IMG/VR virus record: IMGVR_UViG_3300031566_000188
Location: 1-35,554 of that record
Direction: 5' to 3' (one strand)
Source of the DNA: a virus
DNA: 35,554 bases
A model generated the notes under the pieces. That model did no database searches and was not told the DNA's origin. It saw nothing but the letters and a program-made list of their open reading frames with translations. This document shows positions 1 to 35,554 of the stretch, one piece after another (position 1 is the stretch's first letter; every line of letters starts with the position of its first letter). Both the position numbers and the translations under genes were made by a program.

Positions 1-66
1 CGTCCGATAAGTTTCTGGTTCGCGCAAAGAGAAAGGCCCGATAACTCAGGCCCAAGGTCCGATAAT

Positions 67-249
67 TTATGGTTTGTGGATTGTAAGCTTGCCTTCAATA
101 TCGTCATAGTTGCCGATAACATTGAAGAATTCTTCGTCCGATATTCCATTGGTTTTCAGCACGATCTTATTCTCTGGTGTGAATCCGATAACCATGTCGA
201 GTCCGGTTTCGGTACGCACGATGTCGCCGATAACTAGAATGTTCGTCAT
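67..249 (-). CDS. Small hypothetical protein, 60 aa
   Basis: I do not recognise this protein. It is acidic, with three V-I-G tripeptides that are all encoded by copies of the TTATCGG repeat. The ATG at 249 overlaps the neighbourhood of the upstream gene's stop (251-253), and the purine stretch AAAGGGG just before it is a plausible ribosome site. It is the last complete gene of the minus-strand left-end operon; only non-coding sequence is visible between it and the window edge. Its function is unknown. That it is a gene rests on the tight coupling and ribosome site rather than on homology. Confidence 0.65.
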   Translation of the reverse strand: MTNILVIGDIVRTETGLDMVIGFTPENKIVLKTNGISDEEFFNVIGNYDDIEGKLTIHKP

Positions 250-250
250 C

Positions 251-481
251 TTATCGCCCCTTTACCAAACGTCCTATAACAATCTCGCCGGTGGTTGTGT
301 CGTGTCCGATAACCTTTACCTGTGTGTTCGATAACGTAACAACCACGTACCCGTCCTGTTCCGATAACGTCATCGCCGCGATACGTCCCATACCCAGGGC
401 CATAACGTCCGATATTCCATCCAGTTGTGAGGGTCCGATATTTCCGCTTCTCGGGATTTCAATCTTAGCTTTACCGAACAT
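251..481 (-). CDS. Small hypothetical protein, 76 aa
   Basis: No family recognised. The start at 481 is well supported by an AAGGAG site seven bases upstream. The stop lies a base away from the next start, which indicates translational coupling. The protein has a Gly/Met-rich middle followed by a beta-strand-like C-terminal half (alternating Val/Thr), and it ends in a basic KGR. Seven or so GTCCGATAA-type repeats lie inside the frame, encoding ISD, LSE, LSN and VIG in different frames. This shows that the gene tolerates the repeats rather than creating them. Confidence 0.72.
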   Translation of the reverse strand: MFGKAKIEIPRSGNIGPSQLDGISDVMALGMGRIAAMTLSEQDGYVVVTLSNTQVKVIGHDTTTGEIVIGRLVKGR

Positions 482-491
482 TGTTTGCTCC

Positions 492-746
492 TTATCGGCT
501 GCGAGCTACCATTAGGTCTGATAACCAGATACACTCCAAGCAACTCCGATAACTCGGCCAATTCGTCGGAATAATAAATCCGCTCTGTCTGAACACACCA
601 TCTACGTTATCGGTCGTAGAAACGATTTCCGCAGATTCCGATAACCTTAGCCACTGGAGCAAGTCCGATAAGTAGGATGTCGGGATTACTGCGTAGTGAT
701 TGTACCTATAATCCGAAGTCCGATATTTCACGAGTGTCTTGTTCAT
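492..746 (-). CDS. Small hypothetical protein, 84 aa
   Basis: I choose the ATG at 746 (MNKTLVKY) because GGGGAG lies seven bases upstream and the stop codon of the preceding 29-residue gene overlaps it (TAATG). A longer reading from a TTG at 779 has no such support. The product has a Tyr-rich start, a Leu-rich amphipathic middle and no recognisable motif. It lies in the repeat-covered operon between two other small genes. Confidence 0.7.
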   Translation of the reverse strand: MNKTLVKYRTSDYRYNHYAVIPTSYLSDLLQWLRLSESAEIVSTTDNVDGVFRQSGFIIPTNWPSYRSCLECIWLSDLMVARSR

Positions 747-835
747 TATAGGCTCCCCATTTCGTCCAGAATCGACCAAATCTTTATCGCCCCAAGAACA
801 AACAACATACCTAGTCCGATAAACATTGCCGCCAT
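746..835 (-). CDS. Very small membrane protein, 29 aa
   Basis: An open frame begins at ATG 835 with MAAMFIGLGMLF and ends in DEMGSL. Residues 3-20 are strongly hydrophobic and could span a membrane once, followed by a short acidic tail. The ribosome site AAGGGGAG lies seven bases before the ATG, and the stop TAA shares its last base with the next gene's ATG. It is too short for ordinary ORF calling but has the best translation signals of the operon. Small phage membrane peptides often act on host membrane proteins, but nothing here shows a role. Confidence 0.7.
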   Translation of the reverse strand: MAAMFIGLGMLFVLGAIKIWSILDEMGSL

Positions 836-845
836 GATTCTCCCC

Positions 846-959
846 TTAAAGCACCACGTTATTAAGTGCCGCTTGAATGGTAGAAGAAAGATTCAGGAGA
901 AGGCCGATAACCAAGGAACCGATTGTTGTTGCCAAGGTAAGTCCGATAAGCGTCTTCAT
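846..959 (-). CDS. Very small membrane protein, 37 aa; first gene of the left operon
   Basis: The start ATG at 959 follows GGGAGAATGTG, a good ribosome site. A longer in-frame reading from 1037 would begin upstream of the promoter's expected start point and is rejected. The protein (MKTLIGLTLATTIGSLVIG...) is almost entirely hydrophobic over residues 4-25, consistent with one membrane span, then a polar tail. It is the promoter-proximal gene behind the -10 at 1009-1014. The function is not recognisable. The initiation sequence GGGAGAATGTGATGAA also precedes the gene starting at 13925. Confidence 0.68.
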   Translation of the reverse strand: MKTLIGLTLATTIGSLVIGLLLNLSSTIQAALNNVVL

Positions 960-1008
960 CACATTCTCCCGTTCGCGTCCGATAGTCGCCTCGTTTTCCC
1001 TACACCTA

Positions 1009-1037
1009 ATTATAGCATATCTGCCGATCCGATGCAA
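1009..1037 (-). promoter_or_regulatory. Sigma70-type promoter for the left minus-strand operon
   Basis: On the minus strand TTGCAT (1037-1032) is separated by 17 bases from TATAAT (1014-1009), which carries an extended TGC before it. Expected transcription start is about 1002, 43 bases before the first gene at 959. The spacer contains two overlapping ATCGG words related to the GTCCGATAA repeat, so the repeat-binding factor might also act here. Confidence 0.75.
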
Positions 1038-1126
1038 GAACCGAATCTAATATTTTTCACGTCCCATAACCTCGTGTGTCACATGGGTCGGATAGGGTAA
1101 GGTATCGGGATGGTCTGATAACATCT

Positions 1127-1143
1127 CTTGCTCGTCGAGCAAG
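1127..1143. repeat. Perfect inverted repeat CTTGCTCG-t-CGAGCAAG
   Basis: Two exact eight-base arms flank a single central T. A one-base centre cannot form a normal RNA hairpin loop, so the element looks like a dyad DNA site for a dimeric regulator or recombinase. It lies about 90 bases upstream of the minus promoter's -35 and about 280 bases upstream of the plus promoter's -35, flanked by GTCCGATAA-type repeats at 1113 and 1150. Confidence 0.55.
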
Positions 1144-1424
1144 CTGTTGGTCCGATAAGTAGGGTGTGTATGGGGAAGAACCCTGATGGGGTATACCCGT
1201 AATATAAATAAAGTCCGATAACAGATGGTAGGTCCAATAACGCGGGGGCTTGAGGCACAACAGGCCCAATTTCTACACTCCCTACTAAAAAACATATACA
1301 CTCTTTCTTGTACCTCCCGCTTTACCTCCCTCCTTTTCTCCCCCAAAGGGGTACCACCCTTTTCAATCGCCTACAAAAACAGTTTTATCGGTACTAAAAA
1401 CATCGAAAAAAATCGTGGGTAGTG

Positions 1425-1454
1425 TGGAACATTTGGGGTGGTTGGACGTATAAT
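1425..1454 (+). promoter_or_regulatory. Class A phage promoter of the early region
   Basis: TGGAAC (1425-1430), then 18 bases, then TATAAT (1449-1454) preceded by ACG. The same -35 word, the same 18-base spacer and the same CG before TATAAT recur at 5986-6015 (TGGAAT) and 32884-32913. Transcription should start near 1461, at the base of the leader hairpin. The -35 differs from TTGACA, so a phage-modified polymerase or a particular host sigma factor is possible. Confidence 0.75.
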
Positions 1455-1455
1455 T

Positions 1456-1519
1456 AAGGTAGCAACCAGAGGATTGCTCCCAGGAGCTTCGCTCTTTACC
1501 CTACTCTTTTGTGTCTCGT
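1456..1519 (+). ncRNA. 5' leader hairpin element, copy 1
   Basis: AAGGTAGCAA...TTGCTCCC...GAGCTTCGCTC...TTTACCCTACTCTTTTGTGTCTCG. AGCAA pairs with TTGCT, and GAG with CTC across a TTCG-containing loop. The same layout recurs at 1939, 2475, 3279 and 6016 with different but still complementary stem bases, which supports a folded RNA. Here the hairpin coincides with the expected 5' end of the transcript from the promoter at 1425. Confidence 0.7.
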
Positions 1520-1532
1520 AAGAGGTTGAACA

Positions 1533-1940
1533 ATGAGAAAATTGAAACTAGTACAACAATTCGATCAATGCGGATGTAGCATCGCTTGCGTAGCCATGGT
1601 AACAGACATGTCATATTTTATGGTTAGAGAAATGACACACCTTAAGGTTACCAGACTAGTAGTTCAATCACCCGTTCCGCCCCATTTAATCGGGTTATAT
1701 GGTAAAGAACTCAAAGATTTATTAGAAGACATATATGACATACCATGCAGGTTCGTCAAATTTTCATCACTGAGACAAATTAAGAAACACTGTATTTTAT
1801 GGATAACGGCTTTGGCTTGGAAAGAGGGCGGTTCTCATGTTGTCGTATTCGATGCCGAAAAGAGACGCATCCTCGATCCAATGAATATATTGAAAAATCT
1901 TAATGAACATAATGTGGCATGTTGTCTCGAAATAGACTAA
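1533..1940 (+). CDS. C39-like papain-fold cysteine peptidase, 135 aa
   Basis: The segment QQFDQCGCSIACVAM (residues 8-22) matches the N-terminal active-site pattern of C39 and C39-like peptidases, in which a Gln precedes a Cys followed by an x-x-Ala-Cys-x-Ala-Met helix. Cys15 is the likely nucleophile, Gln9 the oxyanion residue, His102 (GGSHVVVFD) the base and Asp115 (RRILDP) the third member. In ABC exporters this fold cleaves double-glycine leaders, but free-standing copies have other targets, so the substrate is unknown. There is no signal peptide or membrane segment. It is the first gene of the class A early transcript, with AGAGG before the ATG. Early expression suggests a host-directed or processing role; that is inference. 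Confidence 0.72.
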   Translation: MRKLKLVQQFDQCGCSIACVAMVTDMSYFMVREMTHLKVTRLVVQSPVPPHLIGLYGKELKDLLEDIYDIPCRFVKFSSLRQIKKHCILWITALAWKEGGSHVVVFDAEKRRILDPMNILKNLNEHNVACCLEID

Positions 1941-2000
1941 GGTAGCATCCGAAGATGCTCCCAGAGCTTCGCACCTTACCCTACTCCTTTTGTGTCTTGC
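1939..2000 (+). ncRNA. Leader hairpin element, copy 2
   Basis: AGCATC-CGAA-GATGCT is a perfect six-base-pair hairpin, followed by CCCAGAGCTTCGCACCTTACCCTACTCCTTTTGTGTCTTGC. AAGGT at the left can pair with ACCTT at the right as an outer stem. It starts at the stop codon of the peptidase gene and has no recognisable promoter before it, so this copy is probably internal to the transcript. Confidence 0.65.
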
Positions 2001-2006
2001 AGAAAA

Positions 2007-2252
2007 ATGGGAATTCAATTAATGGAAAAGCTATTCAACAAACTAACTGAAATGCGGGCGATATTTACCATAAAATATGATGGTGAAAATTATCTTGTTA
2101 AGGCGAGTATTAAGCCTACCACAGATGGGAAATGCTTTGTGGGTTCCTTATCTGATTATTTCCAAAAACTTGTTACTGCGGAGGCACTACATTCGGATTT
2201 AGAATCAGCGATGAAAATAGTTATAGATACACTTTCGAAGGCAGTAGTATAG
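2007..2252 (+). CDS. Hypothetical protein, about 81 aa
   Basis: No family recognised. The frame is open from a GTG at 1992 inside the leader element; I take the ATG at 2007, but the ATG at 2022 (MEKLFNK) is equally possible and neither has a strong ribosome site. The sequence alternates short beta-like stretches (AIFTIKYDGENYLVKASI) with a C-terminal helix (LESAMKIVIDTLSK), a pattern typical of a small alpha/beta domain. It lies between two other early genes and ends 14 bases before the next start. Confidence 0.6.
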   Translation: MGIQLMEKLFNKLTEMRAIFTIKYDGENYLVKASIKPTTDGKCFVGSLSDYFQKLVTAEALHSDLESAMKIVIDTLSKAVV

Positions 2253-2266
2253 GCGAAAGGAAAAAT

Positions 2267-2476
2267 ATGAAATTATATTTGTTTACTAGAAATGATGATA
2301 TCGATTATGGCGAGTGTATCGGAGCCGTCATCGCTTCGACCAGCCTTGCATCAGCAAAAAAAATAATGTATGGAATAAATATTGCTGACGAAACTTGGGA
2401 ATGCACCCTAATCGCTGAAAACGCCGAGCCAGGGGTAAAAGAGGGAGTTGTTTTAGATTCTTTTAGTAACGACTAG
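2267..2476 (+). CDS. Small phage hypothetical protein, 69 aa
   Basis: MKLYLFTRNDDIDYGECIGAVIAS followed by a Ser/Ala-rich helix and GVVLDSFSND resembles a widespread class of small phage proteins of unknown function with the layout MKLYL-x-R-x-D-D-x-x-Y, an acidic patch and a helix starting S-x-x-x-A. The ribosome site GAAAGGA precedes the ATG. There are no catalytic motifs. The stop falls right at the next leader hairpin. Confidence 0.65.
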   Translation: MKLYLFTRNDDIDYGECIGAVIASTSLASAKKIMYGINIADETWECTLIAENAEPGVKEGVVLDSFSND

Positions 2477-2517
2477 CTCCCGTGAGCTTCGCACTTTATC
2501 TACCTTTTGTGTCTTGC
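2475..2517 (+). ncRNA. Leader hairpin element, copy 3 (shortened)
   Basis: AGCTC-CCGT-GAGCT forms a five-base-pair hairpin, then TTCGCACTTTATCTACCTTTTGTGTCTTGC. The AAGGTA part of copies 1, 2 and 5 is missing, while the 3' tail TTTTGTGTCTTGC is kept. It lies in the 98-base gap before the next gene's start. Confidence 0.6.
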
Positions 2518-2574
2518 TGTTTTGGAAAATGTCTGCGGAGGCAGACTTGGGCTAATTTTATTAAGGAGAGAAAA

Positions 2575-3276
2575 ATGTTAGCAGAACGTATTGATGTTGT
2601 ACAGAGGTTTTCGGAATTGTTTCGTGGAACTTTCCCATTTACACATCACCCCTTTCGTCTAATTACAGATGACATATCTGATTATAATGTCCCGGATAAG
2701 TACGGTATTAAATACAATGGGAATATGGTAGGTTGGTGCGACACCACAGGGTGTCCGATAGTTATTCCAAATCGTGGACGTAATGTATGTCAGATGCGAA
2801 GGATTGTTACTGATATTGGACGATGTGATAGTTGGCGTCAGACAGATGATACCGACGACGGATTAAGAAAAATACATTCAAATTTCTATAAATCAATTAA
2901 TGATTTAATGGTAAAATTGTTGTTAGCTGCTGGAACAAATAGGACAGATATATCTATTGGACAAAATATCGGTGATATATCTGTTTCAGAGATGATTAAA
3001 AGATACCGCATTACTTGCTTATGTGTTCCTGATGATTTTGACATAGATACAGATTTGCCTATTTATACATTTCCATCCCTAAAGAATAGGGTTATAGGAT
3101 TATCTATCCCGGATTTATCAGAATCTCCATTAATCATACATCTTAAAAATTTCAACTTATTCAGAGACGAAGCCATAGACACAAATTTAATAGGAATCTA
3201 TGGATGGATAGAAGCTTCTTTCATTGTATATGATAGTAATTGCGTATTTTTAGCTCGTACTTTCCCAGTGTCTTAA
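2575..3276 (+). CDS. Hypothetical protein, 233 aa
   Basis: The reading frame extends upstream to 2482, but that part overlaps the leader element. The ATG at 2575 follows AAGGAG closely and gives MLAERIDVVQRF. I recognise no family. Features are an aromatic and His-containing N-terminal part (FPFTHHPFRL), a Cys-containing segment (WCDTTGCPIVIPNRGRNVC, residues about 54-72), a helical middle and a C-terminal beta-rich half. No signal peptide is apparent. It carries one GTCCGATAG word at about 2754, probably by chance. It is a single gene between two leader hairpins. Confidence 0.65.
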   Translation: MLAERIDVVQRFSELFRGTFPFTHHPFRLITDDISDYNVPDKYGIKYNGNMVGWCDTTGCPIVIPNRGRNVCQMRRIVTDIGRCDSWRQTDDTDDGLRKIHSNFYKSINDLMVKLLLAAGTNRTDISIGQNIGDISVSEMIKRYRITCLCVPDDFDIDTDLPIYTFPSLKNRVIGLSIPDLSESPLIIHLKNFNLFRDEAIDTNLIGIYGWIEASFIVYDSNCVFLARTFPVS

Positions 3277-3278
3277 AC

Positions 3279-3317
3279 TCAGTGCTTCGCACTTTACCTA
3301 CTCTTCTGTGTCTCGCT
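3279..3317 (+). ncRNA. Leader hairpin element, copy 4 (shortened)
   Basis: AGTGC-TTC-GCACT is a five-base-pair hairpin, followed by the shared tail TTTACCTACTCTTCTGTGTCTCGC. As in copy 3, the first stem of copies 1, 2 and 5 is absent and only the GCTTCGC hairpin and the tail remain. It directly follows a stop codon and ends at the AAAGGAG ribosome site of the next gene. Confidence 0.6.
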
Positions 3318-3337
3318 AAAAGGAGATTTGTTCTATT

Positions 3338-3397
3338 ATGCATGATTTTGAATTAAGGACAGATAGCGACTGTATTCCCAAAGAAATAAAAACATGA
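3338..3397 (+). CDS. Possible 19-aa leader peptide
   Basis: ATG at 3338 opens a 19-codon frame (MHDFELRTDSDCIPKEIKT) whose TGA overlaps the next ATG as ATGA. AAAGGAG lies upstream but with a long 12-base gap. The next gene has no ribosome site of its own, so translation of this short frame could supply ribosomes by coupling. There is no homology evidence. Confidence 0.4.
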   Translation: MHDFELRTDSDCIPKEIKT

Positions 3398-3969
3398 ACA
3401 TTAAACCAAACAAAGGTGATAAGGTGGTAATTACCGACCAATCTCTAGATCATATATATGGGAAAGAATTTGTAGTGGTACGGCCTCCCGGTGTTAACCT
3501 ATGTAGATATGACGAGAAACGTGTTTGGTTAGTTGATCAAGATAGGTATGGAAATAATTATGGTAGTGCCTTTTTTGTATATATTAGTTCCTGCGAGCTA
3601 GTAAAACCAATGGACAAAGGAGTAAGTAAAATGGAGAGCTTGATACCCAAGCCGGGAGATACAATTGTTATTACCAATCCTGACTTACCTTCATTTCAAA
3701 AACAATTTGTTGTGTTGACACCACCCGAAAAGCATGAACAATTGAGTGCGGAAGGAATAAATGGACGAGTTTGGGTTAACAAACAAGATGACCCATTATC
3801 TGATCCACACCTAAGTTGGTTTTATCTACCTTCTTGTCAGGTGATTAAGACGAGAACCACTGAATCTGATGACAGTGTTGCGTATTTGGTTTGTCCAGAT
3901 TGCCGAGGCAAGGGAGTGGTACAGTTATTTACAACTACTGTTAAGTGTAAACTTTGTAATAGGGAGTAA
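3394..3969 (+). CDS. Tandem SH3-like (KOW-type) domains with C-terminal zinc ribbon, 191 aa
   Basis: The protein contains an internal duplication. Residues about 5-72 (KPNKGDKVVITDQSLDHIYG then KEFVVVRPP ... SSCELVK) are paralogous to residues about 86-152 (PKPGDTIVITNPDLPSFQKQ then FVVLTPPEK ... PSCQVIK). Each half reads as a small beta-barrel of the KOW/SH3 type, beginning with a Gly-Asp turn. The end (CPDCRGKGVV...CKLCNRE) holds two CxxC knuckles typical of a DnaJ-like zinc ribbon. Such architecture suggests nucleic-acid or protein binding; no enzyme motif is seen. The start overlaps the short frame at 3338. Confidence 0.65.
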   Translation: MNIKPNKGDKVVITDQSLDHIYGKEFVVVRPPGVNLCRYDEKRVWLVDQDRYGNNYGSAFFVYISSCELVKPMDKGVSKMESLIPKPGDTIVITNPDLPSFQKQFVVLTPPEKHEQLSAEGINGRVWVNKQDDPLSDPHLSWFYLPSCQVIKTRTTESDDSVAYLVCPDCRGKGVVQLFTTTVKCKLCNRE

Positions 3970-3973
3970 GATT

Positions 3974-4222
3974 ATGAATGCGAAATTTATAATTTGTAAT
4001 GGACGGGAACACTATGCTAGTCAACTCGCACCATCCGAAAACGAACCACTCCATGAGTTTACATTAATGGTTGAACATATAGTCCGTTTTGGAAAAGCGT
4101 CTGGGAAGATATTCAAAACATGGTTGGTTTGTAGAGATATGTTCAGGGAAAATATCAAGGGGTTATGGCTTGCAGAAACTCCAGAACAAATACGAGAAAT
4201 GATTAATGGGGCTACAGAATAA
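3974..4222 (+). CDS. Hypothetical protein, 82 aa
   Basis: I start at ATG 3974 (MNAKFIICNGREHYASQL), because AGGGAG lies five to eight bases before it, while the longer frame from 3869 would overlap most of the preceding gene's end. The family is not recognised. The sequence looks like a small alpha/beta domain with a C-terminal helix (TPEQIREMINGATE). It is followed directly by a degraded gene fragment. Confidence 0.6.
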   Translation: MNAKFIICNGREHYASQLAPSENEPLHEFTLMVEHIVRFGKASGKIFKTWLVCRDMFRENIKGLWLAETPEQIREMINGATE

Positions 4223-4241
4223 TGAAAATTGCCTATATTGA

Positions 4242-4484
4242 CAAACGGTTCACAAAGAACTCACTCGCTTCAACAGATATGCCGATAAATTTGGCACAGA
4301 GTCGTGGGAATTAGACGCCCTCTCCCCTAATGTTCTCGTCTCGCTAATCCAGGCTAAAATACTATCTTACCAAGATACCGATAAGTGGGATGCTCTAGTA
4401 CAACAGGAAAAAGAAGAAAGAGACACTTTATTGGCTATCGCCGAGAATTACGACTTGGTGATGAAGACAGTTTCGGGCACGTAA
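4242..4484 (+). pseudogene. Start-less gene fragment with the WELDAL signature
   Basis: The frame from 4242 to the TAA at 4484 reads QTVHKELTRFNRYADKF... and then GTESWELDALSPNVLVSLIQ, protein-like and with no stop, but it has no ATG, GTG or TTG near its beginning and is preceded by TGA. A different frame from ATG 4222 gives only 30 residues. The pattern RY-x-x-(K/R)-F/Y-G-x-E-x-x-ELDAL-x-P-x-x-L is one I associate with C-terminal tails of larger phage or plasmid proteins, but I cannot name the family. The likely explanation is a 3' remnant left by deletion. Confidence 0.55.
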
Positions 4485-4485
4485 C

Positions 4486-4749
4486 ATGAAACGAGTGGAA
4501 CGTAAACCAATCCCAGGAAGGGCAACATTTACCGACGCCACAACAACCGCTTTAAGGGCCTCAGTGATTCTGACCATACATTATGCATCCGAAGAGCTAA
4601 AAATCAACAGCCACGATCACAGCGATACCTCAGATGGGGTTCCACTAGCTAACCAGAGACCAGCAACTAGAAATAATAAAGCTGCACAAGAGTGGCAACC
4701 CGCTATTTCGTATTTAGTAAATGGGAAAACACGAATAAGGAAGGAATAA
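4486..4749 (+). CDS. Hypothetical protein, 87 aa, possible ATP-grasp remnant
   Basis: Starts one base after the previous fragment's stop. Most of the sequence is low in secondary-structure signal (Thr/Ala/Asn-rich, with HDHSDTSDG). Residues about 66-72 read AAQEWQP, identical to a seven-residue stretch in the ATP-grasp protein at 10304 (residues 221-227), and the following residues resemble the next strand. It may be a chimera or eroded copy of such a gene. The ribosome site is poor. Low confidence that it makes a working protein. Confidence 0.4.
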   Translation: MKRVERKPIPGRATFTDATTTALRASVILTIHYASEELKINSHDHSDTSDGVPLANQRPATRNNKAAQEWQPAISYLVNGKTRIRKE

Positions 4750-4752
4750 GTT

Positions 4753-4974
4753 ATGGATGGGAAAGTAATGTGTAAAAATTGTAAGTGGTACGGGTATGGT
4801 ACTGGATGTTGGCATCCCGACAGAGCGGTGGAAATAAACTATATAACTGGTGATCGAAGCCACCCATCATGTTATGACTTTAATCGTTCAGGAAATTGTC
4901 ATGAGTATAAGAGGAAAGAGACCGCTTGTGTGCCGTGGTATAAGCGGATTTTTAGACATGCATTGGGGGGATAA
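4753..4974 (+). CDS. Small cysteine-rich protein, 73 aa
   Basis: Six of its seven Cys lie in the first 50 residues (CKNCKWYGYGTGC ... SCYDFNRSGNC), a layout suited to binding a zinc ion. The C-terminal 20 residues are basic and aromatic (CVPWYKRIFRHALGG). This looks like the small zinc-finger-like proteins common in phage early regions, function unknown. AAGGA lies seven bases before the ATG. Confidence 0.65.
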   Translation: MDGKVMCKNCKWYGYGTGCWHPDRAVEINYITGDRSHPSCYDFNRSGNCHEYKRKETACVPWYKRIFRHALGG

Positions 4975-4976
4975 AT

Positions 4977-5135
4977 ATGGAAGTAATCGTTTCATTGTAT
5001 GTGGCTGAAGAAGTGGGTGATATAGTTGAAAAAGAGGATGGGATAGAACTAAAAGCTTCGGCTGTCGCGGAATTTGATTATGGGTCTGGTATAGTGCAAA
5101 TAATACCTACAAATAAGTGTAGAAAGAAGGATTGA
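4977..5135 (+). CDS. Small acidic hypothetical protein, 52 aa
   Basis: ATG at 4977 follows GGGGGGATAA and opens a 52-codon frame: MEVIVSLYVAEEVGDIVE ... to CRKKD. It has an acidic first half and a basic end. The size, spacing to neighbours (2 bases after the previous stop and 4 before the next start) and ribosome site argue that it is real. No family recognised. Confidence 0.55.
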   Translation: MEVIVSLYVAEEVGDIVEKEDGIELKASAVAEFDYGSGIVQIIPTNKCRKKD

Positions 5136-5139
5136 TATA

Positions 5140-5238
5140 ATGGCTAGATGCAATAAGGACCATATGGAATTAACCGATGGTGTTGGTAAGTGCTTTGTAT
5201 TTGGCTTGTCCACACCATGGAGGCCCGCAACAAGATAG
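5140..5238 (+). CDS. Very small protein, 32 aa
   Basis: ATG 5140 with AAGGA ten bases upstream opens MARCNKDHMELTDGVGKCF ... ending PWRPATR. Two Cys separated by 13 residues and a conserved-looking end (STPWRP) suggest a real peptide rather than chance. It lies in the gap before the ATP-grasp gene, within the same run of genes. No function can be stated. Confidence 0.45.
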   Translation: MARCNKDHMELTDGVGKCFVFGLSTPWRPATR

Positions 5239-5256
5239 CCAAGCTGGAGACTGATC

Positions 5257-5979
5257 ATGAATCGAGAAAATCCTGAAAACAGAAGTAGATTGTCTTGGTG
5301 GTTCCCTTGTATCCCTACTGGGATTCTGGTACCAGAAACTATTATTATTCCATATACTGGAGATGATCTAACTCATCTTCTTGATGGCCAGACACCAAAG
5401 GGGTTTGTTGGGTTGGTTGTTAAGATTACAGAAGCAGGCAATAAGCTTGGCTGGCCACTGTTTTTACGTACGGACTATTTGAGTGGCAAACACAATTGGA
5501 AGAAGACGTGCTATATTCCCGTCCCAGGCGATGTTCCGTCCCACGTTGCGCGGTTAGTTGAAGAGAGTGTTATGGCGGACATAATGGGTTTTCCTACCGA
5601 TTGTTGGATAGCTAGGAAACTCATTCCAACGAAACCTGCATTCCATGCCTTTTATGGTGATATGCCGATTGTGAAGGAGCGACGATATTTCGTGCAAGAT
5701 GACCAAGTGGTGTGTCATCACCCTTATTGGCCATCAGAAGTTTTCTATGACACAAAGGTATCTACACAGATTTGGTTTGACAATTTGTGTTATATGAATG
5801 TTGAACCCCCATATGAAGTTGATTGGTTGTCTGAACTCAGTCGTAAGGTTGGTAAAGCGATTGGTGGAGCATGGTCAATAGATTGGCTGCAAGATGAAAA
5901 TTATAAGTGGCACTTAATAGATATGGCCGACGCTGCTCAGAGCTATCATTGGCCAGGATGTGAAAGCAAAATAATCTGA
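5257..5979 (+). CDS. R2K-clade ATP-grasp enzyme, 240 aa
   Basis: ATP-grasp enzymes join a carboxylate to an amine or thiol using ATP. Visible family features are GWPLFLRTDYLSGKHNW (residues 65-81), with the nucleotide-binding Arg/Lys, WIARKLIP (117-124), ERRYFV (141-146) and the acidic metal-binding end AWSIDWLQDE ... HLIDMADA (205-226). This is the layout of the R2K group, which includes CDC123-like proteins and which others have predicted to modify proteins or peptides. GGAG lies nine bases before the ATG. A second R2K gene lies at 10304. Substrate unknown; the family call is fairly secure, the reaction is inferred. Confidence 0.72.
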   Translation: MNRENPENRSRLSWWFPCIPTGILVPETIIIPYTGDDLTHLLDGQTPKGFVGLVVKITEAGNKLGWPLFLRTDYLSGKHNWKKTCYIPVPGDVPSHVARLVEESVMADIMGFPTDCWIARKLIPTKPAFHAFYGDMPIVKERRYFVQDDQVVCHHPYWPSEVFYDTKVSTQIWFDNLCYMNVEPPYEVDWLSELSRKVGKAIGGAWSIDWLQDENYKWHLIDMADAAQSYHWPGCESKII

Positions 5980-5985
5980 TTTAAT

Positions 5986-6015
5986 TGGAATATTGGGTCG
6001 GGTTGAACGTATAAT
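5986..6015 (+). promoter_or_regulatory. Class A phage promoter
   Basis: TGGAAT (5986-5991), 18 bases, TATAAT (6010-6015) preceded by AACG, closely matching the promoter at 1425-1454 including the following TAAGGTAGCA. Transcription should start near 6022, at the leader hairpin. Confidence 0.75.
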
Positions 6016-6060
6016 AAGGTAGCAGCATCGTGCTGCTCTCAGAGCTTCGCACTTTTATAC
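6016..6060 (+). ncRNA. 5' leader hairpin element, copy 5
   Basis: AAGGT then AGCAGCA-TCG-TGCTGCT, a perfect seven-base-pair hairpin, then CTCAGAGCTTCGCACTTTTATAC. The stem bases differ from those of copies 1 and 2 but remain complementary. As in copy 1, the hairpin lies at the predicted 5' end of a transcript from a class A promoter. Confidence 0.7.
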
Positions 6061-6071
6061 TGGAGAGACAA

Positions 6072-6260
6072 ATGGCTGGAAGTCCTTACGATCCGGGATG
6101 TAAGCCTCAAGCAGATTTTGGGGATACTACAACTACAATCAATATTCGTTTCAGGGAATTGAAGAGAAATATTGCTGCTTTACAAAAGCGGATCGATGAT
6201 TTAGAGGAACGGATGGATAGGATTCCGGGGTGTCCTGGTACTAGTGGACGAGGTGATTGA
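6072..6260 (+). CDS. Small coiled-coil protein, 62 aa
   Basis: ATG 6072 follows TGGAGAGACAA; an upstream in-frame start at 6030 would lie within the leader hairpin. After a Pro/Gly-rich start, residues about 25-55 (INIRFRELKRNIAALQKRIDDLEERMDRI) have heptad-like spacing of hydrophobics, so a short coiled coil and oligomerisation are likely. The stop TGA overlaps the next ATG. No function recognised. Confidence 0.6.
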   Translation: MAGSPYDPGCKPQADFGDTTTTINIRFRELKRNIAALQKRIDDLEERMDRIPGCPGTSGRGD

Positions 6261-6490
6261 TGAAGTTTACGATAGCAGAAAGAACAATCAATTATCATTA
6301 TGTGGTTTATTACACTGATGAGAATGGCAACCACAATCTTGGTGACATATATTTTAATGAGCATGAACGTACTTGTAAGGTACGTTTTTACGGTTGGAGT
6401 CATGGAATACCGTTAGAAGATTTATCAGATATACTCGAAGGAATTGCGGACCTCAATGTGGTGGTCATGGCGAGATTAAGTAATGGTTGA
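6260..6490 (+). CDS. Hypothetical protein, 76 aa
   Basis: The start ATG 6260 overlaps the previous stop (TGATG) and follows GAGGTG. The sequence is beta-rich (INYHYVVYYTDENGNHNLGDIYF), then a short helix (PLEDLSDILEGIADL) and a last strand (VVVMARL). The family is not recognised. The stop is embedded in the next gene's leader hairpin, so translation termination and hairpin folding are physically linked. Confidence 0.6.
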   Translation: MKFTIAERTINYHYVVYYTDENGNHNLGDIYFNEHERTCKVRFYGWSHGIPLEDLSDILEGIADLNVVVMARLSNG

Positions 6491-6512
6491 TTTGCACATA
6501 AATCACTGGAGG
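6489..6512 (+). promoter_or_regulatory. Hairpin directly upstream of a ribosome site, copy 1
   Basis: GATTTG-CACA-TAAATC (6489-6504) can fold as six base pairs with one G-U pair, followed at once by ACTGGAGG and the ATG at 6519. The same unit with changed loop and stem bases precedes the gene at 6852. It probably tunes translation or protects the transcript. Confidence 0.6.
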
Positions 6513-6518
6513 TACTAA

Positions 6519-6812
6519 ATGGGTATCAAGCATTGTGGATTTTGGTTTGTTTTTATTATATGCGTGTTTTTGGTTATAGGTATGTTGGGTACGTTTGGAT
6601 ATGTTACTTGGAGCGAGAAAATAAATCCATGTATATGTAGCCAACTATTGTCTTCGGGGACTATTTCACCAAATATATTTATAGTTCGATATTTTATGGA
6701 TTGTGAGGGTTCTAGGAAACTGAGTAAAGCACCTTGTTGTGGTCGCCGTGAGGTGACAGAAGCAGAATATAACCGTATAATATATGATTTGATACCAAAT
6801 GGAGTACAATAG
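6519..6812 (+). CDS. Small membrane-anchored protein, 97 aa
   Basis: Residues 7-30 (GFWFVFIICVFLVIGMLGTFGYV) form one strong hydrophobic segment near the N-terminus, then a 65-residue domain with four Cys, including PCIC and APCCGRRE. It could be an inner-membrane protein with its C-terminal part outside, or an uncleaved signal anchor. GGAGG lies six bases before the ATG. No family recognised. Confidence 0.6.
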   Translation: MGIKHCGFWFVFIICVFLVIGMLGTFGYVTWSEKINPCICSQLLSSGTISPNIFIVRYFMDCEGSRKLSKAPCCGRREVTEAEYNRIIYDLIPNGVQ

Positions 6813-6820
6813 TGATTGCT

Positions 6821-6844
6821 GATTTGTACACAAATCACTGGAGG
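6821..6844 (+). promoter_or_regulatory. Hairpin directly upstream of a ribosome site, copy 2
   Basis: GATTTG-TACA-CAAATC (6821-6836) is a perfect six-base-pair hairpin, again followed immediately by ACTGGAGG. Compared with copy 1, the closing pair changes from G-U to G-C, which supports a functional fold. Confidence 0.6.
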
Positions 6845-6851
6845 ATCGAAA

Positions 6852-7121
6852 ATGAGATGTTTTTGTTGCGACCGTGTCTTGAATGCTGAGAGTACCGACA
6901 ATCCCTTAGTCATTACCCCAGTTTATGATGGCTTAATCTTTAGGGCTACAGGTAATTTCGGGTCCACTGTTTTTGATCCTATGCCGATCGGTATTGAAGA
7001 GATGCTTCAGATTGTTATCTGCGATGAATGCGTGAGGCAAAAGGCAGAGCGGGTGACACGACCGTACAACATTAAGAGAGAAGAGACTGCGGATAGTGGG
7101 GAGTTTGATCCTGATGCATAA
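6852..7121 (+). CDS. Small zinc-finger-like protein, 89 aa
   Basis: The ATG at 6852, eight bases after GGAGG, gives MRCFCCDRVLNAES; the longer frame from 6816 runs through the hairpin and is rejected. The start CFCCDRVL and the later ICDECVRQKAER (about residues 57-69) form a CxxC...CxxC pair typical of a zinc-binding knuckle. The C-terminus is charged. The role is unknown. It overlaps the next gene by eight bases. Confidence 0.62.
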   Translation: MRCFCCDRVLNAESTDNPLVITPVYDGLIFRATGNFGSTVFDPMPIGIEEMLQIVICDECVRQKAERVTRPYNIKREETADSGEFDPDA

Positions 7122-7347
7122 GTTACTGTGTTTCGAGACTTGTCCGAGATGTGTTCATGTGCACAGATTGCCCATTAGTAGATCAAAATATTGGCCGATT
7201 GAACAAATATTAGAACCCATGGTTTTATCTGGGGATGATAGAGAGATGCAATGTAGTGTTTGTAATCACAGTTTTAAGTTACCAGATTGCGAAGCTGTGC
7301 GGGATATGGCACGACACCGAAGGGGTGTAAAATATGATGGCAGATAA
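7114..7347 (+). CDS. Small zinc-ribbon-like protein, 77 aa
   Basis: I take ATG 7114 (MHKLLCFETCPRC), with GGGGAG upstream; a GTG at 7096 is possible. CPRC near the start and CSVCNHSF (about residue 52) make a CxxC/CxxC zinc ribbon. The rest is basic at the end (RDMARHRRGVKYDGR). It lies in a run of four small Cys-rich proteins. No function recognised. Confidence 0.6.
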   Translation: MHKLLCFETCPRCVHVHRLPISRSKYWPIEQILEPMVLSGDDREMQCSVCNHSFKLPDCEAVRDMARHRRGVKYDGR

Positions 7348-7371
7348 TTTTGTTATTGATTGGATAGACCA

Positions 7372-7791
7372 ATGTGTGAATGTGGATGTATGGCGTGTAG
7401 TAAAATGTATAAACTTAAAGCTCCGGGTGGTTGGTATGTTTTTCAAATGAACCATGGATGTGATGATTGTGGCGTTGGGCCGACCATTCATATTAGTATG
7501 CCCGAAACATCCAGACTATATTTTGAAGAAGAATTAGATTATATACATTTGATACCGACTATAGGTTCTGGCAAAGAAACTATTGCTGTTATTAAGTGTG
7601 GGATTCCAAAAGATCAAGCAGCAAATTTGGCTACCAAAACAATGGCTGGTTCCGAGACCGAAGATAATAAGATTGATGAATATTTGGCCGAGGTTTTGGG
7701 TGAGGAGTTTTGGCAAGAAGCCATGCGGCAGGCACCTGATTTTGTACAACCAATAGGAGAAAATAGTGGTGATTGTGAGGTGGCGTGTTAA
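7372..7791 (+). CDS. Cys-rich hypothetical protein, about 139 aa
   Basis: The N-terminus MCECGCMACSKMYKL and the later GCDDCGVGP provide seven Cys in the first 40 residues, suggesting metal binding. The C-terminal half is acidic and helical (IDEYLAEVLGEEFWQEAM). The start is uncertain: ATG 7372 has no ribosome site, and TTG 7360 is also possible. A better ribosome site (AAGGGG) serves ATG 7334 in another frame, encoding MMADNFVIDWIDQC, which stops after 38 codons. This arrangement could mean coupling, a frameshift error or a true frameshift. Confidence 0.55.
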   Translation: MCECGCMACSKMYKLKAPGGWYVFQMNHGCDDCGVGPTIHISMPETSRLYFEEELDYIHLIPTIGSGKETIAVIKCGIPKDQAANLATKTMAGSETEDNKIDEYLAEVLGEEFWQEAMRQAPDFVQPIGENSGDCEVAC

Positions 7792-8225
7792 TGCAAAGAC
7801 ACAAAGATGATACTAGGTATAAGAAACATTGTGTTCTGTGTGGTAAGCTCTTATTGCGTTATGAAAACTATTGGGATGGTCATAGAAATGAGCGTGGCGA
7901 TTTAGTTGAAAGACACAATAATAATAGGACACCAAATGGGTATCAATGTGTGTCGTGTGATTTTGAAGAAAAGGCTGAAGATATGAAATTGAAAGCTCCA
8001 GTGTATACGTTAGAAGGGTCTGTTGGTTACCCAGATTTATTGGCTCAGTTGAATATTGCTTGTGCCGACCCAGAGGAAAAGATGAAAGCATCTGTGCCTA
8101 TTAGTCGAAATACAGCGGGAGGAAAAACAACTATTGGTTACGGTGTAGATAAAACACAAAGAAGCATAGCTGCCGATAGTGTTATATCCATTGCTAAGGC
8201 TATTAAGGCTTTGAAGGGTTGGTAA
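7791..8225 (+). CDS. Hypothetical protein with zinc knuckles, 144 aa
   Basis: The ATG overlaps the preceding stop (TTAATG) and follows GAGGTGG. CVLCGKLL (about residues 15-22) and CVSCDFEE (about 53-60) form a CxxC pair that likely binds zinc. The C-terminal part has a helix (SVISIAKAIKALKGW). No enzyme motif. The family is not recognised. Confidence 0.58.
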   Translation: MQRHKDDTRYKKHCVLCGKLLLRYENYWDGHRNERGDLVERHNNNRTPNGYQCVSCDFEEKAEDMKLKAPVYTLEGSVGYPDLLAQLNIACADPEEKMKASVPISRNTAGGKTTIGYGVDKTQRSIAADSVISIAKAIKALKGW

Positions 8226-8438
8226 ATGAAACGATTTATATTCAGATACGATAAAGAATACCCCAAGGGCTTTGTGATGGGGTTGCGATTACACAATTGG
8301 TCCATTGCAATATGGCTTGGTTATGGCAAGCCAATTTGGTGGAAACCACGATTTATTGGTAGTGGACGTACTGAATATGGATTTGGATTTGGTTGGTTGT
8401 TTTGGTGTTTACGTTGGTCGATGAGAAAGAAAGGTTAG
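8226..8438 (+). CDS. Aromatic-rich small protein, 70 aa
   Basis: The sequence is very rich in Trp, Phe, Tyr and Gly (WSIAIWLGYGKPIWW, FGFGWLFWCLRW) and basic. It starts one base after the previous stop. It may be membrane-associated through the last hydrophobic stretch (about residues 52-66), but the aromatic/Gly pattern also fits a small beta sheet. No family recognised. Confidence 0.55.
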   Translation: MKRFIFRYDKEYPKGFVMGLRLHNWSIAIWLGYGKPIWWKPRFIGSGRTEYGFGFGWLFWCLRWSMRKKG

Positions 8439-8445
8439 GTGTAGT

Positions 8446-8643
8446 ATGAAGATTGGTGATATGGTTAGGGTTACGAAGTGCGATGTTTGCCCGAAAGTTG
8501 TTGGTAAGACAGCAAAGATTACTGGAATTACAGAATCTGATGCGGGGGTCAGTTCTGTCATGGTCAATTTTGGGAAGGGTCGTCCGCAACTGAATCGTCC
8601 GACTCAGTTCTCTCCTAGTGATATGGAACTTGTTACGGAGTAA
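8446..8643 (+). CDS. Small SH3-like barrel protein, 65 aa
   Basis: MKIGDMVRVTKCDVCP ... GKTAKITGI ... SVMVNFGKGRP ... FSPSDMELV follows the pattern of a small KOW/SH3-type beta-barrel: a Gly-Asp turn, strand, Gly-Lys-x-(A/G)-x-I and a final strand before a short helix. It resembles each half of the protein at 3394. AGGTG precedes the ATG. It probably binds a macromolecule; nothing more can be said. Confidence 0.58.
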   Translation: MKIGDMVRVTKCDVCPKVVGKTAKITGITESDAGVSSVMVNFGKGRPQLNRPTQFSPSDMELVTE

Positions 8644-8647
8644 ATAA

Positions 8648-9838
8648 ATGAAGATTGTTGCCCTTGAAGCAGAGAACATTAAATATCTGAAAGCCATCCG
8701 CGTGGCGCCAGATGGCTCCTTGGTAATTGTTGGTGGAGATAATTCACAAGGTAAAAGTTGTGTTTTAGATTCTATCGAATATGCCCTTAACGGAGCAGGG
8801 AGTCTTCCTGCCAAGCCAATTCGTGCAGGACAGAAAAAGGCTCGTGTGGTTTTGGATTTGGGTGATATTCAAGTCACTCGGACGTTCACTGCCAAGGGTA
8901 CGAACCTTGTGGTTAAAAGTAAGGATGGGGCTACGTTCCCATCACCCCAGGCTATGCTTGACAAGTTGGTGGGGAAACTAACTTTTGATCCGCTAGAGTT
9001 TTCGAAGATGGATGCCACGAAGAGGGTTGAGGTTCTGAAGAAGTTAGTTGGATTGGACTTCGACAAGTTAGATGCTCAACACAAGAAGCTTTTTGACGAA
9101 AGGACTATGGTTAATAGGAAAGGCAAAGACCTTAAAAGTCGTCTGGAGGGTAACACCAAATATGACGGGGTGCCAGACAAAGAAGTTTCCGTACAAAAAT
9201 TGGGCGATGATTATGCGAAGGCTCTTGAGCACAATCAAAAACTAGATATTGCCCAACGCGCGATTAATGCTGAAACAGATGAGCTAGAGCGACTTCAGAA
9301 GAGGATTGTAGTATTAACCAAGAGCATTGCCCAGAAGACGAAGGCTCTTCAGGGTGCGAAGAAAGTGGATGCGCAATCCATCAATGCTCAGATGGCCGAA
9401 GCAGAAAGTGTCAATGCTAAAATACGCAGTAATGCAGCATATGCTCTGGTTGATAAGGAATTGGTTGAACTACGGAAGCAATCTGGCTCATTGAGTTCTC
9501 AAATGACCAAAATTACTACAGACAAAGAGAAGGCTTTATGCAAAGCTAAGTTTCCTATCGAGGGATTGGCGATAGATGATGATGGAGTTACTTTTGAAGA
9601 CATTCCATTTGACCAGTGCTCAACATCTCAACAAATTAAGATATCTGTTGCTATGGGTTTGGCCATGAATCCAAAATTGCGAGTTATTTTGATACGGGAA
9701 GGATCACTATTGGACAACAAAAACTTGGCGATGGTAGCTGACATGGCCGCAGAGGCCGATGCACAGATTTGGTGTGAGAGGGTGAGTAAGGGTAGTGAGT
9801 GTTCAGTTATCATAGAGGATGGAGAGGTACAGGAGTAA
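8648..9838 (+). CDS. Rad50/SMC-like ATPase, 396 aa
   Basis: The N-terminus has a P-loop, GGDNSQGKS (residues 29-37). The central part (about 145-300) is a short Lys/Glu/Ala-rich helical region, probably a coiled coil. The C-terminal head has STSQQIKISVAMGLA in place of the usual LSGGQ signature, and RVILIREGSLLD as the Walker B region, with Arg-Glu where Asp-Glu is usual. This is the AAA_23/SbcC-like group found in phages, which work in DNA recombination or repair with a partner nuclease. No Mre11-like nuclease is next to it; an ERCC4 nuclease lies at 22766. At 396 residues it is far shorter than cellular SbcC because the coiled coil is short. Confidence 0.78.
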   Translation: MKIVALEAENIKYLKAIRVAPDGSLVIVGGDNSQGKSCVLDSIEYALNGAGSLPAKPIRAGQKKARVVLDLGDIQVTRTFTAKGTNLVVKSKDGATFPSPQAMLDKLVGKLTFDPLEFSKMDATKRVEVLKKLVGLDFDKLDAQHKKLFDERTMVNRKGKDLKSRLEGNTKYDGVPDKEVSVQKLGDDYAKALEHNQKLDIAQRAINAETDELERLQKRIVVLTKSIAQKTKALQGAKKVDAQSINAQMAEAESVNAKIRSNAAYALVDKELVELRKQSGSLSSQMTKITTDKEKALCKAKFPIEGLAIDDDGVTFEDIPFDQCSTSQQIKISVAMGLAMNPKLRVILIREGSLLDNKNLAMVADMAAEADAQIWCERVSKGSECSVIIEDGEVQE

Positions 9839-10032
9839 TGGGAAAGTTTCTTAAGATATTTTGGTGTGTCATTTACCATCGTTGGCGATGCTGGACTGTA
9901 TTAAGGATGCGTTCAATATCGTATATAGATTGGCTGAATGGTTATCCTGAAGAAGCTGACTATTACTGTTGTCGGTGTGAACGTGAGTGGACGGTATATC
10001 GGCCTGGACGCAGACCATCGAAAGAAGACTGA
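9838..10032 (+). CDS. Small basic Cys/Trp-rich protein, 64 aa
   Basis: The ATG overlaps the ATPase gene's stop by one base (TAATG), with GAGAGG nine bases upstream. It has a Trp/Arg-rich start (FWCVIYHRWRCW) and a YYCCRCEREW segment that may help bind a metal. The C-terminus is basic and Pro-rich. No family recognised. Confidence 0.5.
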   Translation: MGKFLKIFWCVIYHRWRCWTVLRMRSISYIDWLNGYPEEADYYCCRCEREWTVYRPGRRPSKED

Positions 10033-10064
10033 TTACTGCTGTCGTAAATGGACAATTGAGAGAG

Positions 10065-10307
10065 ATGCCTGAATACCAATACACCGAATCCAATAAGATG
10101 TTCGCAGACCTATGTATCAGAATTGAGCGTATGTGTAGATACTCTCCGCTAGACACAGAAGAGATGGACTGGTGTGTCATGAAGGATCGAGATGTAATAG
10201 CTGGACTTTATAAGTTCTACAGAGACCAGGGTGATGATGAGAAAATAGCTGCCAGGAAAGCACGGATTAGTGGTATAAGATTTGTGTTAAATGAGGTGTT
10301 AACATGA
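10065..10307 (+). CDS. Hypothetical helical protein, 80 aa
   Basis: I use ATG 10065 (MPEYQYTESNKMFADL); a GTG at 9987 would overlap the previous gene. The sequence is mostly helical and acidic-basic mixed, with MCRYSPLDTEEMDWCVMKDRD in the middle and a Lys/Arg-rich end. The stop overlaps the next ATG (ATGA), so it is coupled to the ATP-grasp gene. Function unknown. Confidence 0.5.
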   Translation: MPEYQYTESNKMFADLCIRIERMCRYSPLDTEEMDWCVMKDRDVIAGLYKFYRDQGDDEKIAARKARISGIRFVLNEVLT

Positions 10308-11143
10308 AACCGGCTTGGTTAATACAAACTAATATGGATGGTGTGGATACACGCCCCATGATAGCAGAGGTTCGTCGCCAGGGTATGCGAGCGATAGAGA
10401 CAGAGCACAGTTTGGTACGCAAGATTGATTTTCTTCGAATTGCTGGAGTACACGGTGATACTGATGGCAGTTTTTTGGATTTGAAAAATCCACACCTCCG
10501 TGTTGTATGTTATGGTGATATAGATTTTGTGCGACAAATACAACGAACTGTATTTGTGCCAGGTGCCTATTGTAATTTCGACAATATGAAATGTAGTACT
10601 TATTATGCATATCTTGGTGGGCACTTACTGAACAAAGATTATCTGATGCTTCCAGTGGGTGATTTGTTGAGGCGATGGGACGGGTTAATAGTAAGCAACT
10701 TCAATCGACCCCTTTTCATACGACCGAGTAGTGGTGCTAAGCCCTTTACTGGATATGTAGTAGAACCAGAAGGACGCGACAAAATCCAAACGTTGATCGA
10801 AACGGTTGGTCCAGATACGTTGGTCGTTGTAGCTCCAGAGAAAGAAATAACAATCGAGTGGCGCTTTGTAATCTGTGATGGAAAAGTTGTAACTGGCTGT
10901 CAATATTTGCCGATAGAACAGGAGGGCTGGTCAACCCCATCTTTGTGTCTGGCCAGTAAGATTGCTGCCCAAGAGTGGCAACCTGACCGATGCTATACGG
11001 TAGATATAGCCGAATCAGAGGGCGAAGTATACCTGCTGGAAATCAATAGCTTTGGCTGCGCAGGATTTTACAAATGTGATGTTAAACAGATTGTACGATG
11101 TGCTAGTGAGGCTGCGGTGAATGAATGGAAAGAATATTGTTAG
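10304..11143 (+). CDS. R2K-clade ATP-grasp enzyme (DUF4343-like), 279 aa
   Basis: The family core is clear: PLFIRPSSGAKPFTG (residues 136-150) with Arg140 and Lys146 for ATP phosphates, VAPEKEITIEWRFVI (176-190), then YTVDIAESEG (231-240) and EVYLLEINSFGCAGFY (241-256), where Asp234, Glu246 and Asn248 should bind magnesium. The N-terminal 120 residues form the pre-ATP-grasp part. The fold joins a carboxylate to an amine; R2K proteins are predicted protein or peptide modifiers. It is a distant paralog of the gene at 5257. Translation is coupled to the gene before it. The substrate is not indicated by neighbours, which include the DUF4406-like gene just downstream. Confidence 0.78.
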   Translation: MKPAWLIQTNMDGVDTRPMIAEVRRQGMRAIETEHSLVRKIDFLRIAGVHGDTDGSFLDLKNPHLRVVCYGDIDFVRQIQRTVFVPGAYCNFDNMKCSTYYAYLGGHLLNKDYLMLPVGDLLRRWDGLIVSNFNRPLFIRPSSGAKPFTGYVVEPEGRDKIQTLIETVGPDTLVVVAPEKEITIEWRFVICDGKVVTGCQYLPIEQEGWSTPSLCLASKIAAQEWQPDRCYTVDIAESEGEVYLLEINSFGCAGFYKCDVKQIVRCASEAAVNEWKEYC

Positions 11144-11180
11144 AACAGGAACACGGAAGCACACAACTTAGGAGGAATGT

Positions 11181-11618
11181 ATGTTTAAGTTTTTGCGCAG
11201 TAATAAAACGTATGATTTCTACTTAGCGGGAGGAATGCGCGGCTATCCAGACCTAAATAAGCCAATGTTTACCAAGGTCGCCCGTTTGCTTCGTCAAAAG
11301 GGATTTACAATTTGGAATCCATCCGAACACGGTAGTTATTTAGAACTATCGTATGCCGAATGTATGAAGCGTGATTTGAACGCCGTAATAAATGAGTGTC
11401 GCGGGATAGCCCTTTTGCCGGGGTGGCGAGACTCAATTGGAGCTAATGCAGAAGCGTTTGTAGCATATGTTTGTAATAAGTACATAGTTGAAGTTAGATT
11501 TATTTACCATACCTTACCGACTGGCAGTACAAAAATAGCATTAGTAGATATCGATTTGAGCGACTATAGGCTACCATACAACAAGGACGCAACGCAATCG
11601 TTTAATCCACATGAATAA
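11181..11618 (+). CDS. DUF4406-like, nucleoside 2-deoxyribosyltransferase fold, 145 aa
   Basis: FYLAGGMRGYPDLNKPMF (about residues 13-30), then FTIWNPSEH, a conserved acidic region (ECMKRDLNAVINECRGIALLPGW) and the Ser-x-Gly-Ala-x-x-Glu segment (SIGANAEAF, about 85-93) match DUF4406 proteins, which share the fold of nucleoside 2-deoxyribosyltransferases. That fold exchanges or removes bases from deoxynucleosides using the Glu in the last segment, so a role in nucleotide metabolism or base hypermodification is possible. AGGAGG lies before the ATG. It is the last plus-strand gene before convergent minus-strand genes; no clear terminator hairpin lies in the 42-base gap. Confidence 0.75.
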   Translation: MFKFLRSNKTYDFYLAGGMRGYPDLNKPMFTKVARLLRQKGFTIWNPSEHGSYLELSYAECMKRDLNAVINECRGIALLPGWRDSIGANAEAFVAYVCNKYIVEVRFIYHTLPTGSTKIALVDIDLSDYRLPYNKDATQSFNPHE

Positions 11619-11660
11619 TGGGATAGTTATAAACGCTGTCTGTTACCACTATATCATATA

Positions 11661-12080
11661 CTAAGAATAGTCTGTGGCTAAATCTTCCCATTTGTCGACC
11701 GACATGTCTGCTGTATGGTGACAATCTTTGCATAGATACAATAATAGAAACGGTTTTGAATGATCTACGTGATGAGCTTCGATTCCATCTTGTTTGTAAC
11801 AAATTTCACATTCCCCTAATGGAATGAGTTGGCCTGATTTTATTGCTTGTCTCACGAGGTATCTAGCGTGATTTTTTTCTGGAAATTTTTCTTTATCTTT
11901 CCTTGTGTTGACAGCGTTTGCTGTAGTAGGTTCACATCTGCGGGGTTCGTTGGCTAGGGCAGATGCACATTTTCTTGAACAACAATGTTTTTTCCCCAGT
12001 TTCTCTGTTTGGGTAATTCTCTTGCAATCTTTTTTGAAAGTTTTACCACACCACTCACATTCTAGTTTTAATTTAGCCAT
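11661..12080 (-). CDS. HNH-type endonuclease, 139 aa
   Basis: Two Cys-rich parts are visible: CEWCGKTFKK ... CCSRKCASA (residues 8-42), a zinc finger, and CEICYKQDGIEAHHVDHSK ... CKDCHHTAD (about 92-126), an HNH core where the HH pair and the CxxC knuckles hold the metal site. Such phage enzymes nick or cut DNA and are often homing endonucleases. Its ATG lies eight bases inside the end of the preceding endonuclease gene, so the two are translated together. It is the last gene of the minus-strand block. Confidence 0.75.
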   Translation of the reverse strand: MAKLKLECEWCGKTFKKDCKRITQTEKLGKKHCCSRKCASALANEPRRCEPTTANAVNTRKDKEKFPEKNHARYLVRQAIKSGQLIPLGECEICYKQDGIEAHHVDHSKPFLLLYLCKDCHHTADMSVDKWEDLATDYS

Positions 12081-12708
12081 TTGTTTTCACAGGAATGGTC
12101 AAAGCTTTTTTAATTGACCAATTACGATTAAGGCGACCCAAAAGAGTTCCTGGATTAATGTTGAATTCTTCAGCCCAAGCTGAGACGCATTGAGTTCTAT
12201 TGTTATATGTCACTGGGTGATTATTATTCCTGTTTCTTTGTTGTTGTTTTGGTGTTGACCATTTACAGTTTGCTTTGAAATATCCTTTATTATTATTCAT
12301 TCTGTCGATCTGGTGCCCCTTTGGTGCCTCACCCATATCATTCAAGAAATTGATGAATTTCATCCACTGTGCACAGACCGTGATCCCTCTGCCACCATAA
12401 CGTTTATATCTTTTATTATTTGGGTTGGTACATCTTTGTATCATATCATGCCATATTGAATAAGTTTTACATTTTTCTTTTCTTTTAGCATAACCATGCT
12501 TTGTTGACCTTTGTACTATTTTTTCCTTATTTAGACACCCACAACTTTGAGTATCACCCCTTCTAAGATTTATACCCAAAATAACTACTTCTTTTTTGCA
12601 ACTACACAAGCACAACCATCTTAAATGTCCATGCTTATTTCTTCCGGATAGTTTAATTACAATTAGTCTTCCGAATCTTTTTCCTGTTAGATCAATTAGC
12701 TTAGGCAT
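12073..12708 (-). CDS. HNH/AP2-type homing endonuclease, copy 1, 211 aa
   Basis: ATG 12708 has AAAGGTGG upstream, 4 bases after the RlaP-like gene's stop. The protein begins with a zinc-binding part (LCLCSCKKEVVILG ... TQSCGC, about residues 30-60) and continues with the widespread phage pattern WHDMIQRCTNPNN ... YGGRGITVCAQW ... DMGEAPKGHQIDRMNNNKGY ... NCKWSTPKQQQRNR, a degenerate HNH core. The C-terminal 50 residues likely recognise DNA. It is a paralog of the gene at 16964, sharing most of these motifs. Both look like mobile insertions at gene boundaries. Confidence 0.75.
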   Translation of the reverse strand: MPKLIDLTGKRFGRLIVIKLSGRNKHGHLRWLCLCSCKKEVVILGINLRRGDTQSCGCLNKEKIVQRSTKHGYAKRKEKCKTYSIWHDMIQRCTNPNNKRYKRYGGRGITVCAQWMKFINFLNDMGEAPKGHQIDRMNNNKGYFKANCKWSTPKQQQRNRNNNHPVTYNNRTQCVSAWAEEFNINPGTLLGRLNRNWSIKKALTIPVKTNG

Positions 12709-12712
12709 ATTA

Positions 12713-13630
12713 CTACCACCTTTCCCACCGCTCTTTATACTTTTCGGCATAGTCCCTGAAGCGTTTATCACAATATACGGTGTGGGCTACGATTTCGTGG
12801 TACATAGTTCTTATCTGTTTGATCGGTGCATTCATCGGCAGATCGGTGTTTTCTGTCGCGTGATCCGCTCTTTCCTTAGCGTCTTCATAGAGTTTCTTTA
12901 CCCTCTCGAATGGTAACTCACCACGCTTGATCATCAAGAGTCGTTTTGCTTGAGGACGTGGGAATGTAAGTTTGCCTGTTTGCATGAGTTCTCTCAGTTG
13001 TCCTAAAAGACGGATAGTATGACAGGCACTAGATGTACAATACCCGTGGCGTTCAATCTGGGCCTTACGCTTCGCCCCCAGTTTGCGTCTGGCGGGCCTG
13101 GTCTCTCTCGGATGTTGCATGAACAATAGACGTATTATTTCATCCATCTCTTCCTTCTGCGGATGGAATACGGCGCGAATATCTTCGACGACTTCGTCTT
13201 CGTTGTGTGTGCGTTTAACTGGTACTAGTTGGGTGCCCGTGACCTTGCGCCATTCTGACTGGGCATATCCGCTAATACGGCGTGCGAATCGCTTACAGGC
13301 GAATAGTTCTCGACTGCGAAGTAAGATGCCGCCTATAGCAGTACGTTCGATGATATTGGTTTCAGGGGCAAATAGGATTTCATAGCAGATTGGGTCGCCC
13401 ATAATTAGTAGTTCGATAAATCGTTGAAGGGAGTAGATTATTGTGTCTGGGTCTCGGATGACTCGGTGTTCAAATCTATCTAGTCCAGCGAGATATTCGA
13501 AAGGTGGTACCACAAAACCACGATAGTCATAATCGCTATTTGATGTATCTGTTCCATATAGGCGAGACCCAGCAACGATTAACAGGTCTGGGTTGTCTAT
13601 TTTGTGGGCTAGCGCATTCTCTTGGTTCAT
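12713..13630 (-). CDS. RlaP-like nucleotidyltransferase, 305 aa
   Basis: GSRLYGTDTSNSDYDYRGFVVPP (starting residue 21) is the pol-beta-type nucleotidyltransferase signature: Gly21-Ser22 holds the triphosphate, and Asp33 and Asp35 bind metal. The Arg-Gly-x-x-x-Pro ending and the following helical domain are typical of the family of predicted nucleotidyltransferases associated with RNA repair (PF10127-like). Such enzymes transfer a nucleotide to RNA or another acceptor; tRNA end repair in infected cells is a plausible role but not shown here. The C-terminal half is basic. There is no strong ribosome site before ATG 13630. The gene is followed closely by two endonuclease genes. Confidence 0.75.
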   Translation of the reverse strand: MNQENALAHKIDNPDLLIVAGSRLYGTDTSNSDYDYRGFVVPPFEYLAGLDRFEHRVIRDPDTIIYSLQRFIELLIMGDPICYEILFAPETNIIERTAIGGILLRSRELFACKRFARRISGYAQSEWRKVTGTQLVPVKRTHNEDEVVEDIRAVFHPQKEEMDEIIRLLFMQHPRETRPARRKLGAKRKAQIERHGYCTSSACHTIRLLGQLRELMQTGKLTFPRPQAKRLLMIKRGELPFERVKKLYEDAKERADHATENTDLPMNAPIKQIRTMYHEIVAHTVYCDKRFRDYAEKYKERWERW

Positions 13631-13646
13631 GTTGTTTCCATTCGAT

Positions 13647-13925
13647 CTAGTTGATTGGATCGGTTTTCATCTCATCCACACAGTCAGTGGCCAAGCCCCA
13701 AAGGTCTTCTACTCGATTGTTAATAACATCAAGAGAAAAATGGCGACGTATTGTTTGGTAGTGCTGTATTGTTAGTTCTCGGGTGTGTATTTCTAAAATA
13801 GCAGAAACATATAATACATTTTGAACATATGTAGTTTTAATTATCCAGTTCTTGGGCGTATTGGCCCATAATAGTAGCTCGAATCGTCGTACCAATTCGG
13901 GTTTGAATACTTTAGCCATTTTCAT
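13647..13925 (-). CDS. Hypothetical helical protein, 92 aa
   Basis: Start at ATG 13925, preceded by TTGGGAGAATGTG, which is almost the same initiation sequence as at 959. The gene overlaps the Nudix gene's stop by 14 bases. The protein is helical with aromatic residues (ELVRRFELLLWANTPKNWIIKTTYVQNVLYVSAIL). No family recognised. It lies between the Nudix and RlaP-like genes in one operon. Confidence 0.58.
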   Translation of the reverse strand: MKMAKVFKPELVRRFELLLWANTPKNWIIKTTYVQNVLYVSAILEIHTRELTIQHYQTIRRHFSLDVINNRVEDLWGLATDCVDEMKTDPIN

Positions 13926-14361
13926 CACATTCTCCCAACCGTTGGCGCCATTCGTTCGGATGGTGATCATAGTGCTGTATTAAATATGCTAGATACATAA
14001 GACTATTATTCATAAATGGAGCGATACTTTTCCCAAGTGCATACATTTCTGCTAGTGTAAACCAGCCAACTCCAATTATGTCACTACATGCTGGTTTTGG
14101 GTTGCCATGCCATTTATTGCAATAAAAAACCTGAACATGATATTTGTCCAGGTGCATACTACACAATTGTTCAAATTGTGTTCCTTCAATCCCAACTTCT
14201 TCATTTAGTTCTCTTCGAGCAGCATCTATTATTGTTCGATCTTCTGGGTCTCTTTTGCCACCAGGAAATACCCACGTCCCACCAGCACAGTCATGAATCG
14301 ACCTTTGGGCTAGCAAGAACCTATTGTTGTGTCTAAGGATATTCCAAACCACCTCTATCAT
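13912..14361 (-). CDS. Nudix hydrolase, 149 aa
   Basis: The Nudix box is seen as GGKRDPEDRTIIDAARREL (residues 34-52) followed by NEEVG; Arg50, Glu51, Glu54 and Glu55 are the catalytic core residues. Compared with the canonical G-x5-E-x7-REU spacing there is one extra residue before REL. Upstream, VWNILRHNNRFLLAQRS and the strand before the box match the fold. The family hydrolyses nucleoside diphosphates linked to another group, such as oxidised nucleotides or RNA caps. It lies first behind the class B promoter at 14403-14413 and is followed by the coupled gene at 13925. The substrate cannot be told from the sequence. Confidence 0.85.
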   Translation of the reverse strand: MIEVVWNILRHNNRFLLAQRSIHDCAGGTWVFPGGKRDPEDRTIIDAARRELNEEVGIEGTQFEQLCSMHLDKYHVQVFYCNKWHGNPKPACSDIIGVGWFTLAEMYALGKSIAPFMNNSLMYLAYLIQHYDHHPNEWRQRLGECDENG

Positions 14362-14402
14362 TCACTACCCACTTTCTGGGTGAAAAGAGGACTTCTGTAA
14401 TA

Positions 14403-14413
14403 ATTATACACCA
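14403..14413 (-). promoter_or_regulatory. Class B promoter motif (TGGTGTATAAT) before the Nudix gene
   Basis: Minus-strand TGGTG-TATAAT, 41 bases before the Nudix ATG. The same 11-base pattern occurs on the plus strand at 18740, 26553, 29775 and 34256. No TTGACA-like or TGGAAC-like box lies at 17-18 bases. It lies just after the stop of the truncated gene at 14420. Confidence 0.6.
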
Positions 14414-14419
14414 GTGATG

Positions 14420-14611
14420 CTATTTCCAGATTTTGTGTAGCACAATTTCTGATACCACACTTTGAACGATCCTGATGGTCATGTATCCATACTTATCAGA
14501 CCGCTGTGATAACTTATGCAGTTTACCGTTATTGTATTGACGATAGATATTCCCTTTTGCATCGGCAAGACACTGTGGAAAATCGGGGATTTGTCGTAGA
14601 TCATCTGTCAT
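14420..14611 (-). pseudogene. Truncated NUMOD4/HNH endonuclease-like protein, 63 aa
   Basis: IPDFPQCLADAKGNIYRQYNNGKLHKLSQRSDKYGYMTIRI resembles the NUMOD4 region of HNH homing endonucleases (I-x-x-F-P-x-x-x-A-x-x-x-G-x-I-Y-R ... GY-x-x-I), and VVSEIVLHKIWK* corresponds to the start of the V-H-R-L-V segment, where the HNH core should follow. The frame stops there, so the catalytic part is missing. It overlaps the 3' end of the MazG-like gene by 11 bases. Likely the remnant of a lost homing endonuclease; it may still be translated. Confidence 0.5.
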
Positions 14612-15176
14612 CGCCCGAACCCTTCAGTGTGCCCTTTTGCTTACGAATAGAGAGTTTTTCAATATTGGCTGCACAAATTTCTTCAAGAGTCAAATTGCAT
14701 CGGTGGGCTATTTCTTCAATGCACGCTATCACGTTCGATAAACTATTCGGAATTTCTGGGAACCTGTTAATGTGTCTAATATCTCCACCATATTCATAGT
14801 ATAAAATTTCCAATGCTCCGGCAATAAGGGTGGCATGGCGATGCAGATGTATGACCAGTTGGGGTAAAGTTAGAATACGCATGTGTTGTGTAATTGAGCA
14901 ACCGCACATTGCATACATCATCTCAAGTTCTAAATCAATATCACAACAGATGTTTGCTAAATACCAACAACAATCCCCCAATTCTTTTCCAACTGCCACA
15001 GCGCGGTCTGGCGTCATTTCCCCACCATCGTCCCTGATGAGTTTCTTAACCTTTTCAGAAACTTCTCCGCATTCTCCCACAATACCCAGGGCTGGATATA
15101 GCATTCTAGTATTTGGAATATCTAAATAGATGGCAGTATCACGAGCCCTATTTTGATATTCGCATAGATTCATCAT
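14601..15176 (-). CDS. MazG-like NTP pyrophosphohydrolase, 191 aa
   Basis: The MazG all-alpha signature is present: Glu35 and Glu38 (GECGEVSEKVKK) and Glu65 and Asp68 (KELGDCCWYLA) form the metal site, after EYQNRARDTAIYL and LYPALGIVGE. MazG-type enzymes cut NTPs or dNTPs to monophosphate and pyrophosphate, and in phages they may modulate host alarmones or the nucleotide pool. At 191 residues it is longer than the usual 100-120 because about 60-70 residues of extra helical sequence (IHLHRHATLIAGALEILYY...) precede the C-terminal NIEKLSIRK motif. Translation is coupled to the ClpP-like gene upstream. Confidence 0.8.
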   Translation of the reverse strand: MMNLCEYQNRARDTAIYLDIPNTRMLYPALGIVGECGEVSEKVKKLIRDDGGEMTPDRAVAVGKELGDCCWYLANICCDIDLELEMMYAMCGCSITQHMRILTLPQLVIHLHRHATLIAGALEILYYEYGGDIRHINRFPEIPNSLSNVIACIEEIAHRCNLTLEEICAANIEKLSIRKQKGTLKGSGDDR

Positions 15177-15883
15177 TCGTCACTATCTCCATTTTCTTCT
15201 ACTGTGATATTTTTACCAAGTTTCATACCAGATTGCCATTTAGCGTTTTGGCTATCTGTTGCATGATATTCATAAGGGTCATCCAATGTTTCAAGTATCC
15301 AATCGGCAAGTCCTTGATTAACAGCTTCGTCTGCTGTGTATATAGTATCATGGGAACACAATTCTTCAATCCTCTTGAGTGTGATGCGGGGCTTGGCAAG
15401 TTTCATTCTACTGAAATAGATATTGTACATTTGTTTTCGTGTTTTCGCGGCAGATTTTGCCCATGCTTCAATAGCTTTGCAGCTACCACTAAGATTTTCA
15501 GACCCATCGTGTATCATAAAAGTACAGTTGGGGGCTACAATTCGTGTATCACATGCTTGAATTATTATAGACCCCATACTGGCAGCATAACCCCAACATA
15601 TTCCATATACATGGGCTCTTGAAGCCCTTATAGCATCATATAAAACCATGCCATGATACCACGATCCACCCAAATTATTCATATGTATCATCATTGGTTT
15701 GGATGATATTTGATTAAGGTGTAGAATGGCCTTTAGCAAAAACTCTGCCATTTGGCAATCAGTTCCAGACTCACCCTCTCCCGATTCTGTCTCGGCATTG
15801 TGAGAACCCACATAAATCCATCTTTTCGATGGTAGATAACTATAATCAAACCACCTATCTATGTCTTCTTTTACGTAGGCCAT
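15173..15883 (-). CDS. ClpP-like serine protease, 236 aa
   Basis: ClpP motifs are clear: MNNLGGSWYHGMVLYDAI (about residues 68-85), WGYAASMGSII with nucleophile Ser102 (98-107), CTFMIHDGS with His125, and HDTIYTADEAVNQGLADWI where Asp179 is the likely third residue. The normal substrate-threading partner (ClpX-like ATPase) is not in this window, so it could act alone or with a host unfoldase. It is not next to the capsid genes, so a head-maturation role is less likely than for the protein at 29805. GGAG lies about nine bases before the ATG. The C-terminal 30 residues are charged. Confidence 0.82.
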   Translation of the reverse strand: MAYVKEDIDRWFDYSYLPSKRWIYVGSHNAETESGEGESGTDCQMAEFLLKAILHLNQISSKPMMIHMNNLGGSWYHGMVLYDAIRASRAHVYGICWGYAASMGSIIIQACDTRIVAPNCTFMIHDGSENLSGSCKAIEAWAKSAAKTRKQMYNIYFSRMKLAKPRITLKRIEELCSHDTIYTADEAVNQGLADWILETLDDPYEYHATDSQNAKWQSGMKLGKNITVEENGDSDE

Positions 15884-15911
15884 TCAATTTGTCTCCACAG
15901 CGAATAATTGC

Positions 15912-16199
15912 TCATTGCAATTGACTCCAACTGTTGCCTGATTGATACCTAGAAATAGCTTGCCCTTTTGCCCCCGCGCTAACAACAACAGTGCTAATCA
16001 CACACCCACACTGTTCGAGTGCCATATAGGCATGGTTTAACATGATACTGGCTATGTTGATTTTATCTTGTAGCGAATAATTCGGATTTGTATTAAGCTG
16101 AACGGCAGCGCCAACCGTATTCGCTAATTCCATTAGAGTTTCGGGTGGTGATTTTAGCAATTGCTCCAAAGTGTCTTGTTCAACTGATGGGTTCGTCAT
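15912..16199 (-). CDS. Hypothetical protein, 95 aa
   Basis: ATG 16199 follows GGAGAAATTG; the longer frame from 16283 would overlap the upstream gene by 100 bases. It overlaps that gene's end by 20 bases. The sequence is helical (DTLEQLLKSPPETLMELANTVGAAVQL ... DKINIASIMLNHAYMALEQCG), then a short strand and a Gly/Ser/Gln-rich tail. No family recognised. Confidence 0.6.
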   Translation of the reverse strand: MTNPSVEQDTLEQLLKSPPETLMELANTVGAAVQLNTNPNYSLQDKINIASIMLNHAYMALEQCGCVISTVVVSAGAKGQAISRYQSGNSWSQLQ

Positions 16200-16971
16200 C
16201 AATTTCTCCGTCATGGTTTTTATTGAAATGTTTCTTAGCTTCATCCATACTGTCGTGAAGTTTTTTACTATGATCAGCAACATCGTTTGGAGTTAGACCG
16301 GCAAATGTAAGTTCCCAAAATATACTGGTAATGAAACACCACAGTGTAGGGTCAATGGTTAATTGGAACCCGGTGCGGTGAAATTCGCGGTCAGACTCAA
16401 CATATGGTGGGAAGAACTCAACTTCTGGACAAATACGGATAGGTAGATGGGCAAGATTATTCAGCGGAGTGAACTCTATTGCATATCCCTGGTCTTTGGG
16501 GCAGTCATCGCCGCATTCATGGAAATCACAACTCTTTGCGGGGCAACCTGGTCCTACCCCGTGAAACCCCATCAGATTGGATAGGTCGCAAATTTTTGGA
16601 TGGTCCCAATAATTGTATCCATTATCCATCATGGGACAATTGCCAACTGGTTGATCGGTTGATTTGCCTGTTTGTTTGGTCATGCGAGTATCGTAGTCTG
16701 GATGCCAATAAAGTTCCAGATATGTAATATCGTTGATGTCATCTTGGTCTCGATCTAGATTAATTTGATCCCAGAATGCATGAAACTCAAGCATACCCAT
16801 GGTTGCAAAAATACCTGGGATCATATGATTGGCATGATATACTAAGCGGAACAGGTCGTAAAGTGTAAAATCAGTCGCAACACTGGTTACTGTCCATTGC
16901 AAATCTGTTGGTAAAAAATCTTTGTAATAATCTTTGGTCAAATGTATCCCATCGCTTACGCTATCAGACAT
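16180..16971 (-). CDS. Cys/His-containing hypothetical protein, 263 aa
   Basis: The family is not recognised. The N-terminal 80 residues are helical and aromatic. A central segment (about residues 105-170) has many Cys and His: GNCPMMDNGYNYW ... HGVGPGCPAKSCDFHECGDDCPKDQGY, which could bind one or two metal ions. The C-terminal third has a helix-rich region and an acidic tail. The start overlaps the end of the HNH/AP2-type gene upstream by eight bases. It may be a phage-specific structural or regulatory protein; nothing supports a sharper call. Confidence 0.6.
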   Translation of the reverse strand: MSDSVSDGIHLTKDYYKDFLPTDLQWTVTSVATDFTLYDLFRLVYHANHMIPGIFATMGMLEFHAFWDQINLDRDQDDINDITYLELYWHPDYDTRMTKQTGKSTDQPVGNCPMMDNGYNYWDHPKICDLSNLMGFHGVGPGCPAKSCDFHECGDDCPKDQGYAIEFTPLNNLAHLPIRICPEVEFFPPYVESDREFHRTGFQLTIDPTLWCFITSIFWELTFAGLTPNDVADHSKKLHDSMDEAKKHFNKNHDGEIDDEPIS

Positions 16972-17617
16972 GTCTCCAGTTCCTTTTTTTTAGGACCACA
17001 GGTGTTGTTAATGTTTTTTCGATAGACCAATCATATCGATAAATTCGTGCATATAAAGTTTTATAGGGAATTTTAGTTTCTTCTGACCATTCCACCAAAA
17101 GTTGTGTTTTCCCGTTATGTGTTACACGAAGATTATTGCGCCTATTTCTCGCTTGTTTTTGGGGAGTAGTCCATGTGCAATTATCTTTATAGTATCCCTT
17201 GTTATTATCTATACGTTCTATAGTATAGCCCTTGGGTTGTTTTCCCATGTCTGCAAAGAAATTGGGAAATTTTAACCATTCCTCACAGACAGTAATTCCT
17301 CGACCACCATAGTTTTTTTGTTGTTTGTTATTTGGATTAGTGCATCGTTGAATCATTGCTGCCCATATTGCATAAATTTTATCATTACGATGACCATGTT
17401 TCGTATGGCAAGCAGATGCTATTTCTTTCCATAAACATCCACAGCTTTGTGTATGATTACTCTGAAGATTAGAACCAAGAACAATTATTTGATTTTTATT
17501 TGGACAGTTGCACTGACACAACCACTTAGAATTGCCCCATTTGTCGTTATCTACCCTTCGGATAACAGCCAATCTCCCAAATTTTTTATTAGTTAAATTT
17601 ATGGCACAGGACATCAT
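16964..17617 (-). CDS. HNH/AP2-type homing endonuclease, copy 2, 217 aa
   Basis: Same architecture as the gene at 12073: a zinc-binding start (LCQCNCPNKNQIIVLG ... TQSCGC), then WAAMIQRCTNPNN ... YGGRGITVCEEW ... DMGKQPKGYTIERIDNNKGYY ... NCTWTTPQKQARNR, and a C-terminal part ending in WSIEKTLTTPV, which is WSIKKALTIPV in the paralog. It starts two bases after the methyltransferase stop and overlaps the next gene. This fits a gene inserted precisely at a junction without disturbing neighbours. Activity is inferred from the family. Confidence 0.75.
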   Translation of the reverse strand: MMSCAINLTNKKFGRLAVIRRVDNDKWGNSKWLCQCNCPNKNQIIVLGSNLQSNHTQSCGCLWKEIASACHTKHGHRNDKIYAIWAAMIQRCTNPNNKQQKNYGGRGITVCEEWLKFPNFFADMGKQPKGYTIERIDNNKGYYKDNCTWTTPQKQARNRRNNLRVTHNGKTQLLVEWSEETKIPYKTLYARIYRYDWSIEKTLTTPVVLKKRNWRHV

Positions 17618-17619
17618 AT

Positions 17620-18342
17620 CTATCCAATATCAGTTTCTAATATACCTAAAATTTCGGCCGTTTTTTGAATACATGGTTCACTTATTTCTATTCCGACGCA
17701 ATCTGGTCCGAGTTTTTGGCAGATTATAGCCGTGGTCCCAGAACCGAGGAACGGATCGAGCACACGACCATTCGGGCGGCAATGGCCTTTTACAATACGT
17801 TCCACCAGAGATTCTGGTAATTGAGTTGGACAATGTTTTCTCCTTTCTTTGAACGTTCCACAGATACGAGGAAACTCCCAAATATTAGCTGGTAGTTTTC
17901 CACCTTTTGATGCTCGCTTGTCATTATACTTTGCTTGTCTGGCGCTAGGTATCTTTATTTGCTCTGGTCGAATATAGTCTGAACCTAACCAATAAATTGG
18001 TCGATGACACAAACCGTACTTTCCCCTACTTGTCTGATCTTGCCCGAATGTGTAGTACCACTGTAATCTTTGAATTAGTGGTATACCAATCTCTTCTATG
18101 GCATTTTCTACAACTCGTGTCCATTTTTCGTTGAAGGTGAAAAATATGGGTCCATCTGTTAAATCAGCCATTCTTGTGAGCCAGAGCCGGATATTCGCTT
18201 CATATTCTTCGGCTGGTTGACGATCTATGAATCCATCATATTTTAGACCTATGTTATCTGGTGGGTCTGAAATTATTAAATCTACCCTGCCGATGCTCGT
18301 GGCGGGGATATTTTCAAATTTTCCATAAATTAATTTAATCAT
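17620..18342 (-). CDS. DNA methyltransferase (N6-adenine or N4-cytosine, beta class), 240 aa
   Basis: The catalytic motif is SDPPDNIGL (residues 25-33), with Asp where Tyr/Trp is usual after DPP. The S-adenosylmethionine motif DPFLGSGTT lies near the C-terminus (196-204), the beta-class order. The middle (about 100-150: GQDQTSRGKYG ... ASKGGKLPANIW) is the target-recognition part. It methylates DNA at a specific short sequence, probably to protect phage DNA from host restriction; no restriction enzyme gene is adjacent. The ATG overlaps the upstream gene's stop, with GGAG eight bases before. The DPPD variant occurs in other phage-like enzymes as far as I recall, so I do not treat it as inactivating. 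Confidence 0.82.
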   Translation of the reverse strand: MIKLIYGKFENIPATSIGRVDLIISDPPDNIGLKYDGFIDRQPAEEYEANIRLWLTRMADLTDGPIFFTFNEKWTRVVENAIEEIGIPLIQRLQWYYTFGQDQTSRGKYGLCHRPIYWLGSDYIRPEQIKIPSARQAKYNDKRASKGGKLPANIWEFPRICGTFKERRKHCPTQLPESLVERIVKGHCRPNGRVLDPFLGSGTTAIICQKLGPDCVGIEISEPCIQKTAEILGILETDIG

Positions 18343-18626
18343 TAATCCAACTCCACTCGTCGTTTATTGGAATGTTTCGGTGGCCTGGGTAGTGGATCAC
18401 CTTCTGGTTGTTTCATACGCTTGCACGCAGCCCGTATGGCGTCCTCTATTTTCGGTGTGGTATCATTCTGACTATTGGGCAATCCGTATTGTTCATATCG
18501 CTTACGGGCTAATTCAGCAGAGTATTTAGTCCTATATTCGCCTATTTTATAACCAGTTTCTGTATCGATAACTGCCCACTGGTGGACATAGGGCAATGTA
18601 TTTTTCTTTACCACGAATCTTTCCAT
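18342..18626 (-). CDS. Hypothetical protein, 94 aa, first gene of the minus block
   Basis: MERFVVKKNTLPYVHQWAVIDTETGYKIGEYRTKYSAELARKRYEQYG looks like a small beta-beta-alpha domain in which a strand pair is followed by a helix (compare small phage proteins with W-x-V-x-D-x-x-T-G). The tail is basic and Pro-rich. The start ATG 18626 lies only five bases after a TATAAT, so the transcript may begin at the ATG itself (see findings). It overlaps the methyltransferase by one base. Confidence 0.6.
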   Translation of the reverse strand: MERFVVKKNTLPYVHQWAVIDTETGYKIGEYRTKYSAELARKRYEQYGLPNSQNDTTPKIEDAIRAACKRMKQPEGDPLPRPPKHSNKRRVELD

Positions 18627-18631
18627 GCCCC

Positions 18632-18661
18632 ATTATACATACAACTCATAAGTCTGTTCGC
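18632..18661 (-). promoter_or_regulatory. Class A-like promoter of the minus-strand block
   Basis: Minus-strand GCGAAC (18661-18656), 18 bases, TATAAT (18637-18632). The GAAC core and the exact 18-base spacer match the class A promoters at 1425, 5986 and 32884. The start codon of the first gene lies five bases downstream of the -10. Confidence 0.55.
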
Positions 18662-18727
18662 ACAAAAAAATAAAAAAAATGGAACATTTTCCCGGAAACG
18701 TACTCCCTATATATATGGGGGATGATA

Positions 18728-18750
18728 TTATCGGACTAGTTGTGTATAAT
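18728..18750 (+). promoter_or_regulatory. Class B promoter with embedded TTATCGGAC operator-like site
   Basis: TTATCGGAC (18728-18736) lies three bases before TTGTG-TATAAT (18740-18750). The word is the exact complement of the left-end array repeat and has the same orientation relative to transcription. The first ATG is at 18767, with GAGGGTG before it. This promoter should drive the sigma-factor and packaging genes. Confidence 0.65.
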
Positions 18751-18766
18751 TTTGAGGGTGATAGAA

Positions 18767-18946
18767 ATGCGAGATGAGAAAACAAAAGTAGAGTGTCGTC
18801 TGGTGACTTGTGGGAGCGATCACGCTAACGCTAAGGCGATAGATGATTTAGCTATTCCTGATCCAGAACCGACCGTTGGAGCACAGATAATCAAGGAAGC
18901 GACCACAAAGGATACAGAGGATGGGAATAAGTCAGGAAACTCTTAA
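18767..18946 (+). CDS. Small acidic protein, 59 aa, upstream of the sigma gene
   Basis: ATG 18767 follows GAGGGTG. MRDEKTKVECRLVTCGSDHANAKAIDDLAIPDPEPTVG ... reads as a mostly disordered, acidic and Thr/Asp-rich protein. The frame overlaps the sigma-like gene by 26 bases, so the two are translationally linked. It could be a regulator of that sigma factor, but this is inference from position only. Confidence 0.6.
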   Translation: MRDEKTKVECRLVTCGSDHANAKAIDDLAIPDPEPTVGAQIIKEATTKDTEDGNKSGNS

Positions 18947-19466
18947 AGAAGCCTATTTGGTTATCGAACGGTTGGCTAAATCCCGTAGCGCTAACGGTGC
19001 ATTTGCATATTATGAAACCAGTGATGTTTACCAAGAAATATGGTGTATGTGCTTAGAAGCCATGGATAGGTATGATGCCACAATAGGGCCGATTGAGAAT
19101 TATCTTGTTCGGCACATTACTAATCGCTTGAAAAACCTTAAAAGAGACAAATATTTTCGTCCTGGATCGGATATTTCTAGCTCAGGGCTAGCTTTTACAC
19201 GAATGAATTTAGTCAATGCCCTGCCGCTTGATGGGGGTAATATTGCAGAACAGGGCGTTTTGCTGTGTTCTTCGACTATCAGTGCTGATCCCGTAGAATA
19301 CATGTTGCGAGATGAAACCTTATTATATATTAGGGAACGAATGCCTAGTCATTTGCGGGAGCCGTTCGAAGAGATGCTCGGATACAACAGGGTTCGTAGT
19401 CCATTGGCCCAAGAAGTCCAACAACAAGTCACCGAAATTTTAAGCCAAAGAGGTGATCATGTCTGA
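18921..19466 (+). CDS. Phage RNA polymerase sigma factor-like protein, 181 aa
   Basis: Residues about 35-79 (SDVYQEIWCMCLEAMDRYDATIGPIENYL, then RHITNRLKNLKRDKYF) match sigma70 region 2: D-x-x-Q-E-x-x-x-x-x-x-A-x-x-R-(F/Y)-D followed by a helix ending in basic residues that melts and reads the -10. Residues about 135-175 (YIRERMPSHLREPFEEML ... EVQQQVTEIL) could be a reduced region 4. It probably redirects host polymerase to phage promoters, perhaps the class B set. The candidate promoter for its operon is itself class B, which would allow self-activation. AAGGA lies about nine bases upstream. Regions 1 and 3 are missing, as in ECF-sized factors. Confidence 0.75.
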   Translation: MGISQETLKEAYLVIERLAKSRSANGAFAYYETSDVYQEIWCMCLEAMDRYDATIGPIENYLVRHITNRLKNLKRDKYFRPGSDISSSGLAFTRMNLVNALPLDGGNIAEQGVLLCSSTISADPVEYMLRDETLLYIRERMPSHLREPFEEMLGYNRVRSPLAQEVQQQVTEILSQRGDHV

Positions 19467-20367
19467 AACTAAAAATAAACGATTATCCTCTAATCCCGTA
19501 GCACTAAAATTGTTGGAAGATTGTGCCAAACAGGGTCTCTCAGACAAAAAAATTCAACAACGATTGGCGCAGGAGTGTGGATATACTTGGACCATGGATA
19601 CTATTGGTAGGCGACGACGGGCTCTGGGTGACACAAAAAAGCCTGGACATATAGTTGATATAGCATCTATGAATAGTTCTATGTTAGATATTCCACCCCA
19701 CGGACTCACTAATACAGAAAAGGCCAATTGGTTTAGAGATCAATTCAAAAAAACACATATGTTTTTAACAATAAAAAAACAGTTTGAGCCAGATGAAGTT
19801 AATATATATGTAGAAGATTTTGGACTTTTGTGTTGTCAATTTGAAGATATCGTTGTTAGTGAATTTATGCAGGTGGATGATTTCCTGAAACAGAGGATTT
19901 TAATAGATAGACAATTAATTCTAATACGTTCACTTCAAAGAGAAATTTGTGATATGCAGACGTGGGAGGTTGAACACCCCAAAAAAGAAGGGGAGAATCA
20001 GGATACAATCAGGGAACGACTTATGCGGCACCGAGACTTGAAGGATAAGTATCAATATCTTAAGGGTGTTCATGATCGTCACGACTCGCTTATTAAGGAG
20101 AGACAAAAAATTTACAATAGCTTGAATGCCACCCGTAAAGATCGTATCGATGAACTGAGAGGTGGCAAGGAAACTTTTATTGAATTAGTGGGTCAATTGC
20201 AGCATTCGCAAGAAGATAGAGATAGACAAGGACGTTTCGCTGAACTGACTAGGCTTGCTTCCGAAGACATTAAGGAAGAATTCCGACAACCTGCTGAATT
20301 TCCAGATGGAAGTGTAGAACCTATTATTATGGATGCAGAGACTGATTTTGGAGAAAATGATGAATAA
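19459..20367 (+). CDS. Terminase small subunit candidate, 302 aa
   Basis: AGAGGTG before ATG 19459 and an overlap with the sigma gene define the start. The N-terminal 60 residues contain a DNA-binding helix-turn-helix (GLSDKKIQQRLAQECGYTWTMDTIGRRRRALG, about 25-56). A long helical middle (FRDQFKKTHMFLTIKKQF ... ICDMQTWEVE) and a charged, coiled-coil-like region follow (about 190-260), with an acidic tail. This layout and its position before TerL fit a small terminase that recognises the packaging site. It is longer than most small terminases (100-200 residues) and is separated from TerL by four genes, so the call is tentative. Confidence 0.55.
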   Translation: MSETKNKRLSSNPVALKLLEDCAKQGLSDKKIQQRLAQECGYTWTMDTIGRRRRALGDTKKPGHIVDIASMNSSMLDIPPHGLTNTEKANWFRDQFKKTHMFLTIKKQFEPDEVNIYVEDFGLLCCQFEDIVVSEFMQVDDFLKQRILIDRQLILIRSLQREICDMQTWEVEHPKKEGENQDTIRERLMRHRDLKDKYQYLKGVHDRHDSLIKERQKIYNSLNATRKDRIDELRGGKETFIELVGQLQHSQEDRDRQGRFAELTRLASEDIKEEFRQPAEFPDGSVEPIIMDAETDFGENDE

Positions 20368-21469
20368 AATAGCACTTTACATTCCAAGGCCAGGAGCCAC
20401 AGCCCGTATGATTCAACGCGGTTATGTTGATGCTTTACGGTATTTGGGCTGGAAAGTGTATGTCTGTGATCCCAAGACTAAACTTGGATGTAGAAAGCTG
20501 ATAGAGGAATATGGTGTTCGATTAATAATGACTTCCTCCAAGTATGGGGTGAGACAGCTACCTATTCGGGTCATAAATGATAATCAGGTGACCGCGTTTC
20601 TTGATGCTTTGCCACTGAATCCAAGAAATCTTACTATCGATGAACCATATGAATTTGCCCACGAAGATGAACCACATACAGTCAAAGACATAGATTCTGT
20701 TGTAGTTCACACGCACTTAGAAAAACATTTGTGGCCTGAATATATGTGTGATTGGAATCATAACGACATTGATGTCCTGTTCTTGCCGGTTGCCGGGAAT
20801 ATGGTTGATGCGTTACCACCAACATGCTCAATACTAACTGATGTGGCTATGGTTGCAAACTTTAACCACAGACATGATATAATGCGGTATCTAATTGAGC
20901 CACTATTTAAGCGACTTGATTTACTTGGATATTCCTATCAGGCATTTGGTGATAACATTTGGGAACTTGCTGGCTTGAATTACAATGGACCACTGGTTGG
21001 TAACTGCTCCAGATTAGCTCACATATATGCTACGGCTAAAGTATGTCCAAACGTTCATACAGAACGACAGATTGGTCTTCAGGCACATGTTAATGAAAGA
21101 TCATTCATGATTCCTTTGTGTGGTGGAGTACAAATATCTGACAATCCATTGATATCGAGATATCTGGAAGGACACTGTACCGTTGCTACTAGTACTACTG
21201 ATTTTATGAACAAAGTTATCGGATTAGTTGATGATCGACAACGGGGTTTTGAGAAAATACGATCCAGTATTGAACATGTGGCCAACAATCACACATATTT
21301 TAATAGATTAGTCGATCTGTTCCGGGTTGCTGGGTTACACGATCAAGCAATTTGTGCGCAAAACAAAGGACGAGGGGCTGCCGTACGGCATTGTTGGGAA
21401 ATGGATGCGAGATTGATAGCAGCGGAAAGGGGTGTTGAGTATGAGCATAAAGTTATCGGAACGCCGTAG
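20360..21469 (+). CDS. GT-B-type glycosyltransferase (CgeB-like), 369 aa
   Basis: ATG 20360 (MNKIALYIPRPGATARMIQRGYVDAL) follows GGAG at seven bases. The N-terminal part has the Rossmann-like start and the C-terminal half carries the nucleotide-sugar pattern CPNVHTERQIGLQAHVNER, then FMIPLCGGVQISDNPLI (about residues 225-262), similar to CgeB-type transferases (N-x-H ... NERxFEi-x-a-x-G-G). It likely transfers a sugar from a nucleotide donor to a phage or host acceptor such as a capsid protein, DNA or cell envelope. The neighbouring GDP-mannose dehydratase could supply the donor. No signal peptide. Confidence 0.75.
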   Translation: MNKIALYIPRPGATARMIQRGYVDALRYLGWKVYVCDPKTKLGCRKLIEEYGVRLIMTSSKYGVRQLPIRVINDNQVTAFLDALPLNPRNLTIDEPYEFAHEDEPHTVKDIDSVVVHTHLEKHLWPEYMCDWNHNDIDVLFLPVAGNMVDALPPTCSILTDVAMVANFNHRHDIMRYLIEPLFKRLDLLGYSYQAFGDNIWELAGLNYNGPLVGNCSRLAHIYATAKVCPNVHTERQIGLQAHVNERSFMIPLCGGVQISDNPLISRYLEGHCTVATSTTDFMNKVIGLVDDRQRGFEKIRSSIEHVANNHTYFNRLVDLFRVAGLHDQAICAQNKGRGAAVRHCWEMDARLIAAERGVEYEHKVIGTP

Positions 21470-21719
21470 TCTGGATAGGCGGATCAGGGGCATTACCATG
21501 CCGATTACTCGGAAAAGAATTAAATGGAGTCGTAACTGGCCGTGTTTGTGTGGTAGTGAGAAAAAATACAAAAATTGCTGTATGAATGAGATAGAGAGTT
21601 TGACCATTTCGGATGGTAATGCTAAGGTGCGAAAATTGTCAGAAGATGTGGAGAAAATGATTGCTGCCGAACAAGAGGCGCGTGAAAGTGCAAGAATGAA
21701 GGGAAATGTAAATGGATAG
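21441..21719 (+). CDS. SEC-C zinc-motif protein, 92 aa
   Basis: The segment WPCLCGSEKKYKNCCM (about residues 34-49) is the SEC-C motif, C-x-C-GS-x3-YK-x-CC, which binds zinc and occurs at the end of SecA and in other proteins that contact ribosomes or chaperones. Before it are basic residues (ITRKRIKWSRNW), after it a helix with Glu/Lys/Arg (VRKLSEDVEKMIAAEQEARESARM). It overlaps the glycosyltransferase gene by 29 bases and the next gene by eight, so it belongs to the same unit. Its role is likely to be a protein-protein adaptor. Confidence 0.8.
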   Translation: MSIKLSERRSLDRRIRGITMPITRKRIKWSRNWPCLCGSEKKYKNCCMNEIESLTISDGNAKVRKLSEDVEKMIAAEQEARESARMKGNVNG

Positions 21720-22731
21720 GGTTAAGACGGCATTTATTACTGGCACGACAGGACAGGATGGTAGTTATCTTTCTGAGTTCTTACTAGATAAAGGATATAA
21801 AGTATATGGGTTAATTCGACGATCATCTGTCGACACAAGAGAACGGATAATACATATCCTAGATAATCCAAATTTTGAATTAATAGAAGGCGACATTACA
21901 GATGCTTCTTGTATGCACAGGATTATATCGGGTGTTAAACCAGATGAGGTTTATAACTTGGCTGCCATGAGTCATGTAAAAACATCTTTTGATCAGCCTA
22001 TTACAACGTGTCAAATTGATGCGGTTGGACCACTTAATATACTGGAAGCTATTCGTCAATCGTCTCCACACAGTAAGTTCTATCAAGCATCAACCAGCGA
22101 ATTATATGGTGATACCGATGTTGCACCCCAGAATGAAGGCACCCCATTCAACCCAAATTCACCTTATGCTATTGCGAAGCTATATGCTCACCATATGGTT
22201 GGCCTTTATCGTCGGGCTTATGGTATTTTCGCTTGTGCTGGAATACTGTTTAACCACGAGAGTGAACGTCGTGGCGAAACATTTGTTACTCGTAAGATTA
22301 CCAGGTATGTGGCTACGCTACAAAATTGGATGGATACTCATGATGGTCACCCAATTAAAGATGTTGATGTACGCCCATTGTCTCTCGGTAATATTGAGGC
22401 CAAGAGAGATTGGTCCCACGCTGAAGACATGGTCAAAGGAATGTGGTTGATGATGCAACATTCAGAACCAGATGATTACGTATTGGGGTATGGCGAGACT
22501 CACACAGTTAGGGAATTTCTACAAATAGCGTTCGGTTCTATTGGATTAGATTATAAAGACTATGTTGTTATTGATCCAAAGTTTTATCGACCGGTAGATG
22601 TAAATTTGCTTCATGCTGATCCAAGCAAGGCTGCTCGTGTACTTGGATGGAAGCCGACTATTTGTCTGGGTGAATTGGTTGATCGCATGGTTACACATGA
22701 TTGTGACATGTTAATTGAGTCAAAGATATAA
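21712..22731 (+). CDS. gmd: GDP-mannose 4,6-dehydratase, 339 aa
   Basis: This short-chain dehydrogenase-like enzyme turns GDP-mannose into GDP-4-keto-6-deoxymannose, the precursor of GDP-fucose, rhamnose, perosamine and related sugars. Recognisable parts are the NADP site ITGTTGQDGSYL (9-20), RRSS (35-38), STSELYG with the catalytic Ser/Thr-Glu, the Tyr-x-x-x-Lys in SPYAIAKLYAHHM, and GILFNHESERRGETFVTRKI, the Gmd-specific segment. The length fits (about 340-370). With the glycosyltransferase and SEC-C genes it forms a three-gene sugar unit inside the packaging genes. No epimerase/reductase for GDP-fucose is visible in the window. Confidence 0.88.
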   Translation: MDRVKTAFITGTTGQDGSYLSEFLLDKGYKVYGLIRRSSVDTRERIIHILDNPNFELIEGDITDASCMHRIISGVKPDEVYNLAAMSHVKTSFDQPITTCQIDAVGPLNILEAIRQSSPHSKFYQASTSELYGDTDVAPQNEGTPFNPNSPYAIAKLYAHHMVGLYRRAYGIFACAGILFNHESERRGETFVTRKITRYVATLQNWMDTHDGHPIKDVDVRPLSLGNIEAKRDWSHAEDMVKGMWLMMQHSEPDDYVLGYGETHTVREFLQIAFGSIGLDYKDYVVIDPKFYRPVDVNLLHADPSKAARVLGWKPTICLGELVDRMVTHDCDMLIESKI

Positions 22732-22765
22732 CGAAAATACTGACAAGAGAGTAGAATGAATTGTT

Positions 22766-23311
22766 ATGCCAAGACTTATACTTCCTAGTTACACCGTGAT
22801 AAAAGACACTAGAGAACAAGAGGGATATGGTTGGACATTTACTGCGCATGTTCCAGATCGTCGTCCGCCAAGATGCGCCGGTATGATTATAGATACTTTG
22901 CAAACAGGTGACTACAGTTTGGTTGGCTACACCGACATATTGGCGATTGAGCGCAAATTTGCTTTTTCTGAATTATGGGGAAACTATAGCAGTAAAAAAA
23001 GACCCGCATTTGAAGCCGAAATGGAACGCATGTCTCACATGAAACATTCTTACATAATTATTGAATCGTTATTTACTCCAGATATTCTAGAGTTGTCACC
23101 ACCACAATTTGTTAAGGGTGTTCCTGGCAAATCTATGGTAAGATGGTTAATGTATCTATCGGCCAAATATGGTGTGCATATTATTCCGGCAGGTGCGTGT
23201 AGTCGCAAAATTGTACAGATGATTTTCGAAGAGGTGGTTCGCGTAGAAAAGGATCGTTGGGTTCAACAGCAACCAAAAGATAAACCACAGGAGAATTGTC
23301 TTGGGAACTAA
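22766..23311 (+). CDS. ERCC4/XPF-type nuclease, 181 aa
   Basis: IKDTREQEGYGWTF (about residues 12-25), DTLQTGDYSLVGYTDILAIERK (43-64) and RPAFEAEMERMSHM ... SYIIIES (79-100) form the ERCC4 nuclease core: Asp13 and the GDYS/ERK set supply metal ligands and the catalytic Lys. The family cuts branched or flap DNA. Free-standing phage copies are thought to resolve recombination intermediates or trim DNA before packaging. It overlaps TerL's start by 11 bases, fitting a packaging or DNA-end role. The second half (KSMVRWLMYLSAKYGVHIIPAG) completes the fold. Confidence 0.8.
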   Translation: MPRLILPSYTVIKDTREQEGYGWTFTAHVPDRRPPRCAGMIIDTLQTGDYSLVGYTDILAIERKFAFSELWGNYSSKKRPAFEAEMERMSHMKHSYIIIESLFTPDILELSPPQFVKGVPGKSMVRWLMYLSAKYGVHIIPAGACSRKIVQMIFEEVVRVEKDRWVQQQPKDKPQENCLGN

Positions 23312-26300
23312 GGTTACATTACAAGAATTACTGTATGGTATTCAAGGTGAATATGGACATTTGTTTCCGTTCCGTGATCGCGTACCCACAATTAAGAAAC
23401 ATATTTTTACAGATTTGAAACAATCAAAAGATTCGTTTGACAGAGTTATTGTAAAAAGAATGTTGGATATTCGATATATTGGATGGACAGCAAAGGTTCT
23501 TCTTGGTATAGATTTATTCCCCATACAAATTGCTATATTACAAATAATGTGGAATAGTCCATTCCCAATGTTAATTGCTTGTCGTGGTGGCAGCAAATCT
23601 TTTATGCTTGCTGTATATTCAGTTTTAAGAGCACTACTTGATCCAGGAACAAAAATTGTAATTGTCGGTGCTGGTTTGCGACAGGCTAGATTGGTGTTTA
23701 ACTATATTGATACTATTTGGAGCCAGTCCCCAATTCTAAGAAACATTTGTGGTGGCGGAAAGAAATCTGGACCGAGACAGAGCGTTGACCTTTGTTATTT
23801 CAAGATAGGGGATTCAATTATCTATGCGCTGCCAATGGGAGATGGCACGAAGATCAGGGGCTTTAGGGCTAATGTAGTTATCGCCGACGAGTTTGCGTCC
23901 ATTCCTGAAGATGTGTTTGATATTGTGGTTCGTGGTTTTGCAGCCACAGCCAAAACTCCTGTTGAGGAAGCTAAGAAATTAGCGTTTGAAAAACAATTAG
24001 CTAAACTTGATTTACCTTCTGATGTTAAAACACAATTGACTACCAATGATCATAAGATGCACGGTAACCAAATTGTGTACTCTGGTACTGCCTATTATGC
24101 ATTTAATCATTTCGCTAAAAAATATGCGATGTGGCAAGATATTATTTGTAGTCAAGGCGATAAAGATAAGATATCTCAGATTTTTGGTGGAGACAATTTA
24201 GTACCAGATGGTTTTAACTATAAAGATTATTGTATTATTAGAATTCCACACACTCATCTACCAGATGGTTTGTTGGATCAAAGGCAATTGGCTCATGCTA
24301 AGGCTACTCTTCCAAAAAATATATATCTTATGGAGTATGGGGCATGTGCGTCAAAAGACCTGGTTGTTCACACAAAGCTTGGTGTCAAACCAATAATTGA
24401 TGTTAATGTCGGCGATCAAGTTTTATCTCATACTGGACAATACAGGTCGGTGACACAAAGAAAATATCGGCGGTATGTCGGGGATATGATAAATATCAAG
24501 ATGGGCAATGATGACACTATTTGTGTCACGCCGAATCATTTATTTTGGAATGGAGAGGAATTTATTCGTGCAGATAAATTGGTTGTTGGTTCTATGTTAT
24601 CAATACCTAGACCTTCACTAATTGATTATTGTAGATTCGATTTGTGTGAATTTTGCGATAACTATCGTGAACAAAACTATGATGGTAAAGACTATGTTTA
24701 TCCAATGCCATCTATGGCTGTGCATACGGATATTGTTGCCAAAAGTCAGACGAGCACAAAGTATTACAGACGTGGTCAAAAATTTAAGTCATCTGTTCCT
24801 AGATATATCGAATCGAGCTATGATCTTGGATTGATTCTTGGTTGCTATGCTGCTGATGGAAGTGTTGGGGCAGAAGGCAAGCAGATGGAAATTGCGTTTA
24901 ATATATCACAACAGGATAGGGCGACCAGGTTCGCAACAGCTATAAAAAATGTATTTGGATTAAAATCACATTTTCATCCAAGACAAGGGGACAATACATT
25001 ACGAGTTTGTGTTAATAGTAGGATAGTTTGTGATTTTATCAAAAAAATAATAGGAGTAGGATCTTCTACTAAAAAAATATACAGATTAGAACAATTTACT
25101 AAATCTATGGCTTGTGGTTTTATCGCTGGATACTGGATGGGTGATGGATCAATCTCTCGATACAACGTAGTTGCGGCTTCAGTTTCTAGACAATTATTGG
25201 AAGATATTAGATTTTTATTATTAGCCACAGGATGTTATGGTGGAATATCGCCTAGATTGCCACATATATGTTGTATACGAGGAAAGCGATATAATTCAAA
25301 ACCGTCGTGGCGGCTATATGTACCAGCAAATTATAGACAAAAGTTTTTGGCTATTATTGATAATAAATGTTCGACAGAATCCATTTATGTTCCAGTAAGA
25401 GAGAAGACTATATCTACATATGATGACTATGTATATAATTTGGAGGTAGAAGAAGACCATTCGTATTTTGCGAATGGTGCTATTCATCATAACTGTTTCG
25501 TCAAAGATTCTGATGGATTTTATCCACGTAGCTTGATCGAAGGATGCACAGTAGGACCAAATAAACCGATAGATACACCAGATGGCGCTATCACTTTTAC
25601 TCCCCTAATGAGAGGACAGTCTAAACGCAAATATGTTATGGGAGTTGATCCCGCTGCCGAAAGAGACCATTTAGCTATTACTATGATAGAGGTGTGGCCA
25701 AACCATCGTCGTATTGTATATTGTTGGTCAGTCAATAAAAAGGAGTTTCTTGATAGAAAGAAAAAGGGACTTATCACTGATGATGATTATTACGCATATT
25801 GTTGTGCTAAAATTCGTGAGATTGTTAGATTATTCGGTCCAGTACGTATTGAAATGGATAGTCAAGGTGGTGGTTATGCTGTAGCAGAAATGCTACGGAA
25901 TAAGAAATTACTGGATATTAATGAAGGTGATTTTCCGATTTATGAGGTTATTGATTTTGATGAACCAAAAGAGACTGATGGTGAAACTGACGGGCGTCAC
26001 ATATTACATCTCATAGCGGCAAGTACACAATATAATCAGGAAGCAAACATTGCATTACACAAAAGTCTTGAGACTCGCACATTATTATTTCCGGCATTCG
26101 ATAGCGTAAAAATGTACGCTGCCATTGAAGCTGAGAAATCTATGGGTGTCGTTTTCGACACGTATGAAGAAAATGTATTCAATCTGGAAGAATTAAAGAA
26201 TGAACTTTGTACTATTCAGATGAGCGAGACAGCTACTGGTAAAGAAAAATTTGATACTCCGCAAGTTATAAAAGCTGGGGCCGTCGAGGGTCGTTCAAGA

Positions 26301-26546
26301 AAAGGAAGATTACTCAAAGATAGGTACATTGCCCTATTAATAGCGCACAAATATATTTATGATACCGAAACAACTCCAGACACTGACATAGATTATGAAG
26401 ATGTGCCAGGTAATATAGAGAAACGTACGAAACCAAAGGAAAACGAACCGTTATATCGTGGACCTGGGGTGGGTCGTATGCGCAATTCTCAACACACACG
26501 CAACGGTGGCGTTTATAAAGCAATAAAAAGAGGTAAGCAATTTTAA
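23301..26546 (+). CDS. Terminase large subunit precursor with intein, 1081 aa
   Basis: The start is TTG at 23301, supported by ACAGGAG eight to nine bases upstream. The N-terminal ATPase has the Walker A variant ACRGGSKS (93-100) and Walker B NVVIADE (191-197). The C-terminal nuclease has YVMGVDPAAERDHLAI (first Asp), IEMDSQGGGYAV (second Asp) and KDRYIALLIA (third Asp). Together they cut concatemers and drive DNA into the prohead. A 383-residue intein (residues 349-731) interrupts the protein between YLMEYGA and CFVKDSDGFYP; after splicing, 698 residues remain, a normal length. The ERCC4 nuclease gene overlaps its start. A class B promoter for portal follows directly. Confidence 0.93.
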   Translation: MGTKVTLQELLYGIQGEYGHLFPFRDRVPTIKKHIFTDLKQSKDSFDRVIVKRMLDIRYIGWTAKVLLGIDLFPIQIAILQIMWNSPFPMLIACRGGSKSFMLAVYSVLRALLDPGTKIVIVGAGLRQARLVFNYIDTIWSQSPILRNICGGGKKSGPRQSVDLCYFKIGDSIIYALPMGDGTKIRGFRANVVIADEFASIPEDVFDIVVRGFAATAKTPVEEAKKLAFEKQLAKLDLPSDVKTQLTTNDHKMHGNQIVYSGTAYYAFNHFAKKYAMWQDIICSQGDKDKISQIFGGDNLVPDGFNYKDYCIIRIPHTHLPDGLLDQRQLAHAKATLPKNIYLMEYGACASKDLVVHTKLGVKPIIDVNVGDQVLSHTGQYRSVTQRKYRRYVGDMINIKMGNDDTICVTPNHLFWNGEEFIRADKLVVGSMLSIPRPSLIDYCRFDLCEFCDNYREQNYDGKDYVYPMPSMAVHTDIVAKSQTSTKYYRRGQKFKSSVPRYIESSYDLGLILGCYAADGSVGAEGKQMEIAFNISQQDRATRFATAIKNVFGLKSHFHPRQGDNTLRVCVNSRIVCDFIKKIIGVGSSTKKIYRLEQFTKSMACGFIAGYWMGDGSISRYNVVAASVSRQLLEDIRFLLLATGCYGGISPRLPHICCIRGKRYNSKPSWRLYVPANYRQKFLAIIDNKCSTESIYVPVREKTISTYDDYVYNLEVEEDHSYFANGAIHHNCFVKDSDGFYPRSLIEGCTVGPNKPIDTPDGAITFTPLMRGQSKRKYVMGVDPAAERDHLAITMIEVWPNHRRIVYCWSVNKKEFLDRKKKGLITDDDYYAYCCAKIREIVRLFGPVRIEMDSQGGGYAVAEMLRNKKLLDINEGDFPIYEVIDFDEPKETDGETDGRHILHLIAASTQYNQEANIALHKSLETRTLLFPAFDSVKMYAAIEAEKSMGVVFDTYEENVFNLEELKNELCTIQMSETATGKEKFDTPQVIKAGAVEGRSRKGRLLKDRYIALLIAHKYIYDTETTPDTDIDYEDVPGNIEKRTKPKENEPLYRGPGVGRMRNSQHTRNGGVYKAIKRGKQF
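24345..25493 (+). mobile_element. Intein with LAGLIDADG homing endonuclease inside TerL (383 aa)
   Basis: The insert starts at Cys349 (CASKDLVVHTKLG) and ends with HHN just before Cys732, the standard residues for protein splicing. Block B is seen as TICVTPNH (406-413), with His413. The DOD endonuclease motifs LGLILGCYAADGSV (509-522, Asp519) and GFIAGYWMGDGSI (606-618, Asp615) are intact, and block F is YVYNLEVEEDHSYF before the ANGAIHHN end. The intein is therefore probably able both to splice and to home into intein-less terminase genes. It sits between the ATPase and nuclease domains, so splicing is needed for packaging. Confidence 0.92.
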
Positions 26547-26552
26547 TATCAG

Positions 26553-26563
26553 TGGTGTATAAT
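26553..26563 (+). promoter_or_regulatory. Class B promoter motif before portal (TGGTGTATAAT)
   Basis: TGGTG-TATAAT in the 68-base gap after TerL. Transcription should start about 26570, giving a leader of about 45 bases before the portal ATG at 26615. It has the same pattern as at 34256 and 14403. Confidence 0.65.
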
Positions 26564-26614
26564 CAGTTGCATTGTATTTGAATTGCGATGCTATTGATTT
26601 TACGGGAGAAAATA

Positions 26615-28723
26615 ATGGCAGCCAAAAAATCGAGTCCTCAGAAGCCAAGAGTTCCGGCTAAAGGACAATTGTACACGAAGGGTATCCGAAGTATAACAAG
26701 CCATGTACTTCCAGACACATGTCATATGACCCATGGTACCAACCATCATACCATAGCCTCTGATGCTAATTTACGATCCGGGCACAATCGTCACGATCAG
26801 GACAGACAGCGACCAGACGACAGACTTCCGACAGAACATGCTAAAATAATACAAGCCTGTCAGTCAGTATATCGCAGGGTGGGTATGGTTCGCAATATTA
26901 TTGACTTGATGACGGATTTTGCTGCTGAGGGGCTAGAATTACAACATACCACAAAAACACAAGAACGATTTTATCGTGAGTGGGCTAGGCGGGTTAACTT
27001 GCAGGGCAGAGCACATGACTTCATGAAACTCCTTATGCGTGACGCCAATGTTATAGTACGTCGCAAAAATGCGTTTATTACCAAACCAGCAGTCAAAGAG
27101 ATGACTAAGGGTGTGGTGGGTCTAAATACGATTGATGAAACTAAGGTTGCTGATATACCAGAAAAAATAAAGACCACTAAAAAACAAACGACCCGTCATA
27201 CTATTCCATGGAAATATACATTTTTGTCACCAGTAGTTATTGAAAAAATAGGTGGAGAAGTTGGTAGGTTTTTCGGTTCTGACGCGATAGGTATGAAAAT
27301 ACCTCTTAAATTATCGAATTCCATTAAATCGCCATCGACCGACGCTGAGAAAGCTTTTATAAAACAACTGCCTCCCGAAGTTGTTGCGACTTCTAAGAAG
27401 AGTGGCCGATTAGTGGCTCTTGATATGGATAAGATGTATGTAGATTATTATAAAAAGGATGATTGGGAAGATTGGGGTACACCGTTTTTATATGGCGTGC
27501 TCGAAGATATTATGTTCAAAGAGAAGATGCGCTTAGCAGATATGGCTGCGCTAGACGGTGTCATCAATGTTATCCGCTTATGGAAACTTGGCAAATCAGA
27601 TCAGCAAATACTTCCAACCCCAGCGGCTGTAGACAAACTTATTGATATTTTACAGCATAATACCGGTGGCGGTGTTATGGACCTTGTGTGGGATGATATG
27701 ATTGATCTCACCGTAGAATATCCTCCAACAGATAAAATTCTAGGAGCGGAAAAATACATAGGTGTTAATGGCGATATCGTTCGTGGTCTTGGGATTCCGG
27801 ATTCTCTTGTGGGTGGGTCCGATCTTGGTACACGTAATGCCCAGTCAGCATTTGTCCAATTAAAGACTTTGGTAGAACGTTTAGAATATGTGCGTGGTCG
27901 CGCTATTTGTTGGATGGAAGGTGAATTGCGACTTCTTGCTGACGCGATGGGGTTCAAAAATATTCCGGCAATAAGCTTTGGTACCATGTCTTTGCGAGAC
28001 GAAGCAGCAGAGAAGCAGTTGATGATTCAATTACTAGATCGTGGTATTATTTCATCCGAAAAAGCTACCGAGGTGTTTGGTGTAAACTATATGATAGAAC
28101 TTGAAAGATTGAAGTCAGAACAAACTGTCAGAGAAGAAAATCCTCGTATTTTAGAGAAATCCAATCCGTACAACAGACCATTCTCTGTAATGGAGAAACA
28201 GAATGAACTTGCTATAGAATTAGAAAAGGTAAAGATTAATGGCCAGGCCGACAAGGGTGGTGGCGACAATCCTAGTGGTGATCAACCCAGGGATGAAGGC
28301 AATAATCCATCTGGAAGACCGTCGTCGACCAAAGATACTGCTCCAAGAGACGCGAGAACACCGACAACACTTTCTGTTCTAAATGTAATAGCAGACGGAT
28401 TGATGGATAATATAGACAACTTAGTCGATAGTACTTATCTAGAACAACTCAAAGTCAAGAATATGCGGTCGTTGACTAGGGCTCAGCGGGATGAGTTAGA
28501 ACACACCAAACGTGGAATATTATCTGTCTTGCGTCCTGGTGATACTGTTACGAAGGAATTGATTGCAGGAAGGATCGACACAGCAGGGCCTGGTGCTCGT
28601 ATCATGGAGGATACTTTTGGTAAACTAACTACCAATTTTACAGCCTCAACAAATAAGGAACCCACAACCAAAGAGTGTCGAATGTTAACAGCTTTGGCGT
28701 GGGCGGCTTTTGTGAAATATTAG
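26615..28723 (+). CDS. Portal protein, 702 aa
   Basis: ATG 26615 follows ACGGGAG. The portal is the ring through which DNA enters the prohead. Supporting features are position directly after TerL, size, a Lys/Pro-rich start, ACQSVYRRVGMVRNIIDLMTDFAAEGLEL (about residues 82-110), which is the typical portal start of a helix followed by D-x-x-(A/V)-x-x-(G/A), and the central SPVVIEKIGG ... NGDIVRGLGIPDSLVGGSDLGTRNAQSAF, the wing-to-stem region seen in many portals. The C-terminal 200 residues are Pro/Gly/Asp-rich, then a helical part with RSLTRAQRDELEHTKR. The long C-terminal extension is unusual and may be a barrel or a fused domain. Confidence 0.85.
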   Translation: MAAKKSSPQKPRVPAKGQLYTKGIRSITSHVLPDTCHMTHGTNHHTIASDANLRSGHNRHDQDRQRPDDRLPTEHAKIIQACQSVYRRVGMVRNIIDLMTDFAAEGLELQHTTKTQERFYREWARRVNLQGRAHDFMKLLMRDANVIVRRKNAFITKPAVKEMTKGVVGLNTIDETKVADIPEKIKTTKKQTTRHTIPWKYTFLSPVVIEKIGGEVGRFFGSDAIGMKIPLKLSNSIKSPSTDAEKAFIKQLPPEVVATSKKSGRLVALDMDKMYVDYYKKDDWEDWGTPFLYGVLEDIMFKEKMRLADMAALDGVINVIRLWKLGKSDQQILPTPAAVDKLIDILQHNTGGGVMDLVWDDMIDLTVEYPPTDKILGAEKYIGVNGDIVRGLGIPDSLVGGSDLGTRNAQSAFVQLKTLVERLEYVRGRAICWMEGELRLLADAMGFKNIPAISFGTMSLRDEAAEKQLMIQLLDRGIISSEKATEVFGVNYMIELERLKSEQTVREENPRILEKSNPYNRPFSVMEKQNELAIELEKVKINGQADKGGGDNPSGDQPRDEGNNPSGRPSSTKDTAPRDARTPTTLSVLNVIADGLMDNIDNLVDSTYLEQLKVKNMRSLTRAQRDELEHTKRGILSVLRPGDTVTKELIAGRIDTAGPGARIMEDTFGKLTTNFTASTNKEPTTKECRMLTALAWAAFVKY

Positions 28724-28732
28724 GAGATTATG

Positions 28733-29398
28733 ATGGTAGAAGCACCGCATTTTGAGTTTGATCGTTGTGACACGTATATGTATTTTGCTTCGAACATGTT
28801 GCCTAGTAGACCCGTGATTGTTGAAGTTGGTTCAATACATGGCGCACACGGCATAAAGCTTTGCAAGAAATTCAACAATAAATTGACAATGATTGCTTAC
28901 GAAGCTGGTAGGGAAAATTACATCAGTCTTATTAAAGGTGTAGAATATGCTTCTGCACCTATTATTTGTGGTCGTGCTGCTGTTGTTGGCTCAGATGGTT
29001 TTGCGCAATTTTATGAGTTTGTGGAAAAATCGTCTAATAGTATCTATCCACGACATCATAACACAGGGGAAGGAAGACATTTACGACGGACCAGTAATGT
29101 TCGTTCTGTTAGTTTAGACACTATTATCAAAGAAAACAATATTGATCATATTGATTTGTTGTTTTTGAATTGTGAAGGTTCTGAGCTTGGTGTACTTAGA
29201 GAGGTTATTTCTAAACCAGCATTGCGAGACAGAATAGGTCAGCTTTGTGTTTCTTTTCATGGGGGACGTATCTATCCGCAAGATGAAACTGTAGCAACGG
29301 TACAAAAGATGTCGGATTTTTTCTGGGTGGTAGAGGAACAGAATGATTGGCCTTGCCATCTATTTGTGAACAAATGTCTTGAACATAAGGGGAGGTAG
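28733..29398 (+). CDS. FkbM-type methyltransferase, 221 aa
   Basis: AGGAG lies six bases before ATG 28733. VIVEVGSIHGAHGIKLCKKF (about residues 29-48) is the S-adenosylmethionine-binding loop, AYEAGRENY the second strand, and VRSVSLDTIIKENNIDHIDLLFLNCEGSELGVL (about 124-156) the FkbM signature, with the Glu-Gly ending. FkbM enzymes methylate hydroxyl groups, often on sugars. Lying between the portal and capsid genes, it may methylate a glycan added by the upstream glycosyltransferase/Gmd unit; that connection is inference. No signal peptide. Confidence 0.82.
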   Translation: MVEAPHFEFDRCDTYMYFASNMLPSRPVIVEVGSIHGAHGIKLCKKFNNKLTMIAYEAGRENYISLIKGVEYASAPIICGRAAVVGSDGFAQFYEFVEKSSNSIYPRHHNTGEGRHLRRTSNVRSVSLDTIIKENNIDHIDLLFLNCEGSELGVLREVISKPALRDRIGQLCVSFHGGRIYPQDETVATVQKMSDFFWVVEEQNDWPCHLFVNKCLEHKGR

Positions 29399-29400
29399 TT

Positions 29401-29724
29401 ATGGCTATTGTTAATGTTTCGATGAATACAGCAAATCGACAGGTGGTTTTGACGGTTAATGGTGTTTTAGTTCCAGCCTCAGAATGTTTGGTGGAAAAAT
29501 ATGTTTATGATGATGAGGAAGTCGTCAGGTTTTCCTATACAATTGAGGGTGTTGATGGAAACGGCATGAAGGAAAGACGGCAATTTTATCTTCCTTCACC
29601 AGAAGAACTTGCTGTCGAAGCTCATTCCAAATTAGATGAAAATGGATTTGCATCCAAGATTGTTTATAATGACTCCAAGGCTAAGGCTGATGTAATTGAT
29701 TTTATTAAGAATACTCGCCCTTAG
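29401..29724 (+). CDS. Hypothetical virion-associated protein, 107 aa
   Basis: Position between FkbM and the maturation protease suggests a structural role. The sequence is beta-rich (VNVSMNTANRQVVLTVNGVLVPASECLVEKYVYDDEEVVRFSYTIEG), then a helix (PEELAVEAHSKLDENGF). GGGGAGG lies just before the ATG. No family recognised. Confidence 0.55.
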   Translation: MAIVNVSMNTANRQVVLTVNGVLVPASECLVEKYVYDDEEVVRFSYTIEGVDGNGMKERRQFYLPSPEELAVEAHSKLDENGFASKIVYNDSKAKADVIDFIKNTRP

Positions 29725-29774
29725 CTTTAATTGCTTGTGAATTGTCATCATTTTCGTGTAATTTCTACTAACTG

Positions 29775-29785
29775 TTGTGTATAAG
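29775..29785 (+). promoter_or_regulatory. Class B promoter motif before the maturation protease (TTGTGTATAAG)
   Basis: TTGTG-TATAAG in the 80-base gap after the gene at 29401. The expected start at about 29792 lies downstream of the first ATG (29790), which decides the start of the following gene in favour of GTG 29805. The last base of the -10 differs from the other copies. Confidence 0.5.
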
Positions 29786-29804
29786 TTATATGATTGGAGG
29801 CTCT

Positions 29805-31277
29805 GTGCGTATTTATCAAGCTGAAAAAGATGCTGGCATAAATTTTCAGATGAATAATTCAGGAAGTTCTTCTGCATTTGTCACTGCTAAGGTACAAGTC
29901 AGAGATATTGCAAAATATTTCGATGGTATGTCTGTCGCAGATTTGATGAAATCAATTAATACTGTACAAACTGTGAAAGAGCTTCTTGGTCAAGAACAGC
30001 CAGATTTAGCCCTTGTTGTTGCAATTCTAGTCAGTACGGGGTGGAATTTGAACGATGATATATTCACTCCAGCAGAGGTGTGGAAGGCTCGCAACACGCC
30101 ACTTCATAAGCCCATGAACGATAATCATCAAGCTGCGAAGATTTTGGGACATATTGTTCAGACTAGGGTTTTGGATAAATTCGGTGCTGAAATTGATATT
30201 GCCGAGAATGATACACCTCCAGACGAATTTGATGTAGAGGTTGCTGGTGTACTATATCGGGCATTTCCAGAATTGGCAGAGCGTATTGATGAAATTATTA
30301 CTAAAGCCAAAGCCGGTGAGATGTTTGTGTCTATGGAAGCTTGGTTCCCAGATTTTGGTTATGGTTTGATTCTTCCTGGTACCCAAGAAACTAAATTAAT
30401 AGACCGTAATGAGCAAACTGCTTTTTTGACCAAACACTTAAGAATTTATGGTGGTAGTGGACAATATCAGGGATACCAGGTAGGACGAGTTTTGAAGGAC
30501 ATTATTTTTGGTGCGCAGGGATTCGTTGAAGACCCTGCTAATCCGGAATCGGTAATTAAGGTAGCAGCAAATAAGGTAGTTGCTCCACAAATTTGTGTAA
30601 GGGCGGAATTGAACGAACTATTGGAAGGGGGTGTAGAAGACGTGACTGAACAAGAAATGAAGGAACTTCAGGCGAAATTAGAAGAGTCTCAGGCTGACAT
30701 TAATGACAAGGTTAGTGTAATAGCAGAACTAACGAAAACAGTAGAGGATTTTAAGGGCCAGGTTGGTGTTCTTGATGGTAAGGTTGAGAAATTAACCGCA
30801 AGCTTGACAGAGACATCAGACAAAATGGGTGTTGCCGAGGCTGCAAAGGTTGAACTTCAGAAGCAATTGGATGAAGCTGTAGTGCGTACTGAGAAGAGCG
30901 AAGCTGAACTAGATGAAATTCGAAAGAATGAATCGGCTCGTAATCGTATGGCACAACTAGCTGCTGTCAAAACTATTGATGACGAAGCCGCAACGTTGGC
31001 TGAACTTCGCAATATGACTGACGAAACGTTCGAAGTAGTTCTAAAGTATGCGGGCGAGACCACAAAAAATAAGTCGGTCCAGGATACTAATACTGCGGAT
31101 AACGATGGACAGACAGCAAAGGTCGATGCAGAAGATCAGGCATTAGCTGCTTTAGCTACCGCTAAGGTAGACGATACTGCTGATTTTAGTGCTACTGATG
31201 ATGGGGTTGATTCGGAAAAGGACGGATGGCAGTCCACAGCATTCGCGCTATGTAGGCGCATAGAAGAGAAAGAATAA
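29805..31277 (+). CDS. Prohead maturation protease fused to scaffold, 490 aa
   Basis: GGAGG lies four bases before GTG 29805 (MRIYQAEKDAGINF). The first half has a phage protease layout: GWNLNDDIFTPAEVWKARNTPLHKPMNDNHQAAKILGHIV (about residues 79-118) with candidate His residues, and GEMFVSMEAWFPDFGYGL (about 176-193) with the candidate Ser. The second half (from about 270) is a long Glu/Lys/Ala coiled coil (VTEQEMKELQAKLEES ... AAKVELQKQLDEAV) typical of scaffolding, then an acidic, Thr/Asp-rich tail. One gene thus seems to supply both core scaffold and protease, which cleaves itself and the capsid protein during maturation. Confidence 0.72.
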   Translation: MRIYQAEKDAGINFQMNNSGSSSAFVTAKVQVRDIAKYFDGMSVADLMKSINTVQTVKELLGQEQPDLALVVAILVSTGWNLNDDIFTPAEVWKARNTPLHKPMNDNHQAAKILGHIVQTRVLDKFGAEIDIAENDTPPDEFDVEVAGVLYRAFPELAERIDEIITKAKAGEMFVSMEAWFPDFGYGLILPGTQETKLIDRNEQTAFLTKHLRIYGGSGQYQGYQVGRVLKDIIFGAQGFVEDPANPESVIKVAANKVVAPQICVRAELNELLEGGVEDVTEQEMKELQAKLEESQADINDKVSVIAELTKTVEDFKGQVGVLDGKVEKLTASLTETSDKMGVAEAAKVELQKQLDEAVVRTEKSEAELDEIRKNESARNRMAQLAAVKTIDDEAATLAELRNMTDETFEVVLKYAGETTKNKSVQDTNTADNDGQTAKVDAEDQALAALATAKVDDTADFSATDDGVDSEKDGWQSTAFALCRRIEEKE

Positions 31278-31291
31278 GGGGGTGAGTAGGA

Positions 31292-31771
31292 ATGGCGTTA
31301 AAACCAGATAGAGAGTATAACGAAGTTACTGACATTACTAACTTTTGGACTACAGTAGCAGCAGAAATGGGTGGCTGTGCTGGTATTGTTACACAAGGTT
31401 CAGGTGCGGCTATAGGACAGAACATTGTTGACGAGCCGAACGTAGTTGGTTATGTCGCTAATCCGTCAGGCGCGATAGCCAAGGGTATCCTGCTTCAGAC
31501 GGTAAGTGCGACTATGAGTGCAACACGGGATTTCATTAATTTCGAAAATGGAGAAATTCGTCCTGGAGATAAATGTACTTTGGTGAAAAAGGGTTTTGTA
31601 GTTACGGATATGATTCCTGTTGGCGTTACACCAACCGCTGGTGCCGCCGCATATCTTGCTGCAAGTGGGTATGTTAGTTCTACGCAAGCCAGTGGTGCTC
31701 CACAGGTTGGCCGTTTCGAAACGACCAAGGACGCGGCTGGGTTTGCACGAGTTTCGATTGATATTACTTAA
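31292..31771 (+). CDS. Capsid decoration or head-stabilising protein, 159 aa
   Basis: GGGGGTGAG precedes the ATG, 14 bases after the scaffold gene. The sequence is Ala/Gly/Thr/Val-rich with short beta strands (GYVANPSGAIAKGILLQTVSATMSAT ... GEIRPGDKCTLVKKGFVV ... AGAAAYLAASGYVSST ... VGRFETTKDAAGFARVSIDIT). The last part is typical of small barrel decoration proteins that sit on the capsid lattice; the position just before the major capsid protein agrees. The protein family is not named with certainty. Confidence 0.65.
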   Translation: MALKPDREYNEVTDITNFWTTVAAEMGGCAGIVTQGSGAAIGQNIVDEPNVVGYVANPSGAIAKGILLQTVSATMSATRDFINFENGEIRPGDKCTLVKKGFVVTDMIPVGVTPTAGAAAYLAASGYVSSTQASGAPQVGRFETTKDAAGFARVSIDIT

Positions 31772-31786
31772 AGGGGGTGAAGAAGA

Positions 31787-32806
31787 ATGAAGCGTAGTAT
31801 TGTTAAACCAACGTCTGAGCAGGTTGAACTTCTAAGGCGTACGGGTTCCTCAAACAAGGCTGAAGCTATGGAGGCAATGCATTCTCTGGCTCAGGCTTTA
31901 CAAGTTCCTCTACGATCAGCGCTGTTGAATGGTGACATTTTGGGTGGAATCTTCGCTCCTGAAGTTCTCGATCCGAGTGCAACCGCTGAATATCCGTTGG
32001 ATTTCTATCAGACAGCACAAGAAGATGACTATGTTGCATATATGATTCCAAGCGAAGGTGCTTTGCCACAGCGTACGATCAGTGGCGATGCAGTTACGGT
32101 TCAGACCTACGATGTAGGTAATTCGATTGACTGGCGGCTTAAGTATTCTAAAACAGCACGATGGGACATTGTTGCTCGTGCTATGGCAGTGCTTGAGGCC
32201 GGTTTTGTCAAGAAGATGAACACGGATGGTTGGAGGGTTATAATTGCAGCCGGTGCCGGTCGTACCGATTACAATGGTGGTGCTCCACTGGTTTATGACA
32301 GTGCGGCAACTGCTGGTCAATTTACGAAGCGTCTTATATCTCTTATGAAGACCACAATGACACGTCTAGCTGGCGGGAACACTACATCCATCGGCCGTGG
32401 TAGACTAACCGACCTATATATGAGTCCGGAAGCTCTTGAAGACATTCGTGAATGGGATAGCGACGAGGTTGATGACGTGACTCGCAACAGGATTTTTAAT
32501 TCTGGTGATGAAGTTTTGGCTGAAATCTACGGTGTTACATTGCATACACTGGATGAGCTTGGTGTAGGCCAGGAATTTCAGACATATTTCGCAACACTAG
32601 GTGTCGACATGGGCACTAGTGATGAGGAAATAGTTATTGGTCTTGACCTTTCACACGGCGATTCTTTCGTTATGCCCGTCAAGGGTGAGCTAGAAATCTT
32701 CGAGGACGACATGTTGCATCGAAGAATGAAAGCAGGGTTCTATGGCTGGTGTTCGCATGGATTTGCGTCACTCGACGGGCGTCGTTGTCTCGTCGGCAGC
32801 TTTTAG
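31787..32806 (+). CDS. Major capsid protein (HK97 fold), 339 aa
   Basis: It is placed as expected after protease and decoration genes, and has a matching length. The N-terminal 45 residues are helical (SEQVELLRRTGSSNKAEAMEAMHSLAQAL), fitting a delta-like region that the protease could remove. The remainder shows the beta-rich, aromatic pattern of HK97-type capsid proteins (YPLDFYQTAQEDDYVAYMIPSEGALPQRT, DRYxx-like TSIGRGRLTDLYMSPEALEDIREW, and the C-terminal VKGELEIFEDDMLHRRMKAGFYGWCSHGFASLDGRRC). GGGGGTGAAG precedes the ATG. A strong terminator follows, so it is the last gene of the head operon. Confidence 0.85.
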   Translation: MKRSIVKPTSEQVELLRRTGSSNKAEAMEAMHSLAQALQVPLRSALLNGDILGGIFAPEVLDPSATAEYPLDFYQTAQEDDYVAYMIPSEGALPQRTISGDAVTVQTYDVGNSIDWRLKYSKTARWDIVARAMAVLEAGFVKKMNTDGWRVIIAAGAGRTDYNGGAPLVYDSAATAGQFTKRLISLMKTTMTRLAGGNTTSIGRGRLTDLYMSPEALEDIREWDSDEVDDVTRNRIFNSGDEVLAEIYGVTLHTLDELGVGQEFQTYFATLGVDMGTSDEEIVIGLDLSHGDSFVMPVKGELEIFEDDMLHRRMKAGFYGWCSHGFASLDGRRCLVGSF

Positions 32807-32824
32807 GGAGTTTCTAATAACAGA

Positions 32825-32858
32825 AACAGGGCTGACAGCTTGTCAGTCCTGTTTTTTT
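32825..32858 (+). terminator. Intrinsic terminator after the major capsid gene
   Basis: AACAGGGCTGAC and GTCAGTCCTGTT form a 12-base-pair stem with one G-U pair, loop AGCTT, followed by a run of T residues (32852-32858). It is 19 bases after the capsid stop and is the only clear Rho-independent terminator seen in the window. Confidence 0.93.
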
Positions 32859-32883
32859 AGGATTATAAAAATATTTTTTTCTA

Positions 32884-32913
32884 TGGAACAAAACAGCCTT
32901 CGCTACGTATAAT
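32884..32913 (+). promoter_or_regulatory. Class A promoter of the free-standing endonuclease gene
   Basis: TGGAAC (32884-32889), 18 bases, TATAAT (32908-32913) preceded by TACG: the same spacing and flanks as at 1425 and 5986. It lies between the capsid terminator and the endonuclease gene, giving that gene independent expression. Confidence 0.75.
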
Positions 32914-32934
32914 AAAACGGAAGGAGATATGTTA

Positions 32935-34185
32935 ATGGCGAAGAAACAAATTGATATCGAAAAGGCAATCAGGCTTTACATAGATGAGGGCAAAGGAACT
33001 CCAGAAGTGTCTAGGGCGGTAGGGTGCTCAGTTCAAACACTGATAACTCGTCTCAGAGAAGCGGGAGTTCGAATACGTTCTAGCGGAGAATTGCGTCAAA
33101 AGATAGATTTTTATACCATAAAGCACGAATATGAGAACTTAAAAATGTCTACCACAAAAATAGCTGTTAGGCATAATATGAGTGCTGTAACGATATTTGA
33201 ACGTCTTGTTAAGGGCGGTGTTAAGATGAGGGACCAAGCAGAGGAAGCAGCGAAGGCTAACCGTAAAATTCCTGTATCAGAACATTCCGCAATTTGTGAA
33301 CGCTATAAAACAAACAAATCAGAGAGTTGTAATGATATAGCTAGGGATTATGGAGTTTGTTCAAGTGTGATTACAAATATTCTAAAGAAAAATAATATTA
33401 CCCCAGAACACAGTGGCGCCCGGATTAAATCATTCAAAGGTGGAATAACGGCCCTACATACTAGAATCCGTCATTGTGAGCGGTCTGAATTTTGGCGAAA
33501 AGCTTGTATGGAAAGAGATGATTATAAATGTCGTATTACCGGTGAGGGTGGTCGATTAGAGGTGCATCATTATCCCATACAATTCTCCAAAATGTTCAAT
33601 GCATTTCTTGCTGAAAACCCAGATTTGAACCCAATTGCAGATTGTGATGAACTTTTCCTCCTGGCTCAAGATTATGAGCCATTTTGGAATATTGACAACG
33701 GCATGACCGTAACAGCGGAACTGCATAAAAGATTACATATGCACAATGGCGTCAAAGACGAAGAACTTATCTCCCTCTATGACCAAGGATGGTCTTGCCA
33801 ACGGATATCAAAGCACTTTGGTAAATCCTTATCGTTTGTTAGAGCCCGATTTTTGGCTATAGGACAAGGTCGTCGTAGTGTCGGGTTTTATAACCGAGCA
33901 CGTTTCGAGATTAGTCAAGAAACACAAACCGGTGTTTTGGAGGCGTATTTGAGGGGAGATACGACAAGGGAAATTTGTAATAGATATGGTATTGGTAGTG
34001 GCACGCTATACAAAATTCTGCGAGATAACAATATTGTTCCAGGAAACAGGAAGAAATCTGTGGAAAGCAGAGCTTTACAAGAAAGAGATAGAGTACGAAA
34101 ACTTAGCAAGCTGGGCGTTACCACACAAGAGTTGGCTAAAATGTATGAAGTGAGTGACACAACTATACGCAATGTATTGAAATAA
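32935..34185 (+). CDS. HNH endonuclease with six helix-turn-helix units, 416 aa
   Basis: GGAAGGAG lies eight bases before ATG 32935; the ATG at 32929 is too close. The core HNH is FWRKACMERDDYKCRITGEGGRLEVHHYPI (about residues 190-218), then FWNIDNGMTVTAELHKRLH. On each side are three related helix-turn-helix units of 45-60 residues: TPEVSRAVGCSVQTLITRL, STTKIAVRHNMSAVTIFERL and SCNDIARDYGVCSSVITNIL before the core, and SCQRISKHFGKSLSFVRARF, TTREICNRYGIGSGTLYKIL and TTQELAKMYEVSDTTIRNVL after it. A multi-site DNA-binding homing enzyme is the likely interpretation. Its own class A promoter and the terminator upstream mark it as an independent insertion. Confidence 0.85.
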   Translation: MAKKQIDIEKAIRLYIDEGKGTPEVSRAVGCSVQTLITRLREAGVRIRSSGELRQKIDFYTIKHEYENLKMSTTKIAVRHNMSAVTIFERLVKGGVKMRDQAEEAAKANRKIPVSEHSAICERYKTNKSESCNDIARDYGVCSSVITNILKKNNITPEHSGARIKSFKGGITALHTRIRHCERSEFWRKACMERDDYKCRITGEGGRLEVHHYPIQFSKMFNAFLAENPDLNPIADCDELFLLAQDYEPFWNIDNGMTVTAELHKRLHMHNGVKDEELISLYDQGWSCQRISKHFGKSLSFVRARFLAIGQGRRSVGFYNRARFEISQETQTGVLEAYLRGDTTREICNRYGIGSGTLYKILRDNNIVPGNRKKSVESRALQERDRVRKLSKLGVTTQELAKMYEVSDTTIRNVLK

Positions 34186-34196
34186 TTAATACAATC

Positions 34197-34254
34197 ATCG
34201 TCCCAGAAGTACCCCCACCACACCTTCCACACCTACTAACCCATCTCCGTCCCA
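34197..34254 (+). terminator. C-rich, G-poor tract, possible Rho-utilisation site
   Basis: About 58 bases following the endonuclease stop are more than 45 percent C with very few G (CCCAGAAGTACCCCCACCAC ... CACACCTACTAACCCATCTC). This composition, without a hairpin or T run, resembles rut sites bound by Rho. It lies between the endonuclease gene and the next promoter, where a terminator is expected. There is no further direct evidence. Confidence 0.35.
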
Positions 34255-34255
34255 T

Positions 34256-34266
34256 TGGTGTATAAT
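34256..34266 (+). promoter_or_regulatory. Class B promoter motif before the tail block (TGGTGTATAAT)
   Basis: Identical in all 11 bases to the motif at 26553. The expected start is about 34273, some 140 bases upstream of the first well-supported start codon at 34412. The leader contains a T-rich stretch and an AT-rich region but no clear hairpin. Confidence 0.65.
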
Positions 34267-34334
34267 AACTAGTGAAAGGTCTTTTTCTTATAGAATTAAA
34301 AATAATATACGCTTAATTTTAATTTAATATAATA

Positions 34335-34400
34335 ATGGAAGACAAAGATGGCGGTATGCCGTATTTGTCCGATCCTAGTTCGTATGTTGTGCAGAACTAA
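34335..34400 (+). CDS. Possible 21-aa peptide
   Basis: A short open frame (MEDKDGGMPYLSDPSSYVVQN) in the leader of the tail block. The region before its ATG is AT-rich with no ribosome site, so translation is doubtful. The stop lies at the ribosome site of the next small gene. It is listed because its composition is protein-like. Confidence 0.25.
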   Translation: MEDKDGGMPYLSDPSSYVVQN

Positions 34401-34411
34401 AGGAGGGTTAT

Positions 34412-34486
34412 ATGTCGGCTTCAGGGATGCTGAGATCAGATGAAGTAATTTTTTATCATCCATTATGGGGTGGGGTGAACTGGTAA
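34412..34486 (+). CDS. Very small protein, 24 aa
   Basis: AAAGGAGGG lies four bases before the ATG, one of the strongest ribosome sites in the window. The product MSASGMLRSDEVIFYHPLWG ... ends GVNW. The stop is one base before the ATG of the tail gene, so it is probably coupled to it. It may serve only to load ribosomes, or it may be a small virion part. No family recognised. Confidence 0.5.
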   Translation: MSASGMLRSDEVIFYHPLWGGVNW

Positions 34487-34487
34487 A

Positions 34488-35554
34488 ATGGGTACACGAC
34501 TGTATCTAGACGCGACAGCTGACTTAACACCCATTTCTCCGGCTCCAGATGCTGCTTGGGAGGAATCCATATTTTTACGAGTGATGACCAGCACCATCAA
34601 GAATGGTGAAGCGTTTTCCACAGTGCACCTCTCAGACTGCGACAATGAAACTAACAAGGACGTTCTTTTTCGACAATACATCTCTCCGCCGTTGACTTCT
34701 GGCCAGTTAGTTACGGACAGTGGGTCTATAAAGGCACAGTGTCGAGTATCTGAGGATGGCATAGGCAATAATATGTTCTTTACGGTTGGCGTCCGGATCA
34801 TCGCCAATGACGGAGTAACTGTGCGCAAGACCCTTTCTCCGGTGAAGCGCGACGCGGCGGAAGCCGCCATTTCGCTAGTCAATCGGGGATGGGTAGACCC
34901 TGCGGACGAAACTTACACTACAGTATCTGGTGATCGTGTTGTGGTGGAAATCGGGATGGGTGGCCTTCCAGGCGCTGCATACGATCACTCTTCGTCTATG
35001 CGTCTTGGTTCTGCTTCAGAAACGGACCTTGGTGAGAATGATACCGATACTGACGACTTCAATCCGTGGATTGAGCTAAACGATGTTTTGACGTTCGGCC
35101 CAGAATTCACAACGATGATTGCTGGAGATTTGTTTATATGTGGTCATAAAGAAATACAATCATCTGGTGATTTGTTTATATTTGGTCCTCAATCAGTAGT
35201 ATCTTCTGGAAACCTATTTATTAATGGTTATGCGGGAATAGCAACATCAGGAGATTTATTTATTATTGGCCACCTAGCCCACGTTGCATCTGGAAGCTTA
35301 TGTGTCGAAGGATGTATCGAAACTAGTGGGGCATTTGCACCAACATTGTTTATTCATGGGTACGACAATATTACCGCATCTGGAGACCTATTTGTTTGTG
35401 GCAATAATCAACATTCTGAAAATATATCACTATTTTTAAGAGTAGCTGGTTCTGTTTTTTATGTTGATAAAGTTACTGGTGATGATACGAATAGTGGGTT
35501 GTCTGTTAGTGATCCATTTGAAACAATCCAGCATGGATTGAATATTTTGAATGG
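34488..35554 (+). CDS. Tail-spike or neck-type structural protein, partial (355+ aa, runs off the right end)
   Basis: The frame is open from ATG 34488 to the window edge. Residues 1-200 form a mixed, beta-rich domain (MGTRLYLDATADLTPISP ... PWIELNDVLTF). Then comes a tandem repeat of about 14 residues with the core SGDLFI-x-G (residues about 212-310: SGDLFIFGPQ, SGNLFINGYA, SGDLFIIGHL, SGSLCVEGCI, SGDLFVCGNN), and then YVDKVTGDDTNSGLSVSDPF, the usual opening of a right-handed beta-helix seen in tail spikes and polysaccharide lyases. It probably forms a host-binding or glycan-cutting fibre. The catalytic part lies outside the window, so activity cannot be judged. Confidence 0.75.
   Translation, partial: MGTRLYLDATADLTPISPAPDAAWEESIFLRVMTSTIKNGEAFSTVHLSDCDNETNKDVLFRQYISPPLTSGQLVTDSGSIKAQCRVSEDGIGNNMFFTVGVRIIANDGVTVRKTLSPVKRDAAEAAISLVNRGWVDPADETYTTVSGDRVVVEIGMGGLPGAAYDHSSSMRLGSASETDLGENDTDTDDFNPWIELNDVLTFGPEFTTMIAGDLFICGHKEIQSSGDLFIFGPQSVVSSGNLFINGYAGIATSGDLFIIGHLAHVASGSLCVEGCIETSGAFAPTLFIHGYDNITASGDLFVCGNNQHSENISLFLRVAGSVFYVDKVTGDDTNSGLSVSDPFETIQHGLNILN
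35121..35420 (+). repeat. In-frame tandem repeat encoding SGDLFI-x-G units
   Basis: About six imperfect units of roughly 42-45 bases, with one longer spacer (near 35320-35360). Typical units begin with TCTGGTGATTTGTTTAT or a synonymous variant. The codons vary while the protein pattern is kept (SGDLFI, SGNLFI, SGSLCV), which shows selection at the protein level. Confidence 0.8.

Follow-up and report, generated by a model that had tools for sequence, protein, structure and literature searches.

Introduction

The integrases of phages lambda and L5 bind, through an N-terminal arm domain, arm-type sites that consist of a few short direct repeats around one attP. The known use of Xer recombinases by phages is integration at dif-like attP sites (PMC5357621). 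Published dif sites, written as XerC arm, core, and XerD arm, include AGGTCCGATAA-CATGCG-TTATGTAAACT of Myxococcus xanthus and ACGTCCGATAA-TATGGA-TTATGGTAACT of Anaeromyxobacter, and the XerC arm reads GTCCCATAA in Geobacter and Desulfovibrio and GTCCTATAA in Syntrophus (PMC2731167). A different kind of repeated phage site, the stoperator of L5, is a 13-bp sequence dispersed over the genome and bound by the phage immunity repressor (PMC9283540). Here we compare with these systems a dense array of about thirty short (9-11 bp), similarly oriented words in an uncultivated phage, which may represent solitary XerC arms.

Results

The window, i.e. the whole 35,554-bp stretch analyzed here, is a complete IMG/VR record, so its first position marks a contig end, which truncates the array found there. 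Between positions 1 and 1240, the hexamer CCGATA occurs 21 times on the plus strand (at 4-1220) and 3 times on the minus strand, compared with a mean of 0.72 and a maximum of 5 for this stretch in 2000 runs of a first-order Markov model. The remainder of the window contains 18 copies, both strands summed, which is near background (~ 13.7 expected over the whole window by shuffling). The longer word GTCCGATA is present in 13 copies and the full word GTCCGATAA in 8 copies, all on the plus strand. These counts agree with an earlier note on this DNA, which had reported 21 cores and 13 longer words, far above chance, in nearly uniform orientation, irregularly spaced, inside and between genes, and in three frames; we observed all of these features. 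Exact copies of GTCCGATAA lie at 2-10, 57-65, 304-312, 663-671, 814-822, 941-949, and 1150-1158, and another one belongs to a right-hand pair, GTCCGATAA-N10-GTCCAATAA at 1213-1240 of the plus strand, which is kept in relatives with N8-N10. Two copies of GTCCGATAT, 26 bp apart, are found at 407-441 of the same strand, within the open reading frame at 251-481. When one mismatch from GTCCGATAA was allowed, 26 sites were counted in 2-1240, 25 on the plus strand and 1 on the minus strand, and from word counts, consensus, and register we regard them as putative XerC-arm-like half-sites. The variants GTCC[C/T]ATAA and GTCTGATAA are also enriched in the arrays.

The words are located between and within tiny open reading frames of the minus strand, where they are translated as VIG, LSD, or YRT, one tripeptide per frame. 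These include a 60-aa frame at 67-249, with words read as VIG, two tiny conserved genes that lie within the array in five relatives as well (251-481, 76 aa, 44-64% identity, always within the array; 492-746, 84 aa, 41-53% identity), and a frame at 846-959 for a hydrophobic 37-aa peptide (MKTLIGLTLATTIGSLVIGLL...). The possibility that these genes encode the protein that binds the array was rejected, as they are missing from other word-bearing phages. In array genes, the three tripeptides are ~ 27 times commoner per residue and are written in the codons of the word in 28 of 43 cases versus 4 of 88 elsewhere in the same genomes; judging from this codon choice, words over the tiny conserved genes are selected at the DNA level. 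The distances between words are also constrained. Start-to-start spacings below 14 bp are nearly absent, with almost none below 18 bp in phages of the window's group, and a period of 10.5-11 bp is evident, the spacings peaking at ~ 15 (or 18), 25, and 35 bp both in the window group and, separately, in the other group. This exclusion and helical phasing indicate that a protein probably binds the words, and the phased spacing is the pattern expected of adjacent monomers that all occupy the same DNA face.

An alignment of the right end of the array revealed the following order: leftward promoter, words, palindrome, word pair, ~ 200 bp free of words, inverted word, and rightward -10 element. The predicted leftward promoter (minus strand, 1009-1037) is sigma70-like, TTGCAT-17-TATAAT, and sequence reading and alignment place it in relatives too. 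The palindrome CTTGCTCGTCGAGCAAG at 1127-1143 (CTTGC-NN-GTC-NN-GCAAG) and a conserved A-tract adjoin the array. Among relatives, the stem bases of this palindrome are compensated (CTTGCATGTCATGCAAG, CTTGCACGTCGTGCAAG) around a constant GTC centre, a hint that single-stranded nucleic acid forms a hairpin here and that this is not a dimer site. The lone inverted word TTATCGGTA, at 1385-1393 of the minus strand and replaced by TTATCGGAC or TTATAGGAC in several relatives, is upstream of the rightward promoter, whose -10 TATAAT (plus strand, 1449-1454, in the conserved ACGTATAATAAGATAGC) starts the divergent right operon. The word itself was rejected as a promoter motif, as no strongly phased -10 was found near the words. 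In the right operon, the intergenic element GAGCTTCGCACTTTACCTACTCTTTTGTGTCTTGC is repeated at 1486-1523, 1965-2002, 2480-2516, and 3282-3317, before several genes, and in relatives it occurs after the rightward promoter as well.

The window is part of an uncultivated tailed phage of ~ 160-180 kb. Its right part encodes terminase, portal, and head proteins, and relatives by portal protein include contigs of 113-181 kb, one of which (G004) has ends that overlap by 127 bp and reads as circular. The genes of another relative, G010, specify PolIII alpha, DnaB helicase, a Toprim protein, RecA, ribonucleotide reductase, and ThyX. Searches for cultured relatives with the array DNA or the portal gave no match, nor did those with a DNA element and a large virion protein of another word-bearing phage. 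Several other features of the window were observed. The terminase frame at 23301-26546 comprises 1081 aa, versus ~ 704 aa in G010, with endonuclease/intein-like matches in its middle, and probably carries an intein or homing insertion. Two related HNH endonuclease genes (12073-12771 and 16964-17617) belong to a minus-strand block that also encodes a head maturation protease and a DNA methyltransferase. Genes for ATP-grasp proteins (R2K clade) are present at 10304-11143 and 5257-5979, the second being a weak match, and an AAA/SMC-like ATPase gene at 8648-9838.

Every large relative that covers the locus possesses the array, which extends over 1-5 kb with ~ 90% of the words one way. Clusters of exact GTCCGATAA are located at 4739-8835 in G010 and 62009-66376 in G005, and on the minus strand at 155344-157683 in G003, 33311-34335 in G008, 50061-53449 in G004, and 33188-35667 in G016. 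Over 16 arrays, 208 exact words have one orientation versus 19 the opposite, and the word is conserved across phages with proteins that are 44-80% identical. The core idea of the earlier note, a dense, oriented array of asymmetric protein sites in one place, is thus borne out by clustering and by conservation in relatives; equal density over the genome, or loss of the words in related phages, would have spoken against it, and we found instead that the words are confined to clusters of 1-5 kb and that the large relatives keep the array. A distant relative, G015 (portal 35% identity), is without it. Contigs of many relatives break near the array, at differing distances, and in G010 (L191, ~ 8450-8700) a 17-bp unit, GTCACGAGGTAGGTAGG, repeated 16 times in tandem, is inserted in the right end of the array.

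IMG/VR was scanned completely for stretches in which three exact words are separated by gaps of 12-42 bp. Of the 64 stretches retrieved, 55 are unrelated in the sequences that flank the words. The phage group of the window accounts for ~ 15 of the 64, and the carriers, with GC contents of 33% to 60%, are mostly unrelated phages. Three of them (L056, L020, and G023) have a T7-like terminase, as judged by eye alone, and the 97.9-kb phage G024 contains 44 exact words. In several carriers the cluster separates the last late gene from the early genes. Six loci (L010, L077, L085, L107, L110, and L119) share a four-site element with spacings of 29-30, 24, and 26 bp and differing sequence between the sites. 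In many phages both orientations occur, and some show head-to-head dyads, TTATCGGAC-N(1-2)-GTCCGATAA. G012 has nine words in tandem, mostly at exactly 23 bp, at a contig start (L215, 1-199) and a perfect dyad, TTATCGGAC-CG-GTCCGATAA, near a contig end (L229). No such sites were found in the cultured Myxococcus phage Mx8. Transposon ends were rejected as an explanation, as the word does not bound elements.

The position weight matrix (PWM) of the 11-bp site, built from 595 array sites, has the consensus ACGTCCGATAA. Applied to 24 dif sites (22 from PMC2731167 and 2 from PMC3025954), it gave top scores, always at offset 0, to the XerC arms of Myxococcus, Anaeromyxobacter, Geobacter, Syntrophus, and Desulfovibrio, with p of ~ 5e-6 to 2.5e-5 per random 11-mer, and no score to the XerD arms of the same sites. 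The arm variants GTCCCATAA and GTCCTATAA are the same variants that are enriched in the arrays. In GTDB, the pattern TCCNATAA-N6-TTATGNNAA was found in 32 of 78 Myxococcota genomes, where it mostly reads TCCGATAA, and a reversed-pattern control in 0; dif-like sites with TCCNATAA were found in 12 of 119 Planctomycetota genomes (control, 4 genomes). Independently fetched Myxococcota flanks read A[C/T]GTCC, with A at 0.77, C at 0.47 or T at 0.37, and G at 0.97 before TCC. These comparisons identify ACGTCCGATAA, in exact register, as the arm bound by XerC in the dif sites of Myxococcota, of some Planctomycetota, and of further former delta-proteobacteria. Neither this identity nor the sharing of the word by unrelated phages was part of the earlier note. 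A Phycisphaerales MAG (G029) has one dif-like site with the arm AAGTCCGATAA, and its bin includes the word-bearing phage contig L294. Ten dif-like sites, possibly dif modules or Xer-exploiting elements, were found in one Myxococcota genome (G235).

The arrays lack the other parts of dif. No dif-like site (core and XerD arm TTATGTnAA) was detected in 13 phage genomes or contigs or in any of the viral loci tested, XerD arms were not found in the arrays, and no exact words face each other at the core spacing of a XerC/XerC pair (15-17 bp). With XerD arms and the 6-bp core missing, the array cannot recombine. The flanking bases differ as well: after ATAA, the arrays prefer C (0.44-0.51) and Myxococcota dif has G or T, and at position -1 T is disfavoured in the arrays but not in dif. 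We predicted that the commonest XerC arm of beta/gamma-proteobacteria (TCGCATAA/GCGCATAA) would form arrays as well, but a scan for its clusters yielded only tandem repeats, so this is not a general XerC-arm phenomenon; the failure lowers our confidence. The match to dif, two occurrences of the 9-mer in one table of dif sites (PMC2731167), came from a text search for 9-mers over millions of papers with hits in 455, which carries a look-elsewhere cost.

In search of the binder, we identified no protein family common to all word-bearing phages. The large phages G001-G010 and G050 encode a ~ 295-aa XerC/XerD-type recombinase with the usual C-terminal motifs; its closest structures in the PDB are XerC-like and XerD structures, and by profile it falls between XerC and XerD, slightly better as XerD and below both cut-offs. 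The window does not extend as far as this gene. Three smaller circular phages with word clusters (G022, G023, and G024) are without a tyrosine recombinase, on which ground integrase arm sites were rejected, and this finding, together with the lack of a gene common to the carriers, indicates a host protein. Shared HNH-AP2-like genes look like mobile endonucleases and were rejected as the binder.

Discussion

We propose that solitary XerC half-sites make up the array and that it serves, at the early-gene region, as a platform for host XerC and/or a phage Xer protein. Based on sequence comparison, we consider this reading fairly probable; the beta/gamma and Mx8 null results, the mismatch in flanking bases, and the breadth of the text search keep us from a stronger statement. 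Each word would be the 11-bp left arm of dif, to which a single Xer recombinase monomer would bind; neighbouring monomers would lie on the same DNA face, in helical phase. Host XerC would be the simplest binder common to all carriers, and the large phages probably add their own Xer-like recombinase, which may bind too. Bound XerC could then occlude or time the tiny-gene operon and the origin-proximal region, where early transcription diverges. Alternatively, XerC could be held away from dif and from competing Xer-dependent elements as phage copies rise. Location, orientation, phasing, and the fixed geometry of the L010 set fit occupancy, and copy number and the tolerance of any coding frame fit capture. 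We favour occupancy, with regulation or occlusion as the primary role and capture as a possible consequence of phage replication. Of the roles suggested in the earlier note, a regulator sink or operon silencing may still apply.

The main alternative is a stoperator-type array, in which a repressor-like phage or host protein other than Xer blocks initiation and elongation in the tiny-gene operon and the match to dif is coincidental. The words run one way relative to leftward transcription, through the operon and around both promoters, they are asymmetric as in L5, and the head-to-head dyads of some phages would suit a dimer. Nevertheless, the carriers, at 33-60% GC, share no repressor family, the sites are gathered in one or two clusters instead of being spread over the genome, and the match to XerC arms extends over 11 bp in exact register, so that we judge this explanation unlikely.

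We give still less weight to a replication origin whose initiator binds the words as iterons. The array is at the cumulative GC-skew minimum in G004, G005, and G010, which is compatible with the replication site guessed at in the earlier note, the words of G022 have an iteron-like period of 15 bp, and the A-tract and palindrome lie alongside. However, the skew tracks gene direction, even through an inverted gene block, so that the minimum marks the divergence of transcription, which explains it equally well, and is no proof of an origin. In addition, the clusters of G022 and G024 do not coincide with the skew minimum, there is no common initiator gene, and a search for DnaA domain IV gave nothing above the cut-off and one sub-threshold match (G014).

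It is very doubtful that the word works at the RNA level, its transcript (UUAUCGGAC) serving to bind a protein or as a sponge. The orientation of the word agrees with the leftward transcripts and it lies within coding sequence, but many phages have both orientations and head-to-head dyads, the spacing is helically phased, and the words do not thin out upstream of the leftward promoter, evidence for DNA and not RNA. Functionless minisatellite expansion, suggested by the 23-bp tandem of G012 and by the host matches (those listed from GTDB are mostly coding 21-nt repeats or minisatellites), hardly deserves consideration given the codon-level selection, the conservation of the word across diverged phages, and its unrelated flanks, versus none in the 11 and 9 stretches (0/11 and 0/9) of two control words.

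If XerC is the binder, phages target a housekeeping recombinase, or use it as a co-factor, in a context other than recombination. The array would then be a natural trap for XerC, and uncultivated phages could be tied to hosts by dif type through a simple word search. If XerC is not the binder, the array is still a sequence-specific control element common to dozens of unrelated uncultivated phages. A wider proposal, which we find about as easy to doubt as to believe, is one of convergence, in which unrelated phages that infect hosts with a GTCC-type dif have each assembled arrays of solitary XerC half-sites at their early genes, using the host's XerC as a bound, non-recombining factor (decoy, roadblock, or regulator), the largest phages bringing their own Xer.

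Among the described systems, dif of delta-proteobacteria and Myxococcota has the same 11-bp XerC arm ACGTCCGATAA and the same ATAA boundary, and it likewise tolerates C or T in place of the G that is the fifth base of GTCCGATAA. In contrast, dif is present in one copy at the chromosome terminus, whereas the array has tens of copies at the phage skew minimum and neither XerD arm nor core. CTXphi, VGJphi, and TLCphi likewise carry DNA recognised by host Xer recombinases, but in the form of one or two dif-like attP sites for integration; in the array phages we found solitary XerC arms and no dif-like attP. The arm-type sites of lambda Int and L5 Int are also short direct repeats for a tyrosine recombinase, but the phage Xer described here is without an arm domain. 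The stoperators of L5 and cluster A phages are likewise short, asymmetric, and numerous, and follow the direction of transcription within and around the early region, and the comparison drawn in the earlier note is a fair one for layout; it fails for sequence, which is unrelated, and for distribution, as the L5 sites are genome-wide and the array words clustered in 1-5 kb. Arrays of solitary XerC or Xer half-sites were not found in the literature searched, and for every known type of element compared, at least one defining feature is missing from the array. Clusters of the same half-site in dozens of mostly unrelated phages suggest a new way in which phages capture or exploit a host recombinase with no DNA recombination.
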